From contig NZ_AUPZ01000002.1 in assembly GCF_000445475.1 (NCBI RefSeq), forward strand, positions 1 to 64,000: DNA of 64,000 nt, read 5' to 3'. The notes under the pieces are model-generated. The model was not told where the DNA came from. It saw only the letters and a list, made by a program, of their open reading frames with translations, and searched no databases. The stretch comes from Sulfurimonas hongkongensis. GTDB lineage: Bacteria; Campylobacterota; Campylobacteria; Campylobacterales; Sulfurimonadaceae. Below are positions 1 to 64,000 of this stretch, piece by piece; within the stretch, counting starts at the first letter, position 1, and every line of letters begins with the position of its first letter. The position numbers and the translations under genes were made by a program.

Positions 1-2092
1 CATTTGTTACATTGTAGTCTTGTAGAAGCTTTGAATTTTGAGAGAGTTTGTCTAGTGAGTTAAACGTTAGTCTCCAACCTCTATCTTCGATGCTAAATTT
101 AGCATCAAAGTCATCTGATTTTATACTTGTCTCTTTGACATCATGGTTAATATTGAGCTTCATCATATCTTTTGAATTAAAGATTTCGCCTAAATCATTA
201 TTTTTAAAATGGAGTTGTTTTAGATTTATTACGCCTCTATTTTTATCAAAAATATAATATGCACTAAATTTTGCATCTGCTAAATCTTTTATTTTGGCCC
301 TAGAAGACATCACTCTAAATTCCTCTTTATCTAACTCTAATGTAGTGCTCCCAAGTGTGTAGTCTAAACCCTTTGCACTAAATCTTATATTTTCATTTGA
401 GCTTATAATGAGTTTCTTATCATACTCTAGTTTTAATGAAGCGCTTGATTGGTTCATTTTAACTTCATCATTTAAGTCAAATGTCAATAAATCAATATCA
501 AAATCTGCCTTTAAAGGTTTTAATCTTAATTCTCCAGATGCAAAAGCGCTTGATAAGTTTTGTACCTCGATATGAGCAGTAGGAACTTTAGCAATTAGAG
601 TTTCTAGATCAAACAAGACTTTTAAGCCGTCAAGGTCAATAGTCCTATCTTTATAATTCCACTTTGACTTTTCTATCTCTATAGTATCTTGTTTGTTTGA
701 GATAGTATAAGTCGCTTTTAGTGGTTTTTGTTTTAGTTCAAACCCATTAAAAGTAATATCTTGTATATCAAAGTCAATCTTGCCATCACTCTTTTTAGCA
801 TCATATGTAACGTCAACTATAGCCGTAGCTATATCTTTATACTTTGCATTCATCTTAGGTATACGAACATCGTAATTATCAAGATAGACTTTTGTGTCAG
901 TTACATCAATATCTAAGCCTAAGTAGTTAAAATTTGCCACATTTACATAAAATATTCCTTTAGCATCTACATCTATCTCGCGAAGCCCTACAGTAATTTT
1001 AAGATCAGTTTTGACGCTACCGCTGTTTTGTAGGATTGGAAGCTTTATCTCATAAATACTCAACAGATATAGTAGGTCTTTGTTTACTTTGCCATCGAAA
1101 TTTAAAAATAGACTAAGAAGTTCTTCTTTTTTAGAAAAGTCTATCTTTAACCAGCTATTTTGTAAGTTAAAACCATATTGATAAGTTTCTTTAGGCCTGA
1201 TATAGAGGACTCCATCTCTAAACTCTAGTTCAGTTTTTTGTGTAAAAACAGGCTCAAGTTTTTCATGGTAAGTATAGGCAAGCTTAGATGCGCTAGCTTT
1301 AACTATGATATTTTTATATGCTTCATTTAATCTTTCATACTCAAGCCAACCAGATGCGCTCTTTATCTCTAGTTTTTCAAAATTGATAGCATCATAAGCC
1401 CAATATTTGACCTCTTTGGGCATGTTTATCATCTCCATGGTGTGCTTTAAGCTTTTGATTTTTTCTTTTGCATCGATCTTATAAAAAAGTTTTTTGTTAT
1501 TAGCTAATGCATAGGCTTTGAAAAAGATATCATTGTTTATGTTTATATTTAGATTAGAGATTAGCTCTTTTTTATCTCCATCAAAAATTAAGTTTCCATT
1601 TATGCTTATCTTGTTCTTAAGATGTGAAAATTCTGTAATCTCAGCATTTAAGTAGTTTGATTCATAAAAAAGGGAACTCTTTAGCAAGAACTCTTTTGAT
1701 GATGCTTTTAGGTATCCATTTGAGCCATTTACATATAAAAATGAAGCATTTATATCATTGAAGCTGATCTTATTAACTTCAAATCGTTCAAACCAATTAT
1801 CAAAAAGTAGTAGAGATTTTAAAAGTTCGCTAACTCCATCAGCGCTTAGTTTAGTATCGTTTTGCTCTGAATCTTTAGTGATTTTTACCTCTTGAACGCT
1901 AATACTTAGTTTTTCATTCCATTTAATGTATAATCTCTCAATTTCAATATTTGGCAGTGAAATGACTTTGATGTAAATGCCATTTTGCAGTAGTATAAAT
2001 AAAAAAAAGAGCGTTAAAAAAATGAATGATAAAGCACTTATGATTATAAAGTGGATTTTTGAGATAGCATTGATTATTATTTTATCGTTCAT
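1..2092 (-). CDS. AsmA-like / YhdP-type envelope protein, N-terminal part (3' end cut by window)
   Basis: The reverse strand reads open from an ATG at 2092 to the window edge; I checked the frame at both ends and near 1000, and it stays open. An in-frame TAA lies two codons upstream, so 2092 is the earliest start. Residues about 4-35 are strongly hydrophobic (an uncleaved anchor), followed by long beta-rich, low-complexity text with repeated Asp-Leu-Lys patterns typical of AsmA/YhdP/TamB-like periplasmic bridge proteins. Such proteins are implicated in lipid transport or outer-membrane assembly. About 697 codons are visible; relatives exceed 800. In Campylobacter jejuni an AsmA-like gene occupies the same place beside icd and mdh. 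The start region overlaps that of mltG on the other strand by about 70 bp. The family call is by sequence character and context, not an alignment. Confidence 0.75.
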   Translation of the reverse strand, partial: MNDKIIINAISKIHFIIISALSFIFLTLFFLFILLQNGIYIKVISLPNIEIERLYIKWNEKLSISVQEVKITKDSEQNDTKLSADGVSELLKSLLLFDNWFERFEVNKISFNDINASFLYVNGSNGYLKASSKEFLLKSSLFYESNYLNAEITEFSHLKNKISINGNLIFDGDKKELISNLNININNDIFFKAYALANNKKLFYKIDAKEKIKSLKHTMEMINMPKEVKYWAYDAINFEKLEIKSASGWLEYERLNEAYKNIIVKASASKLAYTYHEKLEPVFTQKTELEFRDGVLYIRPKETYQYGFNLQNSWLKIDFSKKEELLSLFLNFDGKVNKDLLYLLSIYEIKLPILQNSGSVKTDLKITVGLREIDVDAKGIFYVNVANFNYLGLDIDVTDTKVYLDNYDVRIPKMNAKYKDIATAIVDVTYDAKKSDGKIDFDIQDITFNGFELKQKPLKATYTISNKQDTIEIEKSKWNYKDRTIDLDGLKVLFDLETLIAKVPTAHIEVQNLSSAFASGELRLKPLKADFDIDLLTFDLNDEVKMNQSSASLKLEYDKKLIISSNENIRFSAKGLDYTLGSTTLELDKEEFRVMSSRAKIKDLADAKFSAYYIFDKNRGVINLKQLHFKNNDLGEIFNSKDMMKLNINHDVKETSIKSDDFDAKFSIEDRGWRLTFNSLDKLSQNSKLLQDYNVTN

Positions 2093-2966
2093 GTATTACC
2101 TAAATCAGCCAGTGCGTAGCCCTAAAGTGGTCTTTATACCTAAAGGTTCTATAAATCAGATTATAACACAACTGCATGACAATAACTACAATGTATCCAA
2201 GCTAGATTCACTTTTACTAAGACTTCTAGGTCATCCTCAAAGTGGCTGGATAAATATGCAAAGTACCTACAACACAAGAGGCGATTTTTTACATAAACTT
2301 ACAACTGCAAAAGCAGCACTTCAAAATGTAACACTTATACCAGGGGAGACTACACATATTTTCTTAGACGATTTGGCGTTAAAGTTAAAACTAGACAGGA
2401 ATAAACTTGAGAGTGAATTTCTAGCACAAAGTACAATAGAAGAGGGTGCACTAGTTCCCAACACTTATAGACTACCACTTGGTATAACTGAAAAAGAGTT
2501 GATAAGAATACTTTTATATGAGTCAGATAAACAGATGCAAAAGCTTTCAATAAAACTCTTTGGAACATATAATGAAAAAAAATGGTTTCAAATTGTAGCA
2601 CTTGCATCTGTAATAGAGAAAGAATCGGCTAATATCAAAGAGATGCCACTTGTGAGCTCAGTAATACACAACCGCATAAAAAAAGGTATGAAATTACAGA
2701 TGGATGGAACTCTAAACTATGGTAAATATTCACACATCAAAATAACTCCACAAAGAATAAGAGAAGATGATAGTATCTACAATACCTATAAGCACAGTGG
2801 TATTCCGAGTATCCCTGTTTGTAATGTTAGCTTTGAAGCTATAAGGTCTGCCGTATTTCCTGCTAAGACTTCTTATCTATACTTTATGAAAAACAAGAGC
2901 GGTACTCATGATTTTTCACGTAACTATTCTACACATTTAAGCAATATAAAGCGTGTTACTAAATGA
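2022..2966 (+). CDS. mltG: Endolytic murein transglycosylase MltG (YceG-like)
   Basis: MltG cleaves nascent peptidoglycan strands in the inner membrane and sets glycan chain length. The 314-residue product has an N-terminal membrane helix (about residues 7-27). It has the YceG core, with the catalytic glutamate motif ASVIEKES (Glu199 by my count) and the downstream stretch VIHNRIKKGMKLQMDGTLNYG that forms the family's active-site region. An upstream in-frame ATG at 1977 would add 15 residues, but it has no Shine-Dalgarno sequence. The ATG at 2022 follows an AAGAG-containing purine stretch and directly precedes the anchor, so I chose it. The gene is divergent from and overlaps the AsmA-like gene. 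About 140 bp separate it from icd, so it may or may not be co-transcribed. Confidence 0.92.
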   Translation: MNDKALMIIKWIFEIALIIILSFMYYLNQPVRSPKVVFIPKGSINQIITQLHDNNYNVSKLDSLLLRLLGHPQSGWINMQSTYNTRGDFLHKLTTAKAALQNVTLIPGETTHIFLDDLALKLKLDRNKLESEFLAQSTIEEGALVPNTYRLPLGITEKELIRILLYESDKQMQKLSIKLFGTYNEKKWFQIVALASVIEKESANIKEMPLVSSVIHNRIKKGMKLQMDGTLNYGKYSHIKITPQRIREDDSIYNTYKHSGIPSIPVCNVSFEAIRSAVFPAKTSYLYFMKNKSGTHDFSRNYSTHLSNIKRVTK

Positions 2967-3109
2967 AACAAAATAGAAATACACTCAAATCTTTAGACTC
3001 GCTTTGAGCAAATTATTTATCTTAGTGTTATGATTGTCCTGTAAGTTTTTGTGGGGTTACTTTTGTGATTATTACAAAAACAAAAAAACATTAAAACCAA
3101 GGACAAAAA

Positions 3110-5284
3110 ATGTCAAAAATTATTTGGTCAAAGATTGATGAAGCTCCGGCTTTAGCAACTTATTCGTTACTACCTATAGTAAATGCTTTTGTAAAAGAAG
3201 CGGGCGTTGAAGTGGTTACTTCAGATATATCATTAGCAGGTAGAGTTTTAGCAAGTCAAGGTTTAGCAGAGGACAACTTGTCAAAATTGGGAGAGGTTGT
3301 GTTACAAGAAGATGGAAATATCATTAAACTTCCAAATATTTCGGCTTCTGTTGGGCAACTAAAAGATTGTATAGCTGAGTTACAATCTCAGGGTTATGAC
3401 ATACCTGACTATCCAGAAAACCCATCAAACGATAAAGAAAGAGAGATTCAGCAAAAATACAGTGTATGCTTAGGCTCTGCTGTTAACCCTGTTCTTCGTG
3501 AGGGTAATTCAGATCGTCGCGCAGCAGTAGCTGTTAAAAACTTTGCTAAAAATAATCCACATAGATTAAAGCCTTTTGCAAAAGACTCAAAAGCATATGT
3601 GGCTCACATGCAAGGAAAAGGTGATTTTTACGCAAATGAAAAATCTGTAACATCAACTAAAAATCAAAAAGTAACAATAGCACTTAATGGTAAAGAGCTA
3701 ACTACCATAGATGCACTAGAGGGTGAGGTGTTAGATGGTACATTTATGTCAGTATCTGCTCTTCGTGATTTTTACAAAAAAACGATTCAAGATGCTAAAG
3801 ATAAGGGGCTTATTTGGTCTCTACACCTAAAAGCCACTATGATGAAGATTTCTGATCCGATTATGTTTGGTCACGGTTTTGAGATCTTCTTTGAAGATGT
3901 GTTTGCAAAATATAAAGATGTATTTAAAGAGTTAGAGATAAACCCAAATTTAGGTATGAGTGATCTAGAGAAAAAGATAAAAGGTCATCCAAAAGAATCT
4001 GAAATCAAAGCTGCTTTTCAATCGGTAGTTGAGGCTGATGCACCAAAAATAGCTATGGTTGACTCAAGAAAAAACCAAACAAACTTTAATGCTTCAAACG
4101 ATGTGATCATAGATGCGTCTATGCCTGTTGTAATTCGTGAAGGTGGTAAACAGTGGGATAGAGAAGATGGAGTGGGTGAGACTGTAGCTGTAATTCCTGA
4201 TTCTACGTATGCAATGTTTCATGAAGAGATGATGGCAGATTGTGTAAAAAATGGACAATACGATGTAACAACCATGGGGACTATGCAAAACATCGGTCTT
4301 ATGGCACAAAAAGCTGAAGAATATGGTTCACACCCAACTACATTTGAGCTTAGTGAGTCTGGAAAAGTAACAGTAACAACTGAAGATGGCGTTGAGCTTA
4401 TGAGTTTTGATTGCCAAAAGGGCGATATTTGGAGAATGTCAAGAGCTAAAGATATCCCAATAAAAGACTGGGTAAGATTGACTGTAGAGAGAACAAGAAT
4501 AGAGAATATCCCAGCTATTTTTTGGCTAGATGAAGATAGAGCGCATGATGCTGAGATTATCAAAAAAGTCAAAAAGTACTTAGCTGATCACAATACGGAT
4601 GGTTTAGATATTAGATTTATGAATGTTACAGATGCTACTCGCTTTACAAACGCAAGAATTCGCGAAGGTAAAAATACAATAGCTGTTACTGGAAATGTTT
4701 TAAGAGATCATCTAACAGATATGTATCCAATCTTAGAACTTGGAACTTCTGCTAAAATGCTCTCTATTGTTCCACTTATAGCTGGTGGTGGATTATATGA
4801 AACAGGTGCTGGTGGATCAGCTCCAAAACATGTTGACCAGTTTTTAGCTGAGGGGCATTTAAGATGGGATAGTTTGGGTGAATTTTTAGCACTTGCAGAG
4901 TCTTTAAGATTTATTGCACAAAAACACAATTCAGATAAATTAGCTACTGTGACAGCTGCACTTGATGTTGCAAATAATGACTACCTATCTAACAACAAAG
5001 CACCATCAAGAAAATGTTGTGAGCCAGATAATAAAGCTTCTCACTTTTATGTAGCTCAATATTGGGCAAATGCTTTGGCTAAGAGTGATAATAGTGAGTT
5101 AGCTGCTAAATTTGCACCTATTGCAGAGGAGTTAATTAAAAAAGAGGATCAGATCCTATCTGAATTACTTGCTGTTGAAGGTAAGCCTCAAGATATTGGT
5201 GGTTATTTTCATCCAAATGATGAAAAAGCTGAAGCTGCAATGAGACCATCAGAGACTCTAAATACTATTATAAATTCGATATAA
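3110..5284 (+). CDS. icd: Isocitrate dehydrogenase, NADP-dependent, monomeric type
   Basis: This 724-residue protein is the large monomeric NADP-isocitrate dehydrogenase (family usual length about 740), unrelated in length to the 400-residue dimeric enzyme. It interconverts isocitrate and 2-oxoglutarate plus CO2. In an organism with 2-oxoglutarate:ferredoxin oxidoreductase it can run as a reductive carboxylase in the rTCA cycle. The whole length matches the family, from the start ([20 protein letters not shown]) to the C-terminal [20 protein letters not shown] segment. It starts at an ATG after AAGGAC. A strong intrinsic terminator follows, so it is transcribed separately from mdh. A TATGAT hexamer at 3029-3034 is a possible -10 box. 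Confidence 0.96.
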
Positions 5285-5305
5285 TACAAAAAGCAGAACT
5301 AAGTG

Positions 5306-5333
5306 CGTCAAATAAGTCTTCACTTATTTGACG
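5306..5333. repeat. Perfect 12-bp intergenic inverted repeat with CTTC loop
   Basis: CGTCAAATAAGT (5306-5317) and its exact complement (5322-5333) flank a four-base CTTC loop. It lies directly after the icd stop codon and ahead of a separate classical terminator. No T-tract follows, so this stem is better read as an mRNA 3' stabiliser or protein site than as a terminator on its own. Confidence 0.7.
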
Positions 5334-5346
5334 ACATAGTAAAGAC

Positions 5347-5380
5347 TTAAAGATTAAATTGACTTAATCTTTAATTTTTT
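5347..5380 (+). terminator. Rho-independent terminator after icd
   Basis: An 11-bp perfect stem (5347-5357 with 5364-5374, six-base loop) is followed at once by six T residues at 5375-5380. Position and shape are those of an intrinsic terminator separating icd from the mdh gene. Confidence 0.85.
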
Positions 5381-5407
5381 ACTATTTTAAATATCAAAAG
5401 GAGTACC

Positions 5408-6358
5408 ATGAGAGGTAAAAGAGTAGCAATTGTAGGCGTTGGGAATGTCGGCTCATCTGTAGCTTATTCTTTGGCAATGAGTGGCTCTTGCCATGAAGTT
5501 ATTTTAAGAGCAAATGATGTAAACAAGGCAAAAGGAAAGGCATTAGACCTGTCTCAAGCTGCACAAGCTGCTAGAAAACATACAGTAATATCTGTTGCTG
5601 AAACACTAGAGGATGTAAAAGATTGTGATGTTGTTGTAGTCACTGCCGGTAGCCCGCGACTTCCTGGAATGAGCAGAGATGACTTACTACTTAAAAATGC
5701 TCAGATAATGAAAGATGTTATTAATGTTATAAAAGTCTCATCTCCAAATGCTGTTATTATTCCTGTGTCAAATCCACTCGATGCGATGGTTTACGTGGCT
5801 TTAAAGGAGACTGGCTGGGATAGAAGTAGAGTTTTAGGAATGGCTGGAATCTTAGATAGTGCTAGAATGGCTCACTTTGTATATGCAAAGTTAGGTTATG
5901 GAGCAGGGCAGATTAGATGTTCTGTTATGGGTGGTCACGGCGATGACATGGTTCCACTTCCTAGATTTTCAACTGTAGCTGGAGTTCCACTTACTGATCT
6001 TTTAACTTGGGATGAGATTAACGAAATAGTTGAAAAAACAAAAAAAGGTGGTGCTGAAATAGTTGAACTTCTTCAAGATGGAAGTGCGTACTATGCACCT
6101 GCTAAATCAACTGCTCTTATGGTTGAAGCAGTTTTAACTGATACAAAGCAGATATACCCATGTGCTGTAATGTTAAAAGGCGAATATGGATATACAGATG
6201 TAGTAAGTGGTGTCCCTGTTATGATCGGAGCTAAAGGAGTTGAGAAAGTTATAGAAGCCAACCTTAATGATGATCAAGATAGGAAGTTCGCAAAGTCCGT
6301 AGGAAGCGTGCAAGAACTAATAGATGCTCTCTATACTAACAAATTTTATACTAAATAA
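5408..6358 (+). CDS. mdh: Malate dehydrogenase, paralogue 1 (LDH/MDH superfamily)
   Basis: This 316-residue NAD(P)-dependent malate dehydrogenase interconverts malate and oxaloacetate. Visible features are the Rossmann motif GVGNVG (residues 10-15), the substrate loop PRLPGMSR with Arg84 (the position that is Gln in lactate dehydrogenase and Arg in malate dehydrogenase), Arg90, Arg153 and the catalytic His177 in GGHGDDMVP. It is odd at the end of the second beta strand. Where the adjacent paralogue has Tyr-Asp (Asp35, the residue that normally holds the NAD ribose), this one reads Arg34-Ala35. That hints at altered cofactor use, perhaps NADP. RBS AAGGAG precedes the ATG; intrinsic terminators lie on both sides, so it is its own transcription unit. 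Confidence 0.92.
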   Translation: MRGKRVAIVGVGNVGSSVAYSLAMSGSCHEVILRANDVNKAKGKALDLSQAAQAARKHTVISVAETLEDVKDCDVVVVTAGSPRLPGMSRDDLLLKNAQIMKDVINVIKVSSPNAVIIPVSNPLDAMVYVALKETGWDRSRVLGMAGILDSARMAHFVYAKLGYGAGQIRCSVMGGHGDDMVPLPRFSTVAGVPLTDLLTWDEINEIVEKTKKGGAEIVELLQDGSAYYAPAKSTALMVEAVLTDTKQIYPCAVMLKGEYGYTDVVSGVPVMIGAKGVEKVIEANLNDDQDRKFAKSVGSVQELIDALYTNKFYTK

Positions 6359-6362
6359 TATT

Positions 6363-6387
6363 AGAGTCATTTTTGTGACTCTTTTTT
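6363..6387 (+). terminator. Rho-independent terminator after mdh paralogue 1
   Basis: AGAGTCA (6363-6369), a six-base loop, TGACTCT (6376-6382) and a following run of T residues form a textbook intrinsic terminator. Confidence 0.87.
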
Positions 6388-6437
6388 CTTACAAAAACCT
6401 CTTCTTTTATCTATTTTACCAAAAGTTACAAAGTATA

Positions 6438-6443
6438 TATAAT
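6438..6443 (+). promoter_or_regulatory. Predicted -10 box upstream of mdh paralogue 2
   Basis: A consensus TATAAT lies about 105 bp upstream of the second mdh start, after a T-rich region of the kind that replaces a strong -35 box in Campylobacterota. The resulting leader would be nearly 100 nt. Confidence 0.5.
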
Positions 6444-6547
6444 GGATTTTTTTCAAAGCTAAGTAGTGTTATTATATACGATATAAAATTAAGACTGAGC
6501 TATTATGCAAGCAGATAGATTGTAAATAAAATTAAAAGGAAAATATA

Positions 6548-7492
6548 ATGGTAGGTAGAAAAGTAGGCATAGTCGGAGCTGGTTCAGTTGGAGCTACAGC
6601 GGCTTATAGCTTGACTATGACTGGAAGATGCCATGAGGTTATACTCTATGATATTGATAGTGATTTAACTGTTGGAAAGGCTATAGACATTGGACAATCT
6701 ACAAGCTACTCTCCAAGAGGAACTATAGTAACCCCAGCACTTCATCCAAGTGAGATGAAAGATTGTGATATTGTAGTTATAACAGCTGGAGTGCCTCGAA
6801 AAGGCGATATGACTAGAGCAGATTTGCTTATGATAAATGCAAAAATCATGAAAGAAGTAGTTGCTAATGTTATGAAGTACTCTCCTGATGCCATAATCAT
6901 TTGTGTGTCTAATCCTCTTGATATTATGACTTATGTTATTCATAAGATGACAAACTGGGATAGAAGTAGAATCATAGGTATGGCTGGCGCGTTAGATGGA
7001 GCCAGAATGGCTTATGAAATATATAAAAAAGTGGGCTTCGGCTCTGGACAAGTAAAGGGAATGCTTATTGGTGATCATGGGCAAAATATGATTCCGATGC
7101 CTGAAATATCTTCGATTGGTGGTGTTCCATTAGAACAAATTGTTACAAAAGGGGACATGCAAGATATTATTGCTAGAACAAAAGATGGTGGCGCGCAAAT
7201 AGTTAAACATCTTGGAACTTCAGCTTATTATGCACCAGGTCGTGCAGTTGCAGTTATGGTTGAGGCGATGCTTGATGATTCTCAAATAGTGATGCCATCT
7301 TCTGTACTTCTTGATGGGGAGTATGGATATAGTGATGTTTGTGTTGGTGTTCCTGTGGTCTTAGGTGGCAATGGAGTAGAGAAAATCATTGAGTTAGAGC
7401 TAGATGGTGAGACAAAAGCAAAATTTAAAATCTCCGTTGACTCCATAAAAGATGGCATAGAGATCTTAGAAAAAAACAATTTTTTTGTGTAG
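6548..7492 (+). CDS. mdh: Malate dehydrogenase, paralogue 2
   Basis: This 314-residue protein is the second malate dehydrogenase in tandem, clearly homologous over its length to the gene before it. It has GAGSVG (residues 10-15), the NAD-ribose aspartate Asp35 in VILYDID, the malate-type substrate loop PRKGDMTR with Arg84, and catalytic His177 in GDHGQNM. It therefore looks like the conventional NAD-linked enzyme of the pair. It is separated from paralogue 1 by a terminator and a promoter-like TATAAT, so the two can be expressed independently. Which one carries the rTCA flux cannot be decided from sequence. Confidence 0.92.
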   Translation: MVGRKVGIVGAGSVGATAAYSLTMTGRCHEVILYDIDSDLTVGKAIDIGQSTSYSPRGTIVTPALHPSEMKDCDIVVITAGVPRKGDMTRADLLMINAKIMKEVVANVMKYSPDAIIICVSNPLDIMTYVIHKMTNWDRSRIIGMAGALDGARMAYEIYKKVGFGSGQVKGMLIGDHGQNMIPMPEISSIGGVPLEQIVTKGDMQDIIARTKDGGAQIVKHLGTSAYYAPGRAVAVMVEAMLDDSQIVMPSSVLLDGEYGYSDVCVGVPVVLGGNGVEKIIELELDGETKAKFKISVDSIKDGIEILEKNNFFV

Positions 7493-7506
7493 AAACTACA
7501 CCTTTT

Positions 7507-7550
7507 GACTCTATTGTAGAGTCTTAAATGTGTAAATTTTACACATTTTT
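7507..7550 (+). terminator. Tandem hairpins / terminator after mdh paralogue 2
   Basis: Two stems follow the stop codon: GACTCTA/TAGAGTC (7507-7513 with 7517-7523, three-base loop), then a 10-bp stem (7526-7535 with 7539-7548) running into T residues. The second has the form of an intrinsic terminator, likely bidirectional. Confidence 0.72.
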
Positions 7551-7657
7551 CCATATGTTTTAAAAATTATATTGATAATAGGCTCTATTGTAAAAAGAGT
7601 GCTAAACTATGCTTCATATATATTTTAGTCCAAAAAACGAAAAAAGGGTAATCAAAA

Positions 7658-8509
7658 ATGCGTGAAATAGCATATGAAGAAATAGTAAAAAATGTCAGAG
7701 ATATCATAATATACTCTGCTTCAAACCTACCCCAAGATGCTCTTAAAGCGATGAAAGAAGCTTATGAAAATGAGAAAAGCCCAGTAAGTAAAGAAGTCTT
7801 AAAACAACTCTTAGATAATGCAGATATTGCAAGCAGTGAAGCTCGTCCACTATGTCAAGATACTGGACTTGCAGTTTTTTTTATAAAACTTGGTGCTGAT
7901 GTAAAAGTAGTTGGCGGTCTTTTAAAAGATGCCATCAATGAAGGAACAGAAAAGGGTTATATTGAAGGTTATCTAAGAGCTTCTACTTGTCATCCTTTTT
8001 CTCGCGCAAATAACAAAGACACTGTCGGTTACAACCTACCAGCCATTATTCATCTTGATATTGTCGAGGGCGACAAGATAGAGATAGAGTACGCTGCAAA
8101 AGGTGGCGGGAGCGAAAATGTATCTCGTGCAAGAGTTTTTCCTCCAGCTGCTGGCAAACAAGGTGTTATAGACTATGTCAAAGAGTGCATCTCTGATGCA
8201 GGACCAAATCCTTGTCCTCCTCTAACTGTTGGAGTGGGCATTGGTGGAACATTTGAAAAAGCAGCAATAAGCTCAAAACATGCTTTGTTCCGTGACATAG
8301 GTTCAAAAAACGAAGATCCAGAGATGGCAGAGCTTGAGCATGAGATTAAAACAGAGCTAAACAAACTTGGTATCGGAACTATGGGAATGGGCGGAACTGA
8401 GACGGTTTTAGCTGTTCATATTGAAGCAAACCCTTGTCATATAGCATCACTTCCTGTATCTGTAAATGTTCAGTGCCATAGTTCACGCCATACGCATATC
8501 ACTATATAA
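7658..8509 (+). CDS. Fumarate hydratase class I, alpha subunit
   Basis: This is the alpha chain (283 residues) of a two-subunit, [4Fe-4S]-dependent fumarase or tartrate-dehydratase-type hydro-lyase, interconverting fumarate and malate. Candidate cluster ligands are Cys66 in the family motif CQDTG, Cys186 in NPCPP and Cys273 in VQCHSSRH. The GGGSENVSRARVFPPA segment is typical of the family. The beta subunit gene follows after 11 bp. The location between mdh and sucCD makes fumarase the natural assignment over tartrate dehydratase. Confidence 0.92.
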   Translation: MREIAYEEIVKNVRDIIIYSASNLPQDALKAMKEAYENEKSPVSKEVLKQLLDNADIASSEARPLCQDTGLAVFFIKLGADVKVVGGLLKDAINEGTEKGYIEGYLRASTCHPFSRANNKDTVGYNLPAIIHLDIVEGDKIEIEYAAKGGGSENVSRARVFPPAAGKQGVIDYVKECISDAGPNPCPPLTVGVGIGGTFEKAAISSKHALFRDIGSKNEDPEMAELEHEIKTELNKLGIGTMGMGGTETVLAVHIEANPCHIASLPVSVNVQCHSSRHTHITI

Positions 8510-8520
8510 AGGTTATAAAA

Positions 8521-9078
8521 ATGAGTAAAACATATCATTTAACAACTCCACTAGATGATGAAATAACATCAAAACTTCACAGTGGTGATATTGTATATAT
8601 AAGTGGCACAATTTATACAGCAAGAGATGCTGCACACAAAAGACTTGTTGATCTGCTAGATGAGGGTAAAGAGCTCCCTTTTGATATAAAAGGTGCAATT
8701 ATTTATTTTGTTGGTCCAACTCCTCCAAAACCTGGGGATCCTATAGGAAGTGCTGGTCCTACTACATCTTACAGGATGGACTCATACTCTCCAAGACTTA
8801 TAGCTGAGGGTTTAAAGGGTATGATAGGTAAGGGTAAAAGAAATGAAGCTGTGACTGATGCTTGTCAAAAACATAAGGCTATCTACTTTGGTGCTACTGG
8901 CGGAGCTGGAGCACTTTTAGGTAAGAAGATAGAGAGTGCAGAGGTTATTGCTTATGAAGAGTTAGGGCCTGAGGCGATTAGAAAACTAGAGGTAGTTGAC
9001 TTTCCTGTGACTGTAATCAATGATACTTACGGTAAAGATCTATATAAAATAGGTCGCTCACAATATGAAGTCAAGTAG
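8521..9078 (+). CDS. Fumarate hydratase class I, beta subunit
   Basis: This 185-residue beta chain of the class I fumarase contains the swivelling catalytic domain seen in FumA/FumB C-termini. Family landmarks are GDIVYISGTIYTARDAAHKR near residue 20, YFVGPTPPKPGDPIGSAGPT near residue 60, and GATGGAGALLGKKI. It is co-transcribed with the alpha subunit (11-bp gap) and precedes sucCD by 42 bp with an AAGGAG site, so fumarase and succinyl-CoA synthetase probably share a message. Confidence 0.92.
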   Translation: MSKTYHLTTPLDDEITSKLHSGDIVYISGTIYTARDAAHKRLVDLLDEGKELPFDIKGAIIYFVGPTPPKPGDPIGSAGPTTSYRMDSYSPRLIAEGLKGMIGKGKRNEAVTDACQKHKAIYFGATGGAGALLGKKIESAEVIAYEELGPEAIRKLEVVDFPVTVINDTYGKDLYKIGRSQYEVK

Positions 9079-9120
9079 ACACAAAGCTAAGTAGTTTCAA
9101 TTTTAAAATAAGGAGAATAA

Positions 9121-10293
9121 ATGAATATACATGAATATCAGGCAAAACAGATTTTTGCTAAATATGGTGTTGCTACGCCTCGTGGTATTATCGCAAATAC
9201 ACCAGAACAAGCTGCTCGCAATGCAGAAGAACTTGGTGGAGATGTTTGGGTTGTAAAAGCTCAGATTCACGCTGGTGGTCGTGGTTTAGGTGGGGGAGTT
9301 AAACTTGCAAGAAGTAAAGACGAAGTAAAACAACTAGCAAATGAGATTTTGGGGATGAATCTTGTGACTCATCAAACAGGACCTGAGGGCAAACTTGTTC
9401 AAAAAGTATATATTGAAGAGGGTGCTGATATTGTTGATGAGCTCTATTTAGGTATTGTTCTTGACCGTGCTAAAGAGATGCCCGTAATTATGGCTTCAAC
9501 AGAGGGTGGTATGGAGATTGAAAAAGTGGCTGAGGAGTCACCTGATAAGATTATCAAAATAGCAGTTGATCCTGCTATTGGTTTTCAAGGTTTTCATGGA
9601 CGAGAGTTAGTTTTTGGTTTAGGTATTACTGATAAAAAAGAACAATCAAAATTTATAAAACTTGCATCTGCACTCTATACTCTTTACTTAGAAAATGATG
9701 CTGAAATGATAGAGATAAACCCTCTCATCAAGACTGCATCTGGGGATTTTTTAGCGCTTGATGGAAAGATGAGTTTTGATGATTCAGCTCTTGGACGTCA
9801 TCAAGACATAGAAGATATGAGAGATATTAGCGAAGAGGATGCTGATGAGAGAGAAGCATCTCAATATGGTCTCTCATATGTTTCACTTGATGGTGAAATA
9901 GGCTGTATGGTAAATGGCGCTGGTCTTGCTATGGGGACTATGGATACTATCAACTATATGGGTGGAACTCCTGCTAACTTTTTAGATGTTGGTGGTAGTG
10001 CAAATGCTCAGACTGTTGCTAAAGGGTTTGAAATTATTCTAAAAAATCCAAGAGTTAAAGCTATATTTGTAAATATTTTTGGCGGTATTGTTCGTTGTGA
10101 TCGCATTGCAAATGGTATTTTAGAAGCAACAAAACTGACTGATGTAAATGTTCCAGTAATTGTTCGCCTCGATGGTACAAATGCTGGTGAAGCTGCAGAG
10201 ATTCTAAAAGCTGCAAATATTCCTAATATTATCGTCGCTGATGATTTAGGTGATGGTGCTGCAAAAGCAGTAGCTGCTGCAAAACAAGCATAG
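9121..10293 (+). CDS. sucC: Succinyl-CoA synthetase, beta subunit (ADP-forming)
   Basis: This 390-residue subunit carries the ATP-grasp domain and the nucleotide site. It opens with the standard MNIHEYQAKQIFAKYGV. Family landmarks are KAQIHAGGRGLGGGVKLA near residue 45, EINPL around residue 200, and the C-terminal CoA-ligase section with VNIFGGIVRCD. In the reductive direction the SucCD complex makes succinyl-CoA for OorDABC. The gene starts at an ATG after AAGGAG, and sucD follows after 16 bp. Confidence 0.96.
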   Translation: MNIHEYQAKQIFAKYGVATPRGIIANTPEQAARNAEELGGDVWVVKAQIHAGGRGLGGGVKLARSKDEVKQLANEILGMNLVTHQTGPEGKLVQKVYIEEGADIVDELYLGIVLDRAKEMPVIMASTEGGMEIEKVAEESPDKIIKIAVDPAIGFQGFHGRELVFGLGITDKKEQSKFIKLASALYTLYLENDAEMIEINPLIKTASGDFLALDGKMSFDDSALGRHQDIEDMRDISEEDADEREASQYGLSYVSLDGEIGCMVNGAGLAMGTMDTINYMGGTPANFLDVGGSANAQTVAKGFEIILKNPRVKAIFVNIFGGIVRCDRIANGILEATKLTDVNVPVIVRLDGTNAGEAAEILKAANIPNIIVADDLGDGAAKAVAAAKQA

Positions 10294-10309
10294 TAGAGGA
10301 GGGTGATAT

Positions 10310-11182
10310 ATGTCAATTTTAGTAAACAAAGATACAAAGATAATAGTTCAAGGTTTTACTGGTAAAGAGGGAACTTTTCACGCTGAGCAATGCTTGGCTT
10401 ATGGTTCAAAGATTGTTGGAGGGGTAACACCAAACAAAGGTGGACAAGAGCATTTAGGTAAGCCTGTTTTTAACACAGTTACTCAAGCGGTGGAAGCTAC
10501 CGGTGCTACAGTGTCTATGATATTTGTTCCACCTGTTTTTGTTGCTGATGCTGTTATGGAAGCTGCTGAGGCTGGGATTGAACTTGCTGTTATTATAACA
10601 GAGGGTGCGCCTGTCCGTGATATGCAAAAAGCAAAAGCGCATGCTGTCAAGCATGGTATGATGACAATTGGGCCAAACTGCCCTGGTATTATTACGGCTG
10701 AGGAGTGTAAAATTGGGATTATGCCTGGTATGATTTTCAAAAAAGGTAATGTTGGGCTAATCTCAAAGTCTGGAACTCTAACATACGAGGGAGCTAACCA
10801 AGTTTGTAATGAAGGTTTTGGTATTTCAACTGCTGTTGGTATAGGCGGAGACCCTATCATCGGACTTTCATATAAGCAACTTCTTCCTATGTTTGAAGCG
10901 GATCCACAAACTGAAGCTATAGTTATGATTGGCGAGATTGGTGGAGACTTAGAGATACAGGCTGCTGCTTATATAAAAGAGCATATAACTAAGCCTGTAG
11001 TTGCTTTTATAGCAGGGCAAACCGCACCTGCTGGGAAAAGAATGGGTCATGCTGGTGCTATTGTAAGTGGTGGTGCTGGTACTGCAAAAGAGAAGATGGA
11101 AGCACTAGAGGCTGCTGGTGTTAGAGTGGTTGTTTCACCCGCTGAAATTGGCAAGGCTGTTGCGGAGGTTTTATCTAAGTAA
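10310..11182 (+). CDS. sucD: Succinyl-CoA synthetase, alpha subunit
   Basis: This 290-residue subunit binds CoA at its N-terminal Rossmann domain ([16 protein letters not shown]). It carries the phosphorylated histidine in [17 protein letters not shown] near residue 245. GPNCPG and GIGGDPIIG are further family signatures. It is paired with sucC (16-bp gap, AGGAGG site). A structured 147-bp spacer separates it from the oor genes. Confidence 0.96.
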
Positions 11183-11195
11183 CTTTAATTATGTG

Positions 11196-11239
11196 TTAGC
11201 CTTGATGTGTAACAAAAGGTTACTTTATCAAAAGGCTAT
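11196..11239 (+). other. Two-tier stem-loop between sucD and oorD
   Basis: TAGCCTT near 11197 pairs with AAGGCTA at 11232-11238. Nested inside, GTAAC pairs with GTTAC (around 11209-11222). No T-run follows. It may be a processing site, a 3' stabiliser or an attenuator setting the sucCD to oor ratio; the function is inferred only from position. Confidence 0.5.
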
Positions 11240-11329
11240 TAGCGTGATTTAGTTTAAAATTATGAAAACTTAGATAATCTGTAAAGAGCAAAGTGTAGCT
11301 TAAAATTACACTAAAAAATAGGAGAATAA

Positions 11330-11680
11330 ATGGGAACTTTTAAGACAGAAAACCCAGGTAACCAACCTGTGTGGGTAAATACAAGCAACTGTAAAGCATG
11401 TGATATTTGTGTATCTGTTTGTCCATCAGGTGTACTTGGAATGAAATATGAATCTACTTCGACACTAGGTGCTATGATTTCAATTGATCACCCAGAAGCT
11501 TGCATTGGATGTAACGAGTGTGAACTTAGCTGTCCTGATTTTGCTATCTATGTAGCAGACAGAAAAGAGTATAAAGAAGCTGGGTTTAGTTTTGCTAAGT
11601 TAACCGATGAAGCTAAAGAGCGTCAAGCTGCTATTGTCGCAAACAATTATATGTCACTTAGTGAACAAGGAGTTAAGTAA
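11330..11680 (+). CDS. oorD: 2-oxoglutarate:acceptor oxidoreductase, delta (ferredoxin) subunit
   Basis: This 116-residue, two-cluster ferredoxin subunit has Cys21-x2-Cys24-x2-Cys27-x3-Cys31 and Cys58-x2-Cys61-x2-Cys64-x3-Cys68, each a [4Fe-4S] motif. It passes electrons between the catalytic core and the external low-potential acceptor. Its stop overlaps the oorA start (TAATG), so the two are translationally coupled. It starts after AGGAG; GATAAT at 11273-11278 is a possible -10 box. Confidence 0.94.
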   Translation: MGTFKTENPGNQPVWVNTSNCKACDICVSVCPSGVLGMKYESTSTLGAMISIDHPEACIGCNECELSCPDFAIYVADRKEYKEAGFSFAKLTDEAKERQAAIVANNYMSLSEQGVK

Positions 11681-12813
11681 TGGCAACTAGAGAAGTAATA
11701 TCTACAGGAAATGAATTAGCTGCTACTGCGGCTATTGATGCAGGCTGTATGTTTTTTGGTGGTTATCCACTAACGCCATCAAGTGAAGTAATGCATGTTA
11801 TTTCTGACCTTTTACCAAAAAAAGGTGGAGTATCAATCCAAATGGAAGATGAAATCGGAGGTATCTGTGCTGTTATTGGCGCAGCTATGGTTGGTAAGCG
11901 TGCCTTAACCGCAACATCAGGTCCAGGAATGAGTTTAAAAGCTGAGCAACTAGGTCTTGCTCAAATGGCAGAAGTACCTTTGGTTTGTGTAAATGTAATG
12001 CGCGGTGGTCCATCAACTGGTCTTCCGACTCGTGTATCTCAAGGCGATATACTTCAAGCTAAAAACCCATCACATGGTGATTACAAATCAATCACATTGT
12101 GTGCAGGCTCATTAGCTGAGTGTTATACCGAGGTTGTAAGAGCTTTTAATTTAGCAGATAGATTTATGCAACCAGTTATCGTTTTGCTAGATGAGACTAT
12201 TGGTCATATGCATGGAAAAGCTAATATTCCAACTGCTGAAGATGTTGAAGCTGGGATAGTTCCAAGAAAAAGATTTGATGGTCCAGCAGAAGAGTATTTT
12301 CCATATGGTGTTGGACATGATGAACCTGCAGTTCTTAACCCAATGTATGAGGGTTATAGATATCACTTTACTGGTCTTCACCACGATAAAAATGGTTACC
12401 CTACCGAGGAGATAGAGACTTGTAGAAAACTAATCCAAAGATTAGAAGATAAAGTAGCACTACATGAAGATGAAGTTGAATCTTTCGAAGAGTTTATGAT
12501 GGAAGATGCAGATGTTATGATAGTAGCTTACGGTTCAGTTTCACTTGCTGCAAAAGAGGCTATTCGTCACTTAAGAGCAGAAGGTATCAAAGCTGGACTT
12601 TTTAGACCAATTACAATCTGGCCATCTCCAGCTAAAAAAATCAAAGAGCATACTGATAAAATAGAAAAAGTTCTTGTAGTTGAGCTAAATATTGCACAAT
12701 ATCATAGTGAAATTCAAAGAGCTGCTGCAAGACTTGATATTGATGGACTATTTAAAGTTAATGGAAGACCAATATCTCCACAAGAAATTGTTAGCAAAGT
12801 AAAGGAGTTATAA
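11680..12813 (+). CDS. oorA: 2-oxoglutarate:acceptor oxidoreductase, alpha subunit
   Basis: This 377-residue alpha chain of the ferredoxin-type 2-oxoglutarate oxidoreductase interconverts 2-oxoglutarate with succinyl-CoA and CO2. It starts with the family pattern GNELAATAAIDAGCMFFGGYPLTPSSE and has the pyrimidine-binding-type core followed by a C-terminal transketolase-like domain (VAYGSVSLAAKEAI, FRPITIWP). It is the second gene of a four-gene operon, overlapping oorD by one base and followed by oorB after one base. In rTCA organisms this enzyme fixes CO2. Confidence 0.95.
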   Translation: MATREVISTGNELAATAAIDAGCMFFGGYPLTPSSEVMHVISDLLPKKGGVSIQMEDEIGGICAVIGAAMVGKRALTATSGPGMSLKAEQLGLAQMAEVPLVCVNVMRGGPSTGLPTRVSQGDILQAKNPSHGDYKSITLCAGSLAECYTEVVRAFNLADRFMQPVIVLLDETIGHMHGKANIPTAEDVEAGIVPRKRFDGPAEEYFPYGVGHDEPAVLNPMYEGYRYHFTGLHHDKNGYPTEEIETCRKLIQRLEDKVALHEDEVESFEEFMMEDADVMIVAYGSVSLAAKEAIRHLRAEGIKAGLFRPITIWPSPAKKIKEHTDKIEKVLVVELNIAQYHSEIQRAAARLDIDGLFKVNGRPISPQEIVSKVKEL

Positions 12814-12814
12814 G

Positions 12815-13672
12815 ATGGCGTTTAATTATGATAAATATTTAAGACTTGAAAAGATGCCAACACTATGGTGTTGGGGTTGTGGGGATGGTGTTATTCTTAA
12901 AGCCTTTGTTAGAGCCGTTGAAAAGCTTGGTCTCAATCAAGATGATGTATGCGTAGTCTCTGGAATAGGTTGTTCAGGAAGATTCTCATCATATGTTGAC
13001 TTTAATACTGTACATACCACTCACGGTAGAACGATAGCTTATGCAACTGGTATTAAATTAGCTAATCCTTCAAAACATGTTATATGTGTAGCTGGTGATG
13101 GCGATGCACTTGCTATTGGTGGTAACCATACTATTCATGGTTGTAGAAGAAATATTGATTTAACTATGATAATTATTAACAACTTTATTTATGGTTTAAC
13201 AAATTCACAAACTTCTCCAACTACACCAAAAGGTATGTGGACAGTTTCTCAAAAAGCTGGTAATATTGATCCAACTTTTGATACTTGTAAACTTGCAGTC
13301 GCAGCTGGAGCTTCATTTGTTGCTCGTGAAAGCATGCTGGATCCTAAAAAGCTTGAAAAAGCAATGATTAAAGCTATACAACATAAAGGCTTCTCAATGA
13401 TGGAAGTACTTTCAAACTGTCATATTAACCTTGGTAGAAAAAACAAAATGGTCTCAGCTATGGAAAATCTTGAGTGGATAGATAGCATAACAGTCAGTAA
13501 GAAAAAATATGATGCAATGACTCCAGAAGAGAGATTAAATCTTCTACCAACTGGTGTTTTACATGAAGATAAAGAAGCTGATGAGTACTGCGATATGTAT
13601 GCAGAGATCCAAAAAGTACATCAGGGTGAAAGAAAAGTAATCACTCAAGATGATTTTGCTAAAAAAATATAA
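12815..13672 (+). CDS. oorB: 2-oxoglutarate:acceptor oxidoreductase, beta subunit
   Basis: This 285-residue, thiamine-diphosphate-binding beta chain contains the TPP/Mg motif GDGDALAIGGNHTIH with the trailing NN (IIINN) around residue 115. It also has the cysteine-containing entry CWGCGDG near residue 20 and GIGCSGRFSSY, as in other two-oxoacid:ferredoxin oxidoreductases. It is tightly spaced in the oorDABC operon. Confidence 0.95.
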   Translation: MAFNYDKYLRLEKMPTLWCWGCGDGVILKAFVRAVEKLGLNQDDVCVVSGIGCSGRFSSYVDFNTVHTTHGRTIAYATGIKLANPSKHVICVAGDGDALAIGGNHTIHGCRRNIDLTMIIINNFIYGLTNSQTSPTTPKGMWTVSQKAGNIDPTFDTCKLAVAAGASFVARESMLDPKKLEKAMIKAIQHKGFSMMEVLSNCHINLGRKNKMVSAMENLEWIDSITVSKKKYDAMTPEERLNLLPTGVLHEDKEADEYCDMYAEIQKVHQGERKVITQDDFAKKI

Positions 13673-13681
13673 GGAGACACT

Positions 13682-14239
13682 ATGAGTAAAACATTAATGA
13701 GATTTACAGGTGTTGGTGGACAAGGTGTTCTTCTTGCTGGTGAAATTTTTGCAGCAGCAAAAATCAAAACTGGCGGGCATGGATTAAAAACTGCAACATA
13801 CACATCGCAAGTTCGCGGTGGACCTACCGTTGTTGATATCCAACTTGACGATAAAGAGATTTACTACCCATATGCAAATGATGGAGAGATAGGTTTTATG
13901 CTCTCAGTTGCACAAAAGAGTTATATTCTTTTTAAAGATGGTGTTCAGCTAGGCGGAACAATAGTAATAGACCCAAATCTTGTTTATCCAACTGACGAGG
14001 ATAGAAAAAAATGGAAGATATATGAAATTCCAATTATTACTATAGCTAAAGAAGAGGTTGGTAATGTTATTACTCAATCTGTTGTAGCGCTTGCTATTGC
14101 AAACACTATGATGAATGCTATAGATAAAGATGTGCTTATAGAGACAATGCTCTCAAAAGTTCCAGCAAAAGTTCACGATGTAAATAAAAAAGCATATGAA
14201 CTTGGTGAAAAATATGCTAAAGAAGCTATGGGTAAATAG
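13682..14239 (+). CDS. oorC: 2-oxoglutarate:acceptor oxidoreductase, gamma subunit
   Basis: This 185-residue gamma chain has the usual opening RFTGVGGQGVLLAGEIFA and the segment TSQVRGGPTVVDIQ that helps form the oxoacid/CoA site. It is the last gene of oorDABC, preceded by AAGGAG and followed by a strong terminator. Confidence 0.95.
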   Translation: MSKTLMRFTGVGGQGVLLAGEIFAAAKIKTGGHGLKTATYTSQVRGGPTVVDIQLDDKEIYYPYANDGEIGFMLSVAQKSYILFKDGVQLGGTIVIDPNLVYPTDEDRKKWKIYEIPIITIAKEEVGNVITQSVVALAIANTMMNAIDKDVLIETMLSKVPAKVHDVNKKAYELGEKYAKEAMGK

Positions 14240-14290
14240 TTCATAGATAGAGATGTTTCAACTTGATTGAAGTATCTCTAAGTCATGTTT

Positions 14291-14329
14291 AAAAAAGACA
14301 ACCTTAGAAATAGGGTTGTCTTTTTTTTT
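14291..14329. terminator. Bidirectional intrinsic terminator between oorC and tetR
   Basis: A-tract 14291-14296, stem GACAACC (14297-14303) with GGTTGTC (14314-14320), then nine T residues. With A on one side and T on the other, it can stop transcription from both convergent genes. Confidence 0.9.
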
Positions 14330-14400
14330 AAGCTAAACTAAAATATTAATTAGTATGAAAAGATAACTTTTTCATCTATTCTCTTTAATACTAAAAAATA

Positions 14401-15018
14401 TTAAACTCTTATACTTTCCCAAAAAAACTCAACATGCTTTTCAAATTGGGTTGATAATAGATTTGCAGAGTTATTATCAAACCTCATCAGTGTCACTTGA
14501 AGTCTTATGTAAAATAGGGTGGATAGAAACTCATAAGATATCATCATTGGATCTTGTGAGCGAATAAGTGAATTTTGCATCATAATAAAGAAAACTTCTG
14601 AGAGTATTTTAATATTTTTTTCATGAAATTCACTCATAAACTGCTCCCTTAGCTCTTTGTTTTGAAACAACTCTATCATGAGTAACCTAAACATGTTTTC
14701 GTTGTTTTTGTCAAAGGTTAGAAGCTTGTATTGCATCACAAAGTTTTGTAAAAAAACCTTACCTTTTAAAGCTGATTCTTTTATATCTAACTCTTCTTTT
14801 GTAAAAGGGGAGCTAAAAATTCCTTTAGCCACTTCTAAAAAAATCTCCTCTTTATTTTTGTAGTGGTTGTAGATAGCACTCTCTCTAATACCAACCTCTT
14901 TGGCTATTTTTCTCATACTTGTAGCTCTATATCCTGATACTGAGAAGAGCGCAGTGGATACTTTTAATATTTTTTCTTTAGTTGAGTTTTTCTTGTGTAA
15001 TGTCGTATTGTTGGGCAT
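14401..15018 (-). CDS. TetR/AcrR-family transcriptional regulator
   Basis: This 205-residue one-component repressor has the TetR helix-turn-helix in residues about 12-58 (KEKILKVSTALFSVSGYRAT, then IAKEVGIRESAIYNHYKNKEEIF), followed by an all-helical ligand/dimer domain with no recognisable ligand signature. AGGAGG lies upstream of the ATG. No efflux pump or enzyme gene is next to it, so its target is unclear. The only divergent neighbour is rnpB. Four palindromes of form TGAACA-N2-TGTT(C/A) upstream are its likely operators, and one overlaps its own promoter, so autoregulation is probable (inference). Confidence 0.9.
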   Translation of the reverse strand: MPNNTTLHKKNSTKEKILKVSTALFSVSGYRATSMRKIAKEVGIRESAIYNHYKNKEEIFLEVAKGIFSSPFTKEELDIKESALKGKVFLQNFVMQYKLLTFDKNNENMFRLLMIELFQNKELREQFMSEFHEKNIKILSEVFFIMMQNSLIRSQDPMMISYEFLSTLFYIRLQVTLMRFDNNSANLLSTQFEKHVEFFWESIRV

Positions 15019-15032
15019 ATGTAGACCTCCTA

Positions 15033-15150
15033 TTGTTCCATGAACAAGTGTTAATATAATTGAAATTATATATGAACACTTGTTAATGTTAGCTTATAGA
15101 TAAAAGAACAACTGTTCATATATTAAAAGAGTATTATGAACACTTGTTCT
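15033..15150. promoter_or_regulatory. Array of four operator-like palindromes, 32-bp period
   Basis: Four GAACA-N2-TGTT(C/A) palindromes are centred at 15047.5, 15079.5, 15111.5 and 15143.5, which is an exact 32-bp step (about three helical turns). A fifth overlapping half-site pair, TTGTTC-CAT-GAACAA, sits at 15033-15047. A reverse-strand TATAAT (15070-15065) for tetR lies between the first two sites. The array is the obvious candidate binding region for the adjacent TetR-family protein. Confidence 0.8.
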
Positions 15151-15395
15151 TTTAATTTAAAAACTGATTTAAAGGAAGTTTTTTGTACTATTTCATAGGT
15201 ACAGCAGATAGTGACTTGTATACTAGGTATGCAAGAGGAAAGTCCGAGCTGCTATAAGACAGTGTTCCATTTAACTAATGGCCGTAGTAATATGAGGGAA
15301 AGTGCAACAGAGAGTAGACAGCTACATATTTGTCGTATATCTGAACAGAGTCCAGATATACTTTCGCTAGTCGCTATGACACTAAAGTACAAAAC

Positions 15396-15437
15396 AAGGG
15401 AACCGCTTTTGCATAGCAAAATGTTTCTTTAGAAAAT
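15396..15437 (+). repeat. rnpB-internal hairpin repeat, copy 1 (P12 region)
   Basis: It begins AAGGGAACCGCTTTT and ends TGTTTCTTTA, folding as a long stem with G-U pairs and a short AT loop region. It is nearly identical to the copy at 15651, and both lie inside the RNase P RNA. Confidence 0.8.
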
Positions 15438-15650
15438 GCTTTCGGCATTTTCACTTAAAGTGTGTAGAAGATGTGTGAGCAAAAGTAGTTACGGTGAAAG
15501 GGTGGTGTAAGAGACCACCAGTCTCTATAGTAATATAGAGAGCTTGTAAACCCAACATGGCAGCAAGAAACAGATGGTCAGCGTCTTATAATGCTACTGT
15601 TTCGCTAGAAGTGCTACGCGAGTAGCAAAGTAGATTAATGCTATCAAAAT

Positions 15651-15692
15651 AAGGGAACCGCTTTTTGCTTTGCAAAAATGTTTCTTTAAAAA
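15651..15692 (+). repeat. rnpB-internal hairpin repeat, copy 2 (before 3' core)
   Basis: Same element as at 15396. The stem has one extra T on the left arm and one extra A on the right arm, so the two length changes compensate each other and the fold is kept. It sits between the P2 3' strand and the conserved ACTCGGCTTA. Confidence 0.8.
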
Positions 15693-15887
15693 CAAAACTC
15701 GGCTTACGCTGTACCAAATAAAAAAGCATACTAACTAATATTAATATTCAAGAGAATTTACATTATGTTAACCAATATGTAGGATTACCAATTTTATCAA
15801 TCTTTATATTAAAAAGTATCAAATTTGTTTGAGATATAGTGTGTTATATTATGCAGTGTATATTACTATAACTAGATGGAGAAGAAT

Positions 15888-16100
15888 ATGAATGAAAGAA
15901 AAAAACAACTTATTATTGATATACAAAATCTTTTGAACTCTTATGATGCTAATAAAACTACATCTATTAACCCAAACCTATTAGAATTCATGGATGAAAA
16001 TACTCTTATTAGCATAATTGACTCTCTTTTAAATCAAAAAGAGAACCTAATTCAAGCTGATAAAAAATGGCTTGAGAAGTTTAAAAAATATGATAATTAG
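15888..16100 (+). CDS. Small hypothetical protein (70 aa)
   Basis: I do not recognise this protein. It is predicted to be soluble, alpha-helical and charged (MNERKKQLIIDIQNLLNSYD at the start, KWLEKFKKYDN at the end), with no cysteines and no membrane segment. An ATG 12 bp upstream (15876) would place the Shine-Dalgarno inside the gene. The ATG at 15888 has GGAG seven bases before it and is the better start. Upstream TATATT at 15845-15850 could be its -10 box. It stands alone between rnpB and the response regulator. Confidence 0.65.
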   Translation: MNERKKQLIIDIQNLLNSYDANKTTSINPNLLEFMDENTLISIIDSLLNQKENLIQADKKWLEKFKKYDN

Positions 16101-16239
16101 TTTCTATAGGTATTTAACACAAATCAATTAAATATTTAAAAACAATTTTGGACCTCTATATTCCCCTACTTCTAGGCATTTAAAACACTTTTTGTTTTTT
16201 AGGATGTCAATTGTGCTTCATTTGTTACTAAAAAGTATG

Positions 16240-16245
16240 TATAAT
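16240..16245 (+). promoter_or_regulatory. Extended -10 box of the response-regulator gene
   Basis: TGTATAAT (hexamer 16240-16245) lies 33 bp upstream of the ATG at 16279, a good fit to a housekeeping promoter with an extended -10. Confidence 0.6.
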
Positions 16246-16278
16246 GTTATTAAGTTTTAAAATAATAAGGGATAAAAT

Positions 16279-16824
16279 ATGGCAAATATTGACTTAGTTC
16301 AGTTAACTGGACAGACAAAAAAATTGACAGCGATGATAGTTGAGGATGAAAAAGTAACTAATGAGTTACTAAGTTCTACTTTTAAGAATTTCTTTTCTGA
16401 TGTATATTCTTGTTTTGATGGAGATGAGGCACTAAGAACATACAACAGAATTAAACCAGATGTAGTTTTTGTAGATATAGTAATGGCTGGGATGGATGGT
16501 ATAGAACTATCAAGAAAAATCCGTCAAATTAATCCTACCCAAATCATTATAGTAATCTCAGCAAGTAATGATATAGAGAAAATTTCTGAATCTATAGAAG
16601 TTGGAGTAAACAGCTTCATTCAAAAACCAATAGATACTAAAAAAATTATTGAGCTTTTAACTAGTGTTGTTGCTATGGTCTCTAAAAAAAGAAAGGTAGA
16701 AACTAAAACATTTTCTATCTCTCTTCCATTAGATCTATATGACTTAGTAAATGATAATGCAAAAGCAGAAAGTATCTCTAAAAATGCTGTTATTATTAGA
16801 GCCTTAAGAGGTTTTTACGACTAA
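16279..16824 (+). CDS. Response regulator: receiver domain plus ribbon-helix-helix-like tail
   Basis: This 181-residue protein has a CheY-like receiver at residues 16-135 with acidic pocket Glu22-Asp23, phospho-acceptor Asp66 (VFVDIVMAG), the switch Ser94 (ISAS) and Lys116 (IQKP). After a basic linker (KKRKVETK), residues about 143-181 read KTFSISLPLDLYDLVND then AESISKNAVIIRALRGFYD. This is the beta-strand plus two helices of a CopG/MetJ-like ribbon-helix-helix DNA-binding fold. Such an output domain is uncommon for response regulators. No histidine kinase is adjacent. The C-terminal assignment is from pattern, not alignment. Confidence 0.85.
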   Translation: MANIDLVQLTGQTKKLTAMIVEDEKVTNELLSSTFKNFFSDVYSCFDGDEALRTYNRIKPDVVFVDIVMAGMDGIELSRKIRQINPTQIIIVISASNDIEKISESIEVGVNSFIQKPIDTKKIIELLTSVVAMVSKKRKVETKTFSISLPLDLYDLVNDNAKAESISKNAVIIRALRGFYD

Positions 16825-16879
16825 AAGATAAATTTTGCTGAGCCAACGAAATTTAAGGTTTTTTTAACAAATCACTTTA

Positions 16880-16885
16880 TATAAT
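16880..16885 (+). promoter_or_regulatory. -10 box of tRNA-Glu
   Basis: TATAAT 31 bp upstream of the mature tRNA 5' end. The flanking GAGCC...GGCTC and CGAAAT...ATTTCG segments (16840-16894) can also pair across this promoter, possibly ending the preceding transcript. Confidence 0.55.
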
Positions 16886-16915
16886 TTCGGCTCGGTTTTT
16901 AAACCACCTTTATGT

Positions 16916-16990
16916 GGCCCCATCGTCTAGCGGTTAGGATCCATGGTTTTCATCCATGTTACAGGAGTTCAATTCTCCTTGGGGTCACCA
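16916..16990 (+). tRNA. tRNA-Glu (anticodon TTC)
   Basis: 75 nt including an encoded CCA. The acceptor stem is GGCCCCA with TGGGGTC (one G-T pair). The anticodon arm is CATGG-TTTTCAT-CCATG with anticodon TTC, and the T arm is GGAG-TTCAATT-CTCC. A T-run follows at 16992. The second-type glutamyl-tRNA synthetase gene lies 1.5 kb downstream. Confidence 0.95.
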
Positions 16991-17150
16991 TCTTTTTTTT
17001 AAACTCCCCTATTTTAACCACTTCTATAAATTGATTTTTTAAGATATTACTATTAAGACTCAGTTATTGGTAAACGTGATTTGTCGAAATACGAATCTCA
17101 TATTATCGTAAATTGTGCTATTATGTATCAATATTAAAACTAGGAAATTT

Positions 17151-18422
17151 ATGTTATTTAACACACTTGGGCTGTCAGCTCCACTATTAAAGGCTATTAA
17201 AGAGCAAGGTTATAGTGAACCAACCCCGATTCAAAAACAGTCTATCCCTGTAATTTTGGATAGAAAAGATATACTTGCAGGTGCACAGACTGGAACAGGC
17301 AAAACGGCTGGATTTACTCTTCCGATACTTGAGCTTTTAAGCCGTGCAAGAGATTCTAAAAGTAAACCCCATCATATAAAAGCATTGATACTTACTCCTA
17401 CAAGAGAGTTAGCCGCACAAGTTGGAGAGAGTGTAGCACTTTATGGAAAATTTTTGCCATTTAAGTCATGTGTGATTTTTGGAGGTGTAAAAATAAACCC
17501 TCAAATCGCACAACTTCGTAAAGGCATGGATATTGTCATAGCAACTCCAGGACGACTTTTAGATCATGTGAGCCAAAAGACCATTGATCTCTCAAAAGTA
17601 GACTTTCTTGTCTTAGATGAAGCAGACAGAATGTTGGATATGGGTTTCATAAATGATATTAGAAAGATTTTAGAGATTTTGCCTAAGCAAAGACAAAACT
17701 TGCTTTTCTCAGCTACTTATTCAGATGAGATAAAAAAACTCTCAGATAGACTTTTAAACTCTCCTACACTTATAGAAGTAGCACGAAGAAACACTGCATC
17801 TGAGATAGTAAAGCAAGCTGTTTATCCAGTAGATAAAGGACGCAAGCGCGAACTTCTTACGCATCTTATTAAAAAAGGTGACTGGAAGCAGGTTTTAGTC
17901 TTTAGTAGAACTAAACATGGTGCAAACCGTTTAGCTGGTCAATTGGAATCAGACGGCATAGCAGCGGTGGCCATTCATGGAAACAAAAGCCAAAATGCTA
18001 GAACAAAAGCTTTAGCTGACTTTAAAAAAGGTGAAGTACGAGTTCTCGTGGCTACTGATATCGCAGCTCGTGGGATAGATATAGACCATCTTCCTCACGT
18101 AGTCAATTATGAACTTCCAAATGTAAGTGAAGATTATGTACATCGCATCGGTAGAACAGGTCGTGCAGGAAACAAAGGCGAAGCAATCTCTCTTGTTTGT
18201 ATAGATGAAGATGAGTACTTAAAAAACATCGAAAAACTTATAAAAAAAGATATCCCTAAAGTATGGTTAAAAGGCTTTAAGCCTGATCCATCAATAAAAG
18301 CAGAGCCTATTAAGCAAGGTGGCGGAGGAAGAGGTCGCACAGGAAACTCTAGAAGTAGGCCGAGCAATAAAGCTGCACAGAGCAGAGCTAAATCAAAAGA
18401 TGCATCAGGTAGAAGAAGATAG
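17151..18422 (+). CDS. rhlE: DEAD-box RNA helicase, RhlE type
   Basis: This 423-residue ATP-dependent RNA helicase has the Q motif ([10 protein letters not shown]), Walker A AQTGTGKT (residues 45-52), PTRELA, DEAD (156-159), SAT (187-189), and the second RecA domain ending [11 protein letters not shown] short basic, Gly/Arg/Ser-rich tail ([20 protein letters not shown]) is typical of RhlE. It probably acts in rRNA or mRNA remodelling. A start at 17115 is possible, but the ATG at 17151 has AGGAAA in front and begins with the family's usual MLFNTLGLS-type N-terminus. Confidence 0.93.
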
Positions 18423-18486
18423 ATAAACAAATCAGCCTTTAACCTAAGATTTGCTAATATTATAAAAATTATTTTTAGGAAATTTC

Positions 18487-19785
18487 ATGTTAAGATTTGC
18501 ACCTAGTCCAACTGGTGATATGCATATAGGGAACTTAAGAGTCGCCCTATTTAACTTTATTGTCTCGCAACAAAAAAAAGAAGATTTGATAATTCGTATC
18601 GAAGATACAGACAAAGAGAGAAATATTGAAGGAAAAGATCAAGAGATTTTAGATATCTTAGCCCTTTTTGGCATTACCTACTCTCAAGTTATATATCAGA
18701 GTGAAAATTTTCGCTTTCACTCTGCTATGGCCTTGCAACTACTACATGAAAAAAAAGCATTTAGTTGTTTTTGCTCTCCTGAGTGGCTTGAGAAAAAAAG
18801 AGAAGAAGCAAAAGAAAACAAAGAAGCTTACAGATACGATGATGCTTGCAGAGATTTGCTAGCTGAATTAGTTATAGACAATCTAAACCCTTTTACCATC
18901 AGGCTAGCAAGACCGACTGATACTATCATTATAGATGACTTGATAAAAGGAAGTGTGAGTTTTGAGCCAGATGCAGTTGATAGTTTTATTATTATGCGTC
19001 AAGACAAGACTCCAACATATAACTTTGCTTGTGCAGTAGATGATATGCTTAGTGATATCTCTTTGGTTATCCGCGGTGAAGATCATATGAGTAATACCCC
19101 AAAACAAGACCACATTAGAAAATCTTTGGGTTATGAGAAAAATGTCCAGTATGCACATTTGCCTATCATACTAAATGATATGGGCAAAAAAATGAGTAAA
19201 AGAGATGATGCTTCTAGTGTAAAATGGCTTTTAGAAGAGGGTTTTATACCTAGCGCTATTTCAAATTATTTAATATTAATAGGAAATAAGCCTCCTTGTG
19301 AGATATTCGACATAAAAGATGCCATAAAATGGTTCAACTTAGAAAGTATCTCAAAGTCTCCTGCTCGCTTTAGTATGGATCTCTTAAGACACATCAACAA
19401 AGAACATCTAAAAAAGATGGATGCGACTGAACTCTCAAGATATGTTGGTTTTGCTGATGCAAACATTGGCGAGCTTGCAAAGATTTACTTAGAAGAAGCC
19501 TCCACAACAAAAGAGTTGAAATCTAAAATAACTCCTATATTTGCTCCAAAAGAGATGCCAGAAGAGTTCAAAGAGTCCGCAAAAATCATAACTAAAACTA
19601 TTAAAGATGCGCCCTACTTTGAGGAATATGATGAATTTAAGAGCTATGTTATGAAAACCTCAGGACTAAAAGGTAAAGACTTTTTTAAACCACTTAGGAT
19701 TTTGTTGACAGGTGCACAAAATGGTCCAGATATTGCTTTGGTTTACAAATATTTGAAAAATTATTTAGGGGAGATTGTTAAATGA
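18487..19785 (+). CDS. gltX: Glutamyl-tRNA synthetase (GDMHIGN-type paralogue)
   Basis: This 432-residue class I synthetase has HIGN at residues 13-16 and KKMSKR at 234-239. Its opening, [16 protein letters not shown], matches the epsilonproteobacterial GluRS paralogue that in Helicobacter has become specialised for misacylating tRNA-Gln with Glu ahead of GatCAB. Whether this copy is that one is inference, since the other gltX is not in the window. AGGAAA precedes the ATG. It overlaps yggT by four bases and heads the gltX-yggT-slt run known from Campylobacter. Confidence 0.93.
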
Positions 19786-20066
19786 GTGTATTAATAGAAA
19801 TTATCCAAGGTCTAGGTTCTATTGTTGTAAGTCTTATCACCATATATATTTGGGTTATTATCATAACTGCGCTTATGAGTTTTGTAAATCCAGATCCTTA
19901 CAACCCAATAGTACAGTTTTTAAATAGAGTAACGCAGCCAGCATATAGGTTTGTAAGAAGATTTATGAGAACTGTTTTTAATGGCATTGACTTAGCTCCA
20001 CTTGTCATAGTTGTAGCTTTGCAAGTTCTAATAGTTTTACTATCTGCCCTACTTCGTTCTTTTTAG
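19782..20066 (+). CDS. YggT-family integral membrane protein
   Basis: This 94-residue protein has two membrane helices (about 13-37 and 70-92) around a short amphipathic region with the YggT signature [20 protein letters not shown]. The family is linked to osmotic or cell-division functions, but its biochemistry is unsettled. It overlaps gltX by ATGA, so it is translationally coupled; slt follows after 3 bp. Confidence 0.9.
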
Positions 20067-20069
20067 TCA

Positions 20070-21686
20070 ATGTTTAAGCTCTTTTTACTACTTTTTATAT
20101 CAGCAACTCTGAGTGCTGATATAACGCTTCAAGATATAAAATCAAAGCCTGCTAGTCGGATGAAAAATTTTATGATTTGGCAGTTTTTAAAGCAAGATAT
20201 AACTCCAAAAGAAGCTGATGAAGCGTACTCTTTAGTTAAGGGAAAAAACTATAAAATATATAAAGAGTATATTAAAAAAACCGACAATAAAGAGATAAAA
20301 AAAAGAATTTCATGTCGAGGAAAGAAAAATCTTCTCTCAATCAAAGATGAAGAGTGCTTAAAGCTTGCCTTCTCTCTTTACAAAACACTTCCAATGACCA
20401 ATAAACAAAGAGAGTTGTTAGCTTTAAAAGTAAAAGAGAAGTCTAAAAAAGAGCTTTTAAAGATACAGTGCGAACCATATACACAAGAAGCTTATGAAAA
20501 ATACGATGCCAATACAATTCTTACTAATTTTATTAGTACAACAAAAAAACATAGAAGAGAAAACTTAAACATTTTCTTGGATGAAACTTTTATAAACTCT
20601 CTTTCTAGTTCATGGAAAATATCTCAGTTTGTAGAGATAGTTTTACATGATGAGCATCTAGATAAGCTCAAACAATCACTCTTTAATTTAAGAGGCGACA
20701 ATCTAAACTCTAAAACGAACTTCCATCTTGCCCTTAATCATCTACTGCATAACAACAAGGATGGAGCGATATCTTTTTTTAAACTTTCTATGCAAAAGGC
20801 TAAACACAGAATAGATGTAGATAAAAACTACTTTTGGATTTATAAAGTTAGTAAAGATAAAAAGTATTTAGATGAACTTTTAAAGAGTAGCGATATTAAT
20901 ATCTATACTCTTTATGCACATGAGATGCAAAATAAGGAAGTAGATAACTACTTTAGTGCAGTTGAGACAAATGATATGAAGGCTTCAAGAGATTTAAAAA
21001 ATCCTTTTGAATGGAAAAGTATCTTAAAAGAGATAAGAGAAGCTCCACAAGACAAACTTTATGAGTTATCACAAGAGTATATGAATCAGGAGATGATACC
21101 AGTTCAAACTATGATACTTGAGAGAGCTTATAGTTATAAGATGCATGGATTTATTATGCCATATAGCAACTACTTAAGAGATATAAAAAATGATGAAAAG
21201 GCTCTTGTTTATGCGATAATGCGTCAAGAGAGTAACTTTATACCATCAGCTTTATCTACTTCTTACGCTTTAGGTTTGATGCAGATTATGCCCTTTTTAA
21301 CTGATGATCTATCAAAAAGGGTTAAAGAACCAGTGGAGAGCTATGAAGATATGTTTATCCCTAAAAATAATATAAATTACGCCTTAAAACACTTAGCATG
21401 GATGAAAAAATCTCTATACCATCCTCTTTTTGTTGCTTATGCTTATAATGGCGGAATGGGTTTTTTAAAAAGACATCTAGAGAGTGGAACATTTAGTAAC
21501 TCAGAGTATGAACCATATCTTAGCATGGAACTTATGGCAAATAATCAGAGCAGAGAGTATGGAAAAAAGGTCTTGGCAAATTATGTAATGTATAAAAAAA
21601 TCTTAGGAGAGGAAGTCTCTATTATTCATCTTTTTGATAGACTAAAACATCCGAGCGAGACTGATCGGTTTCGAGAACAAGGCTAA
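20070..21686 (+). CDS. slt: Soluble lytic murein transglycosylase
   Basis: This 538-residue periplasmic enzyme has a signal peptide (first about 16 residues, ending LSADI), a long helical superhelix region, and a C-terminal SLT domain. That domain has the catalytic glutamate in AIMRQESNF, then ALGLMQIMP and AYNGG. It cleaves glycan strands to 1,6-anhydro products. Its 3' end overlaps the convergent lipoprotein gene by 65 bp. Confidence 0.93.
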   Translation: MFKLFLLLFISATLSADITLQDIKSKPASRMKNFMIWQFLKQDITPKEADEAYSLVKGKNYKIYKEYIKKTDNKEIKKRISCRGKKNLLSIKDEECLKLAFSLYKTLPMTNKQRELLALKVKEKSKKELLKIQCEPYTQEAYEKYDANTILTNFISTTKKHRRENLNIFLDETFINSLSSSWKISQFVEIVLHDEHLDKLKQSLFNLRGDNLNSKTNFHLALNHLLHNNKDGAISFFKLSMQKAKHRIDVDKNYFWIYKVSKDKKYLDELLKSSDINIYTLYAHEMQNKEVDNYFSAVETNDMKASRDLKNPFEWKSILKEIREAPQDKLYELSQEYMNQEMIPVQTMILERAYSYKMHGFIMPYSNYLRDIKNDEKALVYAIMRQESNFIPSALSTSYALGLMQIMPFLTDDLSKRVKEPVESYEDMFIPKNNINYALKHLAWMKKSLYHPLFVAYAYNGGMGFLKRHLESGTFSNSEYEPYLSMELMANNQSREYGKKVLANYVMYKKILGEEVSIIHLFDRLKHPSETDRFREQG

Positions 21687-22122
21687 TTTTATCTTCACTC
21701 TCTTGTTTAAATGCTACAAGATAGTATAGATTCCACTCATTTTCAACCGATGTAAGATGAGAAAATTTATTTTTTGCATCTAGTTTTTTTATCTTTATAG
21801 GCAGTTTAGAGTTAAGTCTCATTGTAAGTTTTATATCATCTAGTTTTTTAGGATCAAACATCTCTTTTTTGTCTTTTAAGTAGAGATATACATAGAAATA
21901 CTCATCATTTGTGTATATTTTAGGATAGACTTTGTTTAGGTAAATGACAGAGACTATCCCATCTATGTTTTGTGAAGTCTTTATCTTTGAGCTTTGTAGA
22001 TTTGCAGCAGCTAACTCTTGATCTTCTTGCATATTAAATTTATCAAAGGCATTTTTATCAGCGCAAGCTACAAAAAGTGTCAAAATAATAAAAATACCTA
22101 AAAAAGTTACTGTTTTTTTCAT
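21622..22122 (-). CDS. Predicted lipoprotein of unknown function
   Basis: This 166-residue protein has an N-terminal hydrophobic segment ending in the lipobox LFVAC (Cys20), then a charged domain with KEMFDPKKLDDIKLTMRLNS. I do not recognise a family, but a lipoprotein gene is found at this spot (between slt and mobB, opposite strand) in Campylobacter too. Its last codons overlap the slt 3' end on the other strand. Confidence 0.82.
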   Translation of the reverse strand: MKKTVTFLGIFIILTLFVACADKNAFDKFNMQEDQELAAANLQSSKIKTSQNIDGIVSVIYLNKVYPKIYTNDEYFYVYLYLKDKKEMFDPKKLDDIKLTMRLNSKLPIKIKKLDAKNKFSHLTSVENEWNLYYLVAFKQESEDKISLVLETDQSRSDVLVYQKDE

Positions 22123-22185
22123 ATCTATCTCTCTTCTTTTTTAAAGAATTATAGCTTATTAAACAAGCTTTTAAAGACTATTTTG

Positions 22186-22191
22186 TATAAT
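22186..22191 (+). promoter_or_regulatory. -10 box upstream of mobB
   Basis: TGTATAAT-type -10 (TATAAT 22186-22191) is 32 bp before the TTG start of mobB. It probably drives mobB-fbp and the following small ORF. Confidence 0.6.
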
Positions 22192-22223
22192 CACTTTAAA
22201 TTTTAAATAAAAAAAGACATAAC

Positions 22224-22727
22224 TTGAAAAAAAGATTAGCAGTTGCATTTACAGGTCCATCAAATAGTGGAAAAACTACACTTATTTTAAAAGTAGCTAG
22301 AAAACTCATACATGAGTTAGGCAAAAAAGTAGCTATTATTAAACACGATCCAAGTGATAAGGCTCGTTTTGATGTTGAGGGAAAAGATAGCTATAAGTTT
22401 TCAGATACTGGATCAGAAGTTATTGTGACTTCTCCTACTAGGACTACATATTTCTCAAAACAAAACAAAGATTTAGATGAGATGATTAGACTCTTTGATG
22501 ATTTTGATATCTTACTTGTGGAGGGTTTAAAAAATCTACCTCTTCCACGCATTAGCATATTTAGGGGCTCACTAGAGAGTGAATATTTTCCTTATATGGA
22601 TGCTCTAGCTATTGATGATAGTATCAATATAGATGAGTATGAGATACCAAAAGGTGTTGATATTTTAGATATAAACGAGTGCGAAGATGTCATATCTTGG
22701 ATATTTAAAAATGCAAAGGAAGTGTAG
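22224..22727 (+). CDS. mobB: Molybdopterin-guanine dinucleotide biosynthesis protein MobB
   Basis: This 167-residue P-loop GTP-binding accessory protein of molybdenum-cofactor assembly has Walker A GPSNSGKTT (residues 11-19), then VAIIKHDP and the aspartate-rich LLVEGLKNLPLPRI. It starts at TTG, which is common in this window. It abuts fbp directly (stop TAG immediately followed by ATG). The mobB-fbp pairing is conserved in Campylobacter without obvious metabolic logic. Confidence 0.9.
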   Translation: MKKRLAVAFTGPSNSGKTTLILKVARKLIHELGKKVAIIKHDPSDKARFDVEGKDSYKFSDTGSEVIVTSPTRTTYFSKQNKDLDEMIRLFDDFDILLVEGLKNLPLPRISIFRGSLESEYFPYMDALAIDDSINIDEYEIPKGVDILDINECEDVISWIFKNAKEV

Positions 22728-23570
22728 ATGACAGATATATTTGATGCAATTCAGCGAACTGCAAAGAGAATCAAAAAAGCCATAGATGTAAAAGATATAG
22801 GCTATTCACAACAAGCTAACAGCTCTGGAGAGACTCAGCTTCAGCTTGACATTCAGTGTGATATGATTATTGAAGAAGAGTTTTCGCAAGTTCCATCGAT
22901 TCACACAATAGCGAGTGAGGAAAAAGAAAAGGAGGTACTACTTTGTGAGACTGGAAAGTACTTCATAGCTTATGATCCTCTTGATGGCTCATCTTTGGTT
23001 GATGTAAATTTAAGTGTAGGTTCTATCTTTGGCATATATGAGGGTGCATTTGAGGCTAAAAAGATGGTGGCTTCTTGTTACGTTGTTTTTGGTCCTAGAG
23101 TTGAGATGGTTTTTGCCCACAACAAAACAAAACTGCATCTACTTCAGGGCGAAGACTTCGTTTTTGTAAAAGAGATACGTCTAAATAACAAAGGCAATAT
23201 AAACGCTCCTGGGGGAACTCAGCAAAATTGGGAACCATATCACAAAGAGATGGTTGATAATTTTTTTGCTGAGGGTTATAGACTTAGATACTCAGGTGGT
23301 ATGGTTCCAGATTTGCATCAGATACTTCTAAAAGGTGGCGGGCTTTTCTCATATCCAAACACAAGTGACAGACCTAAGGGAAAACTGCGTAAACTTTTTG
23401 AAGTTTTTCCTTTTGCCTTTGCCTTTAAAAAAGCTGGTGGAGAAGCTACCGATGGAGAATTTGACTTGATGGAGCTAGAGTGTTTTGGTATACACGAAAC
23501 ATCTCAATGTTTTTTTGGCTCAAAATATGAGATAAAAAAAGTAAGAGAAGTCTATGCAAACAACAGATAA
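22728..23570 (+). CDS. fbp: Fructose-1,6-bisphosphatase, class 1
   Basis: This 280-residue gluconeogenic phosphatase hydrolyses fructose-1,6-bisphosphate to fructose-6-phosphate. The metal/phosphate site is visible in ASEEKEKE and in [23 protein letters not shown] (Asp-Pro-x-Asp-Gly-Ser-Ser signature near residue 86). The later [14 protein letters not shown] and [21 protein letters not shown] are family landmarks. It is somewhat shorter than the 330-residue E. coli enzyme. In an rTCA autotroph it is needed for sugar synthesis. Confidence 0.94.
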
Positions 23571-23760
23571 TAAACAAGATGATAAGTTTGAGCTTTATCT
23601 TGATGAGATGATACAAAAAGTTCAAACTTGTCAAAAAGAGAGAACTTTAGAGTCTTGTAGTTTATGTGAGAAATATTTGACTTGTGAACTTAGGCATGAG
23701 TATATAAATGCTGTGTACAACAGTATGTCCAAAGGCGAGACTGGCGGATTTGAGTTCTAA
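23554..23760 (+). CDS. Small conserved cysteine-containing protein (68 aa)
   Basis: It starts inside the last 17 bases of fbp and is probably translationally coupled. It carries Cys-x3-Cys-x6-Cys-x5-Cys around residues 27-50 ([20 protein letters not shown]), suggesting a small metal site or disulfides. A small ORF sits in the same place, between fbp and metG, in Campylobacter. Its function is unknown. Confidence 0.78.
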
Positions 23761-23905
23761 AAAATTAACAAGCTAAACAAAAACCAAGTATTGGCGTGAC
23801 AAGCCAAAGAGGCACAAGTGCTGATAGCTTTGCGCTGAGCAAAACCAAGTGTTAACGTAGCCAAAGGGACTTGTTCCTTTGGCGTGACAAAGTAAAATTA
23901 AGGGA
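23761..23905. repeat. Structured spacer with direct repeats between the small ORF and metG
   Basis: Two 10-bp AAAACCAAGT copies (23780-23789, 23841-23850) and two 12-bp TTGGCGTGACAA copies (23791-23802, 23879-23890) are present. The spacer also has stems TTGGC/GCCAA (23791-23806) and a 9-bp stem with CTTG loop (23861-23869 with 23874-23882). No coding potential is seen. The purpose is unknown. Confidence 0.65.
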
Positions 23906-23911
23906 GATTTT

Positions 23912-25834
23912 TTGAATAAGTATATAACAACACCTATCTATTATGTAAATGGCGAAGCGCATATTGGTCACGCATATACAACTTTTATAGCTGATGCAAT
24001 GGCAAGATATGAAAAACTAAAAGGTCATAAAACCTACTTTCTAACAGGGACTGATGAACATGGTCAAAAGATAGAAGAATCAGCAAAAAAAAGTGGTAAA
24101 CCTACTCAAGAGTTTGCAGATGAGATAAGTGCATCTTTTAAAAATCTTTGGGATGAGTTTGAGATAAGCTATGATAAGTTTATTAGAACAACAGATAAAG
24201 ATCATATGCTAGGCGTCCAGAAAGCTTTTGAGGTCATGCATGCTAAGGGCGATATCTATAAAGACTTTTATGAAGGTCACTACTGTGTGAGTTGTGAGAC
24301 TTTTTTTCCTGAGACTCAACTTGTAGATGGAGAGTTTTGCCCTGATTGTGGCAAGCCTACAAATGTTGTTAAAGAAGAGAGTTACTTCTTTAGGCTCTCT
24401 AAATATGAAGATGCACTACTAGAACACTATGAACAAAACCCTGACTTTATACTCCCCCGCTCTCGTGCAAATGAGGTTAAAAATTTTGTAAAGAGTGGTT
24501 TGAGAGACCTCTCTGTTACCCGTACTTCTTTTACTTGGGGAGTCCCTATACCAGAATCTATAAATGATAAAGAACATGTTATGTATGTTTGGCTAGATGC
24601 GCTTATGAACTATGTAACTGCACTAGGCTATGGTAAAGATGATGTAAACATGGAATTTTGGCCTGCATCTATGCAACTTGTGGGTAAAGATATCTTGCGT
24701 TTTCACGCTATTTACTGGCCTGCTTTTCTTATGAGTCTAGATCTACCTCTTCCAAAACATATTGGTGCACATGGTTGGTGGACTAGAGATGGAGAGAAGA
24801 TGAGTAAATCAAAAGGCAATGTTATCTCTCCAAGAGAGGTCGCAAATGCTTATGGAGTTGAAAACCTTAGATATTTTATGCTTAGAGAAGTCCCTTTTGG
24901 CCAAGATGGAGACTTCTCGCAAAGAGCACTAATAGAGAGAATAAATTCTGAACTTAGTAATGATCTTGGAAATCTTTTAAATCGTATTATTGGTATGAGT
25001 GGTAAATACTCTGAATATGAAATAGATAGCAAAGACGTAGAGAAGTACCATAGAAATGAACTAGATGCAATGAACAAAGCTCTTGCAAATCTTGATGATT
25101 TTATGCAAAATATGCAGACTCATAGATACTTAGAAGAATTATGGAAGCTATTTACTATAGGAAACAAAGCTATAGAGGAACACGCTCCATGGACTAAAAT
25201 GAAAGAGGACAAAAAAGATGAAGCACTAGCTACTGTAGCGTTAGTTGCAAATATTTTAGCTAAAGCCTCTATAATGCTAAGCCCTGTGATGCCAAAGACA
25301 ACTGTTACTATTGCAGATGCACTAAATTTTACTATAGACAACGCAAGCTACAATGAGCTAATTATCGATAGAAAATTATTGAAATTATTTAATATCAAAA
25401 AAGTCCCTCCTCTCTTCCCTCGCGTAGAAGAGCCTTTAATGCCAGAAGCTCCTGAGGCCCAACCAAACAAGCCAGAAGAAGAGACTAAAGAGGAATTAGA
25501 ACAAGATAATCTTATAGAAATAGGTCAGTTTTTTGAAACTTCGCTAAAAGTTGGACATATCGTTCAAGCTGAGGAAGTACCAAAGAGTAAAAAACTTCTA
25601 AAACTTCAAGTGGATTTGGGTGAAAGTAGAACTCGTCAAGTTATAGCTGGCATCAAAGAGTTTTACTCAGCCGAGAGTCTAGTTGGAACACAAGTCTGTG
25701 TAGTTGCAAACTTAAAACCTGCAAAACTTATGGGCATGATCTCAGAGGGAATGCTTCTTGCTGCTAAGGATGAAGATGGTCTATGTTTAGTAAGACCTGA
25801 AAAACCTAAAAAAGCAGGAACACCGATTGGATGA
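23912..25834 (+). CDS. metG: Methionyl-tRNA synthetase with C-terminal tRNA-binding domain
   Basis: This 640-residue class I synthetase starts at TTG after GGGAG. It has the HIGH motif HIGH at residues 18-21, a four-cysteine zinc knuckle (CVSCETFF with CPDCG) and KMSKSKGNV. Residues about 540-640 form an OB-fold EMAP/Trbp111-type tRNA-binding module (VGHIVQAEEVPKSKKLLKL). A proline/glutamate-rich linker (residues 505-530) joins the two. It overlaps the next gene by ATGA. Confidence 0.95.
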   Translation: MNKYITTPIYYVNGEAHIGHAYTTFIADAMARYEKLKGHKTYFLTGTDEHGQKIEESAKKSGKPTQEFADEISASFKNLWDEFEISYDKFIRTTDKDHMLGVQKAFEVMHAKGDIYKDFYEGHYCVSCETFFPETQLVDGEFCPDCGKPTNVVKEESYFFRLSKYEDALLEHYEQNPDFILPRSRANEVKNFVKSGLRDLSVTRTSFTWGVPIPESINDKEHVMYVWLDALMNYVTALGYGKDDVNMEFWPASMQLVGKDILRFHAIYWPAFLMSLDLPLPKHIGAHGWWTRDGEKMSKSKGNVISPREVANAYGVENLRYFMLREVPFGQDGDFSQRALIERINSELSNDLGNLLNRIIGMSGKYSEYEIDSKDVEKYHRNELDAMNKALANLDDFMQNMQTHRYLEELWKLFTIGNKAIEEHAPWTKMKEDKKDEALATVALVANILAKASIMLSPVMPKTTVTIADALNFTIDNASYNELIIDRKLLKLFNIKKVPPLFPRVEEPLMPEAPEAQPNKPEEETKEELEQDNLIEIGQFFETSLKVGHIVQAEEVPKSKKLLKLQVDLGESRTRQVIAGIKEFYSAESLVGTQVCVVANLKPAKLMGMISEGMLLAAKDEDGLCLVRPEKPKKAGTPIG

Positions 25835-26823
25835 GACTTGAAAACTTCCTGGCACTTACACATGGAGTACTTATAAATGAGCCATGTGTAAGTAGTTTTG
25901 AAAATACAATTTTCCAAGCACATAGAGTAAAAAGGGGAGATCTCTTTTTTGCTTATAATCAAGAGGATATAGAAGTTGCTGTAAAGAGTGGCGCTTATGG
26001 GGTTGTTTTTGATAAGCAGATTGAGATAAGTGATAGCGAAATAGCTTGGATAAAAGTTGATGACTTAGACGAGGCTATAAAGAGACTTCTTCGTTTTAGA
26101 CTTATTGAAAAAGAGGTTGTGGCTTATGAGTGCAATGAAATAGTTCTAAAACTAGCTCTTCAAGTCATAACACAAAATAGTTTTTTAGTTGCTCACGGAG
26201 ATATGAGAAGTGTTTTTAAGTCTCTTTGGCAAGTAGAGGAGAGAGCCACTATACTCTTCTGCCCTGCTCTTAACTCCAGGGATATCTTTACAAACATAAG
26301 AACTCTAACAAAAAACACAAGAGAGTCAATCCAAATAATGGAACAAACTCTTTTTGAGACTTCATTTATCTATGATAATATTTTTTATGAGAGACAACTT
26401 ATATCACCATTTTTCATCCCTTACTTAGAAGAACTTCTGCATCTATATAAAAGTTTAAAAATTGATTTTAGACTTAGAAAATTTACACAAATAGAACATT
26501 TTCAAGCTCTCTTTACTAACAAAAATTTTGAGATAAAAGAGTTTGGAACTAGTGATAAAGTGCTTATCTTTGAGCAAAACACAAGTATCATAGAGAGCGA
26601 GATAAGGTTTTTAAACTCAAGTGCACCTTGGGCAAAGATAATTATTGTCATTCCAGATTCTCTTGCTATCTCACAAGATGAGAGCACTTTTAAGTATAAA
26701 CACCAAAAAGAGATACTTGGTATTTTAGGGCAAAATCATTTTCATTTTGCTCTTATTGTTGGAGTAGATAGAAGCATCTTAGAAAAAAAGACACCCTACC
26801 ATACTCAGCCGACTCTTTTTTAA
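25831..26823 (+). CDS. MurE/MurF N-domain-like protein of unknown function
   Basis: This 330-residue protein begins with a region resembling the UDP-MurNAc-binding N-domain of Mur ligases: FQAHRVKRGDLFFAYNQED (compare the ligase pattern DSRxVxxGDLFxA), then AVKSGAYGVVFDK, within residues about 25-85. The Mur ligase central ATP-binding signature (GTNGKTT) is absent, so it cannot be a normal ligase. The remaining 230 residues are not recognised. It is coupled to metG by a four-base overlap, as in Campylobacter. Possibly a peptidoglycan-precursor-binding or regulatory protein; that is inference. Confidence 0.7.
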   Translation: MRLENFLALTHGVLINEPCVSSFENTIFQAHRVKRGDLFFAYNQEDIEVAVKSGAYGVVFDKQIEISDSEIAWIKVDDLDEAIKRLLRFRLIEKEVVAYECNEIVLKLALQVITQNSFLVAHGDMRSVFKSLWQVEERATILFCPALNSRDIFTNIRTLTKNTRESIQIMEQTLFETSFIYDNIFYERQLISPFFIPYLEELLHLYKSLKIDFRLRKFTQIEHFQALFTNKNFEIKEFGTSDKVLIFEQNTSIIESEIRFLNSSAPWAKIIIVIPDSLAISQDESTFKYKHQKEILGILGQNHFHFALIVGVDRSILEKKTPYHTQPTLF

Positions 26824-27335
26824 CTTAGATTTTTCTTTATCTCTGCAAAAAATTCGCCTATATCATCATGAAGGGCTTGTAAATCCTCTTCATGCTCTAC
26901 TTCATCAGCTAAGATCTGAGAGACAATATCATAAGTAACTATATCTTTTCCTTTAGTGATATCTGCTAGACTTGAATAAACGCTAATTGCACACTGCTCA
27001 CCTTTTATAGCTTGTTCTAAAACTGATAATACACTAGCGTCTTCTGGTGCTTCATAATCACAATTGGAATTTTTCGTCCAATCATTCGGATGTAAAGTAG
27101 GTGTACCACCTAGTTGTAAGATACGCTCAGCTACCATATCTGCATGACGTAGCTCATCTGCTGCATGCTCAAGAAGTTCAGTAATTGCAGCATCTTTCAT
27201 AATACCCTTAACTACTTTTGCTTCTACAAAGTATTGGTAATAAGCTAACCACTCATCACAGTAAGCCTTATTTAGCAACTCTACAACTTCTGTTGCTTCT
27301 ATACCTTTTAGTATTGAGATTCCTCTTTTTGCCAT
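26820..27335 (-). CDS. Ferritin-like protein of the Dps-like (DPSL) / thioferritin type
   Basis: This 171-residue four-helix protein has diiron ligand motifs: Glu28 (CDEWLAYYQY), Glu61/His64 (ADELRH), Glu113 (GEQC) and Glu145-Glu147/His148 (ADEVEHEED). The cysteine pair Cys92 (NCDYE) and Cys115 (EQC) fits DPSL proteins, which couple peroxide reduction to iron oxidation and carry a thiol pair near the iron site. Likely role: iron storage and oxidative-stress defence in the cytoplasm. It overlaps the convergent gene by four bases and sits 57 bp downstream of the ligase of the glutamate-mutase operon, so read-through from that operon is possible. Confidence 0.85.
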   Translation of the reverse strand: MAKRGISILKGIEATEVVELLNKAYCDEWLAYYQYFVEAKVVKGIMKDAAITELLEHAADELRHADMVAERILQLGGTPTLHPNDWTKNSNCDYEAPEDASVLSVLEQAIKGEQCAISVYSSLADITKGKDIVTYDIVSQILADEVEHEEDLQALHDDIGEFFAEIKKNLS

Positions 27336-27392
27336 AATTTTACTCCTTTGGTCTGTATTTTAGAATTTTTCTAGAGCTCCATTATGCCATAC

Positions 27393-28952
27393 TTAAATAA
27401 ACTCTCTCTTTAGTGCATCTTTATTTATCTTATTTCTATCACTTTGCACTAGAGGGAGAGACCTTTTATATATGATTTTACTTGGGATCATATAAGAAGC
27501 AAGATGTTTTTTAAGCTCAAATATTATCTCTTTTGGAGCTAATTCACTAAGAGCTGAGTAAACCATAACAATCTCCTCTTCTATCTCTTCATTTTCTATA
27601 GAAAAGACTGCACACTCCTTTATCTGGGGCAGACACCTATTTACAACAGACTCTATCTCAAAAGGTGAGACTCTAAAACCTCTAGTTTTTATCATATCAT
27701 CGTCTCTTGATACAAAGTAGAGATAACCCTCTTCATCTTTGTAAACATAATCACCAGATGCAACTACTACTTCATCTCTTAGTTGACCCTCTAGGTTTAT
27801 AATATCTTTTAAAATCTCAATTGACTTAAATCTTTTTGCATTTTGTTCAGGTGCCTTCCAGAAACCTCTATATATATAGCCGCCTCTGTGTATTAGCTCC
27901 CCTACTTCACGGACTTTGCACTCTTTACCATCTTCGTTTAAGACGAAAAGCTCAACATCAGGGATGGCTTTACCTATAGATTCAGGTCGTATCTCAATCT
28001 GTGATGGGTCAAGATATGTTGAACGAAATGCTTCTGTTAAACCGTGCATAGAAAAGAAAAGTGCCTCTCTAAATGTTTTTTTGCACTCTTTTATCATCTT
28101 TGGAGTTACGTTTCCACCTGATGATGTAATTATTCTAACCCCATCAAAAAGTTCAGGATTTGGGACTCTATTAATATCAAAAATCTGTGTAATATTAAAA
28201 GGCATCAAAGGTAAAACTGTTACTTTGTCATTTATGAGATGGTTAAAAAAGTCCTCTGGCAATATAAACCTATGAAGTGCAAGAGTAGCTCTTTTATAGA
28301 GTGTGCTAAAGATTTGATTTAGTCCATAATCTAGGTTAAAGATAAGAATGCCAGAGATAATATCACTCTCTTCTAGACTTAGATATTGTGATGCTACACG
28401 AGCTGAGTCTATTAGATTTCTGTGCGAGATAACTATGCCTTTTGGAGTCCCTGAGAGTCCAAAAGAGTAAGTAATAATGGCATTGTTGTGGCCATTTACA
28501 TCACAATTGTATGTTTTGTTATAATATTTAAAAATCTCTTCAAATGAAGCTATATCACTAGAAGCTGTTTCATATGAAATAATATGACCATTGAAACTAA
28601 TCTCTTCTATGCTCTCTAGCTTTACTTTATCAGTTATAATGCACTTTATATCACAGTCATCAATAATGTACTCAACTTGTTTTGGCTTTAAAAGCTTTGT
28701 AAGAGGTACTAAGATGTAAGGAGTTGAGAGAATGGCAAGGATTGCTATAACTTGATCTATCCCTTTGTTTGAATAGACTCCGATTCGTGACTCTTTTGGA
28801 AGATCTAGCTCATTTAAGTAGTAAGCGACCTGATCAACTCTCTTTAAAAGCTCTTTGTAGCTAATGCTATCTTCGCTAAAAACAATCACTTTTTTTTCTG
28901 GATGCGTTAAAGCTCCATCTTCGATAAGTGTTCTAATAGAGTTAATTGACAT
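27393..28952 (-). CDS. AMP-forming acyl/aminoacyl ligase in the glutamate mutase operon
   Basis: This 519-residue member of the ANL (acyl-CoA synthetase/NRPS adenylation) superfamily has P-loop YSFGLSGTPKG (162-172), A5-like HGLTEA (303-308), SGD (399-401), hinge SRDDDMIKTRGFRVSP (415-430) and the C-terminal catalytic lysine region NKINK (Lys508/511). The A4-like motif FNLDYGLNQ contains Asp208, at a place where amino-acid-adenylating enzymes hold the substrate amino group. No carrier domain is fused. An upstream in-frame start would add 15 residues. ATG 28952 has GGAGGAG in front and overlaps the glmL-like gene by 11 bp. A role in adenylating 3-methylaspartate, the product of the mutase encoded just upstream, is my inference. 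A generic fatty-acyl or aromatic substrate is the alternative. Confidence 0.85.
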   Translation of the reverse strand: MSINSIRTLIEDGALTHPEKKVIVFSEDSISYKELLKRVDQVAYYLNELDLPKESRIGVYSNKGIDQVIAILAILSTPYILVPLTKLLKPKQVEYIIDDCDIKCIITDKVKLESIEEISFNGHIISYETASSDIASFEEIFKYYNKTYNCDVNGHNNAIITYSFGLSGTPKGIVISHRNLIDSARVASQYLSLEESDIISGILIFNLDYGLNQIFSTLYKRATLALHRFILPEDFFNHLINDKVTVLPLMPFNITQIFDINRVPNPELFDGVRIITSSGGNVTPKMIKECKKTFREALFFSMHGLTEAFRSTYLDPSQIEIRPESIGKAIPDVELFVLNEDGKECKVREVGELIHRGGYIYRGFWKAPEQNAKRFKSIEILKDIINLEGQLRDEVVVASGDYVYKDEEGYLYFVSRDDDMIKTRGFRVSPFEIESVVNRCLPQIKECAVFSIENEEIEEEIVMVYSALSELAPKEIIFELKKHLASYMIPSKIIYKRSLPLVQSDRNKINKDALKREFI

Positions 28953-30132
28953 TTTCTTCTCCTCCTGCTCCAATGGTCCAAATATCATAGTTGCCATCTA
29001 GTACTGTCATTGGGTTGTGTTGTGAATTTAGTATCTTTTTGTAAAAAAATGAGATGATATCTTCTATTTCATTTGCAGATAAAACCTTAGTAATGCCACC
29101 TGTAAAGACTATGGAGTTTATAGAGAGAAGTTTTAGGTTTATGTATGATTGTTTATAGTATGACATCTTTGTTAGTACTAAAAATATCGCAAGTTGCATC
29201 AAAACCTTAGTACCTTTTTGACTCTCATCGCTAAAAATGTTCTCAGTCACTTTAAGATGTGCTAAAAGCTCATAAACAAACTCGTTACTTTGGGCTGCGA
29301 AGATAAGAGACTCTTTTGATTTATAAACTCCAAGCTTTTTAAAGACAAGTCTGTCATACTCATTTTCGGTTACGATATTGTCATCAACTAAGTCTTTTGA
29401 GTAGTGAATATCTGTTGTAGCTCCACCTATATCTATAAGTATAAAAGGATCAACTACACCAAATTTTGTATGGATAAATGGAAGTGTTTTGTTTACTATA
29501 TATGGGGTTGAGTAGATTTGATTTGCGGTGATTTCATAGAGGTTTTTGATATCTTCTTTTCCCTCAATATCCTGCTGATATAGATTTGTAAGATAGACTT
29601 TTAGATTTTCTTCTATAATATGAAGCTTTTCATCTATGATATTAGGTAGTATGACGAGATTTTGGATATTTTTCTCTAGCTTTTGTGCTTCATTTTCACA
29701 CCCTACAAAGACTATATTTGAGTAGTTTAACTTTTCTAAATACTCATACAAATCATCTTTAAAAATATCCCTATTTGAGTTGATTCCACCAACTATGATG
29801 ACTACATCAATCAAATCACTAGGGATGGAGTAGTCCAAGAGGTTTTGATACATCACACTCTCTATAATGTTGATGCCAGAGTTAAAAGCAATGTTTTTAG
29901 CATACTTTAGAGAAAAGGAGTTTGTAAGTCCGATGATTAGAGTGCTAAGACCTCCATTTGCCGAAGAGCAGATATATACATCATTTTTTTTATAGCACTC
30001 TATGGTTTTTTGGCATTTGTATTTTAAATCATCTAATATATCTTTGTTAAAGTCTCTAAAATGCTGTTCTATACACTCTGGTGTACTAACTTTAAAGTAG
30101 GTACTTCCTACGTCTATTAGTAGTCTGTTCAT
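28942..30132 (-). CDS. glmL: Glutamate mutase accessory ATPase (GlmL/MutL family)
   Basis: This 396-residue actin-fold ATPase of the GlmL/MutL family is found between or beside the two glutamate mutase subunits in clostridia and is thought to repair or reload the B12 cofactor. Visible phosphate-binding loops are LLIDVGSTYFKV (residues 4-15) and FILIDIGGATTDIHYS near residue 230. VIIVGGINSNRD and FTGGITKVL are further landmarks. It is a little shorter than the usual 450-470 residues. It overlaps glmE by ATGA and the ligase gene by 11 bp. The name MutL here has nothing to do with mismatch repair. Confidence 0.88.
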   Translation of the reverse strand: MNRLLIDVGSTYFKVSTPECIEQHFRDFNKDILDDLKYKCQKTIECYKKNDVYICSSANGGLSTLIIGLTNSFSLKYAKNIAFNSGINIIESVMYQNLLDYSIPSDLIDVVIIVGGINSNRDIFKDDLYEYLEKLNYSNIVFVGCENEAQKLEKNIQNLVILPNIIDEKLHIIEENLKVYLTNLYQQDIEGKEDIKNLYEITANQIYSTPYIVNKTLPFIHTKFGVVDPFILIDIGGATTDIHYSKDLVDDNIVTENEYDRLVFKKLGVYKSKESLIFAAQSNEFVYELLAHLKVTENIFSDESQKGTKVLMQLAIFLVLTKMSYYKQSYINLKLLSINSIVFTGGITKVLSANEIEDIISFFYKKILNSQHNPMTVLDGNYDIWTIGAGGEENVN

Positions 30133-31493
30133 TGCATAATTCCTATGTCGTGAATGATATCATTAACTATACTTGTAGTGTCTTTGTTAAGGTTACACTG
30201 CGCCTTTTCATATTCGTAACACCTTTTGGGTATAGGTACATTTCCTCTTTTTATGATGCGGATGTTTTTCTTTGCATCTCTTATGGTTATCATCTCGTTG
30301 TGGTTTATGATGTGAGGTGAAAATGGTACATCTATGATGCCATTTTTTATGGAGTTAAAGACCTTTCTCCAAAGAGTATCGGCTGGGTCATTAAAAACCG
30401 CCTCCATAATAGCATGAACTTCAAGAATTAAAATCTCCTCCTCTTCTTCATCTACAATACGCGGAAGACCATTTAAGATGCCAAGAGTGTATTGAGTGTT
30501 TGCAACTGTCGCGGCGTTTGCCTCTTTTGTAGGGATTCCTGATGCTTCTTCTCTTGTTTTTGTAATTATCTTATCCGCCCCAACCATAGATGCTATGACT
30601 GTTGACATATTTATAAGCTGTTCTGCAAAGCTTTTGTTGGTTGGAAACGCTCCCATCCATTGATGATAGACTAGATGGATATTTGCATCTTCGCAACCTA
30701 TCTCTTTTGCATAAAAAGCTGAGAGCTTTCTAATAACCGCACCCATAACTATGTCTTGGTTCATGGAGCCAGTTTGAGAAAAAGAGACTGAAAATGATTT
30801 CACACCCTCTTCTAGTGAGAGTAGCATCTCTAAGAGCTGTATCACAATAGTAATAGCTGGAGGCACAAGAGTTGCAGTTAGCGGACCAAAAGATTCTCTG
30901 TTTATGGGTTCATTTAAGCGTGAATAGTTTGCACAAACTCTCTCAACATATTTCCAATACAAAAAAGCTTTATCTAGTGGAAAGTTTTTAGAGTATGGCA
31001 ACAAGTAGGTAATAGGTCCGCCCTCTATCTCAAAGATGCCAGATGCGATAGCGGTCTCTATAAGAAGTCTTGCATCTGGTGTACCGTGCCTTAGGCTTAC
31101 AGGCTTGTTAAAGTGAGTTATCATCTTTCTTGTAGTTCTATAGCCGTGATTTACAAGTGGATAGCCATTTAACATATCTACATCATTTTCTTCACTTAGG
31201 CGTAGCATCTTCTTTGCAGTTGCATAATCGTTTAGTCTTGTGTTTGAGTCGATAGTAAGTGGTAAAACATCGACATTTGCATTTACAAAAAACTCATTTA
31301 GAGCGTATTGTTTCTTGTATGTTGGGAAACCACCACGAGGCTGAACTAGCATCTTCTTTTTTGTCTTAAAGTGGTGTGAGATAAAGAGTTCTTTACTAGC
31401 ACCTCTTACAAACTCTTCAACCTCTGCAAAGTCAAAGTTATCTACATACTCGTTACTTAGTATGATCTCTCTTTCTTCTTGAAGCAAGCTCAT
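30129..31493 (-). CDS. glmE: Glutamate mutase, catalytic epsilon subunit (methylaspartate mutase E chain)
   Basis: This 454-residue TIM-barrel subunit converts L-glutamate to (2S,3S)-3-methylaspartate by an adenosylcobalamin radical rearrangement. The residues known to bind glutamate in the clostridial enzyme are kept in context: the arginine claw as Arg53 (LVQPRGG), Arg86 (DSNTRLNDY) and Arg135 (LRHGTPDARLL), plus Glu157 (IEGGP) and Tyr163/Tyr167 (TYLLPYSKN). HQWMGAFP, TKEANAA and the C-terminal DVPFSPH also match. It is about 25 residues shorter than the clostridial protein. It overlaps glmS and glmL by four bases on each side, so the three are translationally coupled. It looks catalytically competent. 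Confidence 0.93.
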   Translation of the reverse strand: MSLLQEEREIILSNEYVDNFDFAEVEEFVRGASKELFISHHFKTKKKMLVQPRGGFPTYKKQYALNEFFVNANVDVLPLTIDSNTRLNDYATAKKMLRLSEENDVDMLNGYPLVNHGYRTTRKMITHFNKPVSLRHGTPDARLLIETAIASGIFEIEGGPITYLLPYSKNFPLDKAFLYWKYVERVCANYSRLNEPINRESFGPLTATLVPPAITIVIQLLEMLLSLEEGVKSFSVSFSQTGSMNQDIVMGAVIRKLSAFYAKEIGCEDANIHLVYHQWMGAFPTNKSFAEQLINMSTVIASMVGADKIITKTREEASGIPTKEANAATVANTQYTLGILNGLPRIVDEEEEEILILEVHAIMEAVFNDPADTLWRKVFNSIKNGIIDVPFSPHIINHNEMITIRDAKKNIRIIKRGNVPIPKRCYEYEKAQCNLNKDTTSIVNDIIHDIGIMQ

Positions 31494-31903
31494 CTCATAC
31501 CTCTTTGTTTTAAGTACTCTTCTAAGGTATCGAGCCCTGTATTTAAGTCTACTTGATGAAAAACCAAATCAAAACCGTAGTTTTTATACTTTGGCACTAT
31601 CTCTTCTGCATCTGCACTACCCACAACTAAGTTTCCACCTATCATCATAACAAGATTGTCTAAGCCTTTGTAGCTTGATTTTAGAAGTTTTATCTCCCTA
31701 CTCCAACCCTCAGCCTCGCCATTTAGCGAAGAGATAAGAAGCACCTCCGCCCCAGTCTCAACCACCGCATCAAAAAACTCTTCAAGGTAAGTGTTTACCC
31801 CAAGATTAAAAACCTCAAAACCTCTTGCATTTAAAGAGAGTTCGATGAGTCTATTTGCCACAACGTGTATATCGTTCCCAACTACGCCTGTTACTACTTT
31901 CAT
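31490..31903 (-). CDS. glmS: Glutamate mutase, cobalamin-binding sigma subunit
   Basis: This 137-residue, flavodoxin-like B12-binding subunit supplies the cofactor histidine. The base-off motif is present as Asp11-Ile-His13-Val-Val-Ala16: the Asp and cobalt-ligating His are conserved, but the final Gly of DxHxxG is Ala. SSLNGE (the SxL loop) and GGNLVVG are as expected. It is the first gene of the operon. Only a weak Shine-Dalgarno is seen, and I find no cobalamin riboswitch signature in the short leader. Confidence 0.92.
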   Translation of the reverse strand: MKVVTGVVGNDIHVVANRLIELSLNARGFEVFNLGVNTYLEEFFDAVVETGAEVLLISSLNGEAEGWSREIKLLKSSYKGLDNLVMMIGGNLVVGSADAEEIVPKYKNYGFDLVFHQVDLNTGLDTLEEYLKQRGMR

Positions 31904-32153
31904 GCTATTTCATGCCTATTTATTATTATGCTGCAAGGATAGCAAAAATCTTTTAAAAGTTTGGTAAGGTGAGTTTGTAAAATAGAGTTGGAGTTAAGGA
32001 GGATTTTGTCCCATTAATGATTTCAACAAAAAAGACTACAAATCTTAAACGTACGACAATTTACAAATAATTTAACTAGATAAGTGAAATAAAAAGATAT
32101 TTAAGGTGTTGATTTAATTTATGACTTTCCAGTTAATTACGATAAAATAGCCC

Positions 32154-32324
32154 CTGAATAAAAACTCAAACACTAAAAAAGCCAATGTTGATTTTCCTGA
32201 GTGGGTAATAAATTCACTTGATGAAGAAGCTAAAAAGATTGGAGTAACAAGACAATCGATTATTAAAGTTTGGATTGCTGAGAGATTAAAAGAAGAAACT
32301 GCTAACTTTAAAAAAATAAGTTAA
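32154..32324 (+). pseudogene. CopG/BrnA-like ribbon-helix-helix antitoxin remnant
   Basis: The frame encodes about 56 residues ending at TAA 32324, reading ANVDFPEWVINSLDEEAKK then IGVTRQSIIKVWIAERLKEE. This is the typical ribbon-helix-helix antitoxin paired with BrnT-type toxins. There is no ATG, GTG or TTG in front. An in-frame TAG (32148-32150) is followed by CCC-CTG-AAT-AAA-AAC, where relatives would have an ATG at the CTG. No Shine-Dalgarno and no toxin frame are seen. It is most likely a solitary relic, unless CTG is used. Confidence 0.6.
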
Positions 32325-32434
32325 AAACAAAAGAGACATATTTTATAAACTACCTCAAGTCTTACTCAAGCAGTCTAGCAAAAAGTTTGACATACTCTTA
32401 AGTAAAAATAAGCCTTATTGATAATATATGAGGT

Positions 32435-32440
32435 TATAAT
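32435..32440 (+). promoter_or_regulatory. -10 box of the rraA-like/TRAP operon
   Basis: TATAAT 30 bp upstream of the ATG at 32470, with AGGAAG as the ribosome binding site in between. Confidence 0.6.
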
Positions 32441-32469
32441 ACAAACAATAAAAAAATTTAGGAAGAAAA

Positions 32470-32949
32470 ATGGACTTTTTTACAGCAGATATTTGTGATG
32501 AGCATATTGATAAGGTTTTGGTTTTAGACCCTGATTTTAAAAACTATGGTGGGGCTTCAAGATGCCAAGGTGAGGTTGTAACTATAAAGCTTGATAAAAA
32601 CAATGCTGGGCTTATAGAGTTGCTTCGTGATGAAGATGGAAGTGGTAAGGTTGTAGTTGTTGATGTCAGAGAAGAGTATTTTGCAGTTGTGGGCGAGAAC
32701 CTTATGAAGTTGGCATATAAAAACAACTACGCTGGCATCATAGTAAATGGATATGTTCGTGATACATTTCAGATTAAAGATATCCCTGTAGCACTCTATG
32801 CACTTGGAGTTTGCCCTAGAAAATATATCCCCGTTACAGAGTCAGAGAGAGGTGAGCATCTCTCCTTTGGAGGGATTGGTTTTGAAGATGGAGACTATGT
32901 TTATGCAGATAGCGATGGTATTATAGTTACACCAGAGAAGATAGTTTAA
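32470..32949 (+). CDS. rraA: RraA-family protein (HMG/oxaloacetate aldolase-type fold)
   Basis: This 159-residue member of the RraA/MenG family is close in length to E. coli RraA (161). Signature residues lie in GIIVNGYVRDTFQIKDIPV and ALGVCPRK. The Arg-Asp pair after NGY belongs to the metal and substrate site of the related 4-hydroxy-4-methyl-2-oxoglutarate aldolases, which also decarboxylate oxaloacetate. In E. coli, RraA instead inhibits RNase E. Which role applies is unclear; Campylobacterota generally use RNase Y/J rather than RNase E, which argues for an enzyme. A TRAP binding-protein gene follows after 6 bp. Confidence 0.88.
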   Translation: MDFFTADICDEHIDKVLVLDPDFKNYGGASRCQGEVVTIKLDKNNAGLIELLRDEDGSGKVVVVDVREEYFAVVGENLMKLAYKNNYAGIIVNGYVRDTFQIKDIPVALYALGVCPRKYIPVTESERGEHLSFGGIGFEDGDYVYADSDGIIVTPEKIV

Positions 32950-32955
32950 AGCATT

Positions 32956-34089
32956 ATGAATAGAAGAGACTTTATAACTGGCGCAACTCTGGTATCAGCT
33001 TCATTAGCTCTTAGCGGGTGTAATGAAAATAATCGCCAAGCTATAGATCATAGTAAGCATCCCCAAAAGTCAAGTGATGAGATTAAAAATTTTAATATTG
33101 TTAAAAACAAAAAAACAAGTATAAAACTAGCTACTTCATGGCCGGCACACTTCTCTATCATAGGTACAGGAGTTGAGAGTTTTGCAAAGAGGATAAAAGA
33201 GATAAGCTCTAACTCTTTAGAGGTTAAGCTCTATCCAAAAAATACTCTTGTTCCAGCTCTTGCAGTCTTTGATGCTTGCTCGAGCGGTCAGATAGATGCT
33301 TTTCACTCAGGTCCCTACTACTGGAAAGGTAAAAACTCTTCGTTTTCTCTCTTTAGTGGTGTCCCTTTTGGTTTTAATGCTGAGGAGATTAACTCATGGA
33401 TGCTTTATGGGGGTGGATTAGAGCTTTGGAGAGAGGAGTATGCAAAGTATAATCTCTACCCTTTTTTAGGTGGAAATACTAATATTCAGATGGGTGGATG
33501 GTTTACAAAGCCTATCAACTCTTTAGCAGACATGCAAGGAATAAAGATGAGGATGCCAGGACTAGCTGGTGAAGTCTATTCTAAGATGGGAGTAAACCCA
33601 ATACTACTTCCTGCTGGGGAGATATACACAGCGTTAGAGAGAGGTGTGATAGATGCTACTGAATGGGTAGGACCTGCACTTGACATCAAGATGGGATTTT
33701 ATAAAGTTGCACCATACTACTACTCTGGTTGGCATGAGCCAGGCTCTATTTTAGAGCTAACTTTCAATAAGCACTTCTGGAGCAAGTTCTCACATGAGCA
33801 TCGGATGATGATAGAAGTAGCTGCAAGTGAGTTAAACTCAAATATGATTTATGAATTCCATTCAGAAAATATCAATGCTCTTGCAAAATTAAAAGAGTTA
33901 AATATAGATATTTATAGGTATCCACAAGATGTTATAAAGGCTGCAAAGATAGCTTTAAAAGAAGTCATCTCTGAGCAAAGTGCCAAAAGTGAGGACTTTA
34001 AAAGAGTATATGCATCTATAGAAGCTCATCTAAAACTCTCTCGTGAGTGGAGTGATGCAAGTCTTCGTTATTTTCTAAATGAAAGATAA
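32956..34089 (+). CDS. TRAP-type solute-binding lipoprotein (DctP family)
   Basis: This 377-residue extracytoplasmic binding protein has a Tat-like start (NRRDFITGA) and lipobox LALSGC with Cys22, so it is probably an anchored lipoprotein. The DctP fold shows as IKLATSWPAHFSIIGTGVE, AGEIYTALERGVIDATEWVG and LELTFNKHFWSKFS. The WP/GVIDATEWVGP pattern resembles the 2-oxoacid-binding TakP/SmoM subgroup. The membrane partners DctQ and DctM are absent from the window. Coupling to rraA (6-bp gap) hints that the ligand is an oxoacid; this is inference. Confidence 0.9.
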   Translation: MNRRDFITGATLVSASLALSGCNENNRQAIDHSKHPQKSSDEIKNFNIVKNKKTSIKLATSWPAHFSIIGTGVESFAKRIKEISSNSLEVKLYPKNTLVPALAVFDACSSGQIDAFHSGPYYWKGKNSSFSLFSGVPFGFNAEEINSWMLYGGGLELWREEYAKYNLYPFLGGNTNIQMGGWFTKPINSLADMQGIKMRMPGLAGEVYSKMGVNPILLPAGEIYTALERGVIDATEWVGPALDIKMGFYKVAPYYYSGWHEPGSILELTFNKHFWSKFSHEHRMMIEVAASELNSNMIYEFHSENINALAKLKELNIDIYRYPQDVIKAAKIALKEVISEQSAKSEDFKRVYASIEAHLKLSREWSDASLRYFLNER

Positions 34090-34091
34090 AG

Positions 34092-34097
34092 TATAAT
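34092..34097 (+). promoter_or_regulatory. -10 box upstream of the glycosidase-like gene
   Basis: TATAAT directly after the TRAP-protein stop codon, about 70 bp before the preferred TTG start of the next gene. Confidence 0.5.
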
Positions 34098-34165
34098 CGC
34101 ACTTCTAATATAAGGGGCACACTATTTGCTTCTTGTTTTTAAGATTAATATATGGACTACCAACT

Positions 34166-35395
34166 TTGAAAAAACTACTTTTTTTAACAACTATTTTAAA
34201 CACTCTACTTTTTGCTTCATTTGATGGAACTATAATAGATAAAGATACATTGAAACCTATATCAAAAGCTATTATAAGTGACTCTAAAAAGAGTATTTAC
34301 TCAGATGAAAATGGTTTTTTCTCGATTTTAAGTGATGAAAAAAAGTACCATGCTAAAGCTTATGGATACAGGCCTCTTAGTTTTAGTCAAGAGCAAAACC
34401 AAAGTATTATAGAGCTAGAATCTATAAAGATAAAAGCACTATATCTTACCTTTTGGGGTGCAAATATACACTCAAAAACAGTTGCAAGAGCCTTGAAAAT
34501 CATTGATAAAACAGAAGTAAATACTCTTGTTGTAGATGTAAAAAATGAGTATGGTTCAACTAGCTTTAGAACCACATTTGCAAAGGCAAATGATTATGGA
34601 GCTAGCAAAGATAGAACTATAGGTAATATAGAAGACTTTATAAAACTTATGAAGTCAAGAAATATCTATCTTATAGCTAGAGTTGTGGTCTTTAAAGATG
34701 AGCTTCAAGCGTCAAATAATGAAGAGTACGCCATAAAAGATGAAGATGGTTCTATTTGGAGAAACCATGATAAAATGGCATGGGTTGATCCATTTGATAA
34801 GAGAAGTCACGATTACACTATCTCTATAGCCGAAGAAGCTGCTAAAGTTGGCTTTGATGAGATAAACTTTGACTACATCCGCTTTCCTGCAAAAGCCAAT
34901 CTTAAACTAAAAAAAGAGAGCACTGAAGAAAATCGCTTAAAAGCGATAGAGACATTTTTAAGTTCAGCCCAAGATAGACTTAGAAAATATGGAGTTTTTA
35001 TCTCTGTTGATACTTATGGAAATATCTGTTGGGAGAGTGGTGATAATGGCATTGGTCAAAGTGTTGCCTCACTTGCAAAGCATAGTGACTATATCTCGCC
35101 AATGCTCTATCCATCAGGCTTTGCTAGTGGAAGTTTTTACTTTGAACATCCATCAGAACACCCTTATGAGGTAATTAGACGAAGTATAATAAACATACAT
35201 GACACCATAGATCCAAATCGAATTAGACCGTGGTTACAATACTTTAAAGATTATGCTCACAAAAAAAGATCTTACAATAAGTTTGAGGTTACTGAGCAGA
35301 TAAGAGCATCAGATGATACAAATACAAGTGGTTGGATGTTTTGGTCACCATCTAGCAGATATCACAAGTGTTACTTTAAAGCGTCCATAGAGTAA
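34166..35395 (+). CDS. Secreted putative glycoside hydrolase (DUF4015 type) with N-terminal beta-sandwich
   Basis: This protein has about 409 residues. It begins with a signal peptide (LKKLLFLTTILNTLLFAS), then a carboxypeptidase-regulatory-like sandwich (FDGTIIDKDTLKPISKAIIS, residues about 20-85). A TIM-barrel of the DUF4015/GH13-like type follows: LYLTFWGANIHS, TLVVDVKNEYG, VGFDEINFDYIRFP, DYISPMLYP and GWMFWSPSSRY. The acidic residues in FDEINFDYIRFP are the expected catalytic region. An upstream TTG at 34133 gives a longer product, but it would bury the signal peptide, so I prefer TTG 34166. The substrate is unknown. The 3' end overlaps the convergent peptidase gene by 25 bp. Confidence 0.85.
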   Translation: MKKLLFLTTILNTLLFASFDGTIIDKDTLKPISKAIISDSKKSIYSDENGFFSILSDEKKYHAKAYGYRPLSFSQEQNQSIIELESIKIKALYLTFWGANIHSKTVARALKIIDKTEVNTLVVDVKNEYGSTSFRTTFAKANDYGASKDRTIGNIEDFIKLMKSRNIYLIARVVVFKDELQASNNEEYAIKDEDGSIWRNHDKMAWVDPFDKRSHDYTISIAEEAAKVGFDEINFDYIRFPAKANLKLKKESTEENRLKAIETFLSSAQDRLRKYGVFISVDTYGNICWESGDNGIGQSVASLAKHSDYISPMLYPSGFASGSFYFEHPSEHPYEVIRRSIINIHDTIDPNRIRPWLQYFKDYAHKKRSYNKFEVTEQIRASDDTNTSGWMFWSPSSRYHKCYFKASIE

Positions 35396-36060
35396 AGTCT
35401 TCTCTCTCTTATATCTTTTCTGACTCTTAAAGAGTCTGTAAAATAGGTCTCAACTAGAGCATGAAAGGCTTTTGAGTGGTTCATGTGAACTAAGTGAGAA
35501 AGTTCATGAACCACCACATAGTCAATCTGCTCTTTGCGTAGTTTTAAAAGATTTGTATTTAGCGTTATAACGCCTAAAGAGTTGCAACTTCCCCATCTAC
35601 TTTTCATTTTTTTAAACTTTAATTCTTGATATTTTAGATTCATAATGCTTGAGTAGTGCTCTACTCTTTTAGTTAAGTAGCTCTTTGCATGCTCTTTATA
35701 AAAGTTATCATAACATCTAAGTATATTTTCTCTTGTTGGTTTTCTCAAATTGCAAAGAGAGTTACGAAGTATCTCAGCATCTTTAGTGTCAACACTATAA
35801 ACCTCTCCAAAGAGTAGGACTTCATCTTCTAGATTTATCTCTATTGGTCTATTTTGCTTTTGCTTTAAAAGCTGTTTTCTTATCCAACTCTCTTTTTTTC
35901 TAAGCAAATCATTTATATAGATTTTTGATTTACTAGAAGTTTTCAAGATAACTTTAGCCTCGCTTGTAACGCTTATATAGCTGTTTTTAAGAGTTTTTTT
36001 ATGAACATGAGTGATGCTCAAATCTTTAAAGCTTATCTCACTCGTATGCAATTGGATCAC
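35371..36060 (-). CDS. YgjP-like zinc metallopeptidase domain protein (DUF45)
   Basis: This 229-residue cytosolic protein of the M48-related YgjP/WLM group has the zinc motif [11 protein letters not shown] in the last third, preceded by [21 protein letters not shown], which is diagnostic of the family. Its substrate is unknown; relatives are often near restriction or repair genes, but here it is coupled to queC with a 23-bp overlap. Confidence 0.9.
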
Positions 36061-36712
36061 TTATTCCTGCTAACTTAAAACCACGAAGTCTTAGCCTGCA
36101 GCTATCACAAACTCCACAAGCTTTTGTCTCATTTTTGTAACAACTCCAAGTAAGTTCAAGAGGCACTTTTAACTCTAATGATGCTTGAACTATTTGTGAT
36201 TTTGATAGATGTACAAGTGGCATTTTTATCTCTAGAGCTGTTTCATCTTTTGTTCCAAGGTTTATAGAGTTTTGCATACTTTTTATAAATGTGTCCGTAC
36301 AATCAGGATAGCCACTACCATCTTCTTCTACAACTCCGATGCTGATGGTACTAGCACCCTCTTTTTCTGCAATAGCTGTTGCTATGCTTAAAAAGATGCC
36401 GTTTCTAAAAGGAACATAGGTTGAGGGAATACCATCTTCAATCCCGCTTGTTTGAACTTCTATCCCTTTGTCTATAAGAGCAGATGCTCCGATTTTAGAG
36501 AAAAAATCTAAATCTAGATTGTATCTCTCTTTAACCCCTAAATCTTTGCATATCGCATCAAAACACTCTAACTCTTTGTTTTGTGTCAGTTGAGAGTAGT
36601 TAAAATGTAAGGCAATTATCTCATAACCCTCATCTCTCATCATGTATGCACTAAGAGTTGAGTCCATTCCGCCACTCATAATACAGAGTGCTTTTTTTTC
36701 TTTTGTTTTCAT
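36038..36712 (-). CDS. queC: 7-cyano-7-deazaguanine synthase
   Basis: This 224-residue ATP-dependent enzyme converts 7-carboxy-7-deazaguanine to preQ0 in queuosine biosynthesis. It has the PP-loop [11 protein letters not shown] (residues 13-23) and the zinc site CGVCDSC preceded by CYKNETKA near the C-terminus. The other queuosine genes are not in the window. Confidence 0.94.
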
Positions 36713-36769
36713 AAAAAGATTTTAACATAAGTAAAAAATATTTTAATATTAAATCAAAGACTTTGTGTA

Positions 36770-36775
36770 TATAAT
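36770..36775 (+). promoter_or_regulatory. -10 box of the YjfB-like gene
   Basis: TATAAT in a TGTATATAATG context, 26 bp upstream of the ATG at 36802, with AAGGAG between. Confidence 0.65.
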
Positions 36776-36801
36776 GACATATTAAGCAAAAAGGAGAAAC
36801 T

Positions 36802-36990
36802 ATGGAAGTATCGTCTAATATGTCACCTACTACAACTGCTCCTACAGAGAGCGGAAAAGATCCTATGAAAAAAGCACTAGAAGTTCAAGAACAACAAGTT
36901 CTAAAAGTTCTTGATAGTGCAAATGAGCTATCTAAGGAGATGAATGCTCAAAAAACTGGTATGGGTAAAAACTTAAATATTACCGGTTAA
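36802..36990 (+). CDS. Small YjfB-like putative motility protein (62 aa)
   Basis: This short, Met/Gln/Glu-rich, helical protein has the core MKKALEVQEQQVLKVLDSAN, which resembles the YjfB 'putative motility protein' family. That family has no known mechanism and appears in flagellated bacteria. It has its own promoter, a good AAGGAG site and a terminator, and is clearly a separate transcription unit despite its size. Confidence 0.7.
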   Translation: MEVSSNMSPTTTAPTESGKDPMKKALEVQEQQVLKVLDSANELSKEMNAQKTGMGKNLNITG

Positions 36991-36994
36991 CTTT

Positions 36995-37024
36995 AAAAAC
37001 AGGTGCTTTATTTTGCCTGTTTTT
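36995..37024 (+). terminator. Intrinsic terminator after the YjfB-like gene
   Basis: AAAAACAGG (36995-37003) pairs with CCTGTTTTT (37016-37024); the T-rich right arm ends the stem. Confidence 0.8.
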
Positions 37025-37047
37025 GACAAAATATAAGCCACGTTAGA

Positions 37048-37053
37048 TATAAT
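37048..37053 (+). promoter_or_regulatory. -10 box implying a leaderless ybeY transcript
   Basis: TATAAT ends only seven bases before the ybeY ATG (37061), so transcription should start at or next to the first base of the start codon. Confidence 0.55.
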
Positions 37054-37060
37054 CCCACTT

Positions 37061-37480
37061 ATGATTGAACTTAATAATAAAACCACTCTAAATGTAAATG
37101 AAGAGTTTTTAAACACCATTGCTACAACTCTTACAGACAAAGAAATAGAGTTAATTATCACAGATGAAAAAGAGATACAAAAGATAAACAAAGAACATAG
37201 AGGAGTTGACGCTCCAACCGATGTTTTGAGTTTCCCTTATGAAGAGATGCCTATGAGTCCTTTGGGGAGTATAGTTATCTCCGCTTCGCATGTATTGGAA
37301 CTATCAAAAGAACTAGGTCACACTAGTGATGATGAGTTAGCTCTGCTTTTTATACATGGAATCTTGCACCTTCTAGGATATAACCATGAGGAAGATAGTG
37401 GCGAGATGAGAGAAGAAGAGATTAGACTAATAAATAAATTTGAGCTCCCAAATAGTTTAATAGTTAGAACACAAGGATAA
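37061..37480 (+). CDS. ybeY: Endoribonuclease YbeY (16S rRNA 3' maturation)
   Basis: This 139-residue zinc-dependent ribonuclease, involved in 16S rRNA processing and 70S quality control, has the metal motif HGILHLLGYNH (three His) near residue 105 and PTDVLSFPYEE upstream of it, both diagnostic. There is no Shine-Dalgarno before the ATG and a consensus -10 box sits immediately upstream, consistent with leaderless expression. The exchanger gene follows after 2 bp. Confidence 0.94.
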   Translation: MIELNNKTTLNVNEEFLNTIATTLTDKEIELIITDEKEIQKINKEHRGVDAPTDVLSFPYEEMPMSPLGSIVISASHVLELSKELGHTSDDELALLFIHGILHLLGYNHEEDSGEMREEEIRLINKFELPNSLIVRTQG

Positions 37481-37482
37481 CA

Positions 37483-38400
37483 ATGGATTTTATAATTTTC
37501 ATAGTTGCAATGTCGGCTCTTATATATGGAGCTGACTTTGTTATAAAAGAGTCAGAGAGAATCGCACTTCATTTTAACATATCCCATTTTGTCATAGGTG
37601 CCACACTTGTAGCTTTTGGAACATCACTGCCTGAGATGGCAGCTTCTATGGTGGCAGCATCGCAAGATAAGAGCGATATGGCGGTTGCAAATGTTGTTGG
37701 AAGTGTTATTTTTAATATTACGCTGGTATTAGGTGTAGTCTTTTTCATTAGTAAAAAAATGTACCCAAAAAGAGATCTTTTTTTACTTGATAGTGCTTGG
37801 ATAATTGTACCTTTAGTACTCTTTTTCTTGATGGTTCAAGATGGAGTAATTGGAAGAGTTGATGGGGTTTTATACCTTCTTTTGATGGTATCTTACTTGG
37901 TATTTTTGTTCAATGACCCAAAAGCAGATTTAGGCGTAGAGCCTACAAAAGAAAAATTTAGCTGGACTAAACCTATTTTACTACTTATTGTCGGGTTTAT
38001 CTTAACTATTGGTGGGGCTAACTTTGTTGTTGAGAGTGGCACAGAAATAGCTAGAACTTTTGGTGTAAGCGAGTGGATTATAGGAATCTTTTTAATCTCT
38101 TTGGGAACCTCTTTGCCCGAGTTAGTAGTCTCCTTAGTAGCTATCAAAAAAGGAAATGCAGAGATGAGCATTGGAAATATTATAGGCTCAAATGTTGCAA
38201 ACTTCTCTATGGTTTTAGGTGCAGCATCTCTTGTAAATCCACTAACGGTAGACCTTGTGGCTACAAAATATGATATGTTGATAATGATAGCAGCATCAGT
38301 TGCGCTTCTTTTTATCTTAGCAAACAGACTCTACAACAAAGCAGGAGCAATATTTTTGTTGATTATACTAGCACTTTTTATTCAGAATGCTCTTGTGTAA
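37483..38400 (+). CDS. Calcium/sodium antiporter (YrbG/CaCA family)
   Basis: This 305-residue inner-membrane exchanger has about ten hydrophobic helices and two inverted alpha-repeats, each with the ion-site motif GTSLPE (near residues 46 and 206). They are preceded by GATLVAF and GIFLISL and followed by NVVGSV and NIIGSN. It exchanges Ca2+ or a similar cation for Na+ or H+. It is co-transcribed with ybeY. Confidence 0.92.
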   Translation: MDFIIFIVAMSALIYGADFVIKESERIALHFNISHFVIGATLVAFGTSLPEMAASMVAASQDKSDMAVANVVGSVIFNITLVLGVVFFISKKMYPKRDLFLLDSAWIIVPLVLFFLMVQDGVIGRVDGVLYLLLMVSYLVFLFNDPKADLGVEPTKEKFSWTKPILLLIVGFILTIGGANFVVESGTEIARTFGVSEWIIGIFLISLGTSLPELVVSLVAIKKGNAEMSIGNIIGSNVANFSMVLGAASLVNPLTVDLVATKYDMLIMIAASVALLFILANRLYNKAGAIFLLIILALFIQNALV

Positions 38401-38411
38401 CAACAAAATTT

Positions 38412-40196
38412 CTACTCTTTTATATACTTAAGTTCTAATAGCTTATTGTATATTTTTGAGACTATCTCTCCCGCAGCTGAACCGCCATGTCCGCCGTGCT
38501 CAACCATTGCTAAAACTACATACTTTGGATCTTTGTATGGTCCATAGCTTGTAAACCAAGCGTGAGAGCGAGTATAGTACTCCATTTCATGTTCTAAAAC
38601 TCTATCTTCAATATCTTGCATAATTCCAATAACCTGAGCAGTTCCAGTCTTTCCAGCTATGGTTACTTTTGAGCTTAGATAGTGCGTAGCTGTTCCTCTT
38701 GGATGATTACATACCTCATACATAGACTTCTGTATAAGAGGTAGTTTATCAAGTTCATCCGCTGTTAAAACATCTGTAGTTTCAGGTTTGTACTCTTCAT
38801 CTCCTATGTACTTTGCAAAGTGTGGAGTAGGAAGTTTTGAAGTAGCCATAAGTGCAGTAAATTGAGCTATTTGCATAGGAGTTGTTAAAAAATCACCCTG
38901 ACCTATTGAAGTATTTACAGTCTCACCTATAAACCAAGGCTTATTATATTTATTTCTCTTCCACTCACGAGATGGAACTATTCCTATAAACTCATTTGGC
39001 AAATCCACACCTGTTTTTTTACCAAGTCCATATCTCATAAGTCCATCACTCATTTTTTTTATACCAACTTGCAAGCTTCCTTTGTAAAAATAATCATCGC
39101 AACTCTCTCTGATGGCTTTTATAAGTCCAGTTTGTCTATGCCCTCTTTTTTTCCAGCATCTAAATACACGCTTTCCAAGAGGCATCGAAGCTCTACAGTC
39201 TACAGTCCAAGATTTATCTAACTCAGTTGTTATATATATGAGTGCAAGTCCCATTTTTATGGTTGAACCTGGTGGATAAAGTCCATTTACAAGCTTGTTA
39301 GTAAATGGTTTGTCCAGGCTATTTGATAGTTTATCCCACATCTCATAAGAGATGCCAGATACAAAAGTGTTTAAGCTATATTCTGGATAACTACTAGCTG
39401 AGAGTATTGCACCATCTACACCCATAACTATAACTGCTCCAGCCTTTTTATCAAAGAGTGAAGATATATATTTTTGAAGCTCTATATCTATGTTTAGGGT
39501 TAGTTTTCTATCCTCATCTGCACTCTCATATGATAGCTCTTCTATCTCTTGATTGTTAGCATTTACTTTTACATATCTTTGCCCTGGTTTTCCTTGAAGG
39601 TAAGTGTTATAGTACTTTTCTAGTCCTGATTTTCCAGTATACCCGATGAGCTCAAGTAACTCATCATTTTGAATATCTTTTTTATTTGCACGAGAGACAT
39701 AGCCTATAGCATGCGCACCTATTTCTCCGTAAGGATAGTATCTCTTTGGAGCTGGAACTATATTTATATTTTCTCTTAGACTCAAAATTGAATATACTGG
39801 CATAATGTCTTCATAAGAGATAAAATGAACTATATCTATAAAGTCATGATTGTAGTAAGAGTCTTTTTTTATATAGTTTTTTATAAGATTGTCTTTTTTA
39901 AGAACTGGGATAAGTCTTACTAAGTTATCTATTTCTTCATTAAAATTTTCAATATTACTCTTTAGCCTTAAATGTGGACGAAGCTGAATCTTAAATCCTA
40001 GCTTATTTATAGCTATAGGTCTATTATTTCTATCTACTATCTCACCTCTTACAGGTGCTATTTGTTCATTTTTAATGGTGTTTGAATAAGATAGTCTCTC
40101 ATAATAAGTGTTTGACTCTACAGCTAAAAAAAAGACGCGAACAACTAGGGTTAACCAAGTGATGGCAAAAAAAGCGATAATAAACTTGATTTTCAT
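38412..40196 (-). CDS. mrdA: Penicillin-binding protein 2 (elongasome transpeptidase)
   Basis: This 594-residue class B PBP has an N-terminal anchor (residues 5-25), the dimerisation domain starting RGEIVDRNNRPIA, and a transpeptidase domain. The domain has the nucleophile motif LYPPGSTIKM (Ser-x-x-Lys), a Ser-x-Asp/Asn-like SCDDYF, and KTGTAQV. It crosslinks lateral-wall peptidoglycan with RodA/MreBCD. It overlaps the upstream MreD-like gene by four bases and is the last gene of the envelope operon. Confidence 0.94.
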   Translation of the reverse strand: MKIKFIIAFFAITWLTLVVRVFFLAVESNTYYERLSYSNTIKNEQIAPVRGEIVDRNNRPIAINKLGFKIQLRPHLRLKSNIENFNEEIDNLVRLIPVLKKDNLIKNYIKKDSYYNHDFIDIVHFISYEDIMPVYSILSLRENINIVPAPKRYYPYGEIGAHAIGYVSRANKKDIQNDELLELIGYTGKSGLEKYYNTYLQGKPGQRYVKVNANNQEIEELSYESADEDRKLTLNIDIELQKYISSLFDKKAGAVIVMGVDGAILSASSYPEYSLNTFVSGISYEMWDKLSNSLDKPFTNKLVNGLYPPGSTIKMGLALIYITTELDKSWTVDCRASMPLGKRVFRCWKKRGHRQTGLIKAIRESCDDYFYKGSLQVGIKKMSDGLMRYGLGKKTGVDLPNEFIGIVPSREWKRNKYNKPWFIGETVNTSIGQGDFLTTPMQIAQFTALMATSKLPTPHFAKYIGDEEYKPETTDVLTADELDKLPLIQKSMYEVCNHPRGTATHYLSSKVTIAGKTGTAQVIGIMQDIEDRVLEHEMEYYTRSHAWFTSYGPYKDPKYVVLAMVEHGGHGGSAAGEIVSKIYNKLLELKYIKE

Positions 40197-40645
40197 AAGA
40201 TGCTCACTATAAAAAATTCAATGACTATGTAGTATATGATATAGTAGTTAAGCCCAGGCATTGGTAGTAGAAATATGTTTGAGAGGAGTGTTAAAAAGAG
40301 ATAAAAACCAAGGTATGAAAGCAGTACAAAAGAGGCTTTTATGCAAGAATTGCAACTAAAAATTTTTTTTAGTCTTGGAAGTACAAACTTATAAATTAGT
40401 CCTAAGTAGATGATGGAGCTAAATAGAGGATAGCCCATCTGAGATTCAAAGATAATTAAACAAAAAGCACATAAAAAGATATATAGTGAATCTTTCTTCT
40501 TTAAGGCATCAGCAAAAAGTAGAAAAAGTACCCCAAAGAGTGGAGGCAAAAAAAGATAGATGCTACTTAGACTCTCATAGACTATAAAGAGTGCTACATA
40601 AACAAATGGTACTAAAGAGTTTTGATTAGAGATACTTCGTTGCAT
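40193..40645 (-). CDS. Small polytopic membrane protein, MreD-like by position
   Basis: This 150-residue protein has four or five hydrophobic helices and few charged residues. Sequence alone does not give a family. MreD, the small rod-shape membrane protein, typically sits just ahead of mrdA and has this size and topology, so an MreD role is a positional inference. An integral membrane gene occupies the same slot in Campylobacter. Confidence 0.7.
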   Translation of the reverse strand: MQRSISNQNSLVPFVYVALFIVYESLSSIYLFLPPLFGVLFLLFADALKKKDSLYIFLCAFCLIIFESQMGYPLFSSIIYLGLIYKFVLPRLKKIFSCNSCIKASFVLLSYLGFYLFLTLLSNIFLLPMPGLNYYIIYYIVIEFFIVSIL

Positions 40646-41070
40646 ACTGGAAAATGTTTACACTTTATACAATCGGCCCAAATTTTATGTTCGGGAAGGG
40701 ACTCTTTTGGGATCTCTACAAAACCTAATCTCTCAAAAAAAGCTTGTCTATATGTTAGACATAACACTTTTTGAAGTCCTAAATTTCTTGCTTCATCTAC
40801 GCAAGTATTAACTAGATTTTCTCCTATTTTTTGACCTCTAAAACCCTCTTTTACAATGAGAGATCTTATCTCTGCTAAATATTCAGTATGGATATGTAAG
40901 GCACAAAAACCCAAAAGCTCATCATCCTTAAAGCATAGTGTATATGAGCGAATATTTGTAGCAACTTCATCACTACTTCTGTTTAAAATTATCCCTGATT
41001 CTATCTCTGGGAGCACTAATTCTTGCATAGCTGCGATATCACTCAGTCTTGCTTTTTTATAAGTTATCAT
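40612..41070 (-). CDS. GNAT acetyltransferase, N-acetylglutamate synthase-like
   Basis: This 152-residue single-domain GNAT protein has the acetyl-CoA loop VKEGFRGQKIGENLVN (R/Q-x-x-G-x-G/A equivalent) near residue 75. The C-terminal FFERLGFVEIPKESLPEHK and WADCIKCKHFPVCNE resemble stand-alone N-acetylglutamate synthases (ArgA/ArgO-like) of arginine synthesis. It overlaps both neighbours, suggesting co-transcription within the envelope operon. Confidence 0.82.
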   Translation of the reverse strand: MITYKKARLSDIAAMQELVLPEIESGIILNRSSDEVATNIRSYTLCFKDDELLGFCALHIHTEYLAEIRSLIVKEGFRGQKIGENLVNTCVDEARNLGLQKVLCLTYRQAFFERLGFVEIPKESLPEHKIWADCIKCKHFPVCNEVSLIKTL

Positions 41071-41681
41071 ACTTTATCTTCTTCAAATAAAATATCATAT
41101 ATAGTTGCTATAACCTTGTGTATCCCCTTTTTCTTTGAGCTAGATACCATCATTGCATTAGGAAACTTTTGTTTTAGTGCATTCTGCTCTTTTTGATTTA
41201 ACTTATCCACTTTTGTAAAGATTTGAAGGATTACTTGATTTTCTTTAATATTTGCAAGTAAAAATTGACTTACAGAGGTATCAATATCTAAATCAGGATG
41301 CCTACAATCAACTAAATGCACAAAAAGCTTAATTTGCTCTCTTTTAGAGATATAATCAGTTAGATTTTTCTCCCACTCATGCTTCATAGATTTTGAGACT
41401 TTAGCATAACCAAATCCGGGCAAGTCCACAAACTTAGCTACTTTTTTTTGCATAGTATCTCTATCTATAAAAGTAACATCAAAGTAGTTTATAAGTCTTG
41501 TTTTTCCCGGAGTTGATGAGACTTTTGCAAGTCCTTTATGATTTGTCAGTGCATTTAAAAGTGAACTTTTACCAACATTTGAGCGAGCCATAAAGACAAC
41601 CTCATTTTGCTCTCGTGTATCTGGTGCTGCTTCTATATTTGGAGCAGATGTTATAAACTTTGCATCAATGATCTCTATCAT
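41067..41681 (-). CDS. engB: Ribosome biogenesis GTPase YsxC/EngB
   Basis: This 204-residue essential GTPase for 50S assembly has G1 ARSNVGKSSLLN, G3 DLPGFGYA and G4 TKVDK. Sequence upstream is open, but the added residues would be a Lys/Arg string overlapping lptA. The ATG at 41681 has AAGAGAAA before it and gives the family N-terminus (MIEIIDAKFITSAP). Confidence 0.93.
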   Translation of the reverse strand: MIEIIDAKFITSAPNIEAAPDTREQNEVVFMARSNVGKSSLLNALTNHKGLAKVSSTPGKTRLINYFDVTFIDRDTMQKKVAKFVDLPGFGYAKVSKSMKHEWEKNLTDYISKREQIKLFVHLVDCRHPDLDIDTSVSQFLLANIKENQVILQIFTKVDKLNQKEQNALKQKFPNAMMVSSSKKKGIHKVIATIYDILFEEDKV

Positions 41682-41682
41682 A

Positions 41683-42186
41683 TTATTTCTCTTGCTTTTT
41701 TTCTGTTTTTTTAGTCGTGTTGTCTTCTTCTTTTTCAATCTTAAATATCATAATAACAGGCTCTTTTTTTGCACCTTTAGCATAAGCTTTACCCTCAATA
41801 GTTTTAAGTACAACTTCATCACCAATAATCTCTTTTTTTTCATCAAGTTGCTTTAGATGCACATCTGTAAAAAAGTGATACTCTTTTAGATTTGGCATAT
41901 ATATAACTTTTTGTGCAACGCCCTCGTACAAAGAACCCTCTTTTGTCTCTATATGAAAAGAAACGTTTCCTACTGCTATATACTTTTTAGGTTTATGAGC
42001 TGAATCAGTATAGACTGTTACTTTTGTAGCATTAAGTTCATCATTTCTTCTTACTATATTAACATTCCCTTCAAATACAGAGATTCCACTCTTCTCATCT
42101 CCATCAAACTGATCAGCTTTTATCTTTATCTCTTGTGAGATTAAAGAAGACGCTAAAAAAACACTCAAAACCATTAAAATTTTCAT
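41683..42186 (-). CDS. lptA: Lipopolysaccharide transport periplasmic protein LptA (OstA-like)
   Basis: This 167-residue protein has a signal peptide (about residues 1-17) and the OstA beta-jellyroll (IKADQFDGDEKSGISVFEGNV, VYTDSAHKPKKYIAVGNVSF). It bridges LPS from LptC to the outer-membrane translocon. The tail is Lys/Glu-rich. It follows lptC after 2 bp, in the kdsC-lptC-lptA-engB order of Campylobacter. Confidence 0.9.
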   Translation of the reverse strand: MKILMVLSVFLASSLISQEIKIKADQFDGDEKSGISVFEGNVNIVRRNDELNATKVTVYTDSAHKPKKYIAVGNVSFHIETKEGSLYEGVAQKVIYMPNLKEYHFFTDVHLKQLDEKKEIIGDEVVLKTIEGKAYAKGAKKEPVIMIFKIEKEEDNTTKKTEKKQEK

Positions 42187-42188
42187 AA

Positions 42189-42728
42189 TTATCTCTCTTT
42201 TATCTGATATTTAGCTACTACATTTTTAGATTTAATTTTTCTATTTGCATTATCATAAACTAAAGAAGTTCCTATAACTCTGTTTTTGTCTCTATACATT
42301 ATATAATCTTTTTGAGTCTTTGCTATAGCAATTTTTTTATTATATATGGCCTCTTGTGACTCAAAAACTAAACCATCTTCTCTATTATAGATAACATTTC
42401 CAACTAAATCAATAATCTCTTCTTTGTCTCTGTAAAGCCCATTGTCAGCTCGTATATTTGCAAGAAGTTCTTTTGAATTATCTGTATAGCTTATGTTTGT
42501 GACATTATATCTATTTGAATACCTTGTAGTTTTAGAGCCTTTCATAATTGTGATGAGTTTGTCTTGATTTAACTCATGCAAAACAAAAGAGTCAAGCTCA
42601 AAAAGAGGGACATCAACAAAATTTTGTTCTGCAACATATTGAGGTTTAAAGCCAATATATATCATAAGCAGACCAATAGCGATGAAGACAAAAAAGGCAT
42701 TTATATTCAAAATATCTCCTATATCCAA
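42189..42728 (-). CDS. lptC: LPS export system protein LptC
   Basis: This 179-residue, single-anchor periplasmic protein (hydrophobic residues about 7-27) has an LptC beta-jellyroll region (VPLFELDSFVLHELNQDKLI, GNVIYNREDGLVFESQEAIY). It connects the LptBFG transporter to LptA. It overlaps kdsC by 10 bp. Confidence 0.88.
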   Translation of the reverse strand: MDIGDILNINAFFVFIAIGLLMIYIGFKPQYVAEQNFVDVPLFELDSFVLHELNQDKLITIMKGSKTTRYSNRYNVTNISYTDNSKELLANIRADNGLYRDKEEIIDLVGNVIYNREDGLVFESQEAIYNKKIAIAKTQKDYIMYRDKNRVIGTSLVYDNANRKIKSKNVVAKYQIKER

Positions 42729-43213
42729 ACTCTCATAAAATCTTCTCTTTGGTTATTATCATCAACCAAAATATCAATCATCTCTCTTACCACACCATCG
42801 CCACCTTTTTTCTCTAAGACTATCTTTACTATCCCTTTTATCTCTTTTACACCATCACTTGGAGCAAAACTTTTTTTTACTAATTTTAGCATATGGTAGT
42901 CATTTAAGTCATCGCCAATAGCTGCTACCTCACAAAAGCTAAGCCCTAAAGATTCTATAAGCTCTCTTAAGACTCTTTGTTTATCCTTTACACCTTGATA
43001 AAGGTGCTTTATACCTAGTTCTTTGGCTCTTCTAGTTACTATATTGGATTTTCTTCCAGTGATGATAGCTACATGGTTTCCCATCTTTATCCAAGAGCTA
43101 ATAGCGAGTCCATCTTTTACATTAAAACTCTTACTCTCAACGCCATCATTTGAATAGATAAGCTTACCATCGCTTAAACAACCATCAACATCTAAGACAA
43201 TAAGTTTTATCAT
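42719..43213 (-). CDS. kdsC: 3-deoxy-D-manno-octulosonate 8-phosphate phosphatase
   Basis: This 164-residue HAD-family phosphatase has the catalytic DVDGCLSDG (Asp8, Asp10), then IITGRKSN and IGDDLNDYHML. It dephosphorylates KDO-8-phosphate for LPS core synthesis. The small C1-type tetramer length and its place next to lptC support the assignment. Confidence 0.92.
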   Translation of the reverse strand: MIKLIVLDVDGCLSDGKLIYSNDGVESKSFNVKDGLAISSWIKMGNHVAIITGRKSNIVTRRAKELGIKHLYQGVKDKQRVLRELIESLGLSFCEVAAIGDDLNDYHMLKLVKKSFAPSDGVKEIKGIVKIVLEKKGGDGVVREMIDILVDDNNQREDFMRVWI

Positions 43214-43782
43214 AAAACATCTTTAGTGCTTGGTATTCCAACTCTATCATTTTTAGCTATTGCTCTTCTTATGGCAACAGCTAGAGCTTTAAAAGAAGCT
43301 TCTATAATATGGTGTCTGTTTTTTCCTCTAAGAGTTATGATATGAGCACTAATTCTTGAGTTGAGAACAAATGCCCTAAAAAACTCTTCTACTAGCTCAC
43401 TATCAAAGCTACCAACCTTACCAGCAACACTTGATTCATAAACTAAAAATGGTCTGTTGCTCAAATCTAAGTCACAAGATACACAAGCTTCATCCATCAC
43501 TATATTTGCACTACCAAATCTCTCAACATTTTCAACTGGATACAAGACATCTGCTACTAAAGAGCCCAAAACTATACCAATATCCTCAACGCTGTGATGG
43601 TCATCAATATGATTATCGCCCTTACATCTGATATCAAGGTCAATAAGTGAGTGCTTTGAAAAACTCTCTAACATATGATCTAAAAAACCAACTCCTGTAT
43701 CTATGTTGCTCTTGCCATTGCCATATAACTCTAGTGAGATAGTGATATCTGTCTCTTTTGTTTTTCTACTTTTACTTATCAT
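43210..43782 (-). CDS. hisB: Imidazoleglycerol-phosphate dehydratase
   Basis: This 190-residue monofunctional histidine-biosynthesis enzyme (step 6) has the metal-binding motifs GFLDHML, DDHHSVEDIG and NRHHIIEASFKALA, the His-rich pairs of the family. It lacks the phosphatase half found in E. coli HisB. It overlaps kdsC by four bases and follows rlpA after 2 bp. Confidence 0.95.
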   Translation of the reverse strand: MISKSRKTKETDITISLELYGNGKSNIDTGVGFLDHMLESFSKHSLIDLDIRCKGDNHIDDHHSVEDIGIVLGSLVADVLYPVENVERFGSANIVMDEACVSCDLDLSNRPFLVYESSVAGKVGSFDSELVEEFFRAFVLNSRISAHIITLRGKNRHHIIEASFKALAVAIRRAIAKNDRVGIPSTKDVL

Positions 43783-43784
43783 CT

Positions 43785-44597
43785 CTAATCCTCTCTTACG
43801 ATAAAGGCATTTTTGAAATGCCCTTGTGCTTTGTAGTCTCTTGCTTCTTGCTCACTTTTAAAGCCTTTTAGCCAAACTTTAAAGAGTCTTCCTCTATCAC
43901 TCTCTACATCTTTTATGATAGTTCTATAACCATCTGTATTATCGTGCATCTCTTGCATCTTAAGAGCACCTTCAATTCTTGAAAATGATGCAATTTGAAG
44001 GGCAAACTCACTAATGATCTCTTTTTGAGGAAGTTTTTTAAGCTCTTTTTTACTTGGAATTTTCTTTTTGCCTTTAGCTTCAAAACCTAATATCTCTAGC
44101 TTTACAGGTGCTGTTCCAGCTGCTATCATATCTATCTTTGAAGCACCTGTTTTTGATAGGTCAATGATTCTATTATCTACAAAAGGGCCTCTATCATTAA
44201 TCCTCACAACTATGGACTTACCATTTGTTTTGTTTGTAACTTTTACTATAGTGTTCATCGGCAATGTTTTATGAGCAGCTGTCATATCGTACATGTTGTA
44301 TATTTCACCGTTTGAAGTATGTTTACCGTGAAATTTTGGTCCATACCAGCTAGCTCTACCATCAAATCTATCTCCAACACTCACAACAGTTGGATAGTAC
44401 CTTATACCTCTAATGACGTAAGGCCTCATAGTTGGATGCGAATATGTTTTTTTATCCATCACAGAGCTGTGGCGGGCTCTGTCTGAAGAGTAGTGTTTTG
44501 TAGGAGTTTGTGGGCTATAGACTCTTTGACCTCTAGTGCTACATGCAGTAAAAAATAAGACCAAAAAAACAAGTACAATAGATAAGAATCTATTCAT
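43785..44597 (-). CDS. rlpA: Septal ring lytic transglycosylase RlpA-like lipoprotein
   Basis: This 270-residue protein has a signal peptide with lipobox LFFTAC (Cys19). A double-psi beta-barrel at about 75-170 follows ([39 protein letters not shown] with the catalytic Asp). A C-terminal SPOR domain (about 190-268, [19 protein letters not shown]) binds denuded glycan at the division site. Confidence 0.92.
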
Positions 44598-45819
44598 TTA
44601 TCTTTAACCTATCACCTATTTTTATAAAGCTACTGTTTAGATGATTTTGAAGTTTTAGGCTTTGTACACTAACTTTATAAGCTTTAGAGATAGACTCTAG
44701 CGTATCTCCTGCCTTTACCATATAGTAGTGTTGCGAAGATGTTTTTTTATTTTTATTATTTGACTCTATTGGGATTATGAGTTTTTGTTTTAGACTCAAT
44801 CTATATGATTTTAGATTGTTAAAATCTTTTATAACTTTGTATGAAACTCCATATTTTGCACCTATTGCAGAGAGGTTATCTCCCCTTTTTACTACATGAA
44901 CTTTGTAGATGTTTTTCATAGGTTCAGGTTTGTATTTTTGTTTAAACTCATTTAATTTTATATATGGAATATAGATATCATAACTTGAAGCATAAGGTGG
45001 AACAAAGTCATATTTTAGTTGACGATTTAGTTTTTTAAGCTCTGCTAATGGGATACCCACTATCTTTGAGAGTCTTTTTATAGAGTCGCCACTTGAGAGT
45101 TGCACAGTCGAGATAGAGTAAGCATTTGCACGATTTAGTAGATGCTCATACTCACTGTTCATTAAAAACTGCTCATCATAACCTATCATAGCAAGGGCTA
45201 CTATCTTTCTTATATAAAACCTACTTTCTCTTGGAATATATCTCTTTTTAGGATCAAGTAAAACAGCTAGTTCATCACTCCCAGCTCTTTTTATCGCTTT
45301 GCTTAATCTTCCACCTCCACAGTTATAAGCAATAGCTGCTAAATACCACTTGCCAAATCTCTTATGCAAGTGAGAGAGGTATTTTGCAGCAGCCTCAGTT
45401 GACTTTATAAGGTCACGTCTCTCATCAACATATTCATCAATTCTTAAACCATAAAGTTTTCCAGTTTGTGGCATAAACTGCCAAAGTCCAGAAGCTCTTT
45501 TTGGAGAGTATGCACGAGTGGAGAAATTTGATTCAGCCATAGCAAGATATAAAAATTCTGCTGGAACTCCATGTTTAGTTAAGATACTTTTGATCGAGGG
45601 GATAAAAGTATATGCCTCATCCATTGCTTTAAAAAAGTGCTTGTTTTTATCAATGTTTAGCTTTTGAGCTTTCATCTTATTCATGATAGGATCATAAAGA
45701 AATGAAGCCTCTATATCAAAAGACTCTAAGAGGGCTACCTCTTTATTATGGTTAAAAACATATGTTAAGTTCGCACTTAGAAGGATTGGTAAAAGCAGTA
45801 ATAGAAAAAATTTCATCAT
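44590..45819 (-). CDS. mltD: Membrane-bound lytic murein transglycosylase D-like, two LysM domains
   Basis: This 409-residue protein has a signal peptide, then an SLT domain ([20 protein letters not shown] with catalytic Glu, [16 protein letters not shown]). Two C-terminal LysM repeats bind peptidoglycan ([19 protein letters not shown] near 310; [19 protein letters not shown] near 366). It overlaps rlpA by 8 bp. Confidence 0.92.
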
Positions 45820-45873
45820 TGATTACTCTGATTTTAAATTTAAAGCCTCGATTTTATCTAAAAAAAGATTAAA

Positions 45874-46650
45874 TTAGCGTAAAGTAAAGAGTTTTAGGGC
45901 ATTTTGCGTAGTTAGCTCTTTTATGTCTTGAAGTGGTGTATCTAAGAGTTCAGAGATCTTTTGTGCTATCAACGTTGTATATAGTGGTTCATTTCTCTCT
46001 CCACGGTGTGGCGAGGGAGTTAAGTATGGTCCATCTGTCTCTATAAGAAGCTTTTCTTTTGGGATTTTAGCTAAGACATTTACTAGTTTTTTTGCATTTT
46101 TAAAAGTCAAAACTCCACCGATACCAAAGTAAAAACCCTCTTTTGCTAAAGAGAGCAACTCTTCATCAGCATTGTAACAATGAAGTACCCCACCAACTTC
46201 TCTTGCATTAAGTTCTAAAAGAATCTCTTTTGAGTCTCTAGAGGCATTTCTTATATGAATTATCAGAGGTTTTTTATATTTTTTTGCAAGTTCTATTTGA
46301 GCCTTAAAGACTCTTTTTTGCTCCTCTTTTTCTTTAAGTTTTTCTTCATCACTTCCCTCAAGTCTAAAATAATCAAGCCCACACTCTCCAATGGCCACAC
46401 ACTTTTCATGTCCAATATATTTTTCAAAATCAAGCTCATGAAATGATGCCATATCGTAAGGATGTACACCTACAGCAAAGTAAACATCACTATTTTTTTC
46501 TACTATTTCTAATGTTCTCTTTAGTGTAGACGGATCCGCTCCTGGGATGATAAATCTCTTTACTTTAGCAACTCTTGCTCTATTTAAAACTTCATCTAAG
46601 TCATCTTTGTATCTATCGTGATCTAAGTGTATATGTGTATCTATTATCAT
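45874..46650 (-). CDS. tatD: TatD-family metal-dependent DNase
   Basis: This 258-residue TIM-barrel hydrolase has DTHIHLDHDRY (metal His pair), AIGECGLDYFR, PLIIHIRNA, GVLHCYN and LIETDGPYLTPSP, all TatD signatures. It is implicated in DNA repair and 3'-5' exonuclease activity, not in Tat secretion. It precedes mltD in the operon. Confidence 0.94.
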   Translation of the reverse strand: MIIDTHIHLDHDRYKDDLDEVLNRARVAKVKRFIIPGADPSTLKRTLEIVEKNSDVYFAVGVHPYDMASFHELDFEKYIGHEKCVAIGECGLDYFRLEGSDEEKLKEKEEQKRVFKAQIELAKKYKKPLIIHIRNASRDSKEILLELNAREVGGVLHCYNADEELLSLAKEGFYFGIGGVLTFKNAKKLVNVLAKIPKEKLLIETDGPYLTPSPHRGERNEPLYTTLIAQKISELLDTPLQDIKELTTQNALKLFTLR

Positions 46651-46653
46651 TTT

Positions 46654-48213
46654 TTACCTTTTTCTCTCTTGTTCAGCACATCTGCTTACTTCTAAAAGCT
46701 CTTTTGCAAAGTTTTTAGCCTCAACTGATATACTCTCACCACTTATAATCCTTGCTATCTCATCTACTCTCTCATTGAAACTAAGCTCTTTTACCTTAGA
46801 TTCATCATCCTCTTTATATATGAAAAAGTGCTGTTCTCCCATGGAAGTTAGTTGTGGTTGATGCGAGATTACAAAGATTTGAAAATGCTTTGAGAGTTGT
46901 CTTAAAACTTTTGCAACGCTCATTGACTCTTCTCCGCTAAGATTTGCGTCTATCTCGTCGAGCATTAAGACTCCACCATTTTTATGCATAAACTCAGACT
47001 TTAAAGCTAAAATGGCGAGTCTTAATCTGTTAAACTCTCCTGTACTTACCTTTTGAAGCTCTGTGCTATTTAATTTTATCTCAATTTTGTCTTGACCATT
47101 AAGATTAAGAGTGCATCTACTAAGAGTAACTTGTGCATCTCTTAGATAAAGCTCTTTTAAATACCTATTTAAATCTTTCTCAAACTTGTCTATTTGAGCC
47201 TCTCTTAGCCCAGATATAGCCTCGGCCAAACTCTCTATCTTTTTTTTTAAACTTATCTCTTGTTTTGTCAGCTCTTCTTTGTTTATCTCAATATTTTCAT
47301 ACCTTTGCAACTCTAAAACTTTTTGCTCTTTATATTCTAAGGCTTCTTCTATACTTCCATACCTTTTTTTTAGCCAACTAATCTCTTCTATACGGTTTAA
47401 AACCTCTTCAATATCAACATCATCAAGCTCGTTAAACCTTGCCTCTGCACTATCAAAAATAGCTCTTAACTCATTCATAGCATCATCAAAAGATGAGCTA
47501 TTATTATCAAGCAGGTTTAGAGTTGAGCTAACAAAGTTTTCACTCTCAAAAATGGCACTCGCTTTTGCTATGCTCTCTTGAAGCTTCTCTTTTTTTGAGA
47601 GATCTTTTTTTATCCTAAGCAGTTCTTCATCTTCTGCTGGTTTTGGGTTTATTTCTTGAATTTTGTTTATCTCAAAAGTTGCAAACTCTTTTAATTCTAC
47701 TATTCTTTTCTCTTCTTCTTCTATATTGTCCAGCTCAGCTCTTACTTGTGAGTGCATCAAAAAAGAGTCTTTGTAGCTTTTTTTTAGGTTCTCTATCTCT
47801 TTTGAGTTCTTCTTTATCCTTGAGTCTAAGATAGATAGCAAATTTGCATCTTCAAAATCACTATAATCTTTTAGACTTAAGTGTCTTAAATAGCTAAAAC
47901 TTAAGTTAGATATCGCTTTTTTAGAGAGGCTTTGATTGTTTATAAAGTATCTTGCTTTTTCTCTTTTTATCTGTTTAAAGATATTTATCTCTTCATTTTC
48001 TATGCCAAAGTCATCCATCTCAAGATGCCAGTTCACACTTGACTCACATAGAGATGCCTCGCAACTCTCAACCCCAAAAGATGAGAGGATTGCCTTCATA
48101 AGGATTGATTTTCCACTTCCACTAGGACCGCTAAAGACTATAAGTCCTCCAGCTGTATTTAGCTCAACTTTTTTAAAACTAAGATAATCTTTTAGATAAA
48201 ATCTCTCTATCAT
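46654..48213 (-). CDS. recN: DNA repair protein RecN
   Basis: This 519-residue SMC-like ATPase has Walker A GPSGSGKSILMKAIL (residues 29-43), long coiled coils in the middle, ABC signature STGEFNRLRLAI and Walker B VLMLDEIDANLSG. It acts in double-strand break repair. It is slightly shorter than E. coli RecN, as usual in this phylum. It overlaps nadK by four bases. Confidence 0.92.
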   Translation of the reverse strand: MIERFYLKDYLSFKKVELNTAGGLIVFSGPSGSGKSILMKAILSSFGVESCEASLCESSVNWHLEMDDFGIENEEINIFKQIKREKARYFINNQSLSKKAISNLSFSYLRHLSLKDYSDFEDANLLSILDSRIKKNSKEIENLKKSYKDSFLMHSQVRAELDNIEEEEKRIVELKEFATFEINKIQEINPKPAEDEELLRIKKDLSKKEKLQESIAKASAIFESENFVSSTLNLLDNNSSSFDDAMNELRAIFDSAEARFNELDDVDIEEVLNRIEEISWLKKRYGSIEEALEYKEQKVLELQRYENIEINKEELTKQEISLKKKIESLAEAISGLREAQIDKFEKDLNRYLKELYLRDAQVTLSRCTLNLNGQDKIEIKLNSTELQKVSTGEFNRLRLAILALKSEFMHKNGGVLMLDEIDANLSGEESMSVAKVLRQLSKHFQIFVISHQPQLTSMGEQHFFIYKEDDESKVKELSFNERVDEIARIISGESISVEAKNFAKELLEVSRCAEQERKR

Positions 48214-49109
48214 CTATGATCTCCCCAACCCAATTTTTGTTTTAAAACCTCAAAGTAGTTAAACTCCTCTCTATGAATGAGTTTTGCCTTTGCAGATGCT
48301 AGTCTTATATGTACGCTATCACCCTGCTCTATCTCATGCATATCTTGACCATCTATAATGACTAAGGCCTTGTTTTGTGGTGTTTTCATCTCTATAGAAA
48401 ACTTTCCAGGCAGTACTACTGGTCTTTGACTAAGTGAGTGTGCAGAGATTGGTGTAAGTGCAAAAACTTCTGTTAGAGGGAAGATTACAGGACCTCCACA
48501 AGAGAGGTTATAGGCAGTTGAGCCTGTTGGAGTTGAGACTACTACTCCATCTCCATAGTAGGTGTTAAATGGTTTTGCATCTACAAGAGTTTCAATATGA
48601 ATCATATTTGAGATAGTTGAGCGAGTTAGAACCATATCATTAAAAGCATTAGTCTCTAGTTCCTTGTTTTTACCAACTATTTTTACCTCTAAAACTGATC
48701 TCTCATCAACTCTTACCTTATCCTGTGTCATTTTATGCACAAACTCATCGAGTTCATCTAAGTTTACATCTGCTAAAAAACCTAGACTTCCAGCATAGAC
48801 TCCTAAAACAGGTATCCCAAATTTAAAAGAGCGTCTGACTGCCGAGATGAGAGTACCATCTCCACCTAGAGTTACGATGGCATCCACATGTTGACACATT
48901 GCTTCAAACTCCATTCCCATAACATCAATCATACCAGCACTAATGCTATCTACATATACATTGATATTGTGTTTTTTAAAAATCTTCTCTAACTTGTAGT
49001 AACTGCTCTTTAGTTCAGGTGTTGATGGCCGCAGTAGTACGCCAATCTTTTTTATGCTACTTGTTTGCAAATTTAACTCTTTATTGAAAATATTTGTTTG
49101 ATTATACAC
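48210..49109 (-). CDS. nadK: NAD kinase
   Basis: This 299-residue enzyme phosphorylates NAD to NADP, with GGDGTLIS, GSLGFLADV, DGVVVSTPTGSTAYNLSCGGP and PISAHSLSQRPVVL. The longest start is GTG at 49109, but codons 2-3 (TATAAT) look exactly like a reverse-strand -10 box. TTG at 49070, preceded by AAAGAG, may be the real start. Confidence 0.92.
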   Translation of the reverse strand: MYNQTNIFNKELNLQTSSIKKIGVLLRPSTPELKSSYYKLEKIFKKHNINVYVDSISAGMIDVMGMEFEAMCQHVDAIVTLGGDGTLISAVRRSFKFGIPVLGVYAGSLGFLADVNLDELDEFVHKMTQDKVRVDERSVLEVKIVGKNKELETNAFNDMVLTRSTISNMIHIETLVDAKPFNTYYGDGVVVSTPTGSTAYNLSCGGPVIFPLTEVFALTPISAHSLSQRPVVLPGKFSIEMKTPQNKALVIIDGQDMHEIEQGDSVHIRLASAKAKLIHREEFNYFEVLKQKLGWGDHR

Positions 49110-49174
49110 TTTTGATATTAAAATTAAAGGGCTTAATTATATTATTATTTCTGCCAATTTAAGATTGATTGATA

Positions 49175-49180
49175 TATAAT
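49175..49180 (+). promoter_or_regulatory. -10 box of wrbA
   Basis: TATAAT 32 bp upstream of the wrbA ATG, in the divergent nadK-wrbA spacer. Confidence 0.6.
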
Positions 49181-49212
49181 ACCTAAAATAGCGCAAGCGA
49201 AGGGGTTTTTTT

Positions 49213-49824
49213 ATGAAGATATTAGTCGTTTATTATTCAATGTACGGGCATGTTTATAAATTAGCACAAGCAGTTATAGAGGGAATTGAGTCAGTTGAAA
49301 ATGTTGAAGTTGTGCTTTGCAGGGTTCCTGAGACTCTTCCTCAAGAAGTACTAGAAAAAATGGGTGCAGTTGAAGCACAAAAACAGCAAGCTCATATACC
49401 TATATGTAGTGTAGAAGAGCTAGGTAATGCTGATGCGATCATCTTTGGAACGCCAACTCGTTTTGGCAATATGTGTGCTCAGATGCGGCAGTTTCTTGAT
49501 GCTACTGGTGGGTTGTGGGCAAAAGGTGCTCTTGTAGGAAAAGTTGGAAGCGTCTTTACAAGTTCAAACACGCAACATGGTGGTCAAGAATCTACTATTC
49601 TTAGTTTTCACACTACCCTTTTGCATCATGGTATGGTGATTGTTGGTCTTCCATATACTTTTAAAGGACAGAGCACTATGGATGAAATCAGTGGTTGCTC
49701 CCCATACGGTGCATCTACTATTGCAGGTTCTGATGGAAGTTTTTATCCAAGTAAAAACGAGCTTGCAGGAGCATATTTTCAGGGAAAACATGTTGCACAA
49801 ATAGCAAAGAAACTTATGTCCTAA
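49213..49824 (+). CDS. wrbA: NAD(P)H:quinone oxidoreductase, WrbA family flavoprotein
   Basis: This 203-residue flavodoxin-like FMN enzyme reduces quinones by two electrons and limits oxidative stress. It has [16 protein letters not shown] (FMN phosphate loop), [10 protein letters not shown] and [18 protein letters not shown], all typical of WrbA. AAGGGG lies upstream of the ATG. It is a single-gene unit with its own promoter. Confidence 0.93.
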
Positions 49825-49875
49825 ACAAAAACATCTATTAAAAACAAAATAATTGCCCGATAAGGCTATTTTGGT

Positions 49876-49881
49876 TATAAT
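49876..49881 (+). promoter_or_regulatory. -10 box of aspS
   Basis: TATAAT 30 bp upstream of the TTG start of aspS, with TATAGGA as the ribosome binding site. Confidence 0.6.
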
Positions 49882-49910
49882 CGCGAAAATTTTATATAGG
49901 ACTCTATATT

Positions 49911-51668
49911 TTGAGAACTCACTACTGTACAGATTTAAATGAAGAAAATGTAGGACAAGAGGTTGTTCTAACTGGTTGGGCAAATAGTTATCGCGATCAT
50001 GGCGGGATTATATTTATTGACCTTCGTGATAAAACAGGACTTATTCAACTAACTTGCGACCCAGAAGATAGCTTAGATGCACATAGAGTTGCTGATGGAG
50101 TTAGAGATGAATATGTTTTAATAGCAAAAGGTGTTGTTAGACTTCGCGGAGAGGGATTGACAAATCCTAAACTTAAAACTGGTGCTATTGAGATTATAGT
50201 AAAAGAGCTAAAGATTGAAAACAAAAGTGCGGCTACTCCTTTTGTGATTGGTGATAGCAGTGTTGGAGAAGAGACACGTCTAAAGTATCGCTATTTAGAG
50301 CTTCGTGACCCATCAATGTATGAAACCTTTCGTCTTCGTTCAAAAGCAGCAATTGCGGCAAGAAATACTCTTGATGCAAATGGCTTTTTAGAAGTTGAAA
50401 CTCCAATCCTTACAAAATCAACTCCAGAGGGTGCAAGAGACTATCTTGTTCCATCTCGTGTTCATAGCGGAGAGTTTTACGCACTTCCACAATCACCACA
50501 ACTCTTTAAACAACTCTTGATGGTTGGCGGATTTGACCGCTACTTCCAAATAGCAAAGTGTTTCCGTGATGAGGACTTAAGAGCAGACCGTCAACCTGAG
50601 TTTACTCAAATAGATGTTGAGATGAGTTTTTGTGACCAAGAAGATGTTATAAAAGTTGCGGAGGACTTACTACAGGCAATGTTTAAAGCTTGTAATATCG
50701 AAGTAAACACTCCGTTTAACCGCATAACTTACAACGATGCTATGGAACTTTATGGTTCAGATAAGCCAGATATGAGATATGACCTTAAAATGGTAGATGT
50801 TATCGATATATTCGAGAGATGTGACAATGAAATCTTTACAAAGATAGCTAAAAAACCACATACAAACCGCATAAAAGCTCTTAAAGTTCCAGGTGCTGAC
50901 TTAGTATTTTCAAAAAGAGAGATGAAAGGTTTTGAAGACTTTGTAAGAGAGTTTGGTGCTGGGGGTTTAGGTTACTTTCAGATGAAAGAAGATGGACTAA
51001 AAGGTCCACTTACAAAATTCTTTGGCGAAGATGATATAAACCTTATCATAGCAAGAACCGAGCTTCAAGTAGGCGATGTAATCTTCTTTGGTGCTGGAGA
51101 TAAAAAGACCGTTTGGGACTATATGGGAAGACTTAGAAACTATATAGCTGAGCATGAAAAAATGAACTTAGCGGACCCAGATGCTTATGAGTTTGTTTGG
51201 GTAGTTGACTTCCCAATGTTTGAGATAGAAGATGGAAGAGTAAAAGCTCTGCATCATCCTTTTACTCAACCTAAAGATACAGACAAAGATGATATCGAAG
51301 ATATAGAGTCTATAGCTTACGATATAGTCTTAAATGGTACCGAACTAGGTGGTGGATCTATTCGTATACATAAGCAAGATGTTCAAGAAGAGGTATTTAA
51401 ACTTCTAGGCATAGATGAAGAAGAGGCGGCTGAGAAATTTGGTTTCTTACTTGACGCTCTAAAGTTTGGTGCGCCTCCACATGGCGGTTTTGCACTAGGA
51501 TTTGACAGAATTATGATGCTAATTAGTAAAAAATCAAGCATCCGCGATGTTATAGCATTTCCAAAGACTCAGAGAGCTTCTTGTGTGCTTACAAAAGCAC
51601 CAAGTGCAGTTGACAACAACCAACTTAGAGATCTTCACATCAGATTAAGAGATAAGCCTTTAAAATAG
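49911..51668 (+). CDS. aspS: Aspartyl-tRNA synthetase
   Basis: This 585-residue bacterial-type class II synthetase starts at TTG. It has the N-terminal OB fold ([22 protein letters not shown]), motif 2 ([19 protein letters not shown]), the GAD insertion domain and motif 3 ([12 protein letters not shown]). In Campylobacterota this enzyme is usually non-discriminating and also makes Asp-tRNA-Asn for GatCAB; that is family knowledge, not visible here. Confidence 0.95.
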
Positions 51669-51672
51669 TCCC

Positions 51673-51744
51673 GTAAAGGAAAGTAATTTCCTTTACTCCG
51701 CTAAAGCCGCTAAGGCTACTGAAGCTAACTTTTGTAAAAGTTAG
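51673..51744 (+). repeat. Hairpin cluster between aspS and adk
   Basis: A perfect 10-bp stem with GTAA loop (51673-51682 with 51687-51696) and a perfect 9-bp stem with two-base loop (51725-51733 with 51736-51744) are present. A weak AGCC...GGCT stem lies between them. None has a T-tract, so they look like 3' stabilisers or processing sites. Confidence 0.65.
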
Positions 51745-51767
51745 ATCAAAACTTCAAGGATTTATTT

Positions 51768-52337
51768 TTGAAAAAACTATTTTTGATTATCGGCGCACCA
51801 GGTTCTGGAAAGACTACAGATGCTCAGCTTATTGCAGAGGCTAACAGTAACATTACTCACTACTCTACAGGCGATCTGCTTAGAGATGAAGTAGCGAGTG
51901 GCAGTGAGCTTGGTTTAGAGATAGATAGTTACATCTCAAAAGGTCTTATAGTTCCCATAGGTATTGCCATAAAAACTATCACAAACGCTATAAAAAATGC
52001 TCCTACAGAGATTATTATTATAGATGGTTATCCTAGAAGTATGGAGCAGCTTGAAGCTCTTGATGAGTACTTAAAGAGTGATGATTTACTTCAACTTGTG
52101 AGTGTTATAGAGGTAAAAGTAAGCAAGCAGACTGCAAAAGATAGAGTTTTAGGTCGTGCTCGCGGTGTTGATGATAACACAGAAGTATTTGATAATCGTT
52201 TAAAAATTTACACCGAACCACTAGCTGAGATTCAAGCTTTTTACGCCTCAAAAAATCTCTTAAGAGTTGTTGATGGTGAAAGAGAGATAGAGGCGATAGT
52301 AAGTGAAATGGAATCTTTTATAAAGTCTCAAGTGTGA
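51768..52337 (+). CDS. adk: Adenylate kinase
   Basis: This 189-residue short-form enzyme (no lid zinc domain) has P-loop GAPGSGKTT, STGDLLRDEV, DGYPRSMEQ and GRARGVDDN. It starts at TTG after AAGGA. It balances AMP/ADP/ATP. It overlaps the convergent MOSC gene by 10 bp. The aspS-adk order is as in Campylobacter. Confidence 0.95.
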   Translation: MKKLFLIIGAPGSGKTTDAQLIAEANSNITHYSTGDLLRDEVASGSELGLEIDSYISKGLIVPIGIAIKTITNAIKNAPTEIIIIDGYPRSMEQLEALDEYLKSDDLLQLVSVIEVKVSKQTAKDRVLGRARGVDDNTEVFDNRLKIYTEPLAEIQAFYASKNLLRVVDGEREIEAIVSEMESFIKSQV

Positions 52338-53029
52338 TAGTATGAGAATTGATCATCCCTATCTCTAAGCTCATATCTCTTAGCTAGAGATGCAAAGAAT
52401 GCCCTTCCTAAATCATCGCACAAAAGTGCTTCTTTAGTTGCTTCTTCATCGCTCATTGGATCTACGATAAGCTCATTTAGTTTAGCAATAGTAAGATTTT
52501 TATGAGCTCTTTTTTGTAAAATGACTTCATCTTCTTTTGAGATATAACCCTCTTTTAAAACTTTTGCATACCAACCAGTAAAACCATTAAGAAATACTAC
52601 TTTTGTCATATCTTTAATCTCTGTATGGGCACTTAGTTTCCAACAAGGTTGTCTAGGTTGAGTAATTTGTACTATACCCTGGCCTATCTTAAAAACATCG
52701 CCCACACAAACATCACTTTCAGATATTTCAGATAAAACTAGATTTTCTCCAAAAGATGCCACGCCGTGCATATCAAAACTACTATTGAAATATGAATTTA
52801 TTTTCTCATATGTAAGCGCACTAAATATAAAAAGAGCTTTATTTTTTCCACCATGATGGAGCGTGTCACCCTGCTCATCCTCACTAAAACCCACCTTTGT
52901 AAGATAGGCTTTTTGTGTTGGTTTTTTCTTAATGCCAGAGCTTAAAACTTCTCTTTTGTTATCTTGAAGATTTGAAATCTCAACATTTCCAACTTTTAGC
53001 TCTAAAACCTTAGTTATTACTTTTTCCAT
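52328..53029 (-). CDS. MOSC-domain protein (YiiM-like)
   Basis: This 233-residue protein has the MOSC core with HHGGKNKALFIFS, FGENLVLSEI and the conserved cysteine in QPRQPCWKL, which in relatives carries sulfur or contacts a molybdenum cofactor. A helical C-terminal extension follows (residues about 185-233). YiiM-type proteins reduce N-hydroxylated compounds; the activity here is unproven. Confidence 0.88.
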   Translation of the reverse strand: MEKVITKVLELKVGNVEISNLQDNKREVLSSGIKKKPTQKAYLTKVGFSEDEQGDTLHHGGKNKALFIFSALTYEKINSYFNSSFDMHGVASFGENLVLSEISESDVCVGDVFKIGQGIVQITQPRQPCWKLSAHTEIKDMTKVVFLNGFTGWYAKVLKEGYISKEDEVILQKRAHKNLTIAKLNELIVDPMSDEEATKEALLCDDLGRAFFASLAKRYELRDRDDQFSYYHT

Positions 53030-53037
53030 CTCTTTTT

Positions 53038-53322
53038 CTACTCTTGTAGAAAACCAAAATCATCTTCGTTGCCCTCTTGAGCCTCTAAGATGTCATCTAT
53101 AAGTTCTTTAGCTTCTTCTTCGTCCATATCGCCACTCTGTATGTCAACTAGTACCTCTTGCAAGTCTTCTTTAAACTCACGTAACTCTTCTATCTCCTCT
53201 TTTGCATCTTCGCTTGCAGACTTACTACCAGCTATCTCCTCGAAGATTTCGTCAAGTCTCTCATCTATATCTGGGATAACACTCTTTGTAAGCAGTTCTT
53301 CTAACTTTTGTATATGTGACAT
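53038..53322 (-). CDS. Small acidic helical protein (94 aa), unknown
   Basis: This protein is very acidic, with Glu/Asp clusters and heptad-like leucines (LDEIFEEIAG, EEIEELREFKEDLQEVL), so it is probably a soluble coiled coil. AAGGAAA lies upstream of the ATG. It ends 8 bp before the MOSC gene and is probably co-transcribed with it. No family is recognised. Confidence 0.72.
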   Translation of the reverse strand: MSHIQKLEELLTKSVIPDIDERLDEIFEEIAGSKSASEDAKEEIEELREFKEDLQEVLVDIQSGDMDEEEAKELIDDILEAQEGNEDDFGFLQE

Positions 53323-53430
53323 CTTTTTTCCTTAAATGAATTGTATAATAGTACTAAAATAATGCCAAATATGTTAACAATTCAATAGATTTTGTCGATA
53401 TAAATATATAATAAATCAAGGAATATTATC

Positions 53431-53556
53431 ATGTTAGTTTGGTTATTGGTATTTTTTTTGCTTATGATAGTGAGTTATACTATTTATAGGACTCTCTTTT
53501 GCATAAAAAAGATAGATTCTAAAAGTAGTAGCCAAAACTATATTTTTAAACTATAA
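53431..53556 (+). CDS. Possible 41-residue single-pass membrane protein
   Basis: The frame ATG 53431 to TAA 53556 encodes MLVWLLVFFLLMIVSYTIYR followed by a basic/polar tail (TLFCIKKIDSKSS...). AAGGA lies eight bases upstream. It ends 9 bp before the DUF6166-HTH gene, whose own ribosome site would be the AAGAGA between them, so the two could form a small operon. The length is near the noise level and the hydrophobic bias may be chance; moderate confidence only. Confidence 0.5.
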   Translation: MLVWLLVFFLLMIVSYTIYRTLFCIKKIDSKSSSQNYIFKL

Positions 53557-53565
53557 GAGATAATT

Positions 53566-54174
53566 ATGACAACTAGAATCAATCATGTTTTTAAAGGACA
53601 TAAGACACTTCTTGGAAACAGGTATGTAACGTATGCAGAAGTAGAACTACCTCTGAAATACGAGCTTTTTAAAAAATCAAAAGATGGCTTTGACTGGGGA
53701 AATAGTAGTGCGTCATCCATGCAACTAGCTTTTTCAATACTCCATCAGCTAAGTGATACTGAGTTTGCACAAAACTATGCTTTAGAGTTTTGCAATGACA
53801 TCATAAAAGGTCTATCTGGTAGAGACTGGATACTAAATTCAACTGACATTATAAACTGGATAAAAAACACTCCTGATGGAGAAGAGATCTTAAGAGCAAA
53901 AGCACAAGCAATGAGAGTATCTCAGCCGTCTCCAAAGGCTTTTAAAAAGATAAAAAGAAACATAGTAAAAGATATATGTAAAGAGCTAAGCATTACTCAA
54001 AAAAATCTTGCAGAAATTTTAGAAATTCCAGAAGGAACCGTAAGTAGTTGGGCTGTTAAAAATGAAATCCCAAGACTCGGTAAAAAAGCTATAGAGTTTT
54101 ACATCCAAAACAGAAGAAATCAAGAAGTAGTAGATAGCTATAAAAACTTTGTAAAGCTCTTGCAAACTGCTTAG
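53566..54174 (+). CDS. DUF6166-like domain fused to helix-turn-helix
   Basis: This 202-residue protein has an N-terminal region (about 12-95) reading LGNRYVTYAEVELPL, then GFDWGNSSASSMQLAFSILH and FCNDIIKGL. It resembles the phage/plasmid-associated DUF6166 module, with its usual GFxWGxxxSxxxQLAxAIL pattern. Residues about 135-168 form a helix-turn-helix (LSITQKNLAEILEIPEGTVSSWAV). A DNA-binding accessory regulator is likely; no partner is known. It ends four bases into the convergent EAL/HDOD gene. Confidence 0.75.
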   Translation: MTTRINHVFKGHKTLLGNRYVTYAEVELPLKYELFKKSKDGFDWGNSSASSMQLAFSILHQLSDTEFAQNYALEFCNDIIKGLSGRDWILNSTDIINWIKNTPDGEEILRAKAQAMRVSQPSPKAFKKIKRNIVKDICKELSITQKNLAEILEIPEGTVSSWAVKNEIPRLGKKAIEFYIQNRRNQEVVDSYKNFVKLLQTA

Positions 54175-55415
54175 GAGATTTTTGTTCTACTAAGCTCGAA
54201 CTCATTTGCACTACGGATAACTTCTAAACTCAAGTCTTCAAGTGACTGAGTGTCTATTTTATATTTTTCGCAAAAAGTCTCAACTTCTTTTATATTGAAG
54301 TCCTCAAGACTCTTTGCAAATATAAGAATTTCGCCTAAAACTCCTTTGCCATCTACTATGGCGTCCTTTATTTCTATGTCTATATTTAATTCATCTAAAA
54401 CCCGTCTAATACTTGCATTAAAGAGTGCATCTAAGAGTGATAAAACTCCTAAAAAATAGACTTTTGATGTTAGATTTTCAATGCCTGTATCTTTTAGTTG
54501 CTTTGACACCTCTACCATGAGGTCTGTTCTTGATTTTAGTAGTTGCATAAGAGCAGTTTCGCCATCCTGCTCACTTTGACTTGACTTTGTAGAGTACATC
54601 ATAAGCATAAGCCACTGGGTAAGTGGTGTTCTACCCATAAGAGTCAAGACTTGACGGATTGAAGATATTGTATGTCTAAAATGAAAAAAACCTGAATTTA
54701 CATACTTTAAGAGTTGAAGAGATATAGCATGATTTTGCTCAAATTTCTCTACTATTTCATCAATAGAAGCATCGCTCATCATAAAGTTACAAAGTTCTAC
54801 TGCTCTAAGACTTTGTGGATCAAACTTCTCTTGTTCTAAAATTTTCGGTTTAGCAAAAAAGTAACCTTGAATAAGTTTAGCATCATACTTTTTTGCCTTA
54901 TCATAGAGTTCATGTGTCTCAACTTTTGTAAATATAATTTGTGCCTCAATATCTTTTAGTAACTCAAGATTTTGTTCTGTTGTGTTTATATCTACTTTGA
55001 TATAACTAACGTACTTTAGTAGAGAGCTAAATGATTCAAGCACTTCTTTTGTGAGTAAAACATCGTTGATGGCTAGTGTGTAACCAAGTTCACTTAGTTC
55101 TGTTATTCTTGTTTTTAATTCATCTGTAAGGTTCATACTAGCTTGAAGTGAAAATATAAAATACTCTTTAGGTATATAAAAAACGACATCATGCATCAAA
55201 AAGTTTTTATCGGCTTTTATGAACGCTTTTTTATCTCCTAAGAGATTCTTAACTCCAAACTTATTCAAAATATTGCTCAAAACTGCAACCGTAGCCTCTC
55301 TGTCATCTTGGATATTAGAACTCTTGTTTGAGTCTCTATAGAGCATCTCAAATGCGAATATGCTCTCATCATTGCTTAATATAGGTTGTCTTGCTATATA
55401 TAGATTTGGATTCAT
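54171..55415 (-). CDS. EAL-HDOD signalling protein, YuxH-like, degenerate EAL
   Basis: This 414-residue protein has an N-terminal EAL-like domain (residues 5-195). It starts YIARQPILSNDESIFAFEML with Glu23 kept, but the DDFG-type metal site reads INDVLL, so hydrolysis of c-di-GMP is doubtful. A C-terminal HDOD domain follows (about 200-400, NHAISLQLLKYVNSGFF, ISSIRQVLTLMGRTPLTQWL). Upstream in-frame codons form a hydrophobic string with no Shine-Dalgarno. ATG 55415, after TAGAGAATG, is the family-like start. Confidence 0.88.
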   Translation of the reverse strand: MNPNLYIARQPILSNDESIFAFEMLYRDSNKSSNIQDDREATVAVLSNILNKFGVKNLLGDKKAFIKADKNFLMHDVVFYIPKEYFIFSLQASMNLTDELKTRITELSELGYTLAINDVLLTKEVLESFSSLLKYVSYIKVDINTTEQNLELLKDIEAQIIFTKVETHELYDKAKKYDAKLIQGYFFAKPKILEQEKFDPQSLRAVELCNFMMSDASIDEIVEKFEQNHAISLQLLKYVNSGFFHFRHTISSIRQVLTLMGRTPLTQWLMLMMYSTKSSQSEQDGETALMQLLKSRTDLMVEVSKQLKDTGIENLTSKVYFLGVLSLLDALFNASIRRVLDELNIDIEIKDAIVDGKGVLGEILIFAKSLEDFNIKEVETFCEKYKIDTQSLEDLSLEVIRSANEFELSRTKIS

Positions 55416-55565
55416 TGCATTCTCTAAAATAAATTTTAATATAAAAGTATACAAAAAATACCTTAAGCATAATATGCAGATTATTTTTATTTTAATAATA
55501 AACTTTATCAATCAGTGCATCTACAGTTCAAATTAATATGTTACAATAAATAAAAAAGCTACAAA

Positions 55566-56447
55566 ATGTCTAAAATATTCACTCTTTTCATTATTTTAAC
55601 AGGTTTTATATATGCAAGTAACTTTGCGCATGTAAAACTTCAAAGTACTTACTATGTTGACTCAGATGATATCTATATCTCTCATATTATAAAAGATGCT
55701 CCAAGGAACAAAAAAATATATAAGATACGTGATGGCAGGTATACAAAAAGAGTAAAATCACAAGAACTACTAAAAGTACTAAAAGAAAATGGATATAGAG
55801 GTATTGTTGCTCAAACCTCTTATGTAAAGTTTGTAAAATCAAGCCCGATAGACACTTCAAAAATAGTTAATCATGTTAGGCTTTACTACCAAAGACACTA
55901 TAAAAATATAGAGATAAATAGTATAAATATTCAAACAAGAGGCTTTATAGAATCACTTCCAAAGAGTTATGTAGTCAAGATGAGAGATGATGCTTATCTT
56001 GCAAAAGATGGAATATTAAGTATTAAAACACCAAAAAACAAAAAAATCTACTTTAACTTTATGGTAGATGCAAAGGTTATTGTCTACGCAACAAAAAAGA
56101 GACTAGCAAGAGCCACTCCACTATCAGCTCTTAACACATTAAAAAAGAGTATAATTTTAGATAGGTTCATGGCAAAACCCATAGAAGAGCTAGATAAAAA
56201 ACCATTGCAAAGTAGACACCATCTACAAAAAGATAGCACTATAACCATAAGAGATGTAGAAATTTTACGTATAGTTAAACGAAATGAAAGTATAAGTGTT
56301 TCAATGGATAGTAAAAACATGTCTATAACTTTTAGTGCAAGAGCTCTTCAAGATGCAAAAATGGGTGATACAATAACGGTTGAAAAAGCTAATGGTACAA
56401 GATTGAAAGTAGTAGTAGTTGGAAAAAATAGAGGGGTGATAAAGTAA
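55566..56447 (+). CDS. flgA: Flagellar basal body P-ring formation protein FlgA
   Basis: This 293-residue periplasmic chaperone for FlgI has a signal peptide (about residues 1-17) and a C-terminal SAF domain (YATKRLARATPLSALNTLKK, ISVSMDSKNMSITFSARALQDAKMGDTI). It is longer than the 220-residue E. coli protein because of its N-terminal part. TACAAT at 55542-55547 is a possible -10 box. The neighbours ubiX-coaD-tmk repeat the Campylobacter order. Confidence 0.92.
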   Translation: MSKIFTLFIILTGFIYASNFAHVKLQSTYYVDSDDIYISHIIKDAPRNKKIYKIRDGRYTKRVKSQELLKVLKENGYRGIVAQTSYVKFVKSSPIDTSKIVNHVRLYYQRHYKNIEINSINIQTRGFIESLPKSYVVKMRDDAYLAKDGILSIKTPKNKKIYFNFMVDAKVIVYATKKRLARATPLSALNTLKKSIILDRFMAKPIEELDKKPLQSRHHLQKDSTITIRDVEILRIVKRNESISVSMDSKNMSITFSARALQDAKMGDTITVEKANGTRLKVVVVGKNRGVIK

Positions 56448-56460
56448 ATGTTGGGCAAAA

Positions 56461-56985
56461 ATGAAGCGTAAAATAGTAGTAGCAACAAGCGGGGCCAGTG
56501 GAGTAAACCTAGGCATAAAGACCATGAAACTACTTCCTAGAAACATTGATAAACACTTTATTATGACAAAAAACTCTAATATAGTTTTACAAAAAGAGAA
56601 TAACTTAACCATTTATGACAATGAAGACATAGCAGCAAGTGTTGCTTCTGGCTCATTTGGAGTAGATGCTATGATAATAGCACCTTGTAGCATGAACACG
56701 CTTGCTAAAATCGCTTGTGGCATCTCAGACAACTTAGTAACAAGGTGTGCGAGTGTTGTGATAAAAGAGCAAAAAAAACTTATCTTAGCTCCAAGAGAGA
56801 TGCCCTTTTCTGCCATTGCACTAGAAAATATGCTTAAACTATCTCGTCTTGGAGTCATAATAGCTCCTCCAGTTATAGCCTACTACTCACAACAACAAAC
56901 ACTAGAAGAGATGGAAAATTTTATCGTAGGCAAGTGGTTTGACTTGCTTGATATTGAGCATAATCTTTATAAGAGATGGGAGTAA
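56461..56985 (+). CDS. ubiX: Flavin prenyltransferase UbiX
   Basis: This 174-residue enzyme prenylates FMN to make the cofactor of UbiD-type decarboxylases. It has VVATSGASGVNLGIK (flavin loop), APCSMNTLAKIACGISDNLVTR and LAPREMPFSAIALENMLKL. It is used in quinone biosynthesis or aromatic decarboxylation; no ubiD is in the window. Confidence 0.94.
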   Translation: MKRKIVVATSGASGVNLGIKTMKLLPRNIDKHFIMTKNSNIVLQKENNLTIYDNEDIAASVASGSFGVDAMIIAPCSMNTLAKIACGISDNLVTRCASVVIKEQKKLILAPREMPFSAIALENMLKLSRLGVIIAPPVIAYYSQQQTLEEMENFIVGKWFDLLDIEHNLYKRWE

Positions 56986-56987
56986 TA

Positions 56988-57473
56988 TTGAAAAAAATCG
57001 CACTATATCCTGGAACATTTGATCCCATTACAAATGGACATTTTGACATAATTGAGAGAGCTTTAAAACTCTTTGATGAAGTCATTATTGCTGTTGCCGA
57101 GTCACATGAGAAAAAACCTATGTTTAGTCTACAAGACCGTATAGAGATGGTAGAAAAATCAACAAAAAAACTAAACAATATAAGTGTAGTTGGATTTGAT
57201 AACCTAACAGTTGAGCTTGCCAAAACACATGGAGCGACTATCCTTATTCGTGGACTTCGTGCACTTAGCGACTTTGAGTATGAATTGCAACTTGGATATT
57301 TAAACAACTCGCTTGATGACTCTATAGAGACAGTTTACTTGATGCCAAAACTAAAACACGCTTTTATAAGTTCATCTAGTGTTAGAAGCCTTTTAAAGTT
57401 TAAAGCAAAAACAGAGCACTTGATTCCTAGTGAAGTACAAAAAATCATAGGGAGCAAAGAGAGATGTATGTAA
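56988..57473 (+). CDS. coaD: Phosphopantetheine adenylyltransferase
   Basis: This protein has about 161 residues and catalyses the penultimate step of CoA synthesis. It has YPGTFDPITNGHFDII (the HxGH-type nucleotidyl site), RGLRALSDFEYELQL and ISSSSVRSLLKF. TTG 56988 follows GGGAG at good distance and begins LKKIALYPG as in relatives. An ATG at 56976 is possible but lies before that Shine-Dalgarno. It overlaps tmk by 10 bp. Confidence 0.94.
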   Translation: MKKIALYPGTFDPITNGHFDIIERALKLFDEVIIAVAESHEKKPMFSLQDRIEMVEKSTKKLNNISVVGFDNLTVELAKTHGATILIRGLRALSDFEYELQLGYLNNSLDDSIETVYLMPKLKHAFISSSSVRSLLKFKAKTEHLIPSEVQKIIGSKERCM

Positions 57474-58033
57474 CCATAGAGGGTATTGATACTGCTGGAA
57501 AAAGCACACAGATTCAAAAATTACAAGAGCACTTTAAAGATGCCATTATCACAAAAGAACCAGGTGGAACCAAGCTTGGTTCTAAGATAAGAGAGATAGT
57601 CTTAGGTGCACAAATAAATAGTAAAAAAGCTGAATTTTTACTCTTTTTAGCAGATAGAGCTGAACATATCCAAGAGGTCATAAAGCCAAATATTAGTAAG
57701 ATGATTATTTCTGATAGAAGCATTGTTAGCGGGATCGCTTACGCTTTAGTTCAAGGAGAGATAAGTGAGACTGCAATTGTACATCTAAATAGATTTGCAA
57801 CAGATGGAACCTACCCTAAAAAAGTATTTTTACTAAAGCTTACAAAAGAGGAGTTAGAGTTTAGACTATCTCAAAAAAAGCTTGATGGTATAGAACTCCG
57901 TGGTGTTGAGTATCTCTTAAGCATTCAAGATGCCATTGTAAAGGCTACAGAGCTCCTAGAATTGGAGCTTGTAGTGGTAGATGCAACTAAAGACATAGAG
58001 ACAATAACTAAAGAGATAATTAAAAGTATTTAA
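57464..58033 (+). CDS. tmk: Thymidylate kinase
   Basis: This 189-residue dTMP kinase has P-loop EGIDTAGKSTQ, TKEPGGTKLG, DRSIVSGIAY and a short lid. It completes dTTP synthesis. It is coupled to coaD by overlap and convergent with the superoxide dismutase gene (3 bp apart). Confidence 0.94.
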   Translation: MYVTIEGIDTAGKSTQIQKLQEHFKDAIITKEPGGTKLGSKIREIVLGAQINSKKAEFLLFLADRAEHIQEVIKPNISKMIISDRSIVSGIAYALVQGEISETAIVHLNRFATDGTYPKKVFLLKLTKEELEFRLSQKKLDGIELRGVEYLLSIQDAIVKATELLELELVVVDATKDIETITKEIIKSI

Positions 58034-58036
58034 TAT

Positions 58037-58714
58037 CTAACTTGTAACTCTATCTGCATTTTGCATATCATCTAGTATCTGGCAAAATGGATCGTGTATG
58101 TCATTACATGGTTCTATAGCAATAAAAACATCATTATCTGTTGCTTCATAAGTTTGTTCTGCAAACTCCCAGTTTATATGCTCCCAAAATTCAGCTAAAT
58201 ATTTTGGTCTTGCGTTTCTATAATCTATATAATAAGCATGTTCCCAAACATCACAAACAAAAAGAGGAATAGCTCCATAACTTAGTGGGGTGTCCGCATT
58301 TTTAGTCTGCTTTAGCATTAACTGCCCTTTTGCTTCACGAACGAGCCAAACCCAACCTGAACCAAAAAGAGTAGCACCCTCTTTTAAAAACTGCTCTTTT
58401 AGAGCCTCAAGTGAGCCAAAATCTTCTTCTATCTTAGTAAGCAGTTTTCCTTTTGGCGGAGTCGACTTAGCGCATAGAGATTTCCAATAAAAAGTGTGGT
58501 TAAAGGTTTGAGCTGCGTTGTTGAAAATAACTCCATCACTATCGCGAATGATAGATGAAAGAGATATTTTGTCATATTCAGTACCCTTTATAAGATCATT
58601 TAAGTTCTTAACATAAGAAGCGTGATGCTTATGATAGTGAAACTCTATAGTCTCTTTAGATATAAAAGGCTCCAATGCGTCCTCTTCAAATGGTAGTTTT
58701 TGTAACTCAATCAT
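58037..58714 (-). CDS. sodB: Superoxide dismutase, Fe type, with C-terminal extension
   Basis: This 225-residue Fe/Mn-family dismutase has His26 in ETIEFHYHKHH, NHTFYW, GSGWVWLV and the metal motif DVWEHAYYIDYRNARP. The NNAAQTFNHTFYW context is that of Fe enzymes, though metal choice is not certain. About 25 residues (AIEPCNDIHDPFCQILDDMQ...) with two cysteines extend past the usual end. ATG 58714 has AAGGAC before it. It is inserted on the opposite strand between tmk and hisS. Confidence 0.92.
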   Translation of the reverse strand: MIELQKLPFEEDALEPFISKETIEFHYHKHHASYVKNLNDLIKGTEYDKISLSSIIRDSDGVIFNNAAQTFNHTFYWKSLCAKSTPPKGKLLTKIEEDFGSLEALKEQFLKEGATLFGSGWVWLVREAKGQLMLKQTKNADTPLSYGAIPLFVCDVWEHAYYIDYRNARPKYLAEFWEHINWEFAEQTYEATDNDVFIAIEPCNDIHDPFCQILDDMQNADRVTS

Positions 58715-58898
58715 AATCTTGTCCTTAAGTTTTTTATATATCAACAAACAATTATAATAGTTTATTATTAAAGGACATTTAATCATCTAAGATACTTTAA
58801 AATAGTCCAATAGTAACTCAAAAATAAATATCATATAAGCATAAAATGGTATCCTTTCATAGATTTATTAACTCCAATATAAAAGTTCAAGGAACTAC

Positions 58899-60110
58899 AT
58901 GATTAAGTCGCTAAGAGGTATGAATGATATTATGAGTGAGGATTACCAAAGATTTACTCACTTTATAGAGACTGCTACGTCCATAGCCAAAAGATATGGT
59001 TATCACTTTATAGAGACTCCTCTACTTGAAGAGACTGCTCTTTTTAAACGCTCTGTTGGGGACTCTAGCGATATAGTTTCAAAAGAGATGTATCAGTTTA
59101 TAGATAAAGGAGACAATGATGTTTGTCTTCGCCCTGAGGGAACTGCTGGTGTTGTAAGAGCTTTTGTGCAAAAGAAACTTGACAAAGCTGGTGGTATTCA
59201 TAGGTTTTTCTATCATGGGCCTATGTTTCGCTATGAGAGACCTCAAAAAGGAAGACTTAGAGAGTTTCATCAGTTTGGAGTTGAGAGTTTTGGGGTTGAG
59301 AGTGTTTATGAAGATGCCTCTATAATTATGATGGTTAGCGATATCTTAAATGCCCTTGGCATCGGATATAGGCTTCAATTAAACTCGCTAGGGTGTAGTG
59401 AATGCATGCCACCATATCGCCAAAATCTTGTCAACTTTGTTAAAAGCGTAAAAGATAGGGTTTGTGAGGATTGTATTCGTAGACTAGAAACCAATCCCAT
59501 CAGAGTTCTTGATTGTAAAAATCCTACTTGCCAGACTATATATAGAGATGCACCAAAGCTTATAAGTTCTTTATGTAAAAATTGTGATGATGACTTTACT
59601 ACTCTAAAGAAGATACTCAAAGATAACGATATAAACTATGAGATAGATACAAATCTTGTTCGTGGGCTTGATTATTATTCCAAAACTGCATTTGAATTTG
59701 TAAGTGACAATATAGGAAGCCAAAGTGCGATAGCTGGTGGCGGAAGATATGATAGACTTGTAGAGTTTTTAGATGGAAAAGCTACTCCTGCGGTTGGTTT
59801 TGCTATTGGGATTGAGAGGTTACTAGAACTTATAGAGATGCCACAAAATCAAAGAGAAGGCTACTATATGGGGGCTTTAGATGAAGAGGCGATTGACCTA
59901 GTTGTAAAGCTTACGCAAAGTAAAAGAAAGACTCATAAAGTCACACTTGATTATAAAGCAAAAAACTTACAAAAGCATCTAAAAGCAGCTGATAAAGCAG
60001 ATGCTAAATTTTGTTGTGTCATTGGTTCAAATGAGTTAAACAATGATACAATTTGGGTTAAAAACTTGCAAGAAAAAACAGAAGAGATTATCAAGATAGA
60101 GGACTTTTAA
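58899..60110 (+). CDS. hisS: Histidyl-tRNA synthetase
   Basis: This 403-residue class II synthetase has KSLRGMNDIM, RPEGTAGVVRAF, motif 2 RYERPQKGRLREFHQFG, and the His-A/B signatures LVRGLDYYSKTAFE and GGGRYDRLVE. An ATG follows AAGGAAC. Its stop shares a base with the next gene (TAATG). Confidence 0.95.
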   Translation: MIKSLRGMNDIMSEDYQRFTHFIETATSIAKRYGYHFIETPLLEETALFKRSVGDSSDIVSKEMYQFIDKGDNDVCLRPEGTAGVVRAFVQKKLDKAGGIHRFFYHGPMFRYERPQKGRLREFHQFGVESFGVESVYEDASIIMMVSDILNALGIGYRLQLNSLGCSECMPPYRQNLVNFVKSVKDRVCEDCIRRLETNPIRVLDCKNPTCQTIYRDAPKLISSLCKNCDDDFTTLKKILKDNDINYEIDTNLVRGLDYYSKTAFEFVSDNIGSQSAIAGGGRYDRLVEFLDGKATPAVGFAIGIERLLELIEMPQNQREGYYMGALDEEAIDLVVKLTQSKRKTHKVTLDYKAKNLQKHLKAADKADAKFCCVIGSNELNNDTIWVKNLQEKTEEIIKIEDF

Positions 60111-61837
60111 TGCAAACACTCCATAGTATCTGGGTTTTATTTATAGAGTTTATTGAGTTTTTTATACTCGCTGGTCTATTTGCTACTATAGCTTTGTTCA
60201 TTTATGATAAATATATACAGAGAAAACATGCTCTGCTTGTCAACTACCCAGTTATTGGTCGCTTTAGATACTTCTTTGAAGCACTTCGCGAGCCACTTCG
60301 TCAATATTTTGCAAATGAGACTTTTTATGACTCAAAAGATAAAATAGACTGGGTATACACTGCTGCAAAGGATTTGCCAAATTTCAAATCTTTCTCAGTA
60401 GCTCAGCCATTTTCAGGTTCAAGGTTTATCATAAAACATGCTACAAATGTTTTAAATGAAGATGAAGTTCTAGAAGATACAAGTGTGATTTTTGGTAAAG
60501 ACAGGGAGATTCCTTTTGTATCACATACTCCTATTATCCGCTCTGCCATGAGTGATGGTTCAATCTCTCCAGAAGCAGTTAGAGCTTTCTCTATTGCAGG
60601 AGCTAAAACAAATCTAACTATAAACACAGGAGAGGGATCACTAACTTCAAACCATCTCTTTACTCATAAACCAAACCTAGATGATTGTGATTATCTTGAA
60701 ATAGTTGAGAGTACACCTTTGGCTGAGTTTATTTTTACAATGGGAGATAAGTTATTTAATCGTGCAATAGCTTTAAAATGGTACAGAACTACCCTACTAA
60801 ATAGAGATACACAAAACACTTATATATATGATACAGTCTCTCATGTACTCTTTCGAGTAAACTGGAATGCCCCTCTTGAGTCATTTCCAAAAGAAGTTCC
60901 ACAAGATATTCCAAATATGATATTTCAAATGAGTTCTGGTCTTTATGGGGTAAGAGATGCAAGTGGCAAGTTTGATGAGTTAAAGTATCAAAAAGTAATG
61001 AAGTTTTGTAAAATGACTGAGATAAAAATAGCTCAAGGTGCAAAACAAACTGGTGGAAAATTAGCTGCTGCAAAAGTAACTGCTGATGTTGCATTTTACA
61101 GAGGTGTGCCACAAGGAAAAGATATATTTTCACCAAATAGATTTCCTTATGCAGATACAACAGAACATCTTTTAGACTTTGTAGAGAGACTTCAAAAACT
61201 CTCACTTAAGCCTGTTGGTTTTAAGATAGTTATCTCTGATATGGATGCTGTAGATGAACTGGCTTGTGAGATTGCAAAAAGAAAAGCTGATGGCAAAAAC
61301 ATACCTGATTTTATCTCAGTAGATAGTGGCGAAGGTGGAAGCGCTACTGCTCCACTAGAACTTATGGAATCAGTGGGTCTAACAACAAACAACGCCCTTT
61401 ATATCTTAGATGCTATGCTAAAAAAACATGATGTTCGTCAAGATATAAAAATAATAGCAAGTGGTAAAATACTAACTCCAGATGATGCTGTAACCACTCT
61501 TTGTATGGGTGCAGATGCCATAGGAATTGCAAGAGGTTTTATGATGAGTGGTGGCTGTATTCGTGCTAGAATGTGCTCTGGTTTTGGTTCTCATGTTTGC
61601 CCTGTTGGAATGGCTACACAAGATGAGAAAAAAAGAGCCTCATATCTTGTTGTAAAAGAGGGAAAAGAGATAGGAAACTATCATCTAAATCTAGTTAAAG
61701 GAATGAAAATGATATCTGCTGTTATGGGCATCAAAAATATCAAAGATATGGATAAAAAAAACTTAACCTTTAGAAGCCAAAACTCTGAATTATATTTTGA
61801 TATAGATAAATATTTTCAACAAAAGCTACATATATGA
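60110..61837 (+). CDS. Membrane-anchored FMN-binding glutamate synthase-family protein
   Basis: This 575-residue protein has an N-terminal membrane helix (about 8-32) and then the FMN/3Fe-4S barrel of glutamate synthase (SGRFxx-like TPIIRSAMSDGSISPEAVRA, NTGEGSLTSNH, DSGEGGSATAPLEL, GADAIGIARGFMM). The cysteines in GGCIRARMCSGFGSHVCPVGMATQ are spaced x5 and x7 rather than the x5/x4 of GltB. About 90 extra residues (roughly 190-280) interrupt the barrel after GEGS. The amidotransferase half is absent, so the ammonia source and true substrate are unknown. It is coupled to hisS and speA by overlaps. Confidence 0.85.
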   Translation: MQTLHSIWVLFIEFIEFFILAGLFATIALFIYDKYIQRKHALLVNYPVIGRFRYFFEALREPLRQYFANETFYDSKDKIDWVYTAAKDLPNFKSFSVAQPFSGSRFIIKHATNVLNEDEVLEDTSVIFGKDREIPFVSHTPIIRSAMSDGSISPEAVRAFSIAGAKTNLTINTGEGSLTSNHLFTHKPNLDDCDYLEIVESTPLAEFIFTMGDKLFNRAIALKWYRTTLLNRDTQNTYIYDTVSHVLFRVNWNAPLESFPKEVPQDIPNMIFQMSSGLYGVRDASGKFDELKYQKVMKFCKMTEIKIAQGAKQTGGKLAAAKVTADVAFYRGVPQGKDIFSPNRFPYADTTEHLLDFVERLQKLSLKPVGFKIVISDMDAVDELACEIAKRKADGKNIPDFISVDSGEGGSATAPLELMESVGLTTNNALYILDAMLKKHDVRQDIKIIASGKILTPDDAVTTLCMGADAIGIARGFMMSGGCIRARMCSGFGSHVCPVGMATQDEKKRASYLVVKEGKEIGNYHLNLVKGMKMISAVMGIKNIKDMDKKNLTFRSQNSELYFDIDKYFQQKLHI

Positions 61838-63663
61838 ATGATTTTGGTTTAGATATCTGGTCCAATAAAAACTTTATAATCGAAAATGATGAAGTTAAAC
61901 TAAACTACAAAAGTATGCCATCCATTTTAGAACTTGTTCAAGAAATTCGCTCAAATGATGTTAGAGGTCCTATGCTTTTGAGGTTTCCACACCTTATAAA
62001 AAAACAGATAAGTAGCCTCTACTCCTACTTTGATAAAGCTATAAAAATAAACAACTATAGAGGCAGTTTTAATGCTGTTTTCCCTCTTAAAGTAAACCAG
62101 TTTCCTCATGCTATAGAGGCTATTACAGAGCAAGGAGGGAGATTTAACTATGGGCTTGAGGCAGGTTCAAAAGCAGAGCTAATCCTTGCCATGAGTAAAA
62201 CTCCACTTGGAGCTTACATAACAGTAAATGGCTTTAAAGATAAGGAGATGATAACTCTAGGATTTATTGCAGCTCAAAGTGGACACAATATCACTCTAAC
62301 TATCGAAGGTTTAGGAGAGCTGGAGACCATCATAGAAGTGGCACAGGAGTGCAATTTAAAGGTTCCTGACATTGGTATAAGAGTAAGACTTCATAGTGCG
62401 GGAAGTGGCATCTGGGCAAAAAGTGGTGGAATGGATGCTAAGTTTGGACTCACTTCTACAGAGATTATAGAGGCTATTAAACTCTTAAATGAAGCAGATT
62501 TATTAAAACATCTAAGTATGGTTCATTTTCATTTAGGCTCTCAAATGTCAGATATAGCTCCTCTTAAAAAAGCACTAAGAGAGGCTGGAAATATCTATGC
62601 TGAACTTAGAAAGATGGGTGCAGACTCACTTGATAATATAAATATTGGCGGAGGTTTAGCCGTAGAGTATGACCAACATACCAAATCAAAAGCTAGAAAC
62701 TACTCAATAGATGAATTTACAAGCTCAGTTGTCTTCTCGCTTGGTCAAGTAATGGATGCTAAAAATGTAAAACATCCAAATATTTTTACAGAATCAGGTA
62801 GATTTATAGTAGCATCGCATGCAGTTCTTGTCACTCCAGTACTAGAGCTTTTTACGCATGACTATCAAAAAAAACTCTTAAACTTTAAACCTGTAAATCC
62901 ACCTCTTCTTGATGAGCTAATAGAGCTAAATAATCTTCTTAGCAATCAAAACTGTATAGAGTATCTTCACGATGCACTAGATCATATGGAGTCACTACTT
63001 ACTCTTTTTGATTTAGGCTATATCGATCTTCAAGACAGATCAAACGCAGAGATTTTAGTTCACAACATTATAAAAAGAGCCTTGTATCTAAAGTCAGCAG
63101 ACCCAACAGATGAGTTAGAGCAACTTCAGGTAAAGCTACAAGAGAGATATCTTATAAATGCCTCTATCTTTCAAAGTTTGCCAGATTACTGGGGTCTAAA
63201 TCAACACTTCCCAGTTATGCCACTACACTACCTAAACACAACACCACTAAGAGCCGCGTCTCTATGGGATATAACTTGTGATAGTGATGGAGAGATAGGT
63301 TTTGATCCTGATAAACCTCTCTATTTACATGATATTGATCTTGATGAAGAGGATTATTTTTTAGGCTTCTTTAACGTTGGAGCTTATCAAGAAACACTTG
63401 GAATGAACCACAATCTTTTTACGCATCCTAGTGAATATACTATTGAAATAGATGAAGATGGACACAAAATCACAAACGAAGTTGAATCAAAAAACATTTT
63501 AGAGATATTAGAATCACTCGGTTATAGTAAAGATGATATTTTAGATAAACTTAAAGGTGATTTGATAAAAAGTGACTTTATTTCGAAGCAAGAAAAAAAT
63601 GATACACTTGCAAAACTTGAAACTTTTGTAAATCAAAATGGTTATCTACGAACTACAAACTAA
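61834..63663 (+). CDS. speA: Biosynthetic arginine decarboxylase
   Basis: This 609-residue PLP enzyme of the alanine-racemase fold makes agmatine for polyamines. The PLP lysine is in VFPLKVNQFPHAIEAI. HFHLGSQMSD, NIGGGLAVEYD and ESGRFIVASHAV are the usual barrel motifs. It starts four bases inside the previous gene (ATGA) and is followed 8 bp later by cysE, as in Campylobacter. Confidence 0.94.
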   Translation: MNDFGLDIWSNKNFIIENDEVKLNYKSMPSILELVQEIRSNDVRGPMLLRFPHLIKKQISSLYSYFDKAIKINNYRGSFNAVFPLKVNQFPHAIEAITEQGGRFNYGLEAGSKAELILAMSKTPLGAYITVNGFKDKEMITLGFIAAQSGHNITLTIEGLGELETIIEVAQECNLKVPDIGIRVRLHSAGSGIWAKSGGMDAKFGLTSTEIIEAIKLLNEADLLKHLSMVHFHLGSQMSDIAPLKKALREAGNIYAELRKMGADSLDNINIGGGLAVEYDQHTKSKARNYSIDEFTSSVVFSLGQVMDAKNVKHPNIFTESGRFIVASHAVLVTPVLELFTHDYQKKLLNFKPVNPPLLDELIELNNLLSNQNCIEYLHDALDHMESLLTLFDLGYIDLQDRSNAEILVHNIIKRALYLKSADPTDELEQLQVKLQERYLINASIFQSLPDYWGLNQHFPVMPLHYLNTTPLRAASLWDITCDSDGEIGFDPDKPLYLHDIDLDEEDYFLGFFNVGAYQETLGMNHNLFTHPSEYTIEIDEDGHKITNEVESKNILEILESLGYSKDDILDKLKGDLIKSDFISKQEKNDTLAKLETFVNQNGYLRTTN

Positions 63664-63671
63664 GGTTAATT

Positions 63672-64000
63672 ATGGGATTATTTGGCGAAATTAAAGAAGA
63701 TTTTTTGAATGTTTATAGAAATGATCCTGCTTTTAACTCTAAACTAGATTTTATCTTTAATTATCCTGGCATTTGGGCAATAGCGTGGTACAGAATAGCA
63801 CACAGACTCTATAATGCAAACTATAAAAGACTCTCTAGAATGATTATGGGTGTAAATCATATAATAACCAACATAGATATACACCCAGCTGCAACTATTG
63901 GACCTAGAGTTTTTATAGATCATGGAACTGGTGTTGTTATAGGAGAGACTAGTGTTATAGAGAGTGATGTTTTGATATATCAGGGAGTAACCCTAGGTGG
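63672..64000 (+). CDS. cysE: Serine O-acetyltransferase, N-terminal part (cut by window)
   Basis: An ATG at 63672 opens a frame that runs off the end after about 109 codons. It reads GLFGEIKEDFLNVYRNDPAF, then IWAIAWYRIAHRLY, and the left-handed beta-helix IDIHPAATIGPRVFIDHGTG and VIGETSVIESDVLIYQGVTL. This is the short, Campylobacter/Gram-positive type of CysE that makes O-acetylserine for cysteine. It is probably co-transcribed with speA. Confidence 0.92.
   Translation, partial: MGLFGEIKEDFLNVYRNDPAFNSKLDFIFNYPGIWAIAWYRIAHRLYNANYKRLSRMIMGVNHIITNIDIHPAATIGPRVFIDHGTGVVIGETSVIESDVLIYQGVTLG

Follow-up and report, generated by a model that had tools for sequence, protein, structure and literature searches.

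A glutamate mutase cassette with an ANL-fold enzyme and an RraA-type protein recurs in distantly related aquatic bacteria

The window analyzed here is the stretch of DNA spanning positions 1 to 64,000 of contig NZ_AUPZ01000002.1 (assembly GCF_000445475.1) of Sulfurimonas hongkongensis, whose genome, here called G000, is 100% complete. ORF calls place glmS, glmE, glmL and a gene for a stand-alone ANL-fold enzyme (hereafter the ANL enzyme, or ligase) in one overlapping operon that runs on the minus strand from 31903 to 27393, and an RraA-type gene is transcribed divergently from glmS. The genes and the sites discussed below are as follows.

31490–31903, minus strand: glmS, B12-binding subunit of glutamate mutase (ORF, profile, alignment)
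30129–31493, minus strand: glmE, catalytic subunit of glutamate mutase (ORF, profile, structure alignment)
28942–30132, minus strand: glmL-type ASKHA ATPase, short and strongly diverged (ORF, profile, motifs)
27393–28952, minus strand: stand-alone ANL-fold enzyme with a length of 519 aa when counted from the conserved start (ORF, profile, alignment)
28961–28966, minus strand: AGGAGG, which serves the ANL gene as ribosome-binding site and lies within the end of glmL (sequence)
28440–28469, minus strand: ATP phosphate loop of the ANL enzyme, which reads YSFGLSGTPK instead of the canonical YTSG[ST]TGxPK (alignment)
28326–28331, minus strand: Asp223-Tyr224 of the ANL enzyme, equivalent to VinN D230-F231, amino-group recognition (alignment, PMC11253843)
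28023–28025, minus strand: Arg325 of the ANL enzyme, equivalent to VinN R331, invariant (alignment)
32470–32949, plus strand: RraA-type gene, class II pyruvate aldolase/oxaloacetate decarboxylase fold, divergent from glmS (profile, alignment, co-occurrence)

An earlier note on this DNA had described glmS, glmE and glmL as overlapping by four bases each and as forming one operon with the ligase, and the ORF coordinates agree (4 bases for glmS–glmE, 4 bases for glmE–glmL). The longest ligase ORF (27393–28997) would extend 56 bases into glmL; relatives, however, share a start at Met16 of that ORF, at 28952, which lies 8 nt downstream of the AGGAGG at 28966–28961 and fits the overlap of 11 bases that the note had given. 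(Note that Asp208 in its numbering is Asp223 of the longest ORF, the numbering used here.) The surroundings were also read correctly as those of an rTCA autotroph, since genes for isocitrate dehydrogenase, two malate/lactate dehydrogenases, a succinyl-CoA synthetase subunit and a 2-oxoacid:ferredoxin oxidoreductase lie at 3110–12813. The coupling of the four genes therefore stands, but a fifth member, the divergent RraA-type gene, had been missed.

The order glmS–glmE–glmL–ligase is near-invariant in about 120 loci from Campylobacterota, Gammaproteobacteria and Betaproteobacteria, and because it recurs in this way the arrangement is not due to chance. The search for this synteny in relatives had been suggested earlier, together with the possibility that the ligase might not be conserved there; the ligase adjoins glmSEL in about 120 of 125 loci, and the exceptions are mostly contig ends. 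Among Campylobacterota, the RraA-type gene occurs in 57 of 57 sampled genomes that carry GlmE and in 3 of 340 that lack it (p 7e-66 by Fisher test, with no correction for relatedness). Within the genus of the window the corresponding counts are 4 of 4 and 0 of 33. GlmE is 84–92% identical across phyla and classes, reaching 92% between phyla. The four-gene block and the RraA-type gene travel together, as a single unit, among aquatic bacteria that are only distantly related. The hosts include both autotrophic Campylobacterota and heterotrophic marine Gammaproteobacteria. Comparison of the glmS–RraA intergenic region with Rfam gave no credible regulatory RNA match, the genes around RraA where it lies apart from the operon (loci L147–L149) included no common pathway gene, and no account of the operon stood among the listed results of a literature search that paired RraA, Sulfurimonas, Sulfurospirillum or Colwellia with glutamate mutase.

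In comparisons with family profiles, GlmS scores 157.7 against NF002612 (cut-off 110), and GlmE scores 384.8 bits against PF06368 (cut-off 26.6) and 368.7 against TIGR01503, narrowly below the equivalog cut-off of 390.1. Alignment to the structure of the Clostridium glutamate mutase (6h9e/1cb7) indicated that GlmE keeps the Arg, His, Glu and Tyr that bind the substrate, as the note had held for the glutamate-binding site. Its statement that GlmS keeps the cobalt-ligating His also stands, His13 being invariant. The Asp of the DxHxxG motif is kept too, but the motif reads DxHxxA, with Ala16 in 120 of 120 sequences. The GlmL-type protein, of 396 aa, reaches only 71.5 bits against a profile cut-off of 475, and it conserves the phosphate and adenosine motifs DVGSTYFK, DIGGATTD and TGGITK. 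The cassette thus shares GlmS, GlmE, a GlmL-type protein and the GlmE active-site residues with the clostridial glutamate mutase/methylaspartase pathway, and differs from it in the strongly diverged GlmL, in the missing DxHxxG glycine and in having no methylaspartase.

Fermenters couple glutamate mutase with methylaspartase, and the glmS–glmE–glmL composition alone would suit ordinary glutamate fermentation genes with a methylaspartase encoded elsewhere. However, the methylaspartase profile PF07476 had no match anywhere in G000, which extends the earlier claim of its absence from the window to the whole genome, and the host is of rTCA type. Outside G000, PF07476 matched only short pieces of other proteins (about 80–130 residues, at most 42 bits). 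Barring a non-homologous methylaspartase, the missing enzyme leads us to reject fermentation for G000, and we consider this reading barely credible.

A close analog of the pairing of mutase and ligase is found in vicenistatin biosynthesis in Streptomyces, where the glutamate mutase genes vinH and vinI are likewise clustered with that of a stand-alone ANL enzyme, VinN. VinN recognizes 3-methylaspartate through D230, the bulky F231 and R331 (PMC11253843). The ANL enzyme, which is ~22% identical to a VinN-like protein of S. yangpuensis, has Asp223, Tyr224 and Arg325 at these positions in 118 of 118 sequences, that is, an Asp, a bulky aromatic residue and an Arg, in keeping with the earlier suggestion that the motif containing this Asp fits an amino-acid substrate. 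(Arg325 is also present in exosortase-linked ligases without an assigned substrate.) An AlphaFold model, whose mean pLDDT is 70 and whose confidence is low near the active site, confirmed only the ANL fold and gave no detail of the pocket. The nearest described ligase family is that of the exosortase-A-associated acyl-CoA ligases (TIGR03098), which are 33–34% identical and carry an identical GLTEAFRSTYLDP motif; the ANL enzyme nonetheless scores 418.8, below the cut-off of 592.35, and the TIGR03098 ligases differ in having a canonical TSGSTG loop and an NGK A10 lysine.

These likenesses raise the possibility, which was the model of the earlier note, that the ligase loads 3-methylaspartate onto a carrier encoded elsewhere for subsequent PLP-dependent decarboxylation. 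Consistent with such a use, the exosortase-linked ligases lie in polysaccharide clusters together with a carrier and the PLP decarboxylase TIGR03099, and a Streptomyces plasmid cluster combines ligase, decarboxylase and glutamate mutase. However, the cassette has no detected counterpart of the carrier VinL or the decarboxylase VinO, and differs from the vicenistatin system further in its GlmL, its RraA partner and its altered phosphate loop. G000 has a single full carrier match, the fatty-acid AcpP, and no dedicated carrier protein was found there; a search for a VinO-like decarboxylase (TIGR03099) returned only LysA and SpeA. The cassette-bearing genomes G002, G039 and G047 have one carrier match each, and the proposed search for linked carriers in relatives found no carrier-like family that recurs in the vicinity of the operon among about 127 loci. 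These findings speak against a vicenistatin-type continuation, which we judge very improbable.

In known relatives, ATP-dependent activation requires the phosphate loop and the A10 lysine, and both are altered in the ANL enzymes. In particular, their loop reads YSFG-hydrophobic-[ST]G, with Phe replacing Ser in 118 of 118 sequences and a hydrophobic residue or Ala replacing Ser/Thr in 108 of 118, whereas 21 comparison enzymes have TSG[ST]T; the A10 position is occupied by K, R, E, Q, N, S or D. Activation of an acid may therefore fail, and the label 'adenylating' is not secured. At the same time, the ribose-binding Asp416 and the hinge Arg431 are invariant in an alignment of 82 sequences. This pattern, together with the constant coupling of the gene to glmL, could mean that the protein has lost its ATP-phosphate chemistry and no longer adenylates; still binding a nucleotide along with an amino acid, it would assist the mutase (by handling its substrate, reactivating it or supplying cofactor) and not a biosynthetic pathway. 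It fits with such a role that no cobA-type adenosyltransferase (TIGR00708) was found in 7 genomes searched and no PduO-type one (PF01923) in any cassette-bearing genome among 60 relatives. We regard loss of adenylation as rather improbable, given that the invariant Asp223, Tyr224 and Arg325 resemble the substrate pocket of an active ligase, and that Ser178, Gly180 and Gly183, and mostly Thr/Ser182 and Lys186, remain in the loop. There is a very slim chance that the protein is a new kind of B12 mutase partner acting through a remodeled nucleotide site, for example in substrate or cofactor handling; serving the mutase in genomes in which the searches revealed no known corrinoid adenosyltransferase, it would make the cassette a self-contained B12 enzyme system. 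A different combination occurs on a Methylobacter plasmid, where an aminoacylating-type enzyme, a class-II aaRS paralog ('AsnA-like'), also adjoins glmS/glmE homologs, but its fold is unrelated to ANL and the GlmE is only 31% identical.

The motif of HMG/CHA aldolases is D-x20-R-D; the RraA-type protein shares their fold and has E76-x20-R97-D98, with R97-D98 kept in 77 of 77 sequences and an acidic residue at position 76 in 78 of 78. It thus matches the HMG/CHA aldolase in its metal and enolate residues, namely the Arg-Asp pair and, 21 positions ahead of that Arg, an acidic residue, whereas E. coli RraA has RQ, and the RraA-like family includes class II pyruvate aldolase/oxaloacetate decarboxylase function (PMC5065237). 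The Glu in place of Asp and the genetic tie to glutamate mutase set it apart from that family. In 33 loci, gammaproteobacterial in every case of known class, an aspartate-aminotransferase-like (AspC-like) gene adjoins RraA, which counts in favor of the transamination step proposed below. No such gene was found in Campylobacterota cassettes, and an aminotransferase as a universal further partner was rejected.

The cassette might serve a route from glutamate to 2-oxobutyrate, by transamination of 3-methylaspartate to 3-methyloxaloacetate and RraA-catalyzed decarboxylation of the latter, for isoleucine or propionyl-CoA, with the ANL protein as a regulatory or accessory component. The invariable presence of RraA with GlmE in Campylobacterota and the aminotransferase gene in the 33 loci favor this route, as does the irreversibility of decarboxylation, which would pull the mutase; moreover, making isoleucine by way of glutamate mutase and 2-ketobutyrate is an acknowledged route (PMC7476758). 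However, it leaves unexplained the constant coupling of the ANL gene to glmL and the invariant pocket residues, and we consider it unlikely overall. Threonine deaminase (TIGR01127) scores above cut-off in 57 of 60 genomes, including every cassette-bearing one, so that a role in isoleucine synthesis would be redundant there. The cassette as the sole isoleucine route was rejected on the same ground.

The explanation toward which we lean, with confidence just short of even, is that this mobile cassette makes 3-methylaspartate and uses it by way of the ANL enzyme together with a lyase of RraA type. The conserved residues suggest that GlmS–GlmE, maintained by the GlmL-type ATPase, would convert glutamate to (2S,3S)-3-methylaspartate. 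The pocket residues and the coupling to the mutase suggest that the ANL enzyme may bind this compound as a β-amino acid and activate or transfer its β-carboxylate. Because no dedicated carrier and no VinO-type decarboxylase could be found, a small nucleophile (for instance CoA or an amine), rather than a polyketide-type carrier, would be the probable acceptor. RraA may act as a metal-dependent 2-oxo-acid lyase, conceivably on the oxo acid formed by transamination of 3-methylaspartate, although this substrate is a guess; the simplest such step would be decarboxylation of 3-methyloxaloacetate to 2-oxobutyrate, which would pull an otherwise unfavorable mutase reaction or clear a dead-end product. 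Several observations count against this explanation, namely the altered ATP site, the presence of Arg325 in exosortase-linked ligases, the Glu in the RraA motif, the lack of the aminotransferase in Campylobacterota cassettes and the failure of the searches to find a corrinoid adenosyltransferase. The earlier proposal that the operon makes and activates 3-methylaspartate is thus strengthened by the conserved unit, the VinN-like pocket and the missing methylaspartase, but its adenylation step is left unsecured by the altered ATP site.

The known uses of 3-methylaspartate are in amino-acid fermentation, in the methylaspartate cycle of haloarchaea and in antibiotics of actinobacteria. None of these uses fits the cassette, from which every known downstream enzyme is missing. 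The cassette points to a metabolite or pathway of common aquatic bacteria that has yet to be described. It presents a subfamily of ANL enzymes with an ATP site unlike the textbook motif, and gives RraA-type proteins without an assigned role a concrete metabolic partner.

The earlier note described an operon of glmS, glmE, glmL and an ANL ligase gene, and its coordinates and overlaps hold; it overlooked an adjacent gene, which encodes an RraA homologue:

31490–31903, minus strand: glmS, overlapping glmE by four bases
30129–31493, minus strand: glmE, with four-base overlaps with both glmS and glmL
28942–30132, minus strand: glmL, with a four-base overlap with glmE
28952 (start) to 27393 (end), minus strand: ANL gene, preceded by an AGGAGG site inside glmL and overlapping glmL by 11 bases
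32470–32949: RraA gene

The longest ANL open reading frame, on which residues are numbered here, starts earlier, at 28997; the start at 28952 is the one common to relatives. rTCA-type genes lie upstream of the operon, and their block contains a tandem malate/lactate dehydrogenase pair (5408–6358 and 6548–7492). A gene for a TRAP-type DctP solute-binding protein (32956–34089) begins 6 bases past RraA; a gene of similar length adjoins RraA in several Sulfurimonas relatives and rarely elsewhere.

RraA is not a chance neighbour of the operon. Among 397 high-quality Campylobacterota genomes, RraA was present in all 57 with GlmE, whereas only 3 of the 340 without GlmE gave a strong match (seven more held distant homologues). 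Within the window's genus the figures were 4/4 and 0/33, respectively. Fisher tests gave p = 7e-66 for the 397 genomes and 1.5e-5 for the genus, both values ignoring shared ancestry; because presence is scattered within one genus, however, ancestry alone can hardly explain the link. In some genomes RraA is retained even on a different contig or kilobases from the operon. Aligned RraA sequences keep Arg97-Asp98 (77/77) and Glu/Asp76 (78/78). The former is the motif of HMG/CHA aldolase, in which the Arg stabilises the enolate and the Asp binds metal (PMC5065237), whereas E. coli RraA has Arg-Gln; its retention makes it likely that the cassette RraA is an enzyme acting on 2-oxo acids. An AspC-like aminotransferase gene is convergent on RraA in 33 loci, gammaproteobacterial wherever the class is known; no such aminotransferase was found in Campylobacterota.

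A GTDB scan for GlmE relatives yielded 215 stretches, the best 80 of which were retained as loci (81–96% identity). Together with Campylobacterota loci from whole genomes, a few organisms being in both sets, these gave 127 clustered neighbourhoods containing glmE (125), glmL (122), the ligase gene (120), glmS (119) and RraA (103), the absences mostly reflecting contig ends or ORF-calling losses. The genes keep nearly the same order and direction throughout, and RraA is mostly divergent from glmS; GlmS carries DxHxxA rather than the DxHxxG cobalamin motif in 120/120 sequences. The window's host is closely related to Sulfurimonas genomes, its closest locus being L018 (GlmE 96%). Window GlmE is also 90–92% identical to that of isolates such as Amphritea balenae, Vibrio hannami and Colwellia maritima, far above the housekeeping yardstick, the window's AspRS, which seems no more than about half identical to its gammaproteobacterial counterparts in alignments judged by eye. 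Classes are intermixed in a quick GlmE tree, whose well-supported branches force at least three class changes for Gammaproteobacteria. Misbinning does not explain the operon, since it is present in genomes of the window's genus that consist of a single contig; the most straightforward interpretation is transfer between phyla.

At one locus (L014, G047:C61), two ORFs (428 and 226 aa) that resemble a nucleotide-binding ATPase and its partner come after glmE in place of glmL and the ligase gene, which in that genome lies on another contig; this is possibly a cassette split by insertion. A small cytochrome c gene lies near the cassette or RraA, on differing sides, in Sulfurimonas and Arcobacter relatives (L011, L062, L147 and Arcobacter-group loci), some of which also have a response regulator and an adjoining protein of ~395 aa that may be its sensor kinase; this proximity may be chance or regulatory.

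The closest named family of the ANL enzyme, at a score under the cut-off, is the exosortase-A ligase TIGR03098, whose members are accompanied by a carrier and a PLP decarboxylase, a grouping that matches the VinN/VinO/VinL trio (PMC11284099). Asp223, Tyr224 and Arg325, invariant among 118 aligned ANL sequences, correspond to D230, F231 and R331 of VinN (PMC11253843). The same Asp-Tyr-Gly, with an Arg at the equivalent site, occurs in a VinN-like protein whose gene adjoins those for glutamate mutase on a Streptomyces plasmid; exosortase ligases retain the Arg, but with Ala in place of the Tyr. These residues support a substrate that resembles 3-methylaspartate and binds as a beta-amino acid. 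The Streptomyces yangpuensis plasmid (L137:1-13236) holds VinN/VinO/VinH/VinI-like genes and a type I PKS, with mycofactocin genes close by. On a Methylobacter plasmid (L138:6898-11257), a glutamate-mutase-like pair adjoins genes for an unassigned protein of 505 aa and an 'asparagine synthetase A' that resembles class-II aaRS; together they may be an independent system for activating 3-methylaspartate.

The ATP site of the cassette enzyme is altered. Its phosphate loop reads YSFG-[L/I/M/V, sometimes S/A]-[ST]-G, with Phe179 in 118/118 sequences, as opposed to the canonical YTSG[ST]TG (TSG[ST]T in all 21 other ANL enzymes recovered), and the A10 region lacks a conserved lysine where one is expected; ATP-dependent adenylation is therefore not to be assumed. 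Ribose-binding Asp416 and hinge Arg431 are invariant in an 82-sequence alignment.

The earlier note suggested that 3-methylaspartate may be made and activated without methylaspartase, by analogy with vicenistatin biosynthesis. In its general form, making and using 3-methylaspartate without methylaspartase, this idea survives. No methylaspartase was found in the window's genome (G000; estimated completeness 100%). The vicenistatin-like continuation finds no support there. No TIGR03099-type decarboxylase was found beyond matches scoring as LysA- and SpeA-like, and the one true acyl carrier is AcpP, encoded between fabG- and fabF-like genes; a second match is a 21-bit partial one in a protein of 395 residues, and proteins of this kind also occur in cassette-less genomes. 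Threonine deaminase occurs in every cassette-bearing genome of the sample. CobA-type adenosyltransferase (TIGR00708) had no match in the seven genomes tested (G000 and six others), and the PduO type (PF01923) was absent from 59 of 60 genomes, including G000 and every cassette carrier (only G010 has one). Neither family has a match in G000, although an AdoCbl-dependent mutase gene is present.

Glutamate mutase adjoining a stand-alone ANL enzyme is already known from antibiotic clusters; our literature search found no description of the RraA partnership, the cross-phylum spread or the altered ATP site. These findings show that glmS, glmE, glmL, RraA and a modified ANL gene form a mobile cassette, and strongly suggest that it synthesises 3-methylaspartate. 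The ANL enzyme would handle this compound, and RraA would act on a derived 2-oxo acid.
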